DNA from: Phytophthora colocasiae
Lineage: Eukaryota; Oomycota; Peronosporomycetes; Peronosporales; Peronosporaceae
DNA: 64,000 nucleotides
Direction of reading: 5' to 3'
NCBI GenBank assembly: GCA_018806915.1
Contig: JAGKQI010000066.1
Span: 289,586 to 353,585, forward strand
In this document: positions 1 through 64,000 of the stretch, in pieces
Layout of the letters: each line of letters begins with the position of its first letter
Numbering within the stretch: the first letter of the stretch is position 1
The notes under the pieces: model-generated
The model's database searches: none
The model's input: the letters and a program-made list of their open reading frames with translations, nothing else
What the model was told of the DNA's origin: nothing
Made by a program: the position numbers and the translations under genes

Positions 1-683
1 TGCTTGGTTGAAGTGTATGCAAATGCAGTACATGTAGATGAGGCATGGTGCAGCACAAAAGCGCAGCCAGGTTGCAGTTGATTTCCTTGGGGATTCATTG
101 CTACATGTACAGACAAAGGAAATAAGTTACTGCCTACCATCCTTAGAAGCTGCTGAATGCTGTGCTTCCACTGCCGCTGTTTCGGTGGGTCATTTCGTCT
201 GTTTTGGCAACTCCATCAAAGGCTGCAATGTATCCGATCGCTGCTTCCAGCATCGTGGCGTAGTACAGTACCCACTATCGCCAATCATCAGTGCTGTGAT
301 CATCGTCTCGCTGATCAAATGACGAGCCACAATGACGCTCCGCAGACGACAACACGCCAGTACGAATGAAGAGGAAATGCTGCAGAGTGGGAAAGAGAAG
401 ATGTGCATTTGTTTTTCTTTGCTGAATGATTAACAGAGCCCAGAGCAATTAAAGTAGGCCGGCACGAGTTGTAACGATGAAATTAATTGCTGACCAAAAC
501 AAACCATTCGTGCGTTAACTGGTTGGGTCTGCCTTTCGACCCCATCAATCGTAGTTAGATGCAGCTCCATCCTCCGTTGCAGTTCTTCTCCAGGGTCCTT
601 CACACCTTTGTTGTCGAATACGATCTACCACAGTGACTTAGCTATGCGCTCGTCTTCAAGCTACAGTCTCCACTCGGTGGCAC
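1..683. other. No gene recognised
   Basis: I see no reading frame here with recognisable protein character on either strand, and no RNA gene or repeat. The short open frames overlap one another on both strands and look random in composition. It is the region downstream of the minus-strand gene that ends at 684. Confidence 0.5.
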
Positions 684-1631
684 TCACGGAGCTATACGCC
701 ATCCTGGACCTGTTAACTCGACCCTCTCGGGAAGACCAGGCACACTTGGTCTTATCCTCTGTGGCTGAAACTGCGGATCCCTGCCGATCGTGTTCTCAAC
801 GGCGTGTATGTGGTCGGGGGTCATTCTTGTTTCTGGGGGCTCAAACGCGATCCTCAAAGCGCAGACGATGTCGTGGATCATTGTAAGGTTGTCCTCGTGA
901 AAGGCGAACGTCTCTGTAGTCAACCCTTCACCGTTTTGAATAGGACGAGCTAGTCCTAGTTCCGTTAGCTTTTTCAGAAGTTCAAACTCTGCTTTGACAC
1001 GGTCATTTTCCATGCACTCCAGCCCGAACAGAAAATTAACTGAGCCTTTGTTGTACGAAGAACTGTTGGATCTGTGCTCGGTTAGTCTTCTCGGGATGTC
1101 CTGGGACTGCCCCACTTTCAAAAGAAAGGACCCCTCCGGTTCCTTTCTCTGGGTCAGCGTAGATAACCGATCAACAATGAGACCCACACCTCCGAAATGT
1201 CTGGCGAACTGGTCCAGACCCCTAGACTTCCCCAGCTTCGACTGTAGAGCCTTCCACGACACATAAGGTATGGCTTCGTGGTAGTATAAGTTTGAACCGA
1301 TAAAGGGCATCTCGAGAATCCGGAGCAGGTGTGCCGCGATCTTGACTCTGACGCGCGGGGGGTCCCGGTGCTGGCGTGTTGCCACTGCACGAAATAACTC
1401 CAAACGCGCTTGCTTCTCTGTGGACGTGGGCATCTCTTGGCAGAGTGAGGTCAGGCTGGGAGTGCCGGGCTGGCACTGCAGGGCTGGCCAGCATGGGACT
1501 CCCGGAAGCCTTCCGATCAAGGGTGACAAGCAGCGATCCACTTCGAAGTGGGAATCCACCATAATACGGTAGAACGCTACAACCCTTGAAGATCGATTGC
1601 CGTCCCTGCTATTTTGAATGAGCATAATCAT
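684..1631 (-). CDS. Hypothetical protein with GIY-YIG / T5orf172-like domain
   Basis: A single open frame of up to 315 codons. The middle (about residues 165-250) reads FLLKVGQSQDIPRRLTEHR, then an AEFELLKKL helix and an ETFAF strand. This is the K-[IV]-G-x(4-6)-R-x(4-6)-H pattern and downstream Glu/Phe of the T5orf172/MUG113 branch of the GIY-YIG nuclease superfamily. In that family the Arg and Glu act in DNA cleavage, but many eukaryotic copies have no known role. Two starts are possible: Met at 1631, or Met at 1562, which begins MVDSHFEV. No signal peptide or membrane segment is visible. The first 130 residues, rich in Cys and Pro, match nothing I know. The family call is by pattern only; the cellular function is unknown. 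Confidence 0.45.
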   Translation of the reverse strand: MIMLIQNSRDGNRSSRVVAFYRIMVDSHFEVDRCLSPLIGRLPGVPCWPALQCQPGTPSLTSLCQEMPTSTEKQARLELFRAVATRQHRDPPRVRVKIAAHLLRILEMPFIGSNLYYHEAIPYVSWKALQSKLGKSRGLDQFARHFGGVGLIVDRLSTLTQRKEPEGSFLLKVGQSQDIPRRLTEHRSNSSSYNKGSVNFLFGLECMENDRVKAEFELLKKLTELGLARPIQNGEGLTTETFAFHEDNLTMIHDIVCALRIAFEPPETRMTPDHIHAVENTIGRDPQFQPQRIRPSVPGLPERVELTGPGWRIAP

Positions 1632-2184
1632 ATTTAGTTTGACGCCAGTGATGATTGGAGAGGTACCATGCCCCCCACAAAGGAATATCAGACGGGCGCA
1701 TCGGTAGCGATTGGCGGAAATGACTTATATTCTTATTTAGAGGTCCCTTAGCGTTACTCTCTTGGAAATCCAACTACATGTAAGTAACGCCACCGCCGTC
1801 GAATGCGCACTTGCAGGCGCGCAGGATGATTTCGGGATTTTCACACCCTGATTTACGGTAGTACCCACACCCTGATTTACGGTTAAACGGGATTGTTGTA
1901 GTGCCCCTTTTTTGGCACATTTTCAGATTGTGATCGATACGGTACGGTCTTTCACATGATTGGTGTAAAAACAAGTCACCTTGTGCTACGCCTTGCGCGT
2001 CTGCAAGTGCGATTTCGGCAGTGAAACTTGCTAGATGTATACAAGATATGCTAATGAATACATCGTGTTGCTTTCTTAGCGGGGGAGCGCGTGTAGCGAT
2101 CGCACCGCCACGATAAGATAGCAAAAGGAAACGCAGGTCGGGACGGACGGAGAGGGTCGCCGCTTTCGCCGTGATTACGCAAGC
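1632..2184. other. Intergenic; short direct repeat, no gene supported
   Basis: No supported gene. An 18-base unit (CACACCCTGATTTACGGT) occurs twice, at 1842-1859 and 1866-1883, with a 24-base period. A minus-strand open frame at 1774-2124 has no recognisable domain and reads through this repeat, so I do not call it. Confidence 0.45.
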
Positions 2185-2282
2185 TTGTGGGAGGACTAAA
2201 TAAAACTTGGAAGGTTTCGGCAGCTATTTAGTCCCACAAATTAACTTTGGAAGGTTTTGGCAACTATTTAGTCCTCCCACAA
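2185..2282. repeat. 98-bp inverted-repeat element (MITE-like) upstream of NUP58
   Basis: Perfect 18-base terminal inverted repeats lie at 2185-2202 (TTGTGGGAGGACTAAATA) and 2265-2282. Between them are two imperfect direct copies of a unit of about 40 bases that contains CTTTGGAAGGTTT and ATTTAGTCC. The unit ends 43 bases before the NUP58 start codon, so it lies in the promoter or 5' leader. It may be a miniature inverted-repeat element or a decayed remnant; I see no clear target-site duplication. Confidence 0.5.
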
Positions 2283-2325
2283 ATTTTGTGGCGAGGCCCA
2301 AACCTCCACCCAACCAAAGTCCCTC

Positions 2326-4084
2326 ATGGCCTTCTCCTTCGGCGCCACTGCAGCCGCGCCTGCTGCCTCCTCCGGTACGTTACAGTCTTCATCTTCTTCT
2401 CCAGTTAAATCCTCATCACTTTATCTCTTTCCCCTTGTTAGGCTTTGGCTTCAATGCTGCTCCTGCTGCTTCCAGTGGCTTCAGTTTCGGAGCGACTTCT
2501 ACAGCTCCAACTGCCTCCAGTGGCTTCAGCTTTGGTGGAACCTCCGCAGCTCCCGCAGCTTCAAGTGGCTTCAGCTTTGGCGCTACACCGGCTGCTCCTG
2601 CAGCGTCTGGAGGCTTTAACTTTGGTGGAGCAGCGGCGACCCCTGCTGCCTCTTCAGGTTTCAGTTTTGGTGGGAACACGGCGGCACCTGCAGCCTCCAG
2701 CAGCTTCAGCTTTGGTGCGAAACCTGCTACTCCCTCTACAGGCTTCAGTTTTGGGGCATCTACAGCTCCTGCAGCTCCTACGACCAGTGTCTTTGGTGCT
2801 GCAACTCCTGCAGCTTCAGGATTCGGATTCGGAGCTACTGCTACGCAGCCTACAACGGGTTTTGGAAGCTTTGGCTTAGGTTCTAATGTTACTCAGCCAG
2901 CAGCCGCTCAGCCAGCGTACGTGTGTGGAATTCTCTACTACTTATTGGTAGAATAGTTACACTGACATATCTTTTTATTATGCATTAGTGGTCCTCCGAT
3001 CACCTTGGAGACAGCATTCGAAGCTCTGCCAGAAGATGTGAAGAAGAATATGACGCAGTTCCATGCCTTCCTGAAGGAACAGGATCAGTCGGACGCCTTC
3101 CTCAAGACTGTGTCACCTCGTCAAATGGAAATGCTGCGTGAGAACATGGCCAAGCTGGAGCAGGAGGTGCTGGCTCGGCGCAACCGACAGGACCGTCAAA
3201 CTGCTGCTGTGCAGCATGTGCGCCAGGACGTTCGGCAGCTGCTTCATCAGGTAGACGCTGCCACGCTTACTCGTCGCAGTCTGGACAACAGCAATGGAAG
3301 CACCCCCAACATGTACCACGTCATGCGACGCGTGGAAATGCCTTCACCCTACTACTGGGAGCTGCTAGGCCATTACGAGCAGAAGATGGCAGCGATCAAG
3401 TCACAGATTGAAGATGTAGAGGCTCAGTTTAAGCCACTCTATGAAGGACGAACTGGATCTGCGACTGGAGCGCCGGCACCGGCACAACTGCAACAGATTT
3501 TGGTGGCGCAGAATGCTGCGCTCATGCAGGCTGCTGCTCGTGTGGCTGAAGTTCACGAGAAGGCGGAGGAAATGCGGCAACTTTTCCTGGTGAAGATGCA
3601 GGAGGACCTCGTTCGACACGGTGAGAACCCCGCAACCTTCCAGAATCCATTCGACAAGCGCAAGAAGAGCAGCGAGGCGGACAAACGCCAGGCTATCGAC
3701 AAGATTCGCTTCCGCACAAGTGTCGCGCCTACAATTGTGACTCCCCAGCCAGCACCCGCAGCTCCTGCCGCTACCTCTGCCTTTGGATTCGGTACAGCAG
3801 CGGCTCCTACTAGCGGCTTCAGCTTTGGTTCAACTGCAGCGTCTGCCCCAGCCAAGACAGTATCATTCAACCTCACAAGTAGCACAGCCACGTCCGTGGC
3901 ACCCCCTGCTACGACTACGAGTATCACGGCTACCCCACTGACGACGGGAGGAACGACAGGAGGTTTCACAGCGCCCACAGTAGCCACAACCGGCTTCGCT
4001 TCATCATTTTTTCCTCCTGCTGCTGACAAACCAGCCGTAGGCTCCAAGCGGAACAGTGGCCGCGCGCAGAAAATGCGGAAGTAG
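2326..4084 (+). CDS. NUP58: Nucleoporin NUP58/p45-like, FG-repeat protein (3 exons)
   Basis: Exons 2326-2374, 2442-2916 and 2989-4084 join in frame through introns 2375-2441 (GTACGT...TTAG) and 2917-2988 (GTACGT...TTAG) to give 539 residues; human NUP58 has about 600. Residues 1-175 are FG repeats of the form GFSFGA in Ala/Pro/Ser-rich spacers. A helical coiled-coil core follows (about 180-400), with the family-typical block SPYYWELLGHYEQKMAAIK, equivalent to the ADYFRILVQQFE segment of NUP58. A short C-terminal FG stretch and a basic tail (GSKRNSGRAQKMRK) end the protein. NUP58 forms the central-channel complex with NUP54 and NUP62 in the nuclear pore. The ATG at 2326 opens directly into FGATAAAPAASS, supporting this start. 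Confidence 0.88.
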
Positions 4085-4300
4085 AGCGAGGAATGAGCCC
4101 ATTGAGATACGTGCAGTAACTGGTAGACAGCTTTCCAGTAATTAAACAACCATGCAGATGGAGAAAAGTGGAGTGTGTACTAATATCTTACCGTTTTCCC
4201 TCGTCTCCAAAAAGGCTAGAAAAGAGAAGAACAACTGCAAATGAATTGGTAATGAAAGCGCCAAAAGCTGCTTGGCTATGCGTATCCCTCCCTCATCGAC

Positions 4301-6014
4301 TTATGTAGAGCACGGGATGAACTTCACGCTGGTCATGGTCTTGTTCATAGAGGCGAGCACCTCCAGAACATCCATGTTTGCAACACGCCACGTATCGTCG
4401 ACCAGACCCTGTTCCGTCGAGTTGGAATCATCGGGGGCCGGGTACGGCCATAGCGAGTCGGGGTTCAACGTCCACCAGAAGCCGCCAGCAAGCGAACGGC
4501 TCTGTTGAGCCAGCCATCTGAGCAATAACGTCCTTGACAATACGTGTACTCGTCAGCTTGGGCGTCCCATCGAGGTCGCCAACAAGACCACCGAAAGATG
4601 ACAAAACCACAGCACTTCCAGTGTCAAAAGCCGCTCCGAACGAGTAGTTCATGTTGAGCTTCACGTTGGCCAGAAGGTCTTCGTCACCGTACTCGACGTA
4701 ATCTTCCAGTAAGTCTCCGCTCGTTGTGCCGTCCTCGAAGAAGAAAAAGACGTGGCAGGTATGAACTTGAAAAGTACTTCGGCGCGTACACCACCTTGTT
4801 GTCCGTGTCCAGAGTAATGGGAGCTGAGCTGACACTCAGAAAGGTCCGAGCCGGGAAGGAACGTGTTCTTAATTGAACGGTCTCCGTACGTGTCCTTGTG
4901 GCTCTCACCCTGCACACCCTGCACGAACGCCAGCCACTTCGGGCACTTCTTAACCATGTGGTTTCCGAGCTCCGTAGCTGCGACTGACCAGTCCGTGTCC
5001 GATCCATCTCCCCACGTCGCATCCGGTGCTTAGACCATCCCTTGAGATCAATACCGATGATGTTGAAGTGGGTCGAGTCGCACATGGCCTCGGCCAGGTT
5101 CGTGATCGCCGTCTTGATGTCAGCCAGCTTGATGGACGAGCCGTACCACAGACCGGAGCTATCATCATCTGACGAGGACAGGACGTGGAAGTCCAGCACT
5201 ACACCGATGTTGAACTGGCTCCAGACCTTTGTACCAGCAGACCTAGCAGCGTGTTGTAACGTGAAGCCGTGGCTAGAGCTCGGTTCGAGTTGGTGTTGAT
5301 AAGGTTCGTGTCAATGTCCGTGTTACGCATCACAGCGTCAATAGACAGCGGGAACCGAACCACGTTGAACTTGTTGTAGTGCAGGAAGTAGGCGTAACGG
5401 TACAGCGAATCGCCATCCACCGTGTTGTCCCACAGACCCTTGGGTACGCCCTTGCTGTCCTCCATCCCCTTCCAGTTGATGCCCTTAATGTCGATCTGTG
5501 TGGAAGTTCCGTCCGCCAGCTGAGCATAGATGCGGCCGTTCTTACTAATGTAGTTGGGCTGCTCACAGCCCTTGTCCGTGTATTCTTTGGGGTTAGTGAC
5601 GGTAATGTCCGCCGAGTCAGTGGGGCTGCCATCGTCAATCTGTGTGCCGTCCGTGTACTTGGCTTCAGCAGCAGCTTCACTATTGGCTTCGGTCTCGTTC
5701 ACGTCGTCGTGCACTTTAATACCGTAGTACGTGAGACCAGCCACAGACACGACAGCCAACAGCAACAGAGCAAGAGCTCCTGGCCATGTCTGTATAAAAT
5801 AATCAAATAAGAGTGAATGTCAGTGATCAACACTCTGATTCAATATACCGAATCCAATGCGGTTACGTACCGACCGACGGCCGCGGTACCGCGCCTTCTT
5901 GCCTGCGAAGGTGGTGTCGACATCTGCGGCGGCGATGATGCGCTCAACCTCAGAGCTGCGGCCGGCCGAGAAGGAGCCTCGGCCTACGCGACTGGGGCGT
6001 CCAGACGTGCTCAT
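4301..6014 (-). pseudogene. Membrane-anchored GH5 glycoside hydrolase (cellulase-like), frameshifted
   Basis: Exon 1 is 6014-5871 and exon 2 starts at 5789; the intron 5790-5870 has GTACGT and CAG ends. The first 48 residues are basic and Ser/Arg-rich. They run into a membrane span (TWPGALALLLLAVVSVAGL), giving a type II anchor with an extracellular catalytic domain. GH5 landmarks follow: IDIKGINWKGMED, GLWDNTVDGDSLYRYAYF, NVVRFPLS, GVVLDFHVLSSSDDDSSGLW, IIGIDLK, DATWGDGSDTDW, WLAFVQGV, NKVVYAP. They lie in different frames, with shifts near 5225, 5010, 4820 and 4760. The catalytic acid/base block (NEP after IGIDLK in this family) is replaced by unrelated sequence. The nucleophile position reads LSSFGG where the family has Glu before FGG. 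The shifts may be sequencing errors, but these substitutions are not single-base slips. Confidence 0.7.
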
Positions 6015-7031
6015 TCTTCTGTTCTGTGTCTACCGTACGCTGCGAACTACTCGAGTCGTTACGTGAAGTGAAGGCGATGAAGACCCTGGGAGCTTCGTCC
6101 TTGTTGGGGCCGGTTCGCTTTTGCACTGAAGGTTGGGCGATGCGCCGTCTCTGGCGAAGAAACGGAAGAGTGAGATTCACTTGGGTAGAGTATCAAGCAT
6201 ACAAATATCAAGAGAGAGTAGGGGTTTGCCTATAGAAAACGGATGACATTTTAACCAATCCGACTGTATAAGTGTGCTTTAAGTTCGAGGTGAGTGCAGT
6301 TGATGCGATCTAAGGCATCGACGCAGTCGACATCGACGTCTACCTGGTGCGGCCATACATATAGCTTTGCGATGGGTTGGCATGGCTAATGTATCAGGTC
6401 ACGGATAGCTGGCCGATGCTGACACTGGATACTAAGGGATATCAGCCTCTCGCCTAAGTACGACAACGATTTTCGGACGTTCTCAAAAATTGCATCGCAC
6501 TTAGACGAAACGGCTACCAGCAGAATCAAGGCAAGTTGTCGAGCACATGCACGTGCATGAATGCCCAAGTTGGGGCTGTGTGCATACCGACTTGTGAAAT
6601 CATTCATCGCCAATCCAGTCCTTAATCGTAGGGACAGATTGCGATGAAGCGGTGGGTCACAGTTTTCAAAGCTTTTGACGTGCGAATAAGGTTCCCTAGC
6701 TTAAGCAGCACATGGTGAGCTGCCCAGCCCTGATCTTCGGTGGTTGATTCTGTTCGCTGTTCACTACCATTGACACAGAGTGGTGGGCGAAGGTTTATCT
6801 TTAATTGAGCGATGCTTCGTCAAGAGTACGTGTAAGTGATGGTCTTACGGAATTCAGGGACAGTATACATCCTCGATGTGAAATACGTACGCTTATAGCG
6901 CGAAGTTTGCAGCAAGACCATATTGCTAGTCGTCATTCGCTTTACGAAGCACTTTTTATTAAAACACCAAGCCAATCAAAATCCGCTTTTTATTGGCCAC
7001 GACCACCGCACGTCCTGAATCCGCTGTAGAC
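6015..7031. other. Intergenic region between divergent genes
   Basis: No gene seen. Its left end is the upstream region of the GH5 pseudogene and its right end is the upstream region of the chorismate-lyase-like gene. Two CCAAT-type elements, one in each orientation, lie at about 6971-6996, just before the latter gene. Confidence 0.5.
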
Positions 7032-7758
7032 ATGGTAGCAGATCACGCGACAACCGAAGCGAAGGAGACGGCCACAACGCTCAACACCTCTGCCAATGAA
7101 GAAGTCAACAAAGACTGCGAGTGGCACAAGCTGAGCGTGACGTTCCAAGCTTCTCCTGACTCAATGCTGGTACTATACACGACCTACTGCTCCTGTTAGC
7201 TGGAAGCAAATGACTAACTCCGAGCTTTTTCGCTTGGCTTTTTTAAATCAGCTTGGACACGCAGATATGAGCGCGGCGTGGCGACTATTTCTATTTGGCA
7301 ATGGCTCACCCACGCACCATTTAGGACTGCTCACAGGCTCCCCCACTGAGGTGGATGTGCTCGGAATGCTACCGGTTGGGGACAGTTTAGACAATGCTCC
7401 GTCCGAGATTGAAGCCATTGCAGCACCTCGTTGCAGACGGCAAGTTTTCCTACGCAACGCTCGTGGTGAACGTCTGGGCTACGCAGCGTCGTGGATTAGC
7501 GAGGGGGATGTGGGGGCTGTGTTCAAGGACACCAAGATTCCTATCGGCAAGAACATCCTTCAGCACAAGACGGAGCTGTATCGTGACATGAAGAGCGTCT
7601 TCTGTGGACACTCGAGGGAGTTAGAGGAGGCGTTCGGAGCTCCTGGGCCGTTTTGGGGTCGCTCCTACCTCTTCTGGAACGGCGGGCGACCTGTAACATT
7701 CATTTACGAGGTTTTTTCGCCCAAGCTGGAGAAGTACATGGGCAAGGTACTGCAATAG
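7032..7758 (+). CDS. Chorismate lyase (UbiC)-like family protein (2 exons)
   Basis: Exons 7032-7169 and 7252-7758 give 214 residues. The intron 7170-7251 (82 bp) starts GTACTA, contains TGACTAAC as a likely branch point, and ends in a pyrimidine tract and CAG. It keeps phase 0 and removes an in-frame stop. Residues 46-90 read LGHADMSAAWRLFLFGNGS, then PTHHL and TEVDVLG, resembling the tryptophan / GS-[LP]-T / VxVL start of chorismate lyases. RRQVFLRNARGERLGYAAS and IPIGKNI follow, and the end WGRSYLFWNGGRPVTFIYEVF matches the conserved final strand (EVFLP in bacterial UbiC). UbiC makes 4-hydroxybenzoate for ubiquinone; whether this eukaryotic relative keeps that reaction is unknown. There is no evident targeting peptide. 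Confidence 0.6.
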
Positions 7759-7990
7759 ACGCCAACTGCAAGCTTGCACTGTGAAAGACTGACGAAATAG
7801 AGATAACCTTCTTCGTGTACCTGCCAGCTAATGTTCACTTGGTAAGTCTATTGCTGCCTTTTGTTTAAGAATCCGCGAGCCTGGAGCCGCATGAGTCCTA
7901 AAGAAAAGGGTCGCTCACACATCATCCTCCAGTTGCACGCTTGCCTTCTCTTTTTGCCTCACGTATCGTTATCCATCATCATGGCGAGAC

Positions 7991-8567
7991 TTACAGCGAC
8001 ATACGCCATCGGCCCTTGTTGAAGCGGCGCTTGAGCACCTTACGACCCGAAATGGACACGCGGCGAGTACGGAAGCCGTGCTTGCGCTTGCGACGCAGTA
8101 CACTGGGCTGGTAGGTGCGCTTAATAGCCTGCAGAGGCTCTGCAATGGATAACAACCAAGTGAGTTTCTTATTGACAAGAGCACTGGTAATAAAGTAGCA
8201 ACGGACTCACCGTTGAGGTTCTCAGTGGGGCACTCGAGCTCTCCGATCTGGTCGAGCTGCTGAAGGAAATCGTCGATCTGCACGCGGTTGACGCCCGTCT
8301 CGAAGACCAGCGGATTCTTCATCAGTGCGTCTGCAGAGATTAAAAAAGAAGAAGCATTGTTAGACATACAAACACAAGCAAAGAGGACGCGAATGACGCA
8401 CTCATGTGGTTGGCGGGTGTAGCCATCATCAGGATAGAAGGGTTCGGCAGCGCATTGGAGGCCGAAAAGCTGCCAGTGGAGATGCTGGACAGAGCGCGAA
8501 CGCTTGAAGCCCCTGGTCGTGCGCGTAGACTCAGCTGCAGCGCGTTCTTCACGAGCATCGCCGCCAT
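7991..8567 (-). CDS. MRPL34: Mitochondrial ribosomal protein bL34 precursor (3 exons)
   Basis: Exons 8567-8402, 8330-8211 and 8139-7991 are separated by two 71-bp introns (8331-8401 GTGCGT...CAG; 8140-8210 GTGAGT...CAG). Both are phase 1 and join to 144 residues. The last 46 residues are a complete bacterial-type L34: [42 protein letters not shown]34 is a very basic protein that packs onto 23S-type rRNA of the large subunit. The N-terminus ([19 protein letters not shown]) is Arg-rich, hydrophobic and free of acidic residues, as expected of a mitochondrial presequence. The 60 residues between presequence and L34 core include an acidic linker typical of eukaryotic mitochondrial versions. Confidence 0.9.
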
Positions 8568-9007
8568 TTTGTCTCGATCGCTGCTGGCCGCTTGTTTGTT
8601 GGTACTGAAAGGCTGGCAATCCGCTGTATGGTTTTCAACCAATCAACGCTATTATTGGTGCAATTGTAGATCCTATTGGTGAAAATCATGTCGCCATGCT
8701 GTAGTATGTCTGAGTCAGGTCACCTGGACGATATGGTGCACATGCGGCATTGATGCATCATGCCTCGATGGCTTTCGATGCTTCTGTATGTAGGCTGGAA
8801 CGTTTGGACTATCAGATATACTTGACAGTTCTCTTTGTAGGATTCACGCATACATTAGCTTATTATTGGGGCTTGCTTCATTGACTTGCGGGTTCGAGAC
8901 GGGGGATACCGTATTGTACATCTTGTGGCTTGGTGGCGTCTCTCAACCTCGCACTTTCGCTCTTAAATTCCTGATCTCTGGCTTTCAATGGCTGTCATTC
9001 AAGTCGT
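8568..9007. other. Intergenic; nothing recognised
   Basis: Upstream region of the bL34 gene and downstream region of the tail-anchored protein gene. A CCAAT element in each orientation lies within the first 80 bases upstream of bL34. No other feature was seen. Confidence 0.45.
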
Positions 9008-9490
9008 TCAACGCGAGTTGTCGGGTTTCGGCTGGAAAATGATCAGCAGGATGAGCGCCATGGCCATGATCACAATAAGACCCACTAGGAACTGGATGCA
9101 CTGTTTAAAACTGTCTGCTTCGTCCTCCGCCTCACTTGCATTTGCCGGTCTCCTCGCAAGGTAGCCCAACTCCATGTCCGATTCCGAGCCAGCGTCCGAA
9201 CCTGACGAGTTGTAGCAACATATCAGAGCTGCCGGACAGCCAGATACTCTCTTGTTGGACTCTCCTTGTCGACGACGGCCTGAGTTCTTCGCTGGTGGTG
9301 GTCGCTTGGTCCATTCGGGACTGCGGAACCACGGCAAAGGGTAAACTTCCTCCTCTGGCTTGGACAGTAGCGGCGAGCGCTCACTCCTCATCGTCGCCAC
9401 CTTGGACTCGCTCACCCGCACCACCTTGACGTCCGCAGAGCCACTGCCAGGCGCTGGTGGCTCCACGTCGTGCGCATCGGCTGCCACCAT
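9008..9490 (-). CDS. Small tail-anchored membrane protein, hypothetical
   Basis: 160 residues from an ATG at 9490 in good context (GCCACCATGG on the opposite reading). The first 130 residues are polar, with acidic stretches (SDAGSESDMEL, NASEAEDEAD) and basic patches (SGRRRQGESNKR). An ERSPLL motif resembles a dileucine sorting signal. One strongly hydrophobic helix near the C-terminus (IQFLVGLIVIMAMALILLII) is followed by only eight residues. That layout predicts a tail-anchored protein with its bulk in the cytosol. I recognise no family, and no function is assigned. Confidence 0.6.
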   Translation of the reverse strand: MVAADAHDVEPPAPGSGSADVKVVRVSESKVATMRSERSPLLSKPEEEVYPLPWFRSPEWTKRPPPAKNSGRRRQGESNKRVSGCPAALICCYNSSGSDAGSESDMELGYLARRPANASEAEDEADSFKQCIQFLVGLIVIMAMALILLIIFQPKPDNSR

Positions 9491-9674
9491 GGCAGGGTCT
9501 GCTGCAGAGTCGGTGGGAATAATAGAATGGTGGAACGGACCTGAGTTTCAATTGGTTAAAAACGATGCGAAAACATGGAATTGTGGCTCTAGCCACATTT
9601 TGTAACGACAAATGTACAAGAAACTTCAGCAGCGCGTCACACATGGCTTCATGTTGTTGTTACCACTCGCTCTT

Positions 9675-11680
9675 TTAACCTCTACGATCTACGCCTTCTC
9701 CTTGGCGAGGTAATGAGTCGTGCAGCTTCTTCTGCTTGTCTTGCTCCTTCTTGAGTTTCTTACGCTGGTTCTTCGTCAGCTCTTTACCAGCAGCATTGTG
9801 GGTCGGGAGACCTTCAGCGTCGAACTGCGAGTAGAGCTCTGGCTGCTTCTTGAACATTTCGACCGGCGACAGCTTCATCTTCTCCATCTTGAGCGCCAGC
9901 TGCTGCATCTGCGCATCCTTGCGACTCGCGTTTGCGCCTGAAGTTGCAGCGCCACTGGCTGTTTCACCCCCACTCTCACGCAGAGCCACGATCTGGTTCA
10001 GAACCTTCTTGTCCTTGGTCGAGTCCTGGTCCGGCACGAAGTAGCCGATGCGCTCGAACTGCACGATCTCATTCAAGTTGTTCGCGTACGACTCGGGGTC
10101 CACGCGGGCTGTGGCGTACACGCGCTCCGAATTCTTCGAGTCCACGAATGACTCCCAGTCCTTGACGTCGCTCGGCAGCTCCGGTACCGTGAATAGGTGA
10201 GAGTACACACGCACTTCCACCTTGGGACTGTTAGCTGGCACCCACGAAAGAACACCCTTGGGTTTGGCTGCGTTGGTCCAATCCATCTGGCCCACCACCT
10301 TCGTCACGCGGCCACTAGCGTCCGTCTCCAGCTTTGTGCATGTGAACGGGAAAGCGTATTTCAGACGCACCTGCTTGTTAGGTGCCACACCGTAGAAGTC
10401 CTTGAGTCTTCAGCACGTACGTCACTGCGATCGAGGAAGATTTTCTGTGAGCTGAACCTGGTGGTAGACGTCGCGATCCGCGTCCTGCGGGTAGTCCGGT
10501 ACCTTCAACGAAAGAGCGTCCTTGTCAGGTACATTGCTGAAGTTCTCGATGACGAGTTCCACGGGGTCAAGCACGGCCATAACACGCTTCGAGGACTCGC
10601 CCAGAACGCTACGAGCCACAGAGTGTAGCCGTTCGATTTGGATCGTCGACTGCACGCGGGTAACGCCGATCTCCTTGCAGAACTGCTTGATGATCTCCGG
10701 GTGAAACCACGCCGACGAAGACCGTTGAGCGTGCCCATACGAGGGTCGTCCCAGCCACGCACCGTCTTGGACGTCACGAGCTTGAGCAGTTTGCGTTTGC
10801 TGAGCACCGTGTAGGTCATGAACAGACGAGCGAACTCGTACACATTGGGCTTGAACAGATCCAGTTCATTGAGCAGCCAGTAGTAGGACTCGCGACGCGT
10901 CTCGAACTCGAGCGTGCAGATGGAGTAGTCAATGTGCTCCAACGCATCCACGATGCAGTGCGTGTAGTCGTATGTCGGATAGATGCACCACTTGTCTCCA
11001 ATGTGCGGGTGCGGCACGAACTTGATGCGGTAGGCCACGTGGTCCCACATATTCGGGTTGGGACTGCCGAGATCCATTTTCATGCGGAGACAGGCCTCTC
11101 CTTCACCATACAGACCAAGACGCATCTTCTCAAACTCTGCCAAGTTCTCAGCAACTGAACGGGAGCGGAAGGGAGACTTGCCAGCTTCTGAAACGTCCTT
11201 CTCGTCCTTGGTTCCAGGTGTAGCGTGGAACTGCTGCAGAACAACACGAGAAGCTTCGATCTCGGCCTTACTCTGGTGGCACACATAAGCTTTGCCCTTG
11301 CGGATGAGCTTCAGAGCCAATTCATACAGTTCCTGGAAGTATTGACTGCTGTACGTGACTTTAGTAGGGGTGTAACCCAACCAGTGCACGTTATTGGCGA
11401 TGGCGTCGATGTACTCGTTACTCTCAGCCTCCGGATTCGTGTCGTCATAGCGGAAATACGTCTCGCGCTTGTCCATGGGGACGTTCAGCTTCTCGAAGGC
11501 CTCGAAGAAGTTCATGTTCATGGATTTAGCGTGACCCACGTGCAGATATCCATTAGGTTCGGGTGGGAAACGCGTGCGCACTTTGCCCTGCGTGACGCGC
11601 TGGTGCTCAGCAAGTTGCTCCTGCGTGTTCTTGGCCAGCGCCATGTCGCGCGCCTCCAGGCCGGTGGTGGGTGTCGCCAT
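9675..11680 (-). CDS. QARS: Glutaminyl-tRNA synthetase, cytosolic type (apparent frameshifts)
   Basis: Class I synthetase that charges tRNA-Gln. The ATG at 11680 opens MATPTTGLEARDMALAK, then the HIGH region (RFPPEPNGYLHVGHAKS). RYDDTNPEAESNEYI, YDYTHCIVDALEHIDYS and the KMSKS-equivalent VLSKRKLLKLV follow; then comes the beta-barrel anticodon-binding part. The animal N-terminal appended domain is absent, although the frame stays open up to 11953. Three one-base shifts break the frame. At 10699-10701 a C run is one short inside GFTPEIIKQF. Two others, near 10442 and 10407, flank the block that should read like FLDRSDVRAED. An essential gene with one break in a homopolymer is better explained by assembly error than by decay. 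The C-terminal 100 residues are Lys-rich and low-complexity. Confidence 0.88.
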
Positions 11681-12006
11681 GGAGAGGAAGGGAGAGCGGT
11701 GGGAAGTTGCTGGAGCTTTGACGGCGAATGATTTAATGGCTCGGATATTGCGAGGCTCTGACACAACCAACCATACAAAAAACAAGTCAAAGGATGCTGA
11801 CCGTAGGAAAATGCTCGGACGAAGAAACGAGCAACTGACGCCTCCGACGTCGACAGCAAGGATAGAGTGGACTATTAACTGGTTCTTGAGCTTAACGACA
11901 GGAGGACGGAGCTCCTGACTCAAATGGACGTCTACAGTAGACGACAGTCTCATCGACTACTTGTTTGTGCTGATTCTTCTCGTCCATTCCCTTTCCTGAG
12001 CTAAAG
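11681..12006. other. Intergenic between QARS and U1A/U2B'' genes
   Basis: 326 bases that hold the upstream region of the tRNA synthetase and the 3' end of the snRNP gene; both genes are on the minus strand. The synthetase frame remains open through most of it, so an N-terminal extension of up to 91 codons cannot be excluded. No other feature seen. Confidence 0.45.
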
Positions 12007-12774
12007 CTACTTCTTGGCAAACGAGACCTTGAGGGTGTCGGTGGGCGTGAGCTTGAAGCCGAAGAGTCCTTGAAGAGCGATGGCGGCCTGAGCTTCGTCA
12101 CCGAACTCCACGAACGCCAGACCCTTCTTACCTGGCACCATACGGACTTCCTGCAACACAAAGAGCATCAATTAATACTCAGATCTGCCCACTGTCAACT
12201 AGAACACCATCCATTGTCGTACCTTGAAGCCCTGGTACTGCTTGAACAGTACGCTCAACATCTCCTGGTTACACGACTCGGGCAGCTCCTGAAGGAACAA
12301 AATCTTGTTGGGCACGTTTTGTGCTGGCGGAGCTGGCGCCCTCGACGCTGATGGCGTTGCCTTGCCATTCTCTCCTGCCTGCTTCTTGGCGGTAGTCTGT
12401 AATGGAGCGGGCTTGGGCTCACGCTTCCGCTTCTCGCGCGGGACGAAGGTGCCTTCGCGTCTTGCGATGACGTCGGCCTTCTCCTTGGCAAAGTGGATGA
12501 CCACAGGCTTGTCGAATAGCGTCGACCCGTTTACCGTGCGTAACGCATTGGATGCGCTCGGGATGTCATTAAATGTGACCCAAGCCTGGCCTCGCAGTCG
12601 TCGAGCACGACCCATGACAATCTCCAGGATCTTGCCGTGCTGCGAAAGAGTCGCGTACAGCGTGGCCTTCATGCGGTCAGCCTTGATCTTGTCATTCAGA
12701 TTGTTTAAATAGATCGTGTGGTTGGGCGGCACGTCCGCCGTCTCCACGGGCGTAGCAACTGCGGCTTCGGTCAT
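12007..12774 (-). CDS. U1A/U2B''/SNF-family spliceosomal snRNP protein (2 exons)
   Basis: Exons 12774-12223 and 12150-12007 join in phase 0 through a 72-bp intron (GTACGA...CAG) to 231 residues, close to human U2B'' (225) and shorter than U1A (282). RRM1 (about 19-97) has RNP2 IYLNNL, RNP1 RGQAWVTF, and the NHTIYLNNLNDKIK start that is diagnostic of this family. A basic linker follows (PREKRKREPKPAP). RRM2 (about 150-228) has RNP2 ILFLQELP and RNP1 KGLAFVEF, and is split by the intron. These proteins bind a stem-loop of U1 or U2 snRNA. From sequence alone I cannot say which; many lineages use a single protein for both. Confidence 0.9.
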
Positions 12775-13007
12775 AGCTCCTTGGTTATGGTTTTGGCGCT
12801 ACCCAAAAGTCATAAAAACGAGGTTGTTACAATAGTGACAAACAGAACGTTGATTTGACAAAACTTGGTATAGTGTCAAGTGTCCGCTTTTGTCAAGTGT
12901 CACCCCCTATATTGACCAATGACAGCTGTGTATTGGGGTTAGACAAGTAGGATTTGCACTGTTTTGTTAAGTGTCATCCCCGAATTCCTTGAAGCCATGG
13001 CAGCATA
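12775..13007. other. Promoter-side spacer between the snRNP gene and the retrotransposon cluster
   Basis: 233 bases upstream of the snRNP gene, up to the first base of the element C LTR. It contains several copies of a TGTCAAGTGTC-like motif (12870-12980) and a CCAAT element (TTGACCAATGACA). No target-site duplication for the LTR that starts at 13008 can be tested, because the other end of the cluster is rearranged. Confidence 0.4.
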
Positions 13008-13224
13008 TGTGGTGGAGCGGATCTGCCAAAATCTCGTTAGGGCAGGTCCCGATCACCACTTGCACCCAGACACCGACTAACGGAGGGGGTCCCCCGATGA
13101 TCCGTGATCTAGCTGTGTGTAGTATCCACCTTGTGTACCCGTCGGTAGGCGGGTTACGCTCTTCCAGGTGACTTCTGAAGGTGTCTTGTAGGTCGGAAGA
13201 AGGTCTTGGGTGACGCAGGGGTTT
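13008..13224 (-). repeat. Element C 3' LTR, outer fragment (left of element A)
   Basis: Begins TGTGGTGGAGCGG and matches the first 217 bases of the LTR at 41437. It is cut by the insertion of element A and resumes at 21181. Confidence 0.88.
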
Positions 13225-13685
13225 TGTAATGGGTCTACCTAGACCTATTAGGTGGCGTACACGTGCGCTTACGTGTATGAGGAAGCGTGCAATTAGAATA
13301 GACTTAATTTAAGTATACTTATTTAAATACGTATAATTAAATCAAATATAACTAAATTAAACTGCAAAAATACCGTAAAATGAGAACTGTTATTGAATTT
13401 GGCATAAGCCAATTATGGACCTCCTAAAACTGTTTGTTATCTATTTCTAAAGGGTCTGCCAACGTGTGGTTGGCAGAAACTCTGCTCAGTGATTGGTAGA
13501 AATCCGTTACTTTCTACCAATAATATGCACAAATGCACACGAACCATCCAATAATGTGGTTCGCCCATGTATCCTTTGGTGTGTACAGCACACCAAGGTC
13601 TGAGGCCCATTTCCAACCTCTAACAGTTATCCTAACTGTTAGAGTTACAAGTGGTACAACCACTTGTACGTGTAACCCCGTTACA
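13225..13685 (-). repeat. Element A 3' LTR
   Basis: 461 bp, TG...CA ended. It differs from the other LTR at 20721-21180 only by one A in an A run (about 13363). It contains perfect hairpins such as 13493-13502/13511-13520 and 13620-13629/13633-13642. A purine-rich tract (GGGGTGATGG on the minus strand, 13686-13695) abuts it as a probable polypurine tract. Confidence 0.9.
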
Positions 13686-13785
13686 CCATCACCCCGTTAA
13701 GATTCGACGTATCGGTCTCGATACGTCAATCAACAGAACTTGACAAGACCGTCAAGTTCCCGAGAGAAATCCGAGTTCATTTCGC

Positions 13786-14993
13786 AATGGACTGATCTCG
13801 ACGACCTCGTGATGAGGCCTCGGACGCTTCAAGCTCGAAGCGTCCGCGCAGTGATGATGAAGCGTCCCCCATGTCGAGGGCGCTCACTGCACCGCGCACT
13901 GATCCGCCAGTGCGCACGCCATGGATGCCTACTGAGGCGGAGATCCATGACCGGTTCGGTGCTAGCTCACCACCGAACCCGATACTGTTGTACTCATGCA
14001 ACAGTATCAACGACGACGACGTCGCCGCTAAGGTTGTCTTTGAGTCCGAGACTCAAAGACGCGACTACTATATCGGGCTCTTCCACGAGCTCCGATACTA
14101 TGCAGCGAAGACTTCGCGCATGAGCAAAGTGCCAGAGTGGCAGGCACTTTGTCAGTCGTGGAACGCCTTTGTTGATATCTTCAACAAAGACCCGAAGGCA
14201 TATCGCGAGCGCGTTGCTGCGGCTCGCGATCGCTACTACACTTACACTACACGTGGTAAGTGTGAACGCCTCCATGATCAGTCCATGGAAGCGGGGATCC
14301 CATGTGCCGTTCCCTTTGGCACACCCTGTCCGTGTTGCCCACCCTTGGCAACACGCCTTACCGAACGTGATCTCCTGGGGTACACGGTCGTCCGTGTACC
14401 CGATCACATCAAGGAACTCCGTGGTCGTATTGTGCCACGCGAAGCTCCGAGTGCTGTGGCTGACCGCATGCGGCACTCCTCGTGCAGAGTTTAACCCTGC
14501 AAGTTATGATGGGCTTCATGCGCCCTCACACCATGTCCGGAACGTCCTCCATCCGGACGTTCCGCGGCTCCCATGTATCTCGATGAGGAGGAAATCCTCT
14601 CCAACGAATACGAAAACGAACCCCTTGAGAGTTCGTTCTCTTATGAGCCACAATCCGCTCAACAATCCAGCGGATCGCTCCACGCGCGTCGCGGCAACGG
14701 CGGCGGAGGGGTGGAACACTCCCTCCGCATGGTCAACGCTATGACGCCATGACGATCGTGCCCTGCACGATCGAGTTGCTGCGCTGGAGCAGACACAGAG
14801 CGCTGAGATAGCTGCTCTGAAGCAGGAGGTTCGTGTCCTCCGTGCTGAGGTCTGCGAGGCAGCTCAGACTGCCTCGAACCTCTCGTCCGGTCTTGGGACG
14901 AGAGTGAACCAGTTGATCGACCGTGTCGACGGTCTTCGAGAAGGCCTTCCAGGCCTCTCGCACTCCCTCAGTCGGACTACCAACCCTAGGTAG
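13786..14993 (+). pseudogene. Element A antisense extra frame (coiled-coil end), frameshifted
   Basis: On the strand opposite to gag-pol, between integrase and the 3' LTR. An open stretch from 13871 to 14494 encodes ETQRRDYYIGLFHELRYY, then a helical region (KVPEWQALCQSWNAFVDIF). Other frames continue it. The last piece (14745-14993) is a clear coiled coil: RALHDRVAALEQTQSAEIAA, LKQEVRVLRAEV, TRVNQLIDRVDGL. Its tail overlaps the end of pol antisense. It corresponds in place, and in having a C-terminal coiled coil, to the antisense frame of element B. Frame breaks prevent calling one protein; function unknown. Confidence 0.5.
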
Positions 14994-17900
14994 TCCGTGC
15001 TGCACGTACGGCTTCAACCGCCCGACGTAGAAGGTCGGGTGGAGTCTCATGCTGGACGGTATGTCCAGCCGGTACGCGTTGCCGTGCCGTTCAAGTACTT
15101 TGAACGGCCCAATGAATCTTGGAGCAAGCTTGCTTGCTCCAAAGTCAGACACTGCATGTCTAGGTAGGTTTTGTGTAGCTAACAAAACTAATGAACCCTT
15201 TTCGAATTCATTTGTGTTGCCTCTACCAACAGTATCAGCGTTCAGCTTCTGTCGATCGACAGAAGCTGCGATAGCATCCTGGACAAACCGTATGACGGCT
15301 TGTCTTCGCTGGACAAAGTCTAGCGCACCCGAGCTGAATCCTTTCAGCTTGTCGCCCTTGTCAGCAGCAGGCCCTGCCTGCTCGCTATCATTTCTCATGT
15401 CTGTGCCCGGCACAGACATCGCGCGCTCGTTCCTGCTCGAACGAGACGTCGCACGCGTCACCGCAGCTGATAGTGTGCTGCTATCAGTTGCATTCTGCGG
15501 TTGTTCGGACGCAACCGTAGATCCTCCCCCACTTAAGGAGGAAGCTACCCCGCCGAGCATGCTCGGCAATCGTGGATGCCTCATGGCGTTCACGAAGAAC
15601 GGTGTATGCCCTGTGGAGGCATGCACCGAGTTGTTGATGGCAAACTCTGCCATCGGCAAGCACTCGCTCCAATGCGGGAACGAGTGAGCGTAGCTCTTCA
15701 ACGTGTCACCCAATACACGGTTGACACGTTCGGTCTGTCCGTCCGTCTGCGGATGATCCGCAGTCGACATTGATAACTGTGAACCAAGAAGTGTAAACAC
15801 TTCTTGCCAGAACCGCGCTGTGAAGCGTGGATCACGGTCCGACACAATGTCGAGCGGCATGCCATGGTGTTTGAACACCATGTCAACAAACAGTCGCGCA
15901 GTCTGCGCGGCTGTAACAGTAGCCGGGACGGCAGCAAGATGAACCATCTTGCTGAATCGGTCCACAAAAACAACGATGCCCGTCCTCCGCTTGCTGTCAG
16001 GCGGAAGACCGAAGACGAAGTCCATGGACATGGACTGCCAACACTCCGACGGAGTCGGTAGTGATTGAAGAGGAGCCTGCGAGAACTGCGCAGGCTTCAC
16101 GCGTTGACAAACCTCGCAAGCACGTACGTACTTGCGCACCCACTTGTACTGGTGGTGCCAGTAGAAGTCACGCGTGAGAAGAGTGTATGTCTTCTCACGA
16201 CCCGGATGCCCTGCCGTGGGGCATCGTGATACTCGAACATGATCCTCAACCGGAGGTCATGATCATTCGGAACGACAATGCGATCCGCATTGTCGTCTAC
16301 TACACTAATACAACAGTAGGCCTTCGTGTACACGATAGCGGTGTACACGAGCTCGAAGATGAGGGGTTAGCTTCCGACGTGCCACGTCGGAAGGTGCTGC
16401 GAGGAACTCCAGCAGCCCCTTCGCGTCTGCATCCCTTGCATACGCGTTCTTCACGTCGTCAATCAACGTTGACGACGGCACACTTGTCCTCACGACGCCA
16501 ACAGCGTTGGCGTCGACCGTCTCCGCATAGTCAGGTCGACGCGATAACGCGTTGGCCACTACATGATCTTCCGGGTTTGTACTCCACCCGGAAGTTGTAC
16601 TCCGCGAAGAAGGACAACCATCTCGCCATACGTTGCGAGATGTGCGGCGACTTAATCGCCGTACGCAATGATGCGTGGTCTGTATAGACCACGAACGGTC
16701 TACTCCCAAGTAGATACACTCGGAACTTTGCGAGTGCATACTTCATGGCAAGGAGCTCCTTGTCATGTACGGGATAGTTACGCTCAGCTGGCTTCAGCTG
16801 ACGCGATTGATAGTAGACTACACGATCACGCCCTTCGTGATCGTGTTGCATCAATGCACATCCGATTGCAAAGTCGGATGCATCGCACACTACGTGGAAT
16901 GGACGATCTTGGTCCGCCACGGCCAAGATCGGCGCTTCAGTCAAGCCCTGCTTGACTGCACCGAATGCATCCTCGCACTCGGTCGTCCAAATCCACTCAG
17001 CTTCTTTCTTAGAAGCTGTGACAACAGGCGAATCTTGCCCGCATAGTTGTCCACGTACTTGCACAAGTACGTGGCAAATGAGAACTGCCTCAGTTCCTTC
17101 ACATTGGATGGCGTGGGCCATTCATTGATCACTCTGACCTTCTCTGGGTCAGGGCGCACGCCGTCTTTCCCACGAGACACCCCAGCACGGGTATCTCGCT
17201 CGCCCCGAAGATACACTTCTTCAGGTTCGCATAGAGCTTATGTTTCCTCATAAGCTCTGGCAGCTTCCGGAGATGCACCTTGTGCATCTCAATGTCCATC
17301 TTCCGTTCACAGCCCGGCTGTGGACGAACACGTCGTCGCAGTAGCTCGGTGCGAAGTCGCGCACAGAGAGCAATAGATGTGTCACGCATCTATTGAACGT
17401 CGCAGGGGCGTTTTTAAGCCCCTGTGGCATGACGAGCCACTCCCAAAGCATACCGCTTGGAGTGCTTACCGCAGTAAGAGGGGTGTCCCTCTCACGCATG
17501 AGGATCTGATAGAATCCATCACGCAGATCTAGAGCACTGAAGATAGTGCTCAAGGCCATCGAATCGATGATAACATCTTGTCGCGGTATTGGCGTCTGCG
17601 CCGGTATCGTCGCATCGTTCAGCTTGTTATACGCATGAACGATGCGCCAGCCGCCCTGTGATTTCTTAACACAGAACGTTGGAGCACTGTGCGGGTACTT
17701 TGACTCCCGCACTTGACCTGCAAGACGACGACTTTCAAAGAAGTCGTCGATCGCTTGCACTTGTTCACGCGGCAGTGGCCACTGCCGTGTAACACAGTAC
17801 TTCGTGCCCGGCACGAGATCAATCTCGTGCTGTACGCCCTTGTCCTTCGGAAGCTCCGAAGGAATCTCGTCAGGAGTACATCCTTGTACTCCCGCAGAAT

Positions 17901-19698
17901 CTCGTAATAGGGACTCGACTTCAACGAGTCCCAACTCTGCTCCTCGAAGCGTTGCTTCTTGGTCTTCGCACTGAGGGTGTCATCGCCCTCAGTGATGCCA
18001 TCGACGACGAGCTGCTTCAGCTCCTCGGCTTCGCGATCCACTCTCTCGATATCCGAGAGAATGCAAATTTGTTCGATGCGTCCATCGTACAAGTCCCGCG
18101 CGAAGCGCTTCCAACTCATCGTTGGAAGTGCGGTCAACGCCGACGCACACGTCGGCGGATTCTCCAACCGCATCCTCTGGTACTGTAACCCAGTACCAGT
18201 ACGTGTCAAGACGTTCAACGTCTCGACACTCGGTGTCTGCACTGCAGATACACCCGTCTCAGTCCCGGACTGAGACTCGCGCAGCTCCCTGAGCTTGCGC
18301 CGCGAAGGTCTACCATGGAGCCCGGCTCCAGGTGCTCCACGTCCAAGGCATCGCACCTTGGACGGGACGTTATCGCAATCGTCAGCGGATTCCTTCCGCT
18401 GACTCGCACTATCAAGCCCGGCGAGTGCCGCTCATCGCGTGCAGCGCTGCTGCGCACGTGAGCACGCAGGTTGTTCGGGTGCTGGGCGTTTGCAACCGCC
18501 AGCACCTCCTGCCGCGCAGTCGGTTCCCTGAACCGCTGCGCCTCCATCCGCTCCCGGAGCGGAAGAAGCAACCGCATCGTCGACTCCCGGAGTCGACGTG
18601 CTCTCGCTAGCTTCCTGCGCTAGCGAGTGTTCGCTTGTACACATATCATCCGTTCCCAGAGCGGATGTACGATCGCTAGTTCCCGGAACTAGCAGCGACT
18701 GTTCGCCTTTACACGTCTCATCAGCTCCCGGAGCTGATGACCGATCGCTAGTTCCCAGAACTAGCAGCGAAGCGCCAGTGGCGTCAGCTCCCAGAGCTGA
18801 CGCACGTCTTTCGGTTCCCCGAATTTTATTTTCTTCGTCAACTCCCAGAGTTGACGCGACGTCGTCGGCGCGACCCTTGGGGGCTTGAAGTACCTCCAAG
18901 GATACCGGTAATACCGGTATTTTACCTTCTCTCAGGTGAATCGCATTCACCTGACCATCACTCATGTGACAAACATCATTCAGATGTTTACGCGTCAGGT
19001 GATTCACATTCACCTGACCATCACTCATGTGACCGCGACCCTTCGGCTCAGATTTCTGAGTCGACACACATTTTCTCACAACGACTCCCGGAGTCGTTGA
19101 TGGTCGCCGGCGGCGATCGGAGGCAGCGGCGGCCGCTGCTGCCTCAACTGGGATCCATGCACCGGCCGGTGCATGTGCAGCACTGACAGGGCCATCGCTC
19201 TCTGTCGCGCATGTGTTGTTGAAGCGTACGAGCGTACGCTTCTCCCAGTTGATCACCGGGTCATGCCGTGCAAGCCACGGCATGCCTAATACCAAGTCGA
19301 ACTTATCGTCTAGATCCAAGACGATAAGATCTTCTACAAACATCCTTCGTTTGTAAGAGAAGCGCACACGGACTACGCGCTTCTCAGTCCTCACGGTGGC
19401 ACCTGTTGCCAACCGCACCTCCAACACGCCGCGAGGCGTGTCAGCCTCTTCGAAGTCAAGCCTTCGAAGACTTCCCTGTCGAACAAAGTTGTTCGACGCG
19501 CCCGAAATCCACTAGGGAACGAAGAGAGGTCGCTCTCTTCGACATCACGTTCAGGATGACAAGGTTTGGCTTGTCATCTTGCAGCTTACAGCGAGAAACC
19601 TTCTCGCTGGGGGCAGCAGTCCTCATCGTCGCGTGTCCAAGCTCGACACGCGAGACTGCATCACCAGTAGGACGCCCCGCGCCTACTGGTCGCCAGCG
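14739..19698 (-). pseudogene. pol: Element A pol: protease, RT, RNase H, integrase (frameshifted)
   Basis: Pol begins in the -1 frame relative to gag at about 19698. Protease: the active-site block around 19490-19505 would read LVDSGAS but carries an extra T. VLDLDDKFDLVLGMPWL follows. RT (about 17880-17250) has TRQWPLPREQ, SALDLRDGFYQI and the catalytic box YCDD (17332-17343), where most Gypsy elements have YxDD with another second residue. RNase H (about 16960-16560) keeps [24 protein letters not shown] and YTDHASL. Integrase (16139-14739) has the zinc-finger end CEVCQRVK and the catalytic Asp, Asp and Glu in [16 protein letters not shown] and [10 protein letters not shown]. The integrase end (FIGPFKVLERHG) lacks a chromodomain. 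A PR-RT linker with repeated HMSDGQVN and PG-x-D/S units lies at about 18550-19050. Confidence 0.8.
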
Positions 19699-19704
19699 TT
19701 TTTT
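19664..19704 (-). promoter_or_regulatory. Candidate -1 programmed frameshift site, element A gag-pol
   Basis: Heptamer A AAA AAC at 19704-19698 sits in gag frame as ...TCA AAA AAC. An 8-base spacer (19697-19690) follows, then a perfect 8-bp stem (19689-19682 with 19671-19664) around a 10-base G-rich loop. The gag stop TAG (19685-19683) lies inside the 5' arm. Pol continues open in exactly the -1 frame (RWRPVGAGRPTGDAVS). The element is full of hairpins, so the stem alone is weak evidence; heptamer, phase and spacing are the stronger part. Confidence 0.7.
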
Positions 19705-20671
19705 GAACGCCCGCCCGCTGTGCACTCGCGTGCATAGTGACCGATGTTACTACACTTGTAACATCGAACCTTGCCATATCTACGTTGCTGTTGACCAGCA
19801 GTCGTAGCACTCGAGAGGTCCATAGGTTCCGGACCTCCCGTCTTCACAACAGGACGCGCCGGCTTCGGCGCGCGTTTCGCATGGAGTTTAAGCTTGACGC
19901 CGGCTAAACTCCTCTTGCATTGCAAGGCTGATCGCCTCCTCGAGAGTATTCGGATACTCTCGGAAGAGATATGTTTGACGGGACCATCTCTTGGTCCTTC
20001 ATGAACGTGACGACCTTGGTCGCCTCGTCGATCGGGTTGGCCACTATGTTCGATACCAAGTATCGAGCACGCTGGGCAAAGGTGTGAACATCATCCTTGC
20101 CCTGTTGCAGATCGAGAAACTCCGCTCTCGATCTGAACTCGTTCTTCGGAGGCTCAAACGCAAGCTTGAGTTCCTCCTTGAACTCCTCGTACGTGATGAA
20201 GCACGTAGGATCCGAGGGTCGGCGCCCATAGGCCTAACTCCTCGCACGTCCGCCAAGACATGACATGGCGAACGCGACCTTCGACATCGGATCGACGATA
20301 CGTCGAGCCGCAACGGCTGTGTCGAGTTCGACAAGCCACCGAAGGAGGGTCTCGTCCTCCTTCCTCGTGTAGGTACTCACGTGGAGTTTCAGCGACTCCA
20401 CGCGTGGCTTAGGGGAAGCCACCGAGGCAGCAACATCTCGTTGCTCCTTCACAATGTACCCCAGAGCAACACCGTGTTGCTCTGTCGGCGATAGCGTACG
20501 AAGCATCGTAGCTACCTCTGCCTCTCCAATGACTTGTGAAAGTCTTTGGAGAGCTTCCCACTCTGGATCTGACAGGTGGGCACAGTCCGTGCGCGTCACG
20601 GACATGTGAGGGGTCCCAGCGGATCCCTCATCCATTGGGGAGTTCTCTACCCCGCGTTCGTATGACTCCAT
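19683..20671 (-). pseudogene. gag: Element A gag (capsid and zinc knuckle), frameshifted
   Basis: Starts at ATG 20671, about 30 bases after the primer site. The first 145 codons are open (LHVSTYTRKEDETLLRWLVE, SKVAFAMSCLGGRARS), a typical Ty3/Gypsy capsid. The frame then shifts at least twice; the remaining capsid blocks lie at 20270-19930. The last 80 codons include [10 protein letters not shown] and a single CCHC zinc knuckle (CYKCSNIGHYAREC). They end at TAG 19683 at the frameshift site. Gag packages the element RNA in a cytoplasmic particle. Confidence 0.75.
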
Positions 20672-20700
20672 ACGAACGAACAGCAGTCGGTCGTGGGACG

Positions 20701-20718
20701 GACTACAAAGTGCTACCA
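20701..20718 (-). promoter_or_regulatory. Element A primer-binding site
   Basis: Two bases inside the 5' LTR, the minus strand reads TGGTAGCACTTTGTAGTC. It starts TGG, as expected of a complement to a tRNA 3'-CCA end. Element B has nearly the same sequence at the same place. The priming tRNA is not identified. Confidence 0.65.
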
Positions 20719-20720
20719 GG

Positions 20721-21180
20721 TGTAATGGGTCTACCTAGACCTATTAGGTGGCGTACACGTGCGCTTACGTGTATGAGGAAGCGTGCAATTAGAATAGACT
20801 TAATTTAAGTATACTTATTTAAATACGTATAATTAAATCAAATATAACTAAATTAAACTGCAAAATACCGTAAAATGAGAACTGTTATTGAATTTGGCAT
20901 AAGCCAATTATGGACCTCCTAAAACTGTTTGTTATCTATTTCTAAAGGGTCTGCCAACGTGTGGTTGGCAGAAACTCTGCTCAGTGATTGGTAGAAATCC
21001 GTTACTTTCTACCAATAATATGCACAAATGCACACGAACCATCCAATAATGTGGTTCGCCCATGTATCCTTTGGTGTGTACAGCACACCAAGGTCTGAGG
21101 CCCATTTCCAACCTCTAACAGTTATCCTAACTGTTAGAGTTACAAGTGGTACAACCACTTGTACGTGTAACCCCGTTACA
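20721..21180 (-). repeat. Element A 5' LTR
   Basis: 460 bp with TGTAATGGG and CCCGTTACA ends; near-identical to 13225-13685. It ends directly at the 3' copy of the target duplication GGTTT. Confidence 0.9.
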
Positions 21181-22346
21181 GGTTTGAGGCGGCGTGGAAG
21201 TTCTTCACTCCACCTCGGGGTACTTGATCCCGGTCGTAGGCGAGTTCTCGAGCCTTGATCCGGGTGCCTGGTTCTTGATCCAGGTCTTCCAATAGTCCAA
21301 TGTTCGGGATTCAGTCCCTTCCTTTCTGTTGTTTTCTGCTTCCGATAGCGGGGGTCTTGAGGGGGCGAGATTCGACGGGATCCTTAGGCTAAACAACCAA
21401 TTCCTTCCGATCCGATATATGCACTTAAAGGATAGTTCACTAGATAGGGCAAAGCTGGCCAATATATTATCCAGACTTAACCGCTATACTAGGTCACGTA
21501 TCCTTACCTCCCTGACGCTTGTAGGGCCAATGTAGTTCCCGGTTCCAGGCGTAGCGAAGACACTTGAGTGGTTCAGGGCAAATTCGAGTCTCTTTATGGT
21601 TATTCCTATGCCTACTAATCCCATCCTGATTTACTATCCTACGATCACATGACACTGGCTACATAGCTGATCCCCAGCTTGGTTCCCCTAACCCTGATCG
21701 TGAGCCGATTCCGCACTTAACCGAAGCTTGATCTCGCACTTAACCGAAGCTTGATCTCGTACTTAACCGAAGCTTGATCTCGTACTTAACCGAAGCTTGA
21801 TCTCGCACTTAACCGGGACTTGATCTCGTACTTAATCGGGACTTGATCGCCGCCTGATCGCCGCCTGATCCCGCTTGATAATCCTTCGGAGAGTCCGGAT
21901 CAGTCCACCAGAAGAGTCTGCGTCGCGCCTGGGGCTGAGCTTGATCCAGAGTTGATCTCGTACTTAAACGGGAGAAGATCACTGCGTGATCCTGCGTGAT
22001 CCCGCTTCGTCGCCGCCCGGGGAAGTAGGATCATGCTGTTAGAGCTTCCAGGGCGCCAGGGTAAGCCGATCGTGCTCGCCCAGGACCCCGTCATCGCTGA
22101 TCGCGCGAGAACATCCTTGATTTCCCCATTCTTCCTCCGGCAGGGTTCGGATCACCCACGAACACCGCTCCACTTGCTCCTCCGCCGGTGTCTCCGTTGC
22201 CTGTTCCCCGGCGGGACCCATCGTACCTTCGTCTGATTCGACCCAGATCTGGGGATCACAGGTCCCCCCTGTCGCTCGTTCCGACTCTATTCGGGTTCGT
22301 GGCTGATATCGCCTCTCCGGGAAAAATTCTCGTCCGCTTCACCACA
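21181..22346 (-). repeat. Element C 3' LTR, inner fragment (right of element A)
   Basis: Continues the LTR from 13224 after a duplicated GGTTT and ends CCGCTTCACCACA. Together the two parts make an LTR of about 1.38 kb. The polypurine tract on the minus strand (GGGGGCGGA, 22355-22347) abuts its inner end. Open frames of 60-85 codons on both strands recur in every LTR copy but show no protein character. Confidence 0.88.
21712..21850. repeat. 23-bp tandem repeat inside the C LTR
   Basis: Six copies of a 23-base unit (C[GC][TC]ACTTAACCGAAGCTTGATC type), with the last two reading CCGGGACTTGATC, followed by two GCCGCCTGATC units. The LTR at 41437-42802 has five copies, so the array has changed length between LTRs of one element. 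Confidence 0.75.
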
Positions 22347-22449
22347 TCCGCCCCCAGCACGTAAGTTGAGCTGCCGCAGCTCACTTCGGGTTTATTTCCA
22401 CATTCACCACCTGGAACACAAGTCGTTCAAGTACCACCACTCCCTCACG

Positions 22450-23878
22450 ATGTCCGATCCTCACGATGTCCGATCCGCCTCCCTCGCCCCCTTTGACGCC
22501 GAGAACGCCCTCGAGCGAGCACTCGATCCGCCCGATCCACCGCCTCCCGCTTCTCAACCCCGGGGTAGAACCTGAGCTGGTCACCTTGCAAGCGAGACTG
22601 GTCCACAGCCAACGGATGCGCGAAACCTTGAGTCGCGATCGGGACCACCTGGACGACACCGTTCGCCGGTTGCGATCCGACATGGAGGATATGGAGCGCT
22701 TCCGGGACGACCAGGCGGAGGAGATCTTGCGACTGAACGCCGAAATCGCTCGTCTGCGGTCGGGAACCGGAGATGTTATCGGTGGGGACACGATCGCCGC
22801 CTTGCAGGATCAGCGGGCTCAGCACGACGCCGAACGGCGGGAGTCTGAGCAGCGAATGGCCCGGATCCAGGCGCGGCTAGACTCTGCGCTCGAGGATCTC
22901 GACTTCCGGCTGGCCGAACTTCGCATAGCAGGGGAGACGGAGATTGAACTCCGGGATGAGCTTCAGGATCGCGAACGGGAGCTCGCCGCCGTGCGTCATG
23001 ACTTGACCCTCACTCAGCGTAGCCTTGATCGCTGGCAGAGGAACGATTCCTCCCAAGGTCCACTAGCGGCCATGGCCATGCCCGCTGATCAGACTCGCCC
23101 TACGGCAGAGGAGGCTCGGTTGAGGTTGGAGTTGACGCGGACCCAAGCGGAGTTGCTCGCCGCTCGAGCCGAAGTCGCGTACCTGGAACGCGAGGCAGAG
23201 GATCACCAGGCTGAACTGGCTCGGGCACACCTCGCCTTGGAGGACGTATCCGCACCGGATTCTCGCGCCCCGCCTTTGGATGCAACCGCCGATGCCGCCG
23301 CCGTATCCAGCCTGGAGCAAGATCTGGCAGACGCCTTGGGAAATCTGGAAATAATCCAGCACGACCGGGACCAGCTCTCCGTCCAGCATCGTGCCGCAAT
23401 TGCCGAGCGGGATCAGGCCGTCGCAGACCTGGATCAGGCCCGCCTCGACCGGGATCAGGCGATGCAAGATCTCAATCGAGTCACGGTGGATCGTGATCGA
23501 ATCCAGGTCGACCTGGACGACGCCACCCAAGATCGTTTATCGGTCCTCGCAGACCTTGACGTGGCCCGTTCCGCCCGGGATGCGGCGACACAGGAACTCG
23601 ACCAACTCCAGCGACAGAACGCGTCGGCCCTCGCTGACCTCGACCAACTCCAGCGACAGAACGCGGAGCTTCGACAGGCTCATCAAGAGCTGGACGCTGA
23701 TTATGCCGAAGCCGAACAACAGCTGCATCACGCCGAGGATTCCTCTGCTCGGTTGTCCTCGTGGATCGCGGATCGACGGGCGGCTCGTGCCACCAAAAGA
23801 TCTCGAAGCGCCTCCGCTTCCCGGCCGTTCCTCCTTCCTCACGCAAGCGTCAGCTCAGAGCTCCTCAGCACCCCGTGA
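22450..23878 (+). CDS. Element C antisense extra frame, part 1: long coiled-coil protein
   Basis: Lies opposite to gag-pol, starting about 100 bases from the inner end of the 3' LTR. From ATG 22466 it is open for 470 codons; ATG 22450 starts a different frame of 42 codons. Residues about 50-450 are an almost unbroken coiled coil with heptads rich in Asp, Arg, Leu and Gln: MRETLSRDRDHLDDTVRRL, RDQAVADLDQARLDRDQA, LDQLQRQNASALADLDQLQR. A 42-base exact internal duplication adds one heptad block. In the second unit (42906 onward) the equivalent ends in a basic stretch (PSSRKRPARSSS) that looks like a nuclear signal. No known domain. It could be a structural or regulatory accessory protein of the element. 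Confidence 0.6.
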
Positions 23879-23934
23879 TCTAAAAAACTGCGGCTACCGA
23901 AACTCCCGGATCAACCCAGCCTGTCACACCAACG

Positions 23935-25302
23935 GTGGTTCCGACCCCGGCAGGATCAACAACGAGCCCGCTGGATCTGTTGGCGGACCAAGCTTCTGGG
24001 CAGGCCGGAGGGGAGGAAACCGACACTCCAGCCCCTGATCCGACCCCAGCACCGACGGATCAGTCCGGATCGCTCCCCGCCGATGGTGATTCGCCGAATG
24101 AGGAAGAGGAAGACTCCGACTACGATCCCCAGCACCCATTCTCATCGCCGTCCGAAGAGGACGAGAGTCCAGAACCCAGCAATGGAACTAGTTCTGAGGC
24201 CGAATCGGAACGTTCCAACGAGGCGGAGGACTCCGAGGAGGACGATATTCTACACATGGGCCGCCAACGATCTATCTCGACGCACCGGCGCGAGTCCGGT
24301 CAGGTTCCGAGAGGCAGACCTTCTGGCGCTCGTGGATCGGGGTCTCCGGACGGCTCAAGCCCATCTCCGGATGGATCAGGCCCGCCGTCTCCGGGATCAC
24401 CTCCGGGTTCCCCGTCACCGCCGCCACCTCCTCTCGGCGGTTCCCCGCCCCTCGGGCTCCGACCACCCCTGTTCCCGGTCGCCTCTTTCATTCCAGGTTA
24501 CGATCGGCAGCGTACCTTCGCGGCCGCTGACATCGTACCGTGGGATCCGCAGGTGATCGGGCAGTATTCGATCGTGGGTCTGATTGCCAGTTCTCTGGGC
24601 AAACGGTTGTTGATCCCTTCGGGTTGGCTGTTCCCTTCTCAGATACAGGCCGGGCCTGCACCGACCCCCGGCACCGAATACCTCAACGGGTTGATCACGG
24701 GCGTGAACGTGCTTGATCTGCTGGCTCTGGAGCCGTGGAACGACTTCGCGAACCCGGGTCCCCTTACGTTCGACCTCGATTTGCACGAGAGGGAGGGAAC
24801 ACCCCTCGCGGCCGTGGCCGCCACCTATCGCGTCCTGGAGGAACGGCACCGTCAGGCATTTTGGGAGGCCACCCATAACTTCGAGATCACCTCTGCCATG
24901 CAAGATGCGGATCTCGAACTGCAGCGGTATTACGTTGCTCGCAAGGCCAGGCGGAGTCGGGCTGGGTCTGCTTGGCGCCAGTTCCTCGCCTCCTTCCCCG
25001 CCATAATGCGCGACCAGTGGTTCGATCTCGACATCCTGTTGGATCCGTTCTTCCTTCACCTCCCCATTCCGGCAGTGGATGTGGTTCGTTGGTATCGGCG
25101 TGGTCTCTCGGCGTGCCAACCGGGCGGATCCCAACGCGAACGTCCCAGAGCCGGCGAACCTGATCGAGGCTCTGGAGGAGTGTGACGAGGCGGATCCGTG
25201 GCGTAACCAGTATCGGCAAGACCCGGTCAACCATCCCGCTACCAGGATCCCCCGCCTTATCGGCAAGTTCAATCCTCCTCCCGCTGGGGCCGCTTCTCCG
25301 TA
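23935..25302 (+). CDS. Element C antisense extra frame, part 2: acidic/Pro-rich protein with a conserved C-terminal region
   Basis: Open from 23935 to 25185. The two copies show that the frame should continue to 25302, because unit 1 lacks two C bases near 25096. The first 190 residues are acidic and Ser/Pro-rich (NEEEEDSDYDPQHPFSSPSE; GSPPGSPSPPPPPLGGSPP). A folded-looking region follows: FIPGYDRQRTFAAADIVPW, DPQVIGQYSIVGLIASSLGK, FWEATHNFEITSAMQDADLE, MRDQWFDLDILLDPFFLHLP. It is joined to part 1 across a run of six A at about 23880-23890, identical in both units. One base fewer there would fuse the two frames into one protein of over 900 residues. No homologue is recognised. Confidence 0.55.
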
Positions 25303-25657
25303 AGTCGTGCTAACTTCGATCACCTACAGCAAGGCTCGGGGCTTCTCCCCGAGTTCGGATTCGGAACCCCATCCAGGGCCGTTCTGCATTCTTCCATCTC
25401 CATTCGTAACTCTCATAATCTCCACTCGTGATTCTCGTAATCTCCATTCCCACAGTCGTTCCATCGTACTCCATCATTTTGAGAATGTGATCCCCTTTCA
25501 TCTCCATCTCGACATCCCGGATCACCATCTTCCAACGTCAAATTCCCTACGCACATGCATATACACAAATATAAAACTCTCGCTCTGATCTGGATTCTCC
25601 TCCACATCAGCTTCCTCGATCACGGCGAGGCAACCCTGTCACCTCGCCTGACTTCCC
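25303..25657. other. Spacer between element C antisense frames and pol
   Basis: 355 bases where the plus-strand extra frame and the minus-strand pol converge. It contains imperfect repeats of a TCTCATAATCTCCACTCG-like unit (25410-25455). Both transcripts, if made, would end here. No coding signal seen. Confidence 0.45.
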
Positions 25658-28600
25658 TTACACTTCTTCATGCGACTGCATCACGCCGAACCGGTTCCGA
25701 TTAGCGTGGTCACGTAGGAACGCGCTCAATATGGCCCCACAGTTAAGATCAGCTTCGTCGACCCACGTTGGCTCATCATAACCGACCCAGTGCACTAGGA
25801 ATTCACGATAGATCCGGCCGTAGCGAGTTCGTTTCCCACTTCGCATGTCCGAGATCCGTTCGACTTCGTACTCATCGGCATCCAGATCTGGGACCCAACT
25901 GTCCTCCGGAAGGAGGATCTCATCGAAATCGAGCCGATCTGCTTCATCTACCGTCAACTCGATCCGCGGTCGATCCGGGAAATTCCGTACCAGCTTTAGC
26001 TTAGAAACATGGACCACCGGGAAGATATGGTAATCAGATCCCGCGATCTCCAGCTTGATCGTGAATTCATTGAGCTTCTCTGCAACACGGAACGGGCCGT
26101 GCCAAAGGTGAGCGAGTTTACGTGCATACCCTTCCTTCACACGATCTAGGTATAGCCAAAATCGTGATCCAGCTTCGATCTGATGCGGATCGACATCCTC
26201 ATTGTGCCGATCAGCTCGGTCTGCAATCGCCTCTCGCAGCTTAGCGTTGACCTGTTCTCTCGACTGCTGGTAGTATCTCTGAACGCGATATCTCCACCGT
26301 CTTGGATCACGGTCATGGCGCGATCGGGATCATCGCTTCCAACGTCGATCTCGGATCCCATCCGTGTACCAAATAGTGAGGAGTGTCTCCCCGAACCCGA
26401 TCGTGAGCCGTGTTAATAGCGAACGTCAATCTCTCCGCGTATTCATCCCAGTCCTTTTGATCGAGATCTTGAACATACATCTTGATCGCCCTAGTGGCCG
26501 TTTGCACCATCCGTTCCGCAGTCCAATTGGCCTGTGGTCGGTAGGCCATCGTCGCCCGTTGTCGCTGCCCCAGGATCCTATTGAACGATCTGAAGAAGTC
26601 GGACATGAAGCCCGGTTCTCGATCGTGCCTGATCATCTCGCTAGCACCAAATCTGCGGAACACGCATTCTTCATAAGATTCCGCGACGGTCTGGGCCGAT
26701 CGGGAGGAACTAGCCTTTGCGATCACATATCCCGTGAACAGATCTACCCAGATCAGTAGTTCGGTGTTGCCTTTGTTGGATCTGGGCAGGGAGGGTATGT
26801 GATCCATCGCTATGATCTGGAATGGGTATGTCGCTTGCAGATTCCCAGGCGACTCGCCCCGGATCGTGGGTCTCCCCTTTCCGGTCTCACAGTCTACACA
26901 CTCGCCTACGTATCGCTGCACGCTCCGATATAATCCCCTCCAGTGGAAATGATCTCGGATCCGCTGATAAGTACGTCCGATCCCCTGATGTCCCCCTTCC
27001 AGAGTCGTATGGTAGTGGTGGAGGACATCCTGCTGTAGCGTTTCTGGAACTACGAGTCTCATCAGGCGATCGCGATCACCACTTGATCTCGGCCCTGGTG
27101 GGCAGTAAAATAGCAGATCTTGTTCGTCTACCTCGTACTCGGAGGCGATCTTGGCGTAAGATCCATATTCGGCTCGAGTAAGATCCGCGATCTGCCCAGC
27201 CAGGTACTTCTTTAGTCCTGCGATCCAGACCTCCTCGTTCTGGGCTCGCCTGATCCGATCAACCCGCATCTCCCGGATCAGTTCCTCTCGCAGGACAGCT
27301 GCACCAGGTCGCGCTCGGGCTGCACGCATGGCTACGGCCGACACTTGCACAGTTCGACCTTCAACTCGAGGGATCAACACCTCATCCAGTCGATTCAAGG
27401 TGATCAGATCGCATCGATCTGCCTCATCGTGGACCTCGATCCCGCTTCCTCGTTGCAGCGCGGCACTCGCCAAGCTATCTGCACTCCCATTCCAGTCTCT
27501 CTTCACATGGACCAGCTCATGATCTCCCCAATTCCGCAAGTGATCTAGCACCTTCTGTTTCAGTAACGTCAATCCTGGCGCCTTGCAGTCGATCTCGCCC
27601 CGGACTTGTCGGATCACCAGGTTCGAATCGCCACAAATGACCAAACGGCGGCGCTCTAACTGTGCGATCATGCCAAGACCTAGCACGAGCCCACGGTATT
27701 CCGCTTCATTGACAGTAAGACTCTCCGCATAGTCTGATCTAGCCTTGATCACCTTCCACTCCGGCAAACTCCACACGATCGCGCTGAAAGCGCCTCCTCC
27801 TCGTTTCACGCGTGCCGAACCGTCGAAACTTACTACCCATAGCTCCTCACCTGGATCTACGGTGGGAATCGGCATCTGGATCTTACGTCTTGGTTCCTTC
27901 TGTGGCGCGATCGCGATCAGGGCTTCGTCGATCTCCGATCGGGGCGTTATGGTAGCTGCGATCGCCCCCAGTATTTCATCCTCCCCCTTCGTACACTTCG
28001 TGATCTCGAGTGTCCACGGGGACAGAAGACCAGACGTCCTTGGAGACCGGCAGACTTGAACAGCCAGGCAAGCGTTGAGTGTCGGGTTAGGACCTTGATC
28101 CGACGTCCCACCAACAAGGTGTAGTGTAGATCCAAGATCCGAAGTAGAGCTCGTTGGTCTTCAAGGTTCGGCTGGCAAACGCGACCGGGTGGTAGATCTG
28201 GTCGTGTTCCTGCATTAGTGCGGCGGAAATCGCCCAGTCACTAGCGTACACGATCACCACGGGTAACTTCGTCGTGTCGAAGTGACGAAGGATCGGGGTC
28301 GACGCGATCTTGGTCTTCAAGGCTGTAAACGCCCTGTGTGCCCTACCCCACCTCTCGTCGCCAGCTCTTTGGGCCAGATTGGGTTCGACTTTGGTTGAAC
28401 AGGGGGGAGGCATCGCCCCCAAGTCAGGATCCGGTGTACTATCCCCCTTTTGAGTCGAGGTGTCGGGTGATCCATCCTGATTCGACTTAAGCGCAACGGG
28501 ATCTCGATTGATCGGGTCCGTACTATCCATGATCTTTCGCAGATCTGGTCGCTTCTTCAGTTCTGCGAACTCCACCTCACGTAGTTCATATAGGACCGAT

Positions 28601-28817
28601 GCATAGATCGCATAATCCTCGATGAACCGACTATAGTAATTTAAACTTCCCAGGAACGATTGCATGGATCGGAGTGATCCAGGGAATGGTAGATCTGTCA
28701 GAGACTTCAGGTCTTTCGGGTTTGCCTCCAATCCGTCGATCGACACTTTGTGTCCGAGATATTCCACCTTATCCATGCCCCAGAAGCTCTTCGCCACACT
28801 GATCGAGAGATTCCACT
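25658..28817 (-). pseudogene. pol: Element C pol, distal half: RT end, dual RNase H, integrase, chromodomain (cut by B)
   Basis: Continues the RT frame interrupted by B (KSFWGMDKVEYLGHKVS). The native RNase H, about 28290-28060, has VIVYASDWAISAAL and VLTRHSTLAWL. The catalytic Asp positions (DASD, TDH in A and B) are Tyr and Arg, so it is degenerate. A second, archaeal-type RNase H (about 27840-27430) keeps Asp (VVSFDGSA), Glu (NEAEYRGL), Asp (VICGDSN) and Asp (WNGSADSLASAAL). Integrase has the H-H-C-C finger (HYHTTLEGGHQG ... CVDCETGKG). Its catalytic residues sit in MDHIPSLP, HDREPGFMSDFF and NWTAERMVQT. The chromodomain (YEVERISDM ... FLVHWVGYDEPTW) ends the protein at 25658. Indels break it near 28140, 27870 and 26300; the unit 2 copy is open over 46122-48029. 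Confidence 0.8.
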
Positions 28818-29229
28818 TGTAACGGGGTTACACGGCGCTGCGCGCCTTGGCTACAATAGGTGTGGTATACACCATCCAGGTCACAAGTCACAGATCCGTG
28901 TACGACACATAGTGTTTCTCACACGTCACATATGTAGCCAGTTGCTGGCTGTTAGCTCAGAGCCACGCCTTGCATTTGATTAGGATTTAGTATGTTAGAT
29001 ACTAAATCCGTTACATTCAGGATTAGGGCAATAAAATAAATAAAAATCAGTTTGCATTTTACATAATTAGTGTTAGTTCCTTTATTATAGGGACACTGAT
29101 TGTGAGAGTCCCGTATTTAGTGGACTACTTGGTTCTTGTATAGAACCGAAGGCTAGTGCCTTGCAAGCAGGACTCTACGAGTCAACCAAACTTCCTCTGT
29201 GCCGTGCACACCTACGCAGCCCCGCTGCA
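28818..29229 (+). repeat. Element B 5' LTR
   Basis: 412 bp, TGTAACGGGG to CCCCGCTGCA. It contains perfect hairpins such as 28984-28993/28999-29008. Confidence 0.93.
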
Positions 29230-29230
29230 T

Positions 29231-29260
29231 CTGGTAGCACTTCTGGTAGCACTTGTAGTC
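29231..29260 (+). promoter_or_regulatory. Element B primer-binding site, tandemly duplicated
   Basis: CTGGTAGCACTT occurs twice back to back (29231-29242 and 29243-29254), and the second is followed by GTAGTC as in element A. Either could pair with a tRNA 3' end; the tRNA is not identified. Confidence 0.65.
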
Positions 29261-29298
29261 AATCCAACTCCTGAGTTGAAGACTGTTTCTCTGTGAGA

Positions 29299-30270
29299 AT
29301 GGAGCCAGAAGCATACGCTCACTTGACTCCGAGTCAGCGGGACACGCTTAACAAGCTTACGTCCTTGCTGGGCCCTGAAGGTATGGCGCACCTTGCGTCT
29401 CAAGGGCCGGAGGCCGTCAACGCGCGCCTGGAGGCATTTGCCTCGTACGAGAACGCTCTCGTTGAACACATTCAGCGGAATGTAAAAGGAGTTAATCCCG
29501 CTCCGAGAGCTAAGCCCGTCACGCTCAGCGTGAAGACCTTTCACGGGCACGAAGGAGAGAACCTCCTATTGTGGACCCGAGAGGTCGAAATGGCCATGGG
29601 AGCCGCTATGCTCCAGTTGGAAGGCCAACGCGTGGCGTTCGCCATCTCTAAGCTCGAAGGTCGAGCACGAGAATGGGCCTTGACGTCTGGGACGTCGGTA
29701 GAAATGGCCTTCCCCACTTGGGGTGAGCTTAAGGCCAAGCTTACGCAAGTGTTTGCTCCACCTAACCAGGCGTATCGCGTGCGGTCACGCTTCCTTGCTT
29801 GCCGACAGGGCAAGAAGGACCTGGTGGACTATGTCCAAGAGCTACGCACGCTCATTGCCGGCATGGCTGCCGATCCTCTACCTGAGGTGGTCACTGTGAC
29901 TATCTTCATGGAAGGTCTGAGAGCTGGCGTGGCCAGGACGGAGGCATTCCGTCAGAATCCTCGCACCTTCGAGGACGCTGTTAGCGTGGCATTGAATGCT
30001 GAACACAACTTTAAGTTGTCGAGGGTCGGTGCTAACAGCACAGGGTCCGGGGGGCCCGAGCCCATGGACCTCAGCTATGCTGAAGATGAAGTAGCCGAGC
30101 TACGAGCTGCGGTGCAGCGTATGAGCACTCGTCGGTGCTACACGTGTGGTAGTCCCACACACCTGAGGCCTAACTGCCCTCTGCGCAAAGAGCGCGCCGG
30201 CCAGACTGGCCGCAACCCTGCCGCGAGTCCCGCTTCGGGCTCTGCCCAGGGAAACGACGGCTCCCAGTAG
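29299..30270 (+). CDS. gag: Element B Gag
   Basis: The ATG at 29299 ([20 protein letters not shown]) gives 323 residues. The capsid has the Ty3/Gypsy gag blocks [58 protein letters not shown] and [15 protein letters not shown]. Near the C-terminus, [14 protein letters not shown] precedes one CCHC zinc knuckle ([14 protein letters not shown]) for RNA binding. It ends at TAG 30268-30270, inside the stem of the frameshift signal. Confidence 0.92.
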
Positions 30271-30290
30271 ACGCGGGGCGGTCTACTGGG
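30249..30290 (+). promoter_or_regulatory. Candidate -1 programmed frameshift site, element B gag-pol
   Basis: Heptamer GGGAAAC (30249-30255) is phased G GGA AAC in gag. A 7-base spacer follows, then a perfect 10-bp stem: CCCAGTAGAC (30263-30272) and GTCTACTGGG (30281-30290) around an 8-base loop. The gag UAG is within the stem. The pol frame lies at -1 and is open from 30174, overlapping gag by 97 bases. Pol has no ATG before the protease; its first plausible alternative start is GTG 30309. Confidence 0.85.
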
Positions 30291-33200
30291 GAAGAACTGA
30301 GTTCTGCAGTGCGTGAGAGGCACTGGGGCTCAGCCCCGAAGAGCTCCGTGCTCTTGAACACGGAACGTTTGGGCAAGCAGGGCTTGCTGGTCGTCCATGT
30401 GGACGTGAAGGGCTTCGAGAAGCCGTGGATCGTGTTGATCGATTCAGGAGCGTCTGGCAACTACGTCAGACGCTCCACCGTTGAGGGTAGTCAGCAATAT
30501 GCTGAGGCGCTTCGAGCGCGAAGAGGTGACACCGTCACTGTCCGTCTAGCGACGGGCGTCCGTGTCACGGCAGCCAAGGTCTCCATGGACCTGCGGCTGA
30601 AGTTCTTAGACTTCGACAGCGTAGAAAGCTGTTTGGTCTTGGACCTGGATTCGAGGTACGACCTCATCCTTGGTATGGCGTGGCTGGAGCGCCACGAGCC
30701 ATGGATTGACTGGAGGTCGAAGACCTTAGGTGCTACGCACTTCTCTCCTAGTGGAGCTTTGGCGAGTCATGAACCCACCTCTGCTAGGAAGCAGAAGCGC
30801 TACTGGCGCGAGCATCGAGCCGAGTCGGCAATGATGCTGGAAGTCGGTGTGTCCGAGTTAGTGGACAGCACCGAGTGCGAGGACCGCAGTCCTGTTGAGC
30901 GCATAGCGCTGGTTGACAGTGAGTCAACGTGTGGGCAAAGCTCACGTAACCCCTGTGAGGCGGCACGTACTCCGCCGAGTGACGCCGGTCATGGACCGTC
31001 ACTGGATGCCGATGGCATCGGGCCTTACCAGGCCGTGAACTGTGGGGCGGCACGTACTCCGTCGAGTGATACTGGTCGTGGACCAAGTCGATCGCTGAGT
31101 GTCTCTGACACTGGACCTGTTACGGTCATTGATTGTGCAGCGGCACGTACTCCGCTGAGCGGCATCGGTCGTCGACCGAGTGGATCGCTGAGTGTCCCTG
31201 ACACTGGGCCGGGAGAGGCCGAAACTTGTGCGACGGCACGTACTCCGTCGAGTAGACGCTCTTCGGCTAGGCGAAGACGTCGTAAGGCCCTTTGGGCAAG
31301 ACGCTCTGCGTCTGAGTCATCCGTGACGTCAAGTGCCGACGCACCGGAGGGCTGTGGGCAGCTATACACTCTGGTTGATGGAGTGGGCGGTAGTGCCGAA
31401 GGCAGTGTCCTGCTGGACGACTTGCCAAGTTTTGACAAGCTCCTTGAGCTAGAAGAGATGTCCTTCGCCGACTTTGGCGATGCCTTGAAGGCTGGCGAAT
31501 TCGCCGAGGTGGTCATCGTTCGACCTGAGGAGGAGTTAAACTCGTCGTCCCTCGTTGACGAGTCCGTCTTGGCCGAAGTCAAGAAGGCGTTGAACGCCAG
31601 GAGTGGATCGGAGATCCTCAAGAATCCCTCGGATCCCTTCCACTCCTTGCTGAAGGAATATGGAGACGTTGTCTCGAAGGAACCACCGAGTGGCCTGCCT
31701 CCCGACCGAGGCGTTCGTCATGAGATCGACTTAGTTCCCGGAACTAAATACTGCGTGACCCGGCAGTGGCCTCTTCCTAAAGAGCAATGCGACGTCATTG
31801 ACGCCTTCTTCCGTGCGAAGCACGCGGCGGGTCTCGTGCGCGAGAGCAAGTCTCCGCATTCCGCGCCAACGTTCTGTGTCAGAAAGCCGAATGGCAAGTG
31901 GCGTATCGTTCACGCTTTTAACAAGCTCAACGCTGCCACGATTCCGGCGCAGACGCCGATTCCTAGGAAGGATGTTCTTCAGAACAACATGGTGGGCTGC
32001 ACCATGTACAGTGCGCTCGACTTAGTCGATGGGTACTATCAGCTGCTCATGCGAGCCAGTGATATTCCGCTTACAGCGGTGAGCACCCCGAGCGGTATGC
32101 TCTGGGAGTGGCTCGTCATGCCCCAAGGGCTGTCGAATGCGCCTGCAACGTTCAATCGTCTAGTGACGCAGTTGTTCAGGCCCCTACGGGCATTCGCACA
32201 GACGTACTTTGACGACGTGTTCGTCCACAGTCAGGCCGAACACGGCAAGACTGACGTCGAGGTACACGTGGAACACGTGAGAGCGGTACTCGAGTGCATG
32301 CGCACCAACAAGTTGTACGCCAACGCGGACAAGTGCGTCTTTGGCGCGGAAGAAATCCCTTTCCTAGGGTGCTTCATTGCGAAGCATGGCCTTCGTGCTG
32401 ACCCAGCAAAGGTCAAGGCCATTGTGGACTGGCCGGTTCCCTTGAACCAGAAGGACCTGCGAAAGTGGCTGGGCTTGGCCAACTACTTGCACAAGTACAG
32501 CGAGAACTACGCTGAGTTGGCTCGGCCACTGACGGATCTCCTTAAGAAGGATGCCGAATGGGTATGGTGTGCTGAGCACGAGAGCGCGTTCACTCGTATC
32601 AAGGATAGCCTGCTTCAGGCACCGATACTGGCGTTGCCAGACCCCGATCGTCCGTTCATCGTCGTCTGTGACGCCTCGGACTTTGCCATTGGCAGTGCTT
32701 TGCTACAAGCGGACGCCGAAGGGCGCGAACGCGTCATTGCGTTTGAGTCTCGGCAGCTCAAGGCTGCTGAGAAGAACTATCCAGTTCATGACAAGGAGCT
32801 ACTTGCGATGAAGTACGCTCTCGTCAAATTCAGGGTTCACCTGCTCGGCTCCAAGCCGTTTGTGATCTACACGGATCATGCGTCACTACGCACAGCGACG
32901 CAGTCGCCTCACCTCTCGCAGAGGATGGCCCGATGGCTCTCCTTCTTTGCGGAGTATAACTTCGAGGTGAAGTACAAGCCTGGCAGGCAGAACGTCCTCG
33001 CTGACGCGTTATCACGTCGCCCGGACTATGAGTTATCTCATGTCACCTCGGTGACGTCGTCCGTGACGGACATGGTTCGAGCAGCGTACGCTCAGGACGA
33101 CTCCTGTGTCGCACTGCTTCAAGCTCTCGGGAGCAATGAGTTTAAAGACTCAAAGGTGACTCTGTCACGACGCCTAAAGGCGAGACTCCAACGCTACAGC

Positions 33201-35003
33201 CTGGAAGGCGGTCTGCTGTACTACAGCACGGGTCAGGATGACCCACCACGAGTGGTGGTTCCTCACGATGAGGATCTGAAGTACCGTATCCTCTATGAGG
33301 CCCATGACACACCCACAGGCGGCCACCTCGGTCGCGAGAAGACGTACGGCTCGGTGAGCTCCATGTACTGGTGGCCGAAGATGTACAAGTGGGTCAGCAC
33401 ATATGTGCGCACGTGCGAGACGTGTCAGCGGGTTAAACCCTCGCCGCATGCGGCTGCGCCTTTGGCGAGCTTACCTGTACCCTCTGGGTGTTGGCAGTCC
33501 ATAAGTATGGACTTTGTGTTTGGCCTGCCGAAGGACTCGGCAGGCAACACGGGTGTGGTGGTCTTTGTTGACCGTCTGAGCAAGATGGCTCACCTAGCGG
33601 CTGTGCCGGACACCGTCGATGGCACTGGTACAGCGACGATCTTCATCGATCGGGTCTTCCGCCAGCATGGGCTGCCTGAGACCATTGTCTCGGATCGAGA
33701 TCCCCGTTTCACGGGTCACTTCTGGACGTCCGTCTTCAAGGTGCTGGGCACTCGACTGGACATGTCCACGGCGGACCATCCGCAGACCGACGGTCAGACC
33801 GAACGCGTGAACCGCGTCCTGGAGGACATCCTCCGCAGCGTATGCGCTGAAACGCCGAAGCGTTGGAGCGCTATGCTCCCTCTCGTTGAGTTCTCAATGA
33901 ACAATGCGGTGCATGCCTCGACAGGCTTCACCCCGTTCTACGTGAACGGCCTTGCGCATCCGCGCGTCCCGCTCACTCCGCCACGCGGTGGCCTCGGGCT
34001 TAGTGGGGGAGAGGCTGTGCCATCGCTCGAATCCGATCTTGCTGATATCAGCCCTTCTGCTGTGCGTAAACAAGTCGATGACTTCCTCTCGGTGAGATTG
34101 AGCGTATTGCGCCGTGTACGTGACGCGATGGCTGAAAGCCAAGACGTTCAGAAGGAACAAGCTGATGCAAAAGGTAGAAGCAATGTATGGGAATTTAAGG
34201 TCGGTGACCAGGTTTTATTAAACGCTAAGAACCTACCTACACATGCAGTGTCAAGTGTCTTTAAGACGAAATTGCGTCCGCGTTTCATCGGACCGTTTAC
34301 GGTCGTGGCCAAGAAGGGCCTGGCATACACGCTTGATTTGCCAAAGCGGATGCGAACACACCCGGTGTTCTACGTCGGCTTGCTTAAGCCATATCGGGAC
34401 CCCGCGGGGGTGAGCGCGGAGGCGCTGGCACCGACGACACGTGCCCAGGCTGCGTCATCTGCAGCAGTAACGCCACCTGACCCCGCAGCTCAGCGAGCTG
34501 AAGCTCCTGCTGATGCAGGCGAGCGGTCAGGGACTGAGGCCCTTCGAGCCAAGCCATTCGGCTCTCGATCTCCTCCATGTCGTGGGCGAGACGGGCATGC
34601 GAATGCCAAACACTCTCGACGTTCCCTTGAAGGGACTGAGTCTGACTCTGGAGAGTACCGATCGAGTGATCGAGTTGATACCAAGCGCGCTGCGACAAAT
34701 AGCGCTCATCACACTCGTCGAGTATTGCGTTCCGCAGCGAATCGGCCTCCTCCGCCGTTGCTCGATGAGCAGGGGACTCCCCACTACCACGTGGAGCGCC
34801 TGATGGCGCGGCGTCGCCACCGTAGTCAAAACCAGTATCTGGTGAAGTGGCGTGGATATCCTCATTCCCAAAACTCGTGGGAGTTTGAAGGCCCCCTGAG
34901 GCAGGACTGCCCTGACGTCGTGGACGCTTTTGATCGCGCAGATCGGGAGCGCCCGAAGGGCTCGAGGTCGACCACTCGGTCGACACCCGCTTCTCACCAC
35001 TAG
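30256..35003 (+). CDS. pol: Element B Pol: protease, RT, RNase H, integrase, chromodomain
   Basis: Expressed as a Gag-Pol fusion if the -1 shift works. Protease: [12 protein letters not shown] (Asp codon 30441) and [20 protein letters not shown] Ser/Pro-rich linker with repeats follows. RT spans about 31720-32400: [23 protein letters not shown] and the active site YFDD (32205-32216). RNase H keeps [31 protein letters not shown] and [10 protein letters not shown]. Integrase zinc finger is H-H-C-C ([10 protein letters not shown] ... CETCQRVK); its catalytic Asp, Asp, Glu are in MDFVFGLP (33508), VSDRDPRF (33690) and GQTERVNRV (33796). The chromodomain (about 34785-34950) reads [10 protein letters not shown] ... 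[16 protein letters not shown]. Its aromatic residues would read histone methyl-lysine and steer integration. The whole frame is uninterrupted. Confidence 0.92.
30955..31262 (+). repeat. Imperfect tandem repeats in the element B protease-RT linker
   Basis: Four copies of a unit of 75-95 bases that encodes (C)xAARTPxSDxGxGPS plus LSVxDTGP. They lie in the low-complexity segment between protease and RT. Such a linker tolerates length change, and the corresponding linker in element A is also repetitive but with different units. Confidence 0.75.
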
Positions 35004-36267
35004 TGTGAGAAGCTGACGGACTAGCAGCCGAGCTCAGGCTCTGGTCCGTGGCTGGCACAGCCAGCGAGTCTCCCTCGGAGACTGAAGGAGCATCCTGCGA
35101 AGCAGGGATAGTGGCCTGAGAGGCAGGAGCCACTGCCGTCGTGTGACGAGGAAAGCGGCCGGGCCGCACGCGTATCTTCGCGTACTGGAAGAGTAGACCT
35201 CGAGCGAGGCGGACGTCCACCTCAGCGCAGCTCTCCATGAGCCGATCGAACGACGCAAGCTTCCGTGAAGCCTCGGCCCAAGTGGCCACATGGATCATGT
35301 AGTCCCGGGTAGTCTCTCCGGTTTGGAGAAGGAGTGGATACGTCCTCATCTGAGGCACCGACTCCCGTCGTCGTTGCTTATCTAAGCGTTGCCGATACTC
35401 GGCGAGTGTGCACACCTGCGGGGTCAGGAAACGCTCATGGAGCCCCTGTCGCTGCTGGGTCTCAGCCACCGTACGTGGAGGATCGCCTATGGCGTAACCA
35501 TGCAGGTTTGGCTGCGCCATCAACTGCTTCACCTGCTCGGCAGGGTCGCGAGGCTCGAAGCCGTAGTCGCGCCGCGACGAAGTCCCCACGATGTCCCGTT
35601 GGACCGGTCGACGTGACTCTGGAGCACCGCTCATGGAAGCCTCCTGTGCCTCATCCAGAGGGTTGGTGATCGCGTTTTCGACTCCCTTGAGTGACTCTGG
35701 CTCATCGCGAGCAGGAAGCGGTGGTGCGTTGCGCAACGCGTTGAGCACGAGGCTCGAAGGTCCCTCCGGGAACGGATTGGGCTGCCGCAGCTGCCGAGGA
35801 ATCGAATACCGACGCGGATCGCGTGGAGAGCGCAGCTCAGTTCGGGTCGTCCGAGGGCTCGCAGGAGCAGGAGACGCATGGGCATCGCCCTGTTCGGACT
35901 CCTCGTAGTCCACTTCGACCTCGCCTTCCTCCGTAGGAGAGCGACGTGGGTCGCGCGTCGGCGACGCTGTCGTGTACTCGAAGGGTGAGCCACCGCTACC
36001 ACTTGACGTCGGGCTGGCCTTGAACATCGCTCCGTAGCGAAGGCGAGACGCCGCGAAATACTCCGAAACGGAGAGCGTGAGAGGAGCCGAGGGCTCAGAC
36101 CGGAAAGCGCTGAGGCGCTGGGGCGTAGACGCCTGGTCACTGGACACCTCAGGAGCGGTTGGCTCGCTGGGGAGAATTGGAGAATGTGCTCGTTGAGCCA
36201 GCGCGCCCGCGCACTCTCGTTGAGAGATTTCTTTTATCGGAAAGTTGCCAGTGACAGGCCTTGACAA
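34384..36267 (-). CDS. Element B antisense extra frame, 627 codons, overlapping pol
   Basis: Open on the minus strand from the 3' LTR side into the end of pol. The first ATG is at 36027 (MFKASPTSSGSGGSPFEYT); upstream the frame is open but without ATG. The first 200 residues are Ser/Pro/Arg-rich and disordered (RDPRRSPTEEGEVEVDYEES). A central part (ETTRDYMIHVATWAEASRKL, ESCAEVDVRLARGLLFQYAK) looks folded. The last 110 form a coiled coil ([37 protein letters not shown]). It overlaps the chromodomain and 3' end of pol by 620 bases in the opposite direction. Its length in a compact element suggests real coding. Function unknown. Confidence 0.6.
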   Translation of the reverse strand: MSRPVTGNFPIKEISQRECAGALAQRAHSPILPSEPTAPEVSSDQASTPQRLSAFRSEPSAPLTLSVSEYFAASRLRYGAMFKASPTSSGSGGSPFEYTTASPTRDPRRSPTEEGEVEVDYEESEQGDAHASPAPASPRTTRTELRSPRDPRRYSIPRQLRQPNPFPEGPSSLVLNALRNAPPLPARDEPESLKGVENAITNPLDEAQEASMSGAPESRRPVQRDIVGTSSRRDYGFEPRDPAEQVKQLMAQPNLHGYAIGDPPRTVAETQQRQGLHERFLTPQVCTLAEYRQRLDKQRRRESVPQMRTYPLLLQTGETTRDYMIHVATWAEASRKLASFDRLMESCAEVDVRLARGLLFQYAKIRVRPGRFPRHTTAVAPASQATIPASQDAPSVSEGDSLAVPATDQSLSSAASPSASHTSGEKRVSTEWSTSSPSGAPDLRDQKRPRRQGSPASGGLQTPTSFGNEDIHATSPDTGFDYGGDAAPSGAPRGSGESPAHRATAEEADSLRNAILDECDERYLSQRAWYQLDHSIGTLQSQTQSLQGNVESVWHSHARLAHDMEEIESRMAWLEGPQSLTARLHQQELQLAELRGQVALLLQMTQPGHVSSVPAPPRSPPRGPDMA

Positions 36268-36308
36268 GGCAGTTATGTCTACAGTTGTAGATACTCCGTA
36301 TCCACGGT

Positions 36309-36321
36309 TTGGTGGGGAGGG
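36309..36321 (+). promoter_or_regulatory. Element B polypurine tract
   Basis: TTGGTGGGGAGGG immediately precedes the 3' LTR. It is the expected plus-strand primer tract of an LTR element. Confidence 0.6.
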
Positions 36322-36732
36322 TGTAACGGGTTACACGGCGCTGCGCGCCTTGGCTACAATAGGTGTGGTATACACCATCCAGGTCACAAGTCACAGATCC
36401 GTGTACGACACATAGTGTTTCTCACACGTCACATATGTAGCCAGTTGCTGGCTGTTAGCTCAGAGCCACGCCTTGCATTTGATTAGGATTTAGTATGTTA
36501 GATACTAAATCCGTTACATTCAGGATTAGGGCAATAAAATAAATAAAAATCAGTTTGCATTTTACATAATTAGTGTTAGTTCCTTTATTATAGGGACACT
36601 GATTGTGAGAGTCCCGTATTTAGTGGACTACTTGGTTCTTGTATAGAACCGAAGGCTAGTGCCTTGCAAGCAGGACTCTACGAGTCAACCAAACTTCCTC
36701 TGTGCCGTGCACACCTACGCAGCCCCGCTGCA
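36322..36732 (+). repeat. Element B 3' LTR
   Basis: 411 bp; matches the 5' LTR except for one G fewer in the run near its start. The target duplication CCACT follows directly. Confidence 0.93.
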
Positions 36733-36737
36733 CCACT

Positions 36738-39120
36738 TATCACAGGCCTCCAATAGGTCTTCCACCCGATCGCACATTTGATCCCATGTTCCAGCCGTGA
36801 TCAAGATATCGTCGATGTATGATCTCCGTCCTAGAACCGACGGGCGACCAGGATCCTCCGGGATCCCTGATTCAAACACATCTGCAGAGTCTTCCGTATT
36901 CCCTGACTGGGAGATCTTCAAAAATCCATATAGGGCGTTGTCCACAAGACGTTGATAGATCTGAGGGGCGTTCTTCAGCCCGAACGGCATGCGATTCCAC
37001 TCGAAGAGGCCGAACGGGGTGATGAAAGCTGAGATCGCGCGAGCTCGATCGGTCATTGATACGACCCAGAATCCACTCGCCATGTCTAATGAACAATACC
37101 ACAGAACCTTGTCAAGATCTTCTAACAGGTCATTGATCAGAGGCATTGGGTAGATCATCAGCCTCGTGAGACCGTTCACCAGCCGATAATCGATACATAG
37201 TCGGATGTGTACGCCGTTCTTCTTGATGATCACCACGATCGGAGACGCCCATGGCGATGTCGATGGCCGAATGATCTTGGCAGCTAGGAGTCCTTTGATA
37301 AGATCCGATACTTTCTCGCGGAACTGTGGCGCCACCTTTCGGACTCGTTGTGCAATCGGCTTTGCATCACCTACGTCGATATCGCATATAACACCCTTGG
37401 CCGCTGGAGGAAGTGCGTTTCCTTTCCCGATCAGGAGATGTCGCTTCTTCCAAATAATCTGTCGAAGTTTCTCGATCTCCTCCGGGGTAGCCGATCCTGG
37501 ATTTCCTACCTGCAGATCTTCAATCCGGACTTCTTCAGTGGTGGAGATCTGGATTTCTGGTACTACCGCGAGATTATCGACTAGATCTTCGGCCGAAAAA
37601 TCGCCACTTTCGTGTAGGTGGGTCTGATCGGCGTTCTCGATCCCTTCAGGAGATGTCGGATCGGGTTCGTTCGTTGATGGATCAGGGAGTCTATCGTCCT
37701 TGGCCGTCAGGATCGGGGTGTCCTCAACCGTGGGGCCGGCGTTAGCGTCGGATTCATGTTTGGTCTCGATTTTAAAATCTGGTTTTTCTGTTTTTACCTC
37801 GATCTCTTCTTCGCATGTCCGATCTGTCCGATCTGGGGCCTGATCTGGCAAGCTCTCATTCGTCTCAGTCTCACCGCCCCCAGCTTCGCCACTCGGGGCC
37901 TTGTCGGAACTGATCGTAATCGGTGGGGTATCCATGGGATCCGGTTGGGGATCGATGAATGCGACCTTGACTTCGGCCGCATCGGTTGGTAATCGAGGTC
38001 TTAATGTCGATATTGGCGTAGGATCAGGATCGGTCTTGGTCGTTCCACCTCGGCGGAGTATGGATCGCGGTGTAACGTAGGTCGGCCGTTCGACCGACGA
38101 TGAGGGAATCTCTACGGATTCCTGAGGTTCTGGTCTTGCGTCCACAGTCGCTTCTAGAGCTAGGTTCTGCCACTCCATATAGCGCCGGGACCCGACCGAC
38201 ACAAACCCGGGGAATCGAGGCACTTTTTCCTGATCAAGTACCATTCCAACATGTAATCTGTGACCCAATCGTAAAATCTTCTCGCTCAAATTCGTGATCA
38301 CTAAGTACCGAGTTCGGCCGGGTCCATTTACCACGGTGGGTACCCATTGGTCGCCTCTGGTCACCCATAATTTCTCCGTTGCCGGTAATTTCACTCTCGA
38401 TGCGGTCTCTTCAGATCCCCCAACTGGGATATGTAGATCTTCCTCCAATTTTACCGATCTTACTTTCTCCCCGTATAACCTCTTGCGACCACTAAGTGGG
38501 ATCCCCACTTCGTTAGGCAAGCACATCGATCCCTTCGCAAGATCCATCCGGACCCCAGCCGGGATCATGAAATCCATACCCAGAATCGCATCTTGCCCGG
38601 ATAGATCCCCGATCCAAATATCGAAAACGTAGACCAAGTATCCCGCAAGCGTGATCTTGACCCTCGTCCTTCCCTCGGTGGTGTACACATTATCACCGAT
38701 CCCAACACACTCCTGTCTCTGACTAGTGTCAAAGTGGCACCCAACCTTACGAGCAAAGGCGGTATCCACGATGGATACCTCGGCGCCAGTGTCCAGGAGC
38801 AAGATCGCTCTTTCATGATTGATCTTGCCTGAGATCTTGGCTTGGCGGAACCATTTTCCTGGTGCGTGGTATTTCCAATATCCCCTGGATTCTCCTTCCT
38901 TGAGATCCAGAGCCACTTCCGCCCCAGATCGCAAGAATTCATCGACCCGGGGAAGACTCGCGATCTTAGCAGTATACGAATGCAACTTACATGTATTACC
39001 GCGCAGATCCGAATTCTCCCTGTCTTGATCTCTCGATTTCTTGTTCACATATGCATAGATGCAGTACTCAGAACGCTCGGCTCGTACCGGTTTCCAAACC
39101 GGCGAGCGTCCTAGTTTAAC
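36738..39120 (-). pseudogene. pol: Element C pol, proximal half: protease and RT (cut by B)
   Basis: Runs from the gag-pol frameshift site to the B insertion, with an open frame throughout. Protease: AILLLDTGAEVSIVDTAFA, then GQDAILGMDFM. A long acidic linker of about 250 residues follows (PDFKIETKHESDANAGPTVE). RT then begins AQRVRKVAPQFREKVSDLIK and has PSTSPWASPIVVIIKKNG, CIDYRLVNGLT, YCSLDMASGFWVV, PFGLFEWNRMPFGLKNAP and the catalytic YIDD (36808-36819). It reads EACDKW at the insertion point and continues at 28817. Compared with A and B this RT has long inserts before YIDD (ISQSGNTEDSADVFESGIPE). Confidence 0.82.
39080..39120 (-). promoter_or_regulatory. Candidate -1 programmed frameshift site, element C gag-pol
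   Basis: Heptamer G TTA AAC (39120-39114) is the last two codons of gag, directly before TAG. Its sequence equals the known arterivirus-type slippery site GUUAAAC. After 6 bases that include the stop comes a stem-loop: GCTCG plus CCGGTT (39107-39097), loop TGGA, AACCGG (39092-39087), two-base bulge, CGAGC (39084-39080). The pol frame is at -1 and open across the overlap (39111-39210). Confidence 0.72.
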
Positions 39121-41436
39121 ATCTTTTCCACCTTCTCGGGGAACAATCCGGCGTGTCGGGTCGGATCGTACCACTTGCGAATCTGGTTGTAAAATTCTTC
39201 CATGGGGCATTCTCCAGCTTCATGGATCTCCCCGCAACCACGGCATGTATATAAGCAGCGATCCGTTGGGTGGCCCCTCTTTCCGCATTTGTCACAGGTT
39301 AAACGTCTCCAGCAGTCCAGATCCGTGTGCTTCCGCGATCCACAATGCGAACAGCGACCTCGATCGTGATCTGATCCCCTGTGATCCGTGATCCTGCCTC
39401 GATCTTGCGAGTTCGTGTGCGATCGCGGCTGCCTGTTGGTGGGGAGCGCTCCCAGTACCGATCGGCTTGTCTTCTGACGCGGCCAGATATATCCTCCGGA
39501 GATCACCTTCAGAATCGGATCCGTCCGATCCGGATATTTCTTCCGTTTCCGAGCTCGGATCTTGGGTTTGGATCGCCCGCACCACCGCTCGGGTGGGTGC
39601 TGCCGGGGCGCTGGCCGGTGCCTTTTGTCTGTATTTCGATCCGAACGCAGATTTACGCTGTCTGCTTTTCGCCCGTTCCCGGGCCTGAAGTACTTCCTCC
39701 AGTTCATCGACGTCGCTCAGCCGGAGTAGGGTCAGCCGATCAGCTAACTCCGGATCTCCCAATGTCTCGATGTAGTGGTCTACATGTTCCCGGCGGGCCT
39801 TGGGGTTCCCATCCTTGATCTTTAGTCTAGCACGTAAAGCCGCCACGTTGAGCCGGTAGAGATAATCGAGAGGAGTTTCTTCCGATCGCTTGCGAGCGTG
39901 ATAGTATTGCCACGCGACCGACATACCCAACCCACAATATTGGGTCTGGAAACTGTCCAACAGATCCGCCCACTTGGTTTTCGTCGTTCGACTGAGCTGC
40001 CTGTACCAGTTCTTTGCCGGTCCCACCATCAGATCTGCAAACGTGAGGCATTTCTCTTCTTCCGTAGCCTGATCGCGCTGGAACGCTGACTTGACCTTAC
40101 TGATCCAGGCCCGAGCGCGATCTTCGTCCAGATCTTTACCCGCAAAATCTTTCAGATTCGAGATCGCTGAGATCCGGACCCGCTGGATCATCGACGATCC
40201 TCCTTGACCGATCGCCGCGGATGCGATCATGGCTCGGCTCGACATCTGTCCACCGGAACTTGGTAAGCCCAGATCGTCCGGATCGTATTCCCATGCATCC
40301 GGATCCGAGGCCGTGACGGACTCCATTTCAACATCCAACTCCCCTTTGATCGGCGATCGGGGTGTCGCGAGATTCCGTTCTTTCAAGAAACGATCCATCG
40401 CCATTTGAAAGTAGTCGTCCAACTTGTTGCTCGATCCAGTGGAATTAGTCGTCGGCGCGGTCTGGTCCGTCCGGATCCGGCGATTTTCTTGCTGATCGGG
40501 CATCTTGACCTCCAGCTTCGCAGCCACCGATCGCGTATCCTGTTTCTTCATACGCGATTTCAGGAACTTGGCGCCGGAGGGCCCTAGCGACATGCGTTGC
40601 AGCCTTCTCGGGCTATCTGAGTCTGGTTCCGAGGTCGCTGACGCGTAGCATGACGACCCAGTCTGATAGCCTGGGTCGGGCGTCAGTGGGCGCTCGCCGA
40701 CCAAGATCTTGAGGGAATCGAATAGATCATGGGTCGCAGATTGAATCGCTTGCAGTTCCAAGTCAAATAGAGAGTTTGGGTCGAACTCTCCAGCCACCAA
40801 ACCAGCTTCTTGGAGCAGATCAAGTAGGATCTTCACCGCGTTCAGGCGGTCAGAGCTAGTCCGGGGCTTCGACACTGGGCCGGTGAGGTTACCGATCTGG
40901 CGGACTTGTATGATCGTAAGAACAGGATCGTTAAGCAAGGTCTCGCTTAGCCTCTTCCTGTAGTAGGCCTGCTCGATCGCGTCCTTGGTGATCGTTGATC
41001 CTGGGTTGATCACATCTTCTGGCTCTGAGCCTGGAGCTTTCAATTTCGTCCGGGTGCTCTTGATCTTCTTTTTCTTGGTCGATCTTGAGGCAACAGTGGA
41101 CTTGGTGAGCAGATTAGGTTTCAGCTTTGCTGATTCCTTATCGCTCGTGTGCGGATCTCGATTCTCATCGAGATCCGCAATGGCCCTCGAAGGGGCCTTG
41201 GGAGGAATTCGAGGTTTTTCTTCGAGATCTGGATTGCGATCCAGGTCTGCCTCGTGCCTGTCAGTAGAGATCCTCCCAGAACTCTGCTGATCTGTGGATC
41301 TTTCCGTTTTAAGCGATGCCTCCGTCGATCCAACCTTCGTAGGCACTTCTTCCCCTTGTTCTTCTTTAATCTTGACATCTTCTTGGGACTCACGGTGATA
41401 TCCGAAGTCACCAGAAGATCCGGGCACGCGCACCAT
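39111..41436 (-). pseudogene. gag: Element C gag with three zinc knuckles (one-base shift)
   Basis: Open from ATG 41436 for 714 codons to 39292; the zinc-finger end lies in another frame (39707-39111), so one indel separates them near 39450. The N-terminal 300 residues are charged and low-complexity (KKKKIKSTRTKLKAPG). Capsid block: RARAWISKVKSAFQRDQATE, GPAKNWYRQLSRTTKTKW and ARKRSEETPLDYLYRLN. The C-terminus has CSHCGSRKHTDLDC, CDKCGKRGHPTDRC and CRGCGEIHEAGEC, two standard CCHC knuckles and one shortened. A and B have one. The assigned ATG overlaps the primer-binding site; the next Met is much farther in, so translation may start elsewhere. Confidence 0.75.
41418..41435 (-). promoter_or_regulatory. 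Element C primer-binding site
   Basis: One base inside the 5' LTR the minus strand reads TGGTGCGCGTGCCCGGAT. Its complement has the form of a tRNA 3' end: T-stem CCGGG, seven-base acceptor strand CACGCGC, discriminator A, then CCA. The tRNA identity is not determined, and it differs from the primer of A and B. Confidence 0.72.
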
Positions 41437-42802
41437 TGTGGTGGAGCGGATCTGCCAAAATCTCGTTAGGGCAGGTCCCGATCACCACTTGCGCCCAGAC
41501 ACCGACTAACGGAGGGGGTCCCCCGATGATCCGTGATCTAGCTGTGTGTAGTATCCACCTTGTGTACCCGTCGGTAGGCGAGTTACGCTCTTCCAGGTGA
41601 CTTCTGAAGGTGTCTTGTAGGTCGGAAGAAGGTCTTGGGTGACGCAGGGGTTTGAGGCGGCGTGGAAGTTCTTCACTCCACCTCGGGGTACTTGATCCCG
41701 GTCGTAGGCGAGTTCTCGAGCCTTGATCCGGGTGCCTGGTTCTTGATCCAGGTCTTCCAATAGTCCAATGTTCGGGATTCAGTCCCTTCCTTTCTGTTGT
41801 TTTCCTCTTCCGATAGCGGGGGTCTTGAGGGGGCGAGATTCGACGGGATCCTTAGGCTAAACAACCAATTCCTTCCGATCCGATGTATGCACTTAAAGGA
41901 TAGTTCACTAGATAGGGCAAAGCTGGCCAATATATTATCCAGACTTAACCGCTATACTAGGTCACGTATCCTTACCTCCCTGACGCTTGTAGGGCCAATG
42001 TAGTTCCCGGTTCCAGGCGTAGCGAAGACACTTGAGTGGTTCAGGGCAAATTCGAGTCTGTTTATGGTTATTTCAATGCCTACTAATCCCATCCTGATTT
42101 ACTATCCTACGATCACATGACACTGGCTACAGAGCTGATCCCTAGCTTGGTTCCCCTAACCCTGATCGTGAGCCGATTCCGCACTTAACCGAAGCTTGAT
42201 CTCGCACTTAACCGAAGCTTGATCTCGTACTTAACCGAAGCTTGATCTCGCACTTAACCGGGACTTGATCTCGTACTTAATCGGGACTTGATCGCCGCCT
42301 GATCGGGACTTGATCGCCGCCTGATCCCGCTTGATAATCCTTCGGAGAGTCCGGATCAGTCCACCAGAAGAGTCTGCGTCGCGCCTGGGGCTGAGCTTGA
42401 TCCAGAGCTGATCTCGTACTTAAACGGGAGAAGATCACTGCGTGATCCTGCGTGATCCCGCTTCGTCGCCGCCCGGGGAAGTAGGATCATGCTGTTAGAG
42501 GCTTCGGGGCGCCAGGGTAAGCCGATCGTGCTCACTTGGGACCCCGTCATCGCTGATCGCGCGAGAACATCCTTGATTTCCCCATTCTTCCTCCGGCAGG
42601 GTTCGGATCACCCACGAACACCGCTCCACTTGCTCCTCCGCCGGTGTCTCCGTTGCCTGTTCCCCGGCGGGACCCATCGTACCTTCGTCTGATTCGACCC
42701 AGATCTGGGGATCACAGGTCCCCCCTGTCGCTCGTTCCGACTCTATTCGGGTTCGTGGCTGATATCGCCTCTCCGGGAAAAATTCTCGTCCGCTTCACCA
42801 CA
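41437..42802 (-). repeat. Element C LTR shared by unit 1 (5' LTR) and unit 2 (3' LTR)
   Basis: 1366 bp, complete, TGTGGTGGAGCGG to CCGCTTCACCACA. It has no nested element. It serves both units of the tandem array, as expected of LTR-LTR unequal recombination. Confidence 0.88.
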
Positions 42803-42905
42803 TCCGCCCCCAGCACGTAAGTTGAGCTGCCGCAGCTCACTTCGGGTTTATTTCCACATTCACCACCTGGAACACAAGTCGTTCAAGTACCACCACTCCC
42901 TCACG

Positions 42906-44400
42906 ATGTCCGATCCTCACGATGTCCGATCCGCCTCCCTCGCCCCCTTTGACGCCGAGAACGCCCTCGAGCGAGCACTCGATCCGCCCGATCCACCGCC
43001 TCCCGCTTCTCAACCCCCGGGGTAAACCCTGAGCTGGTCACCTTGCAAGCGAGACTGGTCCACAGCCAACGGATGCGCGAAACCTTGAGTCGCGATCGGG
43101 ACCACCTGGACGACACCGTTCGCCGGTTGCGATCCGACATGGAGGATATGGAGCGCTTCCGGGACGACCAGGCGGAGGAGATCTTGCGACTGAACGCCGA
43201 AATCGCTCGTCTGCGGTCGGGAACCGGAGATGTTATCGGTGGGGACACGATCGCCGCCTTGCAGGATCAGCGGGCTCAGCACGACGCCGAACGGCGGGAG
43301 TCTGAGCAGCGAATGGCCCGGATCCAGGCGCGGCTAGACTCTGCGCTCGAGGATCTCGACTTCCGGCTGGCCGAACTTCGCATAGCAGGGGAGACGGAGA
43401 TTGAACTCCGGGATGAGCTTCAGGATCGCGAACGGGAGCTCGCCGCCGTGCGTCATGACTTGACCCTCACTCAGCGTAGCCTTGATCGCTGGCAGAGGAA
43501 CGATTCCTCCCAAGGTCCACTAGCGGCCATGGCCATGCCCGCTGATCAGACTCCGCCCTACGGCAGAGGAGGCTCGGTTGAGGTTGGAGTTGACGCGGAC
43601 CCAAGCGGAGTTGCTCGCCGCTCGAGCCGAAGTCGCGTACCTGGAACGCGAGGCAGAGGATCACCAGGTTGAACTGGCTCGGGCACACCTCGCCTTGGAG
43701 GACGTATCCGCACCGGATTCTCGCGCCCCGCCTCTGGGTGCAACCGCCGATGCCGCCGCCGTATCCAGCCTGGAGCAAGATCTGGCAGACGCCTTGGGAA
43801 ATCTGGAAATAATCCAGCACGACCGGGACCAGCTCTCCGTCCAGCATCGTGCCGCAATTGCCGAGCGGGATCAGGCTGTCGCAGACCTGGATCAGGCCCG
43901 CCTCGACCGGGATCAGGCGATGCAAGATCTCAATCGAGTCACGGTGGATCGTGATCGAATCCAGGTCGACCTGGACGACGCCACCCAAGATCGTTTATCG
44001 GTCCTCGCAGACCTTGATGCGTGGCCTCCGTTCCGCCCGGGATGCGGCGACACAGGAACTCGACCAACTCCAGCGACAGAACGCGTCGGCCCTCGCTGAC
44101 CTCGACCAACTCCAGCGACAGAACGCGGAGCTTCGACAGGCTCATCAAGAGCTGGACGCTGATTATGCCGAAGCCGAACAACAGCTGCATCACGCCGAGG
44201 ATTCCTCTGCTCGGTTGTCCTCGTGGATCGCGGATCGACGGGCGGCTCGTGCCACCAAAAGATCTCGAAGCGCCTCCGCTTCCCCGGCCGTTCCTCCTTC
44301 CTCACGCAAGCGTCCAGCTCGGAGCTCCTCAGCACCCCGTGATCTAAAAAACTGCGGCTACCGAAACTCCCGGATCAACCCAGCCTGTCACACCAACGGT
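42906..44400 (+). pseudogene. Element C unit 2 antisense frame, part 1 (coiled coil)
   Basis: Copy of 22450-23878. The frame is broken near 43019 (an extra C with other changes), near 43553 (an extra C) and near 44017 (GATGCGTGGCCTCC where unit 1 has GACGTGGCC). Between breaks the coiled coil is the same. It preserves the basic C-terminal segment PSSRKRPARSSS, which unit 1 lacks through its own indels. Confidence 0.65.
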
Positions 44401-45767
44401 GGTTCCGACCCCGGCAGGATCAACAACGAGCCCGCTGGATCTGTTGGCGGACCAAGCTTCTGGGCAGGCCGGAGGGGAGGAAACCGACACTCCAGCCCCT
44501 GATCCGACCCCAGCACCGACGGATCAGTCCGGATCGCTCCCCGCCGATGGTGATTCGCCGAATGAGGAAGAGGAAGACTCCGACTACGATTCCCAGCACC
44601 CATTCTCATCGCCGTCCGAAGAGGACGAGAGTCCAGAACCCAGCAATGGAACTAGTTCTGAGGCCGAATCGGAACGTTCCAACGAGGCGGAGGACTCCGA
44701 GGAGGACGATATTCTACACATGGGCCGCCAACGATCTATCTCGACGCACCGGCGCGAGTCCGGTCAGGTTCCGAGAGGCAGACCTTCTGGCGCTCGTGGA
44801 TCGGGGTCTCCGGACGGCTCAAGCCCATCTCCGGATGGATCAGGCCCGCCGTCTCCGGGATCACCTCCGGGTTCCCCGTCACCGCCGCCACCTCCTCTCG
44901 GCGGTTCCCCGCCCCTCGGGCTCCGACCACCCCTGTTCCCGGTCGCCTCTTTCATTCCAGGGTACGATCGGCAGCGTACCTTCGCGGCCGCTGACATCGT
45001 ACCGTGGGATCCGCAGGTGATCGGGCAGTATTCGATCGTGGGTCTGATTGCCAGTTCTCTGGGCAAACGGTTGTTGATCCCTTCGGGTTGGCTGTTCCCT
45101 TCTCAGATACAGGCCGGGCCTGCACCGACCTCCGGCACCGAATACCTCAACGAGTTGATCACGGGCGTGAACGTGCTTGATCTGCTGGCTCTGGAGCCGT
45201 GGAACGACTTCGTGAACCCGGGTCCCCTTACGTTCGACCTCGATTTGCACGAGAGGGAGGGAACACCTCGCGGCCGTGGCCGCCACCTATCGCGTCCTGG
45301 AGGAACGGCACCGTCAGGCATTTTGGGAGGCCACCCATAACTTCGAGATCACCTCTGCCATGCAAGATGCGGATCTCGAACTGCAGCGGTATTACGTTGC
45401 TCGCAAGGCCAGGCGGAGTCGGGCTGGGTCTGCTTGGCGCCAGTTCCTCGCCTCCTTCCCCGCCATAATGCGCGACCAGTGGTTCGATCTCGACATCCTG
45501 TTGGATCCGTTCTTCCTTCACCTCCCCATTCCGGCAGTGGATGTGGTTCGTTGGTATCCCGGCGTGGTCTCTCGGCGTGCCAACCGGGCGGATCCCAACG
45601 CGAACGTCCCAGAGCCGGCGAACCTGATCGAGGCTCTGGAGGAGTGTGACGAGGCGGATCCGTGGCGTAACCAGTATCGGCAAGACCCGGTCAACCATCC
45701 CGCTACCAGGATCCCCCGCCTTATCGGCAAGTTCAATCCTCCTCCCGCTGGGGCCGCTTCTCCGTAA
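44399..45767 (+). pseudogene. Element C unit 2 antisense frame, part 2
   Basis: Copy of 23935-25302. It lacks two C bases near 45268, which breaks the frame between GTP and the downstream helical part. It keeps the C-terminal 55 residues (NVPEPANLIEALEECDEADP ... PPAGAASP) that unit 1 loses. Each unit thus carries a different single break. Confidence 0.65.
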
Positions 45768-46121
45768 GTCGTGCTAACTTCGATCACCTACAGCAAGGCT
45801 CTGGGCTTCTCCCCGAGTTCGGATTCGGAACCCCATCCAGGGCCGTTCTGCATTCTTCCATCTCCATTCGTAACTCTCATAATCTCCACTCGTGATTCTC
45901 GTAATCTCCATTCCCACAGTCGTTCCATCGTACTCCATCATTTTGAGAATGTGATCCCCTTTCATCTCCATCTCGACATCCCGGATCACCATCTTCCAAC
46001 GTCAAATTCCCTACGCACATGCATATACACAAATATAAAACTCTCGCTCTGATCTGGATTCTCCTCCACATCAGCTTCCTCGATCACGGCGAGGCAACCC
46101 TGTCACCTCGCCTGACTTCCC

Positions 46122-49100
46122 TTACACTTCTTCATGCGACTGCATCACGCCGAACCGGTTCCGATTAGCGTGGTCACGTAGGAACGCGCTCAATATGGCC
46201 CCACAGTTAAGATCAGCTTCGTCGACCCACGTTGACTCATCATAACCGACCCAGTGCACTAGGAATTCACGATAGATCCGGCCGTAGCGAGTTCGTTTCC
46301 CACTTCGCATGTCCGAGATCCGTTCGACTTCGTACTCATCGGCATCCAGATCTGGGACCCAACTGTCCTCCGGAAGGAGGATCTCATCGAAATCGAGCCG
46401 ATCTGCTTCATCTACCGTCAACTCGATCCGCGGTCGATCCGGGAAATTCCGTACCAGCTTTAGCTTAGAAACATGGACCACCGGGAAGATATGGTAATCA
46501 GATCCCGCGATCTCCAGCTTGATCGTGAATTCATTGAGCTTCTCTGCAACACGGAACGGGCCGTGCCAAAGGTGAGCGAGTTTACGTGCATACCCTTCCT
46601 TCACACGATCTAGGTATAGCAAAACTCGTGATCCAGCTTCGATCTGATGCGGATCGACATCCTCATTGTGCCAATCAGCTCGGTCTGCAATCGCCTCTCG
46701 CAGCTTAGCGTTGACCTGTTCTCTCGACTGCTGGTAGTATCTCTGAACGCGATATCTCCACCGTCTCGGATCACGGTCATGGCGCCTGGTCGACCCGATC
46801 GGGATCGTCGCTTCCAACGTCGATCTCGGATCCCATCCGTGTACCAAATAGTGAGGAGTGTCTCCCCGAACCCGATCGTGAGCCGTGTTAATAGCGAACG
46901 TCAATCTCTCCGCGTATTCATCCCAGTCCTTTTGATCGAGATCTTGAACATACATCTTGATCGCCCTAGTGGCCGTTTGCACCATCCGTTCCGCAGTCCA
47001 ATTGGCCTGTGGTCGGTAGGCCATCGTCGCCCGTTGTCGCTGCCCCAGGATCCTATTGAACGATCTGAAGAAGTCGGACATGAAGCCCGGTTCTCGATCG
47101 TGCCTGATCATCTCGCTAGCACCAAATCTGCGGAACACGCATTCTTCATAAGATTCCGCGACGGTCTGGGCCGATCGGGAGGAACTAGCCTTTGCGATCA
47201 CATATCCCGTGAACAGATCTACCCAGATCAGTAGTTCGGTGTTGCCTTTGTTGGATCTGGGCAGGGAGGGTATGTGATCCATCGCTATGATCTGGAATGG
47301 GTATGTCGCTTGCAGATTCCCAGGCGACTCGCCCCGGATCGTGGGTCTCCCCTTTCCGGTCTCACAGTCTACACACTCGCCTACGTATCGCTGCACGCTC
47401 CGATATAATCCCCTCCAGTGGAAATGATCTCGGATCCGCTGATAAGTACGTCCGATCCCCTGATGTCCCCCTTCCAGAGTCGTATGGTAGTGGTGGAGGA
47501 CATCCTGCTGTAGCGTTTCTGGAACTACGAGTCTCATCAGGCGATCGCGATCACCACTTGATCTCGGCCCTGGTGGGCAGTAAAATAGCAGATCTTGTTC
47601 GTCTACCTCGTACTCGGAGGCGATCTTGGCGTAAGATCCATATTCGGCTCGAGTAAGATCCGCGATCTGCCCAGCCAGGTACTTCTTTAGTCCTGCGATC
47701 CAGACCTCCTCGTTCTGGGCTCGCCTGATCCGATCAACCCGCATCTCCCGGATCAGTTCCTCTCGCAGGACACAGCTGCACCAGGTCGCGCTCGGGCTGC
47801 ACGCATGGCTACGGCCGACACTTCGCACAGTTCGACCTTCAACTCGAGGATCAACACACTCATCCAGTCGATTCAAGGTGATCAGATCGCATCGATCTGC
47901 CTCATCGTGGACCTCGATCCCGCTTCCTCGTTGCAGCGCGGCACTCGCCAAGCTATCTGCACTCCCATTCCAGTCTCTCTTCACATGGACCAGCTCATGA
48001 TCTCCCCAATTCCGCAAGTGATCTAGCACCTTCTGTTTCCAGTAACGTCAACTCCTGGCGCCTTGCAGTCGATCTCGCCCCGGACTTGTCGGATCACCAG
48101 GTTCGGAATCGCCACAAATGACCAAACGGCGGCGCTCTAACTGTGCGATCATGCCAAGACCTAGCACGAGCCCACGGTATTACGCTTAATTGAAAGTAAG
48201 ACTATCCGCATATTCTGATCTAGCCTTGATCACCTTCCACTCCGGCAAACTCCACACGATCGCGCTGAAAGCGCCTCCTCCACGTTTCACGCGTGCCGGA
48301 ACCGTCGAAACTTACTACCCATAGCTCCTCACCTGGATCTACGGTGGGAATCGGCATCTGGATCTTACGTCTTGGTTCCTTCTGTGGCGCGATCGCGATC
48401 AGGGCTTCGTCGATCTCCGATCGGGGCGTTATGGTAGCTGCGATCGCCCCCAGTATTTCATCCTCCCCTTCGTACACTTCGTGATCTCGAGTGTCCACGG
48501 GGACAGGAAGACCAGACGTCCTGAGACCGGCAGACTTGAACAGCCAGGCAAGCGTTGAGTGTCGGGTTAGGACCTTGATCCGACGTCCCACCAACAAGGT
48601 GTAGTGTAGATCCAAGATCCGGAAGTAGAGCTCGTTGGTCTTCAAGGTTCGGCTGGCAAACGCGACCGGGTGGTAGATCTGGTCGTGTTCCTGCATTAGT
48701 GCGGCGGAAATCGCCCAGTCACTAGCGTACACGATCACCACGGGTAACTTCGTCGTGTCGAAGTGACGAAGGATCGGGGTCGACGCGATCTTGGTCTTCA
48801 AGGCTGTAAACGCCCTGTGTGCCCTACCCCACCTCTCGTCGCCAGCTCTTTGGGCCAGATTGGGTTCGACTTTGGTTGAACAGGGGGGAGGCATCGCCCC
48901 CAAGTCAGGATCCGGTGTACTATCCCCCTTTTGAGTCGAGGTGTCGGGTGATCCATCCTGATTCGACTTAAGCGCAACGGGATCTCGATTGATCGGGTCC
49001 GTACTATCCATGATCTTTCGCAGATCTGGTCGCTTCTTCAGTTCTGCGAACTCCACCTCACGTAGTTCATATAGGACCGATGCATAGATCGCATAATCCT

Positions 49101-49297
49101 CGATGAACCGACTATAGTAATTTAAACTTCCCAGGAACGATTGCATGGATCGGAGTGATCCAGGGAATGGTAGATCTGTCAGAGACTTCAGGTCTTTCGG
49201 GTTTGCCTCCAATCCGTCGATCGACACTTTGTGTCCGAGATATTCCACCTATCCATGCCCCAGAAGCTCTTCGCCACACTGATCGAGAGATTCCACT
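46122..49297 (-). pseudogene. pol: Element C unit 2 pol, distal half
   Basis: Open from 48029 to 46122: the end of the second RNase H, the complete integrase and the chromodomain in one frame. That supports the unit 1 reading as one polyprotein. A second open piece, 49248-48220, spans the RT end, the degenerate native RNase H (VIVYASDWAIS, VLTRHSTLAWL) and the start of the second RNase H. Breaks lie near 48100-48200 and 49250. The RT is cut by B at the same place as in unit 1. Confidence 0.75.
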
Positions 49298-49712
49298 TGT
49301 AACGGGGTTACACGGCGCTGCGCGCCTTGGCTACAATAGGTGTGGTATACACCATCCAGGTCACAAGTCACAGATCCGTGTACGACACATAGTGTTTCTC
49401 ACACGTCACATATGTAGCCAGTTGCTGGCTGTTAGCTCAGAGCCACGCCTTGCATTTGATTAGGATTTAGTATGTTAGATACTAAATCCGTTACATTCAG
49501 GATTAGGGCAATAAAATAAATAAAAATCAGTTTGCATTTTACATAATTAGTGTTAGTTCCTTTATTATAGGGACACTGATTGTGAGAGTCCCGTATTTAG
49601 TGGACTACTTGGTTCTTGTATAGAACCGAAGGCTAGTGCCTTGCAAGCAGGACTCTACGAGTCAACCAAACTTCCTCTGTGCCGTGTGCACACCTACGCA
49701 GCCCCCGCTGCA
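49298..49712 (+). repeat. Element B copy 2, 5' LTR
   Basis: 415 bp; equals the first-copy LTR apart from a TG insertion near 49686 and one extra C near 49702. Confidence 0.88.
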
Positions 49713-49791
49713 TCTGGTAGCACTTCTGGTAGCACTTGTAGTCAATCCAACTCCTGGAGTTGAAGACTGTTTCTCTGTGAGAATGGGAGCC

Positions 49792-50753
49792 AGAAGCATA
49801 CGCTCACTTGACTCCGAGTCAGCGGGACACGCTTAACAAGCTTACGTCCTTGCTGGGCCCTGAAGGTATGGCGCACCTTGCGTCTCAAGGGCCGGAGGCC
49901 GTCAACGCGCGCCTGGAGGCATTTGCCTCGTACGAGAACGCTCTCGTTGAACACATTCAGCGGAATGTAAAAGGAGTTAATCCCGCCTGAGAGCTAAGCC
50001 CGTCACGCTCAGCGTGAAGACCTTTCACGGGCACGAAGGGAGAGAACCTCCTATTGTGGACCCGAGAGGTCGAAATGGCCATGGGAGCCGCTATGCTCCA
50101 GTTGGAAGGCCAACGCGTGGCGTTCTGCCATCTCTAAGCTCGAAGGTCGAGCACGAGAATGGGCCTTGACGTCTGGGACGTCGGTAGAAATGGCCTTCCC
50201 ACTTGGGGTGAGCTTAAGCGCCAAGCTTACGCAAGTGTTTGCTCCACCTAACCAGGCGTATCGCGTGCGGTCACGCTTCCTTGCTTGCCGACAGGGCAAG
50301 AAGGACCTGGTGGACTATGTCCAAGAGCTACGCACGCTCATTGCCGGCATGGCTGCCGATCCTCTACCTGAGGTGGTCACTGTGACTATCTTCATGGAAG
50401 GTCTGAGAGCTGGCGTGGCCAGGACGGAGGCATTCCGTCAGAATCCTCGCACCTTCGAGGACGCTGTTAGCGTGGCATTGAATGCTGAACACAACTGTAA
50501 GTTGTCGAGGGTCGGTGCTAACAGCACAGGGTCCGGGGCCTGAGCCCATGGACCTCAGCTATGCTGGAAGATGAAGTAGCCGAGCTACGAGCTGCGGTGC
50601 AGCGTATGAGCACTCGTCGGTGCTACACGTGTGGTAGTCCCACACACCTGAGGCCTAACTGCCCTCTGCGCAAAGAGCGCGCCGGCCAGACTGGCCGCAA
50701 CCCTGCCGCGAGTCCCCGCTTCGGGCTCCTGCCCAGGAAACGACGGCTCCCAG
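49792..50753 (+). pseudogene. gag: Element B copy 2 gag, frameshifted
   Basis: Same protein blocks as 29299-30270 but broken near 49985, 50127, 50205, 50535 and 50715. The slippery heptamer is altered to AGGAAAC by loss of one G; the downstream stem is retained. Confidence 0.8.
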
Positions 50754-53700
50754 TAGACGCGGGGCGGTCTACTGGGAAGAACTGAGTTCTGCAGTGCGTG
50801 AGAGGCACTGGGGCTCAGCCCGAAGAGCTCCGTGCTCTTGAACACGGAACGTTTGGGCAAGCAGGGCTTGCTGGTCGTCCATGTGGACGTGAAGGGCTTC
50901 GAGAAGCCGTGGATCGTGTTGATCGATTCAGGAGCGTCTGGCAACTACGTCAGACGCTCCACCGTTGAGGGTAGTCAGCAATATGCTGAGGCGCTTCGAG
51001 CGCGAAGAGGTGACACCGTCACTGTCCGTCTAGCGACGGGCGTCCGTGTCACGGCAGCCAAGGTCTCCATGGACCTGCGGCTGAAGTTCTTAGACTTCGA
51101 CAGCGTAGAAAGCTGTTTGGTCTTGGACCTGGATTCGAGGTACGACCTCATCCTTGGTATGGCGTGGCTGGAGCGCCACGAGCCATGGATTGACTGGAGG
51201 TCGAAGACCTTAGGTGCTACGCACTTCTCTCCTAGTGGAGCTTTGGCGAGTCATGAACCCACCTCTGCTAGGAAGCAGAAGCGCTACTGGCGCGAGCATC
51301 GAGCCGAGTCGGCAATGATGCTGGAAGTCGGTGTGTCCGAGTTAGTGGACAGCACCGAGTGCGAGTGACCGCAGTCCTGTTGAGCGCATAGCGCTGGTTG
51401 ACAGTGAGTCAACGTGCGGGCAAAGCTCACGTAACCCCTGTGAGGCGGCACGTACTCCGCCGAGTGACGCCGGTCATGGACCGTCACTGGATGCCGATGG
51501 CATCGGGCCTTACCAGGCCGTGAACTGTGGGGCGGCACGTACTCCGTCGAGTGATACTGGTCGTGGACCAAGTCGATCGCTGAGTGTCTCTGACACTGGA
51601 CCTGTTACGGTCATTGATTGTGCAGCGGCACGTACTCCGCTGGAGCGGCATCGGTCGTCGACCGAGTGGATCGCTGAGTGTCCCTGACACTGGGCCGGGA
51701 GAGGCCGAAACTTGTGCGACGGCACGTACTCCGTCGAGTAGACGCTCTTCGGCTAGGCGAAGACGTCGTAAGGCCCTTTGGGCAAGACGCTCTGCGTCTG
51801 AGTCATCCGTGACGTCAAGTGCCGACGCACCGGAGGGCTGTGGGCAGCTATACACTCTGGTTGATGGAGTGGGCGGTAGTGCCGAAGGCAGTGTCCTGCT
51901 GACGACTTGCCAAGTTTTGACAAGCTCCTTGAGCTAGAAGAGATGTCCTTCGCCGACTTTGGCGATGCCTTGAAGGCTGGCGGAATTCGCCGAGGTGGTC
52001 ATCGTTCGACCTGAGGAGGAGTTAAACTCGTCGTCCCTCGTTGACGAGTCCGTCTTGGCCGAAGTCAAGAAGGCGTTGAACGCCAGGAGTGGATCGGAGA
52101 TCCTCAAGAATCCCTCGGATCCCTTCCACTCCTTGCTGAAGGGAATATGGAGACGTTGTCTCAGAAGGAACCACCGAGTGGCCTGCCTCCCGACCGAGGC
52201 GTTCGTCATGAGATCGACTTAGTTCCCGGAACTAAATACTGCGTGACCCGGCAGTGGCCTCTTCCTAAAGAGCAATGCGACGTCATTGACGCCTTCTTCC
52301 GTGCGAAGCACGCGGCGGGTCTCGTGCGCGAGAGCAAGTCTCCGCATTCCGCGCCAACGTTCTGTGTCAGAAAGCCGAATGGCAAGTGGCGTATCGTTCA
52401 CGCTTTTAACAAGCTCAACGCTGCTACGATTCCGGCGCAGACGCCGATTCCTAGGAAGGATGTTCTTCAGAACAACATGGTGGGCTGCACCATGTACAGT
52501 GCGCCTGACTTAGTCGATGGGTACTATCAGCTGCTCATGCGAGCCAGTGATATTCCGCTTACAGCGGTGAGCACCCCGAGCGGTATGCTCTGGGAGTGGC
52601 TCGTCATGCCCTAAGGGCTGTCGAATGCGCCTGCAACGTTCAATCGTTCAGTGACGCAGTTGTTCAGGCCCCTACGGGCATTCGCACAGACGTACTTTGA
52701 CGACGTGTTCGTCCACAGTCAGGCCGAACACGGCAAGACTGGACGTCGAGGTACACGTGGAACACGTGAGAGCGGTACTCGAGTGCATGCGCACCAACAA
52801 GTTGTACGCCAACGCGGACAAGTGCGTCTTTGGCGCGGAAGAAATCCTTTCCTAGGGTGCTTCATTGCGAAGCATGGCCTTCAAAGTGCTGACCCAGCAA
52901 AGGTCAAGGCCATTGTGGACTGGCCGGTTCCTTGAACCAGAAGGACCTGCGAAAGTGGCTGGGCTTCTGGCCAACTACTTCTGCACAAGTACAGCGAGAA
53001 CTACGCTGAGTTGGCTCGGCCACTGACGGATCTCCTTAAGAAGGATGCCGAATGGGTATGGTGTGCTGAGCACGAGAGCGCGTTCACTCGTATCAAGCGA
53101 TAGCCTGCTTCAGGCACCGATACTGGCGTTGCCAGACCCCGATCGTCCGTTCATCGTCGTCTGTGACGCCTCGGACTTTGCCATTGGCAGTGCTTTGCTA
53201 CAAGCGGACGCCGAAGGGCGCGAACGCGTCATTGCGTTTGAGTCTCGGCAGCTCAAGGCTGCTGAGAAGAACTATCCAGTTCATGACAAGGAGCCACTTG
53301 CGATGAAGTACGCTCTCGTCAAATTCAGGGTTCACCTGCTCGGCTCCAAGCCGTTTGTGATCTACACGGATCATGCGTCACTACGCACAGCGACGCAGTC
53401 GCCTCACCTCTCGCAGAGGATGGCCCGATGGCTCTCCTCTTCTTTGCGGAGTATAACTTCGAGGTGAAGTGCAAGCCTGGCAGGCAGAACGTCCTCGCTG
53501 ACGCGTTATCACGTCGCCCGACTATGAGTTATCTCATGTCACCTCGGTGACGTCGTCCGTGACGGACATGGTTCGAGCAGCGTACGCTCAGGACGACTCC
53601 TGTGTCGCACTGCTTCCAAGCTCTCGGGAGCAAATGAGTTTAAAGACTCAAAGGTGACTCTGTCACGACGCCTAAAGGCGAGACTCCAACGCTACAGCCT

Positions 53701-55498
53701 GGAAGGCGGTCTGCTGTACTACAGCACGGGTCAGGATGACTCCACCACGAGTGGTGGTTCCTCACGATGAGGATCTGAAGTACCGTATCCTCTATGAGGC
53801 CCATGACACACCCACAGGCGGCCACCTCGGTCGCGAGAAGACGTACGGCTCGGTGAGCTCCATGTACTGGTGGCCGAAGATGTACAAGTGGGTCAGCACA
53901 TATGTGCGCACGTGCGAGACGTGTCAGCGGGTTAAACCCTCGCCGCATGCGGCTGCGCCTTTGGCGAGCTTACCTGTACCCTCTGGTGCTGGCAGTCCAT
54001 AAGTATGGACTTTAGGTTTGGCCTGCCGAAGGACTCGGCAGGCAACACGGGTGTGGTGGTCTTTGTTGACCGTCTGAGCAAGATGGCTCACCTAGCGGCT
54101 GTGCCGGACACCGTCGATGGCACTGGTACAGCGACGATCTTCATCGATCGGGTCTTCCGCCAGCATGGGCTGCCTGAGACCATTGTCTCGGATCGAGATC
54201 CCTGTTTCACGGGTCACTTCTGGACGTCCGTCTTCAAGGTGCTGGGCACTCGACTGGACATGTCCACGGCGGACCATCCGCAGACCGACGGTCAGACCGA
54301 ACGCGTGAACCGCGTCCTGAGGACATCCTCCGCAGCGTATGCGCTGAAACGCCGAAGCGTTGGATCGCTATGCTCCCTCTCGTTGAGTTCTCAATGAACA
54401 ATGCGGTGCATGCCTCGACAGACTTCACCCCGTTCTACGTGAACGGCCTTGCGCATCCGCGCGTCCTGCTCACTCCGCCACGCGGTGGCCTCGGGCTTAG
54501 TGGGGGTGAGGCTGTGCCATCGCTCGAATCCGATCTTGCTGATATCAGCCCTTCTGCTGTGCGTAAACAAGTCGATGACTTCCTCTCGGTGAGATTGAGC
54601 GTATTGCGCCGTGTACGTGACGCGATGGCTGAAAGCCAAGACGTTCAGAAGGAACAAGCTGATGCAAAAGGTAGAAGCAATGTATGGGAATTTAAGGTCG
54701 GTGACCAGGTTTTATTAAACGCTAAGAACCTACCTACACATGCAGTGTCAAGTGTCTTTAAGACGAAATTGCGTCCACCAGTTTCATCGGACCGTTTACG
54801 GTCGTGGCCAAGAAGGGCCTGGCATACACGCTTGATTTGCCAGCGGATGCGAACACACCCGGTGTTCTACGTCGGCTTGCTTAAGCCATATCGGGACCCC
54901 GCGGGGTGAGCGCGGAGGCGCTGCACCGACGACACGTGCCCAGGCTGCGTCATCTGCAGCAGTAACGCCACCTGACCCCGCAGCTCAGCGAGCTGAAGCT
55001 CCTGCTGATGCAGGCGAGCGGTCAGGGACTGAGGCCCTTCGAGCCAAGCCATTCGGCTCTCGATCTCCTCCATGTCGTGGGCGAGACGGGCATGCGAATG
55101 CCAAACACTCTCGACGTTCCCTTGAAGGGACTGAGTCTGACTCTGGAGAGTACCGATCGAGTGATCGAGTTGATACCAAGCGCGCTGCGACAAATAGCGC
55201 TCATCACACTCGTCGAGTATTGCGTTCCGCAGCGAATCGGCCTCCTCCGCCGTTGCTCGATGAGCAGGGGACTCCCCACTACCACGTGGAGCGCCTGATG
55301 GCGCGGCGTCGCCACCGTAGTCAAAACCAGTATCTGGTGAAGTGGCGTGGATATCCTCATTCCCAAAACTCGTGGGAGTTTGAAGGCCCCCTGAGGCAGG
55401 ACTGCCCTGACGTCGTGGACGCTTTTGATCGCGCAGATCGGGAGCGCCCGAAGGGCTCGAGGTCGACCACTCGGTCGACACCCGCTTCTCACCACTAG
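50739..55498 (+). pseudogene. pol: Element B copy 2 pol, frameshifted
   Basis: Same domain order as the intact copy. Breaks include 51366 (extra T), 51640, 51902, 52145, 52610 (CCC TAA where the first copy has CCC CAA), 52740, 52850, 53095, 53520, 53620, 53740, 53990, 54320, 54780 and 54905. Some substitutions also occur (for example a stop-creating change at 52613), so not all differences are length errors. Confidence 0.8.
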
Positions 55499-56760
55499 TG
55501 TGAGAAGCCACGGACTAGCAGCCGAGCTCAGGCTCTGGTCCGTGGCTGGCACAGCCAGCGAGTCTCCCTCGGAGACTGAAGGAGCATCCTGCGAAGCAGG
55601 GATAGTGGCCTGAGAGGCAGGAGCCACTGCCGTCGTGTGACGAGGAAAGCGGCCGGGCCGCACGCGTATCTTCGCGTACTGGAAGAGTAGACCTCGAGCG
55701 AGGCGGACGTCCACCTCAGCGCAGCTCTCCATGAGCCGATCGAACGACGCAAGCTTCCGTGAAGCCTCGGCCCAAGTGGCCACATGGATCATGTAGTCCC
55801 GGGTGTCTCTCCGGTTTGGAGAAGGAGTGGATAGCTGTCCTCATCTGAGGCACCGACTCCCGTCGTCGTTGCTTATCTAAGCGTTGCCGATACTCGGCGA
55901 GTGTGCACACCTGCGGGTCAGGAACGCTCATGGAGCCCCTGTCGCTGCTGGGTCTCAGCCACCGTACGTGGAGGATCGCCTATGGCGTAACCATGCAGGT
56001 TTGGCTGCGCCATCAACTGCTTCACCTGCTCGGCAGGGTCGCGAGGCTCGAAGCCGTAGTCGCGCCGCGACGAAGTCCCCACGATGTCCCGTTGGACCGG
56101 TCGACGTGACTCTGGAGCACCGCTCATGGAAGCCTCCCAGCCTCATCCAGAGGGTTGGTGATCGCGTTTTCGACTCCCTTGAGTGACTCTGGCTCATCGC
56201 GAGCAGGAAGCGGTGGTGCGTTGCGCAACGCGTTGAGCACGAGGCTCGAAGGTCCCTCCGGGAACGGATTGGGCTGCCGCAGCTGCCGAGGAATCGAATA
56301 CCGACGCGGATCGCGTGGAGAGCGCAGCTCAGTTCGGGTCGTCCGAGGGCTCGCAGGAGCAGGAGACGCATGGGCATCGCCCTGTTCGGACTCCTCGTAG
56401 TCCACTTCGACCTCGCCTTCCTCCGTAGGAGAGCGACGTGGGTCGCGCGTCGGCGACGCTGTCGTGTACTCGAAGGGTGAGCCACCGCTACCACTTGACG
56501 TCGGGCTGGCCTTGAACATCGCTCCGTAGCGAAGGCGAGACGCCGCGAAATACTCCGAAACGGAGAGCGTGAGAGGAGCCGAGGGCTCAGGACCGGAAAG
56601 CGCTGAGGCGCTGGGGCGTAGACGCCTGGTCACTGGACACCTCAGGAGCGGTTGGCCCGCTGGGGAGAATTGGAGAATGTGCTCGTTGAGCCAGCGCGCC
56701 CACGCACTCGTTGAGAGATTTCTTTTATCGGAAAGTTGCTGGAGTGACAGGCCTTGACAA
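54867..56760 (-). pseudogene. Element B copy 2 antisense frame
   Basis: Copy of 34384-36267 with several one- or two-base indels (near 55508, 55804, 55834, 55917 and 56139). The coiled-coil C-terminal part (55511-54867) remains open. Confidence 0.7.
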
Positions 56761-56814
56761 GGCAGTTATGTCTACAGTTGTAGATACTCCGTATCCACGG
56801 TTTGGTGGGGAGGG

Positions 56815-57224
56815 TGTAACGGGGTTACACGGCGCTGCGCGCCTTGGCTACAATAGGTGTGGTATACACCATCCAGGTCACAAGTCACAGATCCGTGTAC
56901 GACACATAGTGTTTCTCACACGTCACATATGTAGCCAGTTGCTGGCTGTTAGCTCAGAGCCACGCCTTGTATTTGATTAGATTTAGTATGTTAGATACTA
57001 AATCCGTTACATTCAGGATTAGGCAATAAAATAAATAAAAATCAGTTTGCATTTTACATAATTAGTGTTAGTTCCTTTATTATAGGGACACTGATTGTGA
57101 GAGTCCCGTATTTAGTGGACTACTTGGTTCTTGTATAGAACCGAAGGCTAGTGCCTTGCAAGCAGGACTCTACGAGTCAACCAAACTTCCTCTGTGCCGT
57201 GCACACCTACGCAGCCCCGCTGCA
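56815..57224 (+). repeat. Element B copy 2, 3' LTR
   Basis: 410 bp; same as the other B LTRs except for single-base changes near 56970-57025. Confidence 0.88.
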
Positions 57225-57229
57225 CCACT

Positions 57230-60200
57230 TATCACAGGCCTCCAATAGGTCTTCCACCCGATCGCACATTTGATCCCATGTTCCAGCCGTGATCAAGATA
57301 TCGTCGATGTATGATCTCCGTCCTAGAACCGACGGGGCGACCAGGATCCTCCGGGATCCCTGATTCAAACACATCTGCAGAGTCTTCCGTATTCCCTGAC
57401 TGGGAGATCTTCAAAAATCCATATAGGGCGTTGTCCACAAGACGTTGATAGATCTGAGGGCGTTCTTCAGCCCGAACGGCATGCGAGATTCCACTCGAAG
57501 AGGCCGAACGGGGTGATGAAAGCCTGAGATCGCGCGAGCTCGATCGGTCATTGATACGACTCCAGAATCCACTCGCCATGTCTAATAATCGAACAATACC
57601 ACAGAACCTTTAGTCGGCAGATCTTCTAGACAGGTCATTGATCAGAGGCATTGGGCAGATCATCAGCCTCGTGAGACCGTTCATTTCAGCCGATAATCGA
57701 TACATGTCGGATGTGTACGCCGTTCTTCTTGATGATCACCAACGATCGGAGACGCTCGCATGGCGATGTCGATGGCCGAATGATCTTGGCAGCTAGGAGT
57801 CCCTTTTGATAAGATCCGATACTTTCTCGCGGAACTGTGGGCGCCACCTTTCGGACTTCCGTTGTGCAATCGGCTTTGCATCACCTACGTCGATATCGCA
57901 TATAACAATCTCCTTGGCCAGCTGGAGTGAAGTGCGTTTCCTTTCCCGATCAGGAGATGTCGCTTCTTCCAAATAATCTGTCGAAGTTTCTCGATCTCCT
58001 CCTGGGGTAGCCGGATCCTGGTTTCCTACCTGCAGATCTTCAATCCGGACTTCTTCAGTGGTGGAGATCTGGATTTCTGGTACTACCGCGAGATTATCGA
58101 CTAGATCTTTCGGCCGAAAAATCGCCACTTTCGTGTAGGTGGGTCTGATCGGCGTTCTCGATCCCTTCAGTGTGAGATGTCGGATCGGGTTCGTTCGTTG
58201 ATGGATCAGGGAGCTCTATCGTCCCGGCCAAGTCAGGATCGGGGTGTCCTCAACCGTGGGGCCGGCGTTAAAGTGCCGGATTCATGGCGCTTGGTCTCGA
58301 TTTTAAAATCTGGTTTTTCTGCTTTTGTACCTCGATCTCTTCTTCTTCGGCATGTCCGATCTGTCCGATCTGGGGCCTGATCTGGCAAGCTTCTCATTCG
58401 TCTTCCAGTCTCACCGCCCCCAGCTTCGCCACTCGGGGCCTTGTCGGAATCCTGATCGTAATCGGTGTGGGGTATCCATGCGGATCCGGTTAGATCGATG
58501 AACGCGGGACCTTGACTTCGGCCGTGCATCGGTTGGTAATCGAGGTCTTAATGTCGATATTGGCGTAGGATCAGGATCGGTCTTGGTCGTTCCACCTCGG
58601 CGGAGTATGGATCGCGGTGGTAACGTAGGTCGGCCGTTCGACCGACGATGGAGGGGAATCTCTGGGCGGATTCCTGAGGTTCTGGTCTTGCAGTCCACAG
58701 TCGCTTCTAGAGCTTCAGGTTCTGCACACTCCATGAGGTAGCGCCGGGACCCGACTGACACAAACCCGGGGAATCGAGGCACTTTTTCCTGATCAAGTAC
58801 CATCTCCAACATGTAATCTGCACCCAATCGTAAAATCTTCTCGCTCAAATTCGTGATCACTTCAAGTACTCGAAGTTCGGCCGGGTCCATTTACCACGGT
58901 GGGTACCCATTGGTCGCCTCTGGTCACCCATACCTCCTGTTGCCGAGGTAATTTCACTCGATGCGGTCTCTTCAGATCCCCCTAACTGGGATATGTAGAT
59001 CTTCCTCCAATTTTGCACCGATCTTAGCTTTCTCCCTCGTATAACTCTCTTGCGACCACTAAGTGGGATCCCCACTTCACAGTTAGGCAAGCACATCGAT
59101 CCTCTTCTGCAAGATCCATCCGGACCCCAGCCGGGATCATGAAATCGACATACCCAGAATCGCATCTTGCTCCGGATAGATCCCTCGATCCAAATATCGA
59201 AAACGTAGACCAAGTATCCCGCAAGCGTGATCTTGACCTCGTCCTTCCCTCGGTGGTGTACACATTATCACTCGGGATCCCAACACACTCTCGTCTCTGA
59301 GCCTAGTGTCAAAGTGGCAACCCAACCTTGACGAGGCAAAGGCGGTATCCACGATGGATACCTTCGGCGCCAGTGGTCCAGGAGCAAGATCGCTCTTTTC
59401 ATGATTGATCTTGCTCTGAGATCTTGGCTTTGGCGGAACCATTTTCCTGGTGCGTGGTATTTCCTAATATCCCCTGGATTCTCCCTTTCCTTGAGATCCA
59501 GAGCCACTTCAGGGGCCCCAGATCGCAAGAATTATCGACCCGGGGAAGACTCATGTGATCTTAGCAGTACATACGAATGCAACTTGATACATAGTATTAC
59601 CGCGCAGATCCGAATTCTCCTGTCTTGATTCCTCCCTCTGATTTCTTGTTCACATATGCATAGATGCAGTACTTCAGAACGCTTCGGCCTCGTACCGAGT
59701 TTCCAAAACCGGCGAGCGTCCTAGTTTAACATCTTTTCCACCTTCTCGGGAACAACAATCCGGCATGTCGGGTCGGATTCGTACCACTTGCGAATCTGGT
59801 TGTACAAATTCTTCCATGGGGCATTCTCCAGCTTCATGGATCTCCCGCAACCACTATGGCATGTATATAAGCAGCGATCCAAGTTGTGGCCCCTCTTTCC
59901 GGCATTTGTCAGCAGGTTAAACGTCTCCAGCAGTCCAGATCCGTGTGCTTCCTGTATGATCCACAATGCGAACAGCGACCTCGATCGTGATCTGCTGATC
60001 CCTTGTGATCCGGATCCTGCCCCTCGATCTTGCGAAAGTTCGTGTGCGATCGCGGCTGCCTGTTGGTGGGGAGCGCTCCCCAGTACCGGGATCGGCTTGT
60101 CTTCTGACGCGGCCAGATATATCCTCCGGAGATCACCTTCAGAATCGGATCCGTCCGATCCGGATATTTCTTCCGTTTCCGGAGCTCGATCTTGGGTTTG

Positions 60201-62126
60201 ATCGCCCAGCACCACCGCTCGGGTGGGTGCTGCCGGGGCGCTGGCCGGTGCCTTTGTCTGTATTTCGATCCGAACGCAGATATTTACGCTGTTCGCTTTT
60301 CGCCCGTTCCCGGGCCTGGAAGTACTTCCTCCAGTTCACATCGACGTCGCTCAGCCGGAGTAGGGTCAGCCAGACTGTCACGCCAACTCCGGATCTCCCC
60401 AATGTCTCGATGTAGTGGTCTACATTGTTCCCGGCGGGCCTTGGGGTTCCCATCCTTGGATCTTTAGCCCTCTAGCATTACGTCAAAGCCGCCATGTTGA
60501 GCCGGTAGAGATAATCGAGGGAGGAGTTTCTTCCGATCGCTCTGGCAGGAGCGTGATAGTATTGCCACGCGACCGACATACCCAACTCCACAATATTGGG
60601 TCTGGAAACTGTCCAACAGATCCGCCCACTCTGGGTTTTCGTCGTTCGACTGAGCTGCCTGTACCAGTTCTTGCCGGTCCCACCATCAGATTCTGCAAAC
60701 GTGAGGCATTTCTCTTCTTCCTGTAGCCTGATCGCGCTGGAACGCTGACTTGACCTTACTGATCCAGGCCCGAGCGCATGACCTTCGTCCAGATCTTTAC
60801 CCGCAAAATCTTTCAGATTCGAGATCGTTAGAGATCCGGACCGCGTTGGATCATCGACGATCCTCCTTGACCGATCGCCGCGGGATGCGATCAGCGGCTC
60901 GGCTCGACATCTGTCCACCGGAACTTGGTAAGCCCAGATCGTCCGGATCGTATTCCCATGCATCCGGATCCGAGGCCGTGACGGACTCCATTTTCAACAT
61001 CCGAACTCCCCCTTTGATCGGCGATCGGGGTGTCGCGAGATCTCCGTTCTTTCAAGAAAACGATCCATCGCCATTTGAAAGTAGTCAGTCCAACTTGTTG
61101 CTCGATCCAGTGGAATTCTGAAGTCGTCGGCGCGGTCTGGTCCGGTCCGGATCCGGCGATTTTCTTGCTGATCGGGCATCTTGACCTCCAGCTTCGCAGT
61201 GTTTTCACCGATCGCGTATCCTGTTTCTTCATACGCGATTTCAGGAACTTGAGGCCGGAGGGCCCTAGCGACATGCGCTGCAGCCTTCTCGGCCATCTGG
61301 AGTCTGGTTCTGAGGTCGCTGACGCGTAGCATGACGACCCAGTCTGATAGCCTGGGTCGGGCGTCAGTGGGCGCTCGCCGACCAAGATCTTGAGGGAATC
61401 GAATAGATCATGGGTCGCAGATTGAATCGCTTGCAGTTCCAAGTCAAATAGAGAGTTTGGGCCGAACTCTCCAGCCACCAAACCAGCTTCTTGAAGCAGA
61501 TCAAGTAGGATCTTCACCGCGTTCAGGCGGTCAGAATTAGTCCGGGGCTTCGACACTGGGCCGGTGAGGTTACCGATCTGGCGGACTTGTATGATCGTAA
61601 GAACAGGGATCGTTAAGCAAGGTCTCGCTTAGCCTCTTCCTGTAGTAGGCCTGCTCGATCGCGTCCTTGGTGATCGTTGATCCCAACATCACATCTTCTG
61701 GCTCTAAGCCTGGAGCTTTCAATTTCGTCCGGGTGCTCTTGATCTTCTTTTCTTGGTCGATCTTTGAGGCAACAGTGGACTTGGTGAGCAGATTAGGCTC
61801 AGCTTTGCTGATTCCTTCTTTATCGCTTTCGTGTGCGGATCTCGATTCTCATCGAGATCCGGCAATGGCCCCTCGAAGGGGCCCTGGGAGGAATTCGAGG
61901 TTTTTCTTCGAGATCTGGATTGGTGATCCAGGTCTGCTTCGTGCCTGTCAGTAGAGATCCTCCTAGAACTCTGCTGGATCTGTGGATCTTTCCTGTTTTA
62001 AGCGATGCCTCCGTCGATCCAACCTTCGTAGGCAATTTCTTCCCTTGTTCTTCTTTAATCTTGACATCTTCTTTGGGACTCACGGTGATATCCGAAGTCA
62101 CTAGAAGATCCGGGCACGCGCACCAT
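57230..62126 (-). pseudogene. Element C unit 2 proximal pol and gag, heavily interrupted
   Basis: Copy of 36738-41436 with a net gain of about 198 bases in 4.7 kb. The gain is spread as 1-4 base insertions throughout, so no frame longer than about 220 codons survives. Protease, RT, zinc-knuckle and capsid blocks are all recognisable in pieces. The frameshift heptamer and TAG are present near 59728-59734. Confidence 0.8.
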
Positions 62127-63501
62127 TGTGGTGGAGCGGATCTGCCAAAATCTCGGTTAGGGCAGGTCCCGATCACCACTTGCGCCCAGACACCGACTAA
62201 CGGAGGGGGTCCTCTGATGATCCGTGATTCAGCTGTGTAGTATCCACCTTGTGTACCCGTCGGTAGTATGAGTTACGCTCTTCCAGGTGAACTTCTGAAG
62301 GTGTCTTGTAGGTCGGAAGAAGGTCTTGGGTGACGCGCAGGGGTTTGAGGCGGCGTGGAAGTTCTTCACTCCACCTCGGGGTACTTGATCCCGGTCGTAG
62401 GCGAGTTCTCGAGCCTTGATCCGGGTGCCTGGTTCTTGATCCAGGTCTTCCAATAGTCCAACGCGTTCGGGATTCAGTCCCTTCCTTTCTGCTGTTTTCC
62501 GCTTCCGATAGCGGGGGTCTTGAGGGGCGAGGATCTGACGGGATCCTTAGGCTAAACAACCAACCCCTTCCGATCCGATGTATGCACTTAAAGGATAGTT
62601 CACTAGATAGGCAAAGCTGGCCAATATATTATCCAGACTTAACCGCTATACCAGGTCACGTATCCTTACCTTCCTGACGCTTGTAGGGCCAATGGGAAGT
62701 TCCCGGTTCCAGGCGTAGCGAAGACACTTGAGTGGTTCTAGGCAAATCTGGAGTCTGTTTATGGTTATTTCAATGCCTACTAATCCCATCCTGATTTACT
62801 ATCCTACGATCACATGACACTGGCTACAGAGCTGATCCCTAGCTTGGTTCCCTAACCCTGATCGTGAGCCGATTCCGTACTTAACTGAAGCCGATCTCGC
62901 ACTTCAACCGAAGCTTGATCTCGTACTTAACCGAAGCTTGATCTCGCACTTAACCGGGACTTGATCTCGTACTTAATCGGGACTTGATCGCCGCCTGATC
63001 GGGACTTGATCGCCGTCTGATCCCGCTTGATAATCCTTCGGAGAGTCCGGATCACTCCACCAGAAGAGTCTGCGTCGCGCCTGGGGCTGAGCCTTGATCC
63101 AGAGCCGATCTCAGCTTAAACGGGAGAAGATCACCGCGGTGATCCTGCGTGATCCCGCTTCGTCGCCGCCCGGGGAAGTAGGATCATGCTGTTAGAGGCT
63201 TCGGGGCGCCAGGGTAAGCCGATCGTGCCCACTTGGGACCTGGTCATCGCTTGATCGCGCGAGAACATCCTTGATTTCCCCATTCTTCCTCCGGCAGGGT
63301 TCGGATCACCCACGAACACCGCTCCACTTGCTCCTCCGCCGGTGTCTCCGCTGCATCTTCCCCGGCGGGACCCATCGTACTCTTCGTTCGATTCGACCCA
63401 GATCTGGGGATCACAGGTCCCCCCTGTCGCTCGTTCCGACTCTATTCGGGTTCGTGGCTGATATCGCCTCTCCGGGAAAAATTCTCGTCCGCTTCACCAC
63501 A
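62127..63501 (-). repeat. Element C LTR, third copy (5' LTR of unit 2)
   Basis: 1375 bp with intact TGTGGTGGAGCGG and CCGCTTCACCACA ends. Several short indels relative to 41437-42802, fewer toward its right end. Confidence 0.85.
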
Positions 63502-64000
63502 CTACATTGGCCCTACAAGCGTCAGGGAGGTAAGGATACGTGACCTAGTATAACGGTTAAGTCTGGATAATATATTGGCCAGCTTTGCCCTATCTAGTGA
63601 ACTATCCTTTAAGTGCATACATCGGATCGGAAGGAATTGGTTGTTTAGCCCATGATCCCGTCGAATCTCGCCCCTCAAGACCTCCCCGCCATCGGAAGAG
63701 GAAAACAACAGAAAGGAAGGGACTGAATCCCGAACATTGGACTATTGGAAGACCTGGATCTACAACCAGGCACTCCTGACCAAGGCTCGAGAACTCGTCT
63801 ATGACCGGGAGTGAGTACACCGAGGTGGAGTGAAGAACTCCCACGCCGCCTCAAACTCCTGCGTGTCAACGCAAGACCTTCTTCCGACCTACAAGACACC
63901 TTCAGAAGTCACCTGGAAGAGCGTAAATCTCGCCTACCGACGGGTACACAAGGTGGATACTACACAGCCAAGATCACGGATCATCGGGGGACCCCTCCGT
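63502..64000 (+). repeat. Inverted fragment of the element C LTR
   Basis: Reverse complement of the LTR segment that corresponds to about 41510-42003. It abuts the end of the third LTR directly and starts in mid-LTR (CTACATTGGCCCTACAAGCG). It runs off the window. It is either an inverted second insertion or a misjoin. Confidence 0.82.

What the first reader, a model, noticed from the sequence alone, without database searches (positions are those of the whole stretch)
13225..21180. Element A is a chain of short perfect hairpins from LTR to LTR
Wherever I read element A, on coding and LTR sequence alike, perfect inverted repeats with 6-10 bp arms and 1-10 base loops follow one another every few tens of bases. 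Examples (arm/arm): 13493-13502/13511-13520; 13620-13629/13633-13642; 13981-13990/13999-14008; 14378-14387/14392-14401; 16273-16282/16286-16295; 16371-16380/16384-16393; 16821-16830/16836-16845; 17051-17060/17065-17074; and a 26-bp perfect palindrome at 15243-15268. Host genes at 2-12 kb and element C do not look like this. I know of no described class of LTR element with this property. It could arise from template switching that perfects quasi-palindromes during reverse transcription. It could also be selected, for compact packaging of genomic RNA, or for feeding or evading small-RNA pathways.
Basis: seen in the sequence. Interest (0 to 1): 0.82.

Follow-up and report, generated by a model that had tools for sequence, protein, structure and literature searches.

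The report
Retrotransposon built of perfect hairpins
A young jumping element in a Phytophthora-like water-mould genome carries over a hundred mostly different, perfectly paired short hairpins along its length, genes included, far beyond chance, and the lineage that makes new copies seems to keep them intact.

Summary
Element A (13225-21180) is a young Ty3/gypsy LTR retrotransposon (LTRs identical at 460 of 460 aligned bases, 5-bp target duplication, empty site in the window) in a Phytophthora-like genome. It holds 136 non-overlapping perfect hairpins (arm >=7, loop 0-12) against 6.1 in dinucleotide shuffles; six ORFs hold 94 against 6.9 in codon-preserving shuffles. Host DNA is at chance; related element B has a weaker excess. 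Twenty other copies show similar density. Folding excess is 34-35% (B 13%, host -1%; highest vertebrate RNA-virus value cited in one paper 23%). Stems are strand-symmetric, randomly spaced, without clear codon-phase preference. Variants shared among copies avoid arms (35/1820 sites) compared with loops (39/452) and spacers (227/4712); private variants do so much less. Stem strength is more uniform than chance. Loops are exactly inverted between copies (11 of 43 multi-base changes, 0.67 expected), a footprint of template switching. Best reading: hairpins built partly by template switching and kept by selection on stem stability. Their use is unknown. Eight full-text searches listed no description of such an element.

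The parts
13225..13685 (-). LTR (3' LTR in the sense of the element), 461 bp, TG...CA ends; hairpins of arm >=7 at 13258-13277 and seven between 13455 and 13686
20721..21180 (-). LTR (5' LTR in the sense of the element), 460 bp; identical to the other LTR at 460 of 460 aligned bases, one 1-base length difference
13220..13224 (.). target site duplication GGTTT, left copy
21181..21185 (.). target site duplication GGTTT, right copy
41437..41948 (+). empty site of the same insertion in another copy of the host repeat (one GGTTT)
13225..21180 (.). chain of 136 non-overlapping perfect hairpins, arm >=7, loop 0-12 (102 with arm >=8, 36 with arm >=10)
15243..15268 (.). 26-bp perfect palindrome, inside the ORF 14739-16256
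18432..19511 (-). ORF with aspartic protease domain (RVP_2) and a linker (about 18547-19100) rich in hairpins, several with core CTCCCGGAG and differing outer arms
17248..17979 (-). reverse transcriptase (RVT_1) reading frame piece; 12 hairpins of arm >=7
16531..17121 (-). RNase H (RT_RNaseH) reading frame piece; 11 hairpins of arm >=7
14739..16256 (-). integrase piece: zinc-binding, rve core, Tf2-1-like SH3; 25 hairpins of arm >=7
13278..13454 (.). AT-rich LTR segment without hairpins of arm >=7 in this copy (copy L010 has an 11-bp-arm palindrome there)
30174..35003 (+). comparison: element B pol ORF (1609 aa), related element with a weaker hairpin excess (13 vs 5.4 at arm >=7 in codon-preserving shuffles)

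Best explanation
Element A belongs to an LTR retrotransposon family (Ty3/gypsy) whose sequence, LTR and genes alike, has been turned into a series of short perfect hairpins. SHOWN: the hairpins exceed the controls, are common to the copies examined, and their pairing is not shared with element B beyond chance. SHOWN: variants shared between copies avoid arms more than loops and spacers, at third codon positions too, while private variants do so much less. SHOWN: exact loop inversions occur, the mark of strand switching within hairpins. INFERRED: the chain arose in the A lineage after the split from B (loss in B is not excluded), seeded by template switching on single-stranded intermediates (RNA or cDNA in reverse transcription, or host replication), which replaces sequence without changing its length; protein function filtered the products; copies with stable stems of mostly 7-11 bp left more offspring. 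INFERRED, weakest: the advantage is that both strands fold on themselves, so sense and antisense strands anneal less, while stems stay too short to be cut as double-stranded RNA.
For: Excess over dinucleotide and codon-preserving controls. Similar density in 20 copies. A vs B: of arm pairs changed on both sides 33 of 101 pair in B, as by chance; 40 of 43 mapped hairpins show no indel against B. Shared variants: arms 35/1820, loops 39/452, spacers 227/4712 (Fisher arms vs loops 1.6e-10, vs spacers 1.4e-8); private 159, 66, 451; shared:private lower in arms than in spacers (p 2.7e-5) and loops (p 4e-4). Third codon positions: shared arm 6/299, spacer 39/563, loop 6/82. Arm length falls with GC (rho -0.24, p 0.006; shuffled control 0.03) and stem-energy spread is below null (3.13 vs 3.64; 0 of 500 nulls as low). 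Exact loop inversions 11 of 43 vs 0.67 expected; with >=3 changes 6 of 11 vs 0.15. Strand symmetry: folding excess 33.6% sense, 40.6% antisense; fixed one-mismatch stems GU 7, AC 13, other 9.
Against: Compensated pair changes among copies are few (4 of 1106 pairs), so selection for pairing rather than for the exact letters rests on energy uniformity, not on covariation. Copying of one arm is not seen against B (|L-R| 1.77 vs control 1.74; 23 vs 13 hairpins, 7 ties, p 0.13; protein version p 0.97). Random spacing and even codon phase (27, 35, 32 of 94) fit a blind mutational process better than design. Shared G-U changes are somewhat more tolerated than other breaks (shared:private 16:46 vs 19:113, p 0.07), which would point to the sense RNA. 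Counting loop changes merely nearer to the inverted form gives 16 of 43 vs 9.65 expected, and the spacer control (0 of 259) had an expectation of 0.0, so it has little power. The variant tests treat sites as independent although copies are related, all from one assembly; L022 and L027 are neighbours on one contig. The anti-annealing role has no direct evidence.
Confidence: 0.5

Rival explanations
1. Purely mutational: an unusual tendency to template-switch (of the element's reverse transcriptase, or of host replication on this DNA) perfects and re-perfects hairpins; they have no function and persist because they are constantly remade.
For: Loop inversions; no fixed G-U excess; strand symmetry; random spacing; even codon phase; LTR and coding alike; weaker excess in related element B. 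[quoted passage not shown]
Against: Re-perfecting should copy about half of the new arm changes into the other arm (inference); only 4 compensated pairs are seen beside 33 shared single breaks, though protein constraint would hide some. It does not by itself predict the arm-length/GC trade-off. Host DNA in the window shows no excess.
Confidence: 0.3
2. Selection on the structure of the genomic RNA only (genome-scale ordered RNA structure), for packaging, stability or evasion of RNA sensing.
For: Folding excess 33.6-35.3%, above the 15% of SARS-CoV-2 and the 23.4% record cited in PMC7642675 (passages; its shuffling and windows differ in detail); paired sites less variable there and here; shared sense G-U changes slightly more tolerated (p 0.07).
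Against: Antisense folds at least as well (40.6%). Fixed imperfect stems do not favour G-U on the sense strand (7 GU, 13 AC, 9 other). Accessibility of 10-nt windows is not lower than in B (0.0158 vs 0.0091).
Confidence: 0.15
3. Artefact of assembly or chance composition.
For: None found in these calls.
Against: Shuffles, 20 further loci elsewhere in the assembly, domain-level protein homology through the hairpin regions, host DNA of the same window at chance.
Confidence: 0.01
4. Hairpins as a source or decoy of small RNAs.
For: Phytophthora makes 21-nt RNAs mainly from inverted repeats and some gene families, and longer ones from transposable elements (PMC3804510, passages).
Against: Stems of 7-13 bp are, by general knowledge, too short for Dicer; no small-RNA data could be examined here.
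Confidence: 0.04

Closest known systems
[quoted passage not shown]
   Same: Hundreds of consecutive local stem-loops through coding sequence; folding energy far below shuffles; paired sites less variable.
   Different: Here an LTR retrotransposon; over a hundred perfect stems, structure equally strong on both strands; excess about 34% against the 7 to 23% given there for structured viruses.
Coding palindromes in Nematomorpha mitochondrial genes (PMC6649704, abstract and Discussion read)
   Same: Perfect inverted repeats inside working genes, at many places; template switching proposed.
   Different: There up to 284 bp, gained and lost between species and biased in codon phase; here 7-13 bp arms, over a hundred per element, the same places among copies, no clear phase bias.
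Template-switch mutations at short inverted repeats in yeast (PMC8604942, passages) and in RNA genes (PMC8794818, abstract and opening)
   Same: Exact spacer inversion between perfect arms.
   Different: There ten inversion events in coding sequence of yeast strains; here ten loci in one element family, on a dense chain of hairpins.
Oomycete LTR retrotransposons such as Chronos (PMC5348765, term search only)
   Same: LTR retrotransposons of oomycetes with the usual pol domains.
   Different: The terms hairpin, inverted repeat, palindrom and stem-loop do not occur in that text (0 hits each).
Rickettsia palindromic elements (mentioned in PMC6649704; otherwise recalled)
   Same: Palindromic sequence inside coding genes.
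   Different: Those are copies of inserted repeats; here most hairpins have their own sequence and 40 of 43 mapped ones show no indel against B.

Membership tests
Ty3/gypsy LTR retrotransposon | Paired LTRs with TG...CA ends and target site duplication | tested here: met
Ty3/gypsy LTR retrotransposon | Domain order protease, RT, RNase H, integrase | tested here: met
   order by coordinates on the minus strand, in several frames in this copy
Ty3/gypsy LTR retrotransposon | Closest proteins are retrotransposon pol proteins | tested here: met
   mostly Phytophthora proteins with RT, RNase H, integrase domains, several named retrovirus polyprotein or Tf2; no tree was built
GORS (genome-scale ordered RNA structure) | Folding energy well below sequence-shuffled controls along the whole genome | tested here: met
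   22 of 22 windows z < -2, mean excess 33.6%
GORS (genome-scale ordered RNA structure) | Structure favoured in the genomic (sense) RNA, with G-U pairs used | tested here: not met
   antisense excess 40.6%; fixed imperfect stems GU 7, AC 13, other 9; shared changes lean to G-U, p 0.07
GORS (genome-scale ordered RNA structure) | RNA actually folded in cells | not testable with these tools
   needs structure probing
Nematomorpha-type coding palindromes | Perfect inverted repeats whose arms code conserved protein | tested here: met
Nematomorpha-type coding palindromes | Codon-phase bias of the pairing | tested here: inconclusive
   18, 13, 12 of 43; 27, 35, 32 of 94
Template-switch (quasipalindrome) mutation | Exact inversion of the spacer between perfect arms | tested here: met
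   11 of 43 vs 0.67 expected (10 loci)
Template-switch (quasipalindrome) mutation | One arm copied onto the other (arm homogenisation) | tested here: inconclusive
   5 newly perfected stems; no asymmetry against B
Small-RNA-generating inverted repeat | Small RNAs from the hairpins | not testable with these tools
   no read data

The most novel reading that the evidence does not exclude
A class of retroelements that encodes its proteins and, in the same letters, a genome-long, strand-symmetric series of short perfect hairpins under selection for stem stability, so that both nucleic-acid strands fold on themselves; built by hairpin-templated strand switching and possibly shared by related elements across the genus Phytophthora.
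Probability: 0.4. Interest if true: 0.9.

Novelty: new variant of a known kind. Interest (0 to 1): 0.8.

Why it matters
The element itself is an ordinary Ty3/gypsy kind, but a second, structural code of this density inside pol genes was not in the listings of my eight searches for any retrotransposon. It gives a natural case, with many copies in one genome, for measuring how template switching and selection build and keep hairpins, a question of long standing in RNA evolution (PMC8794818, abstract). If strand-symmetric folding helps an element to spread, it would be a new way for a mobile element to cope with its host. Repeat annotation, small-RNA mapping and RT-PCR on such elements may also be distorted by the structure (inference).

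Tried and rejected
Rejected: chance composition; one inserted palindromic repeat family (arms mostly differ; 40 of 43 mapped hairpins show no indel against B); a chain shared with B (33 of 101 doubly changed pairs still paired = chance; a few single hairpins do look shared, e.g. all 8 pairs of AGTCCATG/CATGGACT in integrase). Regular spacing (gap CV 1.10, 0.98, 0.96 in three copies vs 0.99 random). Low accessibility as the special feature of A.

Weak or mixed: protein-only test whether relatives in other species could still form A's hairpins. RT/RNase H, homologs >=82% identical: 43 of 82 (null 0.34), 11 of 35 (0.12), 3 of 7 (0.04), 1 of 13 (0.01) unique cases with 1, 2, 3, >=4 changed residues; less similar homologs 11/39 (0.25), 7/70 (0.08), 4/61 (0.03), 5/166 (0.01). 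Integrase, homologs >=75%: 60/132 (0.30), 7/55 (0.13), 1/14 (0.04), 2/34 (0.00); less similar ones were also raised: 12/23 (0.38), 8/35 (0.09), 3/31 (0.04), 7/49 (0.01). So conservation across species is possible but not shown. A first version (75 of 165 vs 0.149 in the most similar class) used a copy whose frame is broken in RNase H and was dropped. Viral contigs and genome contigs gave no DNA relatives.
Full report
What was checked. All eight arm pairs and the 26-bp palindrome in the finding are exact. A count of non-overlapping perfect hairpins (arm >=7, loop 0-12) gives 136 in 13225-21180 against 6.1 (sd 2.8) in 15 dinucleotide shuffles; with arm >=10 it is 36 against 0.2. In six stop-to-stop ORFs of the minus strand, codon-preserving shuffles (100 each) give means of 0.6 to 2.1 where 6 to 25 are observed (the ORFs 17248-17979 and 17619-18431 overlap, and two of the six had no Pfam match). 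Window 1-13000 (10 vs 8.5) and 21181-28770 (7 vs 6.5) are at chance; 28770-36830 (element B) has 21 vs 6.6.

What the element is. LTRs at 13225-13685 and 20721-21180 agree at 460 of 460 aligned bases with one 1-base length difference, have TG...CA ends and are flanked by GGTTT on both sides; the empty site with a single GGTTT lies at about 41649 in another copy of the surrounding repeat. Pol lies on the minus strand: RVP_2, RVT_1, RT_RNaseH, H2C2 zinc binding, rve and Tf2-1-like SH3, a Ty3/gypsy element. The copy in the window has its pol in several frames and lacks about 350 bp that 15 of the 20 other copies show at that place (L019 and L022 differ there, L015, L020 and L027 cannot be judged on both sides). 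Its nearest proteins are from Phytophthora (mostly 79-92% over part of the query; one P. ramorum fragment 96% over 58%). A host glutamine-tRNA ligase exon is 95% identical to P. lilii and 94% to a protein whose label suggests P. capsici, each over 68% of the query, so the host is a Phytophthora or near relative, not identified to species. A search of the genome with 1.5 kb of A scored 40 of 877 candidates, all 40 matching the full query at 98% identity or more; a protein search scored 118 RT-RNase H matches of 4127 candidates, at 84-90% to a P. cactorum protein, most without internal stops.

Anatomy of the hairpins. In sense A without the second LTR, 128 hairpins of arm >=7 have arm lengths 7:31, 8:21, 9:43, 10:21, 11:10, 12:1, 13:1 and loops of 0-11. 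Spacing is random: coefficient of variation of gaps 1.10, 0.98 and 0.96 in A, L012 and L010 against 0.99 for random placement. The codon phase of the pairing axis is even (27, 35, 32 of 94; 18, 13, 12 of 43 mapped to B). Longer arms have lower GC (rho -0.24, p 0.006, n = 134; shuffled control rho 0.03, n = 608), and the spread of stem stacking energy is smaller than in all 500 nulls (RNA parameters, 3.13 vs 3.64) and all but 1 of 500 (DNA parameters, 2.07 vs 2.40). In 350-nt windows A has a folding excess of 33.6% (sense) and 40.6% (antisense), copy L012 35.3%, the B ORF 13.0%, host -0.8%. By a similar measure PMC7642675 (passages) gives about 15% for SARS-CoV-2 and 23.4% as the highest in vertebrate RNA viruses; windows and shuffling differ in detail.

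Which strand. Stems with at least 9 pairs and exactly one mismatch in A: 6 G-U, 10 A-C, 7 other on the sense strand; those fixed in at least 70% of copies: 7, 13, 9, besides 21 that are perfect in most copies. A structure selected only in the sense RNA should favour G-U. Among changes seen in arms, shared:private was 16:46 for sense G-U, 9:46 for A-C, 10:67 for others: a leaning towards G-U tolerance, p 0.07 against the rest and 0.26 against A-C.

Variation among copies. Some are partial, and L022 and L027 are neighbours whose fetched stretches overlap. With hairpins defined by the commonest observed haplotype (98 hairpins of arm >=8), variants shared by at least two copies number 35 on 1820 arm sites, 39 on 452 loop sites and 227 on 4712 spacer sites; private variants number 159, 66 and 451. 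Earlier versions with hairpins defined in A (30/2106, 49/582, 222/4296) or allowing a mismatch (65/2684, 35/529, 194/3769) point the same way. At third codon positions of frames aligned to B: arm 6/299, spacer 39/563, loop 6/82 shared. So arms are protected in the lineage that spreads, beyond protein coding, and much less afterwards. Private single changes gain or lose stems (arm >=8) about as random ones do (gain 24 of 588 = 4.1% vs 2.9%; loss 136 of 588 = 23.1% vs 25.1%); of 262 shared changes 20 gain and 26 lose, taking the rarer base as new. Compensated pairs are rare: 4 of 1106. Of 43 multi-base loop changes, 11 are exact inversions (0.67 expected), among them ccctt/aaggg, agc/gct and cgc/gcg; with three or more changes 6 of 11 (0.15 expected). 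Changes merely nearer to the inverted form are 16 of 43 (9.65 expected). Spacer windows gave 0 of 259, but with an expectation of 0.0 that control is weak. Two of the 11 rows are at one locus, so 10 loci. New stems (two or more new pairs) appeared in 5 minority haplotypes, while 35 listed haplotypes, some overlapping, broke a stem by two or more pairs.

Origin. Against element B (window 30174-35003) 43 hairpins map fully, 40 without indel; arms are not more diverged than the rest (third positions 0.64 vs 0.60). Of 441 mapped arm pairs 101 differ on both sides and 33 of those pair in B, which is chance. Hence the chain is not shared with B; that it arose in A rather than decayed in B is inference, as no outgroup DNA was at hand. 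A one-arm-copied signature is absent, but A and B may be too diverged to show it. B itself has a smaller excess (arm >=6: 52 vs 17.4; arm >=9: 3 vs 0.3), and 20 B-like loci, the window's own among them, average 8.7 vs 2.5 at arm >=7, so a weaker form is wider spread.

Judgement. Selection keeps stems of similar strength in the active lineage (likely); strand switching acts on them (loop inversions); their first origin by switching is plausible but not shown; their use is open. I favour a strand-symmetric role (self-folding of both strands, limiting annealing between them) because pairing is Watson-Crick and equal on both strands while stems stay at or below 13 bp, but this is inference. Literature: eight searches of the open-licence PMC library, several with capped listings, listed no paper on such an element. 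Titles and starts of abstracts were seen for listings; passages for PMC8604942, PMC5348765, PMC3522703, PMC3804510 and PMC7642675; abstract and Discussion for PMC6649704; abstract and opening of PMC8794818. Not used: structure prediction and searches of solved structures, which did not bear on the question.

Noticed in passing
window 21181-62344: Pieces of a unit of about 20.47 kb recur head to tail (start-to-start 20457-20498 bases, 99-100% identity in the two-copy 300-nt families D5-D8 and D10-D20); small indels shift the register (723 of the first 1000 bases equal without gaps). Element A is inserted in a further copy of the unit's edge.
   Followed up: partly
window 28770-36830 and loci L029-L048: Element B and its family have a modest hairpin excess (3x at arm >=6 in B) and a folding excess of 13%, comparable to structured RNA viruses in PMC7642675.
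   Followed up: partly
window 18547-19100: Linker between protease and RT has serial hairpins, several with the same inner core CTCCCGGAG but different outer arms, and its length varies among copies.
   Followed up: partly
L015, L020 (first 690 bases in the orientation of A): These two copies lack the usual 3' LTR region next to otherwise normal internal sequence; cause not determined.
   Followed up: partly
L022, L027: Two neighbouring copies on one contig appear to share an LTR and some inverted loops; possibly a tandem arrangement.
   Followed up: no
window 13796-14744: Two overlapping plus-strand ORFs (232 and 206 aa), antisense to the 3' part of A, without Pfam match above cut-off.
   Followed up: no
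window 20700-20720: Sequence next to the 5' LTR reads TGGTAGCACTT on the sense strand and recurs in element B: perhaps a shared primer binding site (recalled notion, not tested).
   Followed up: no
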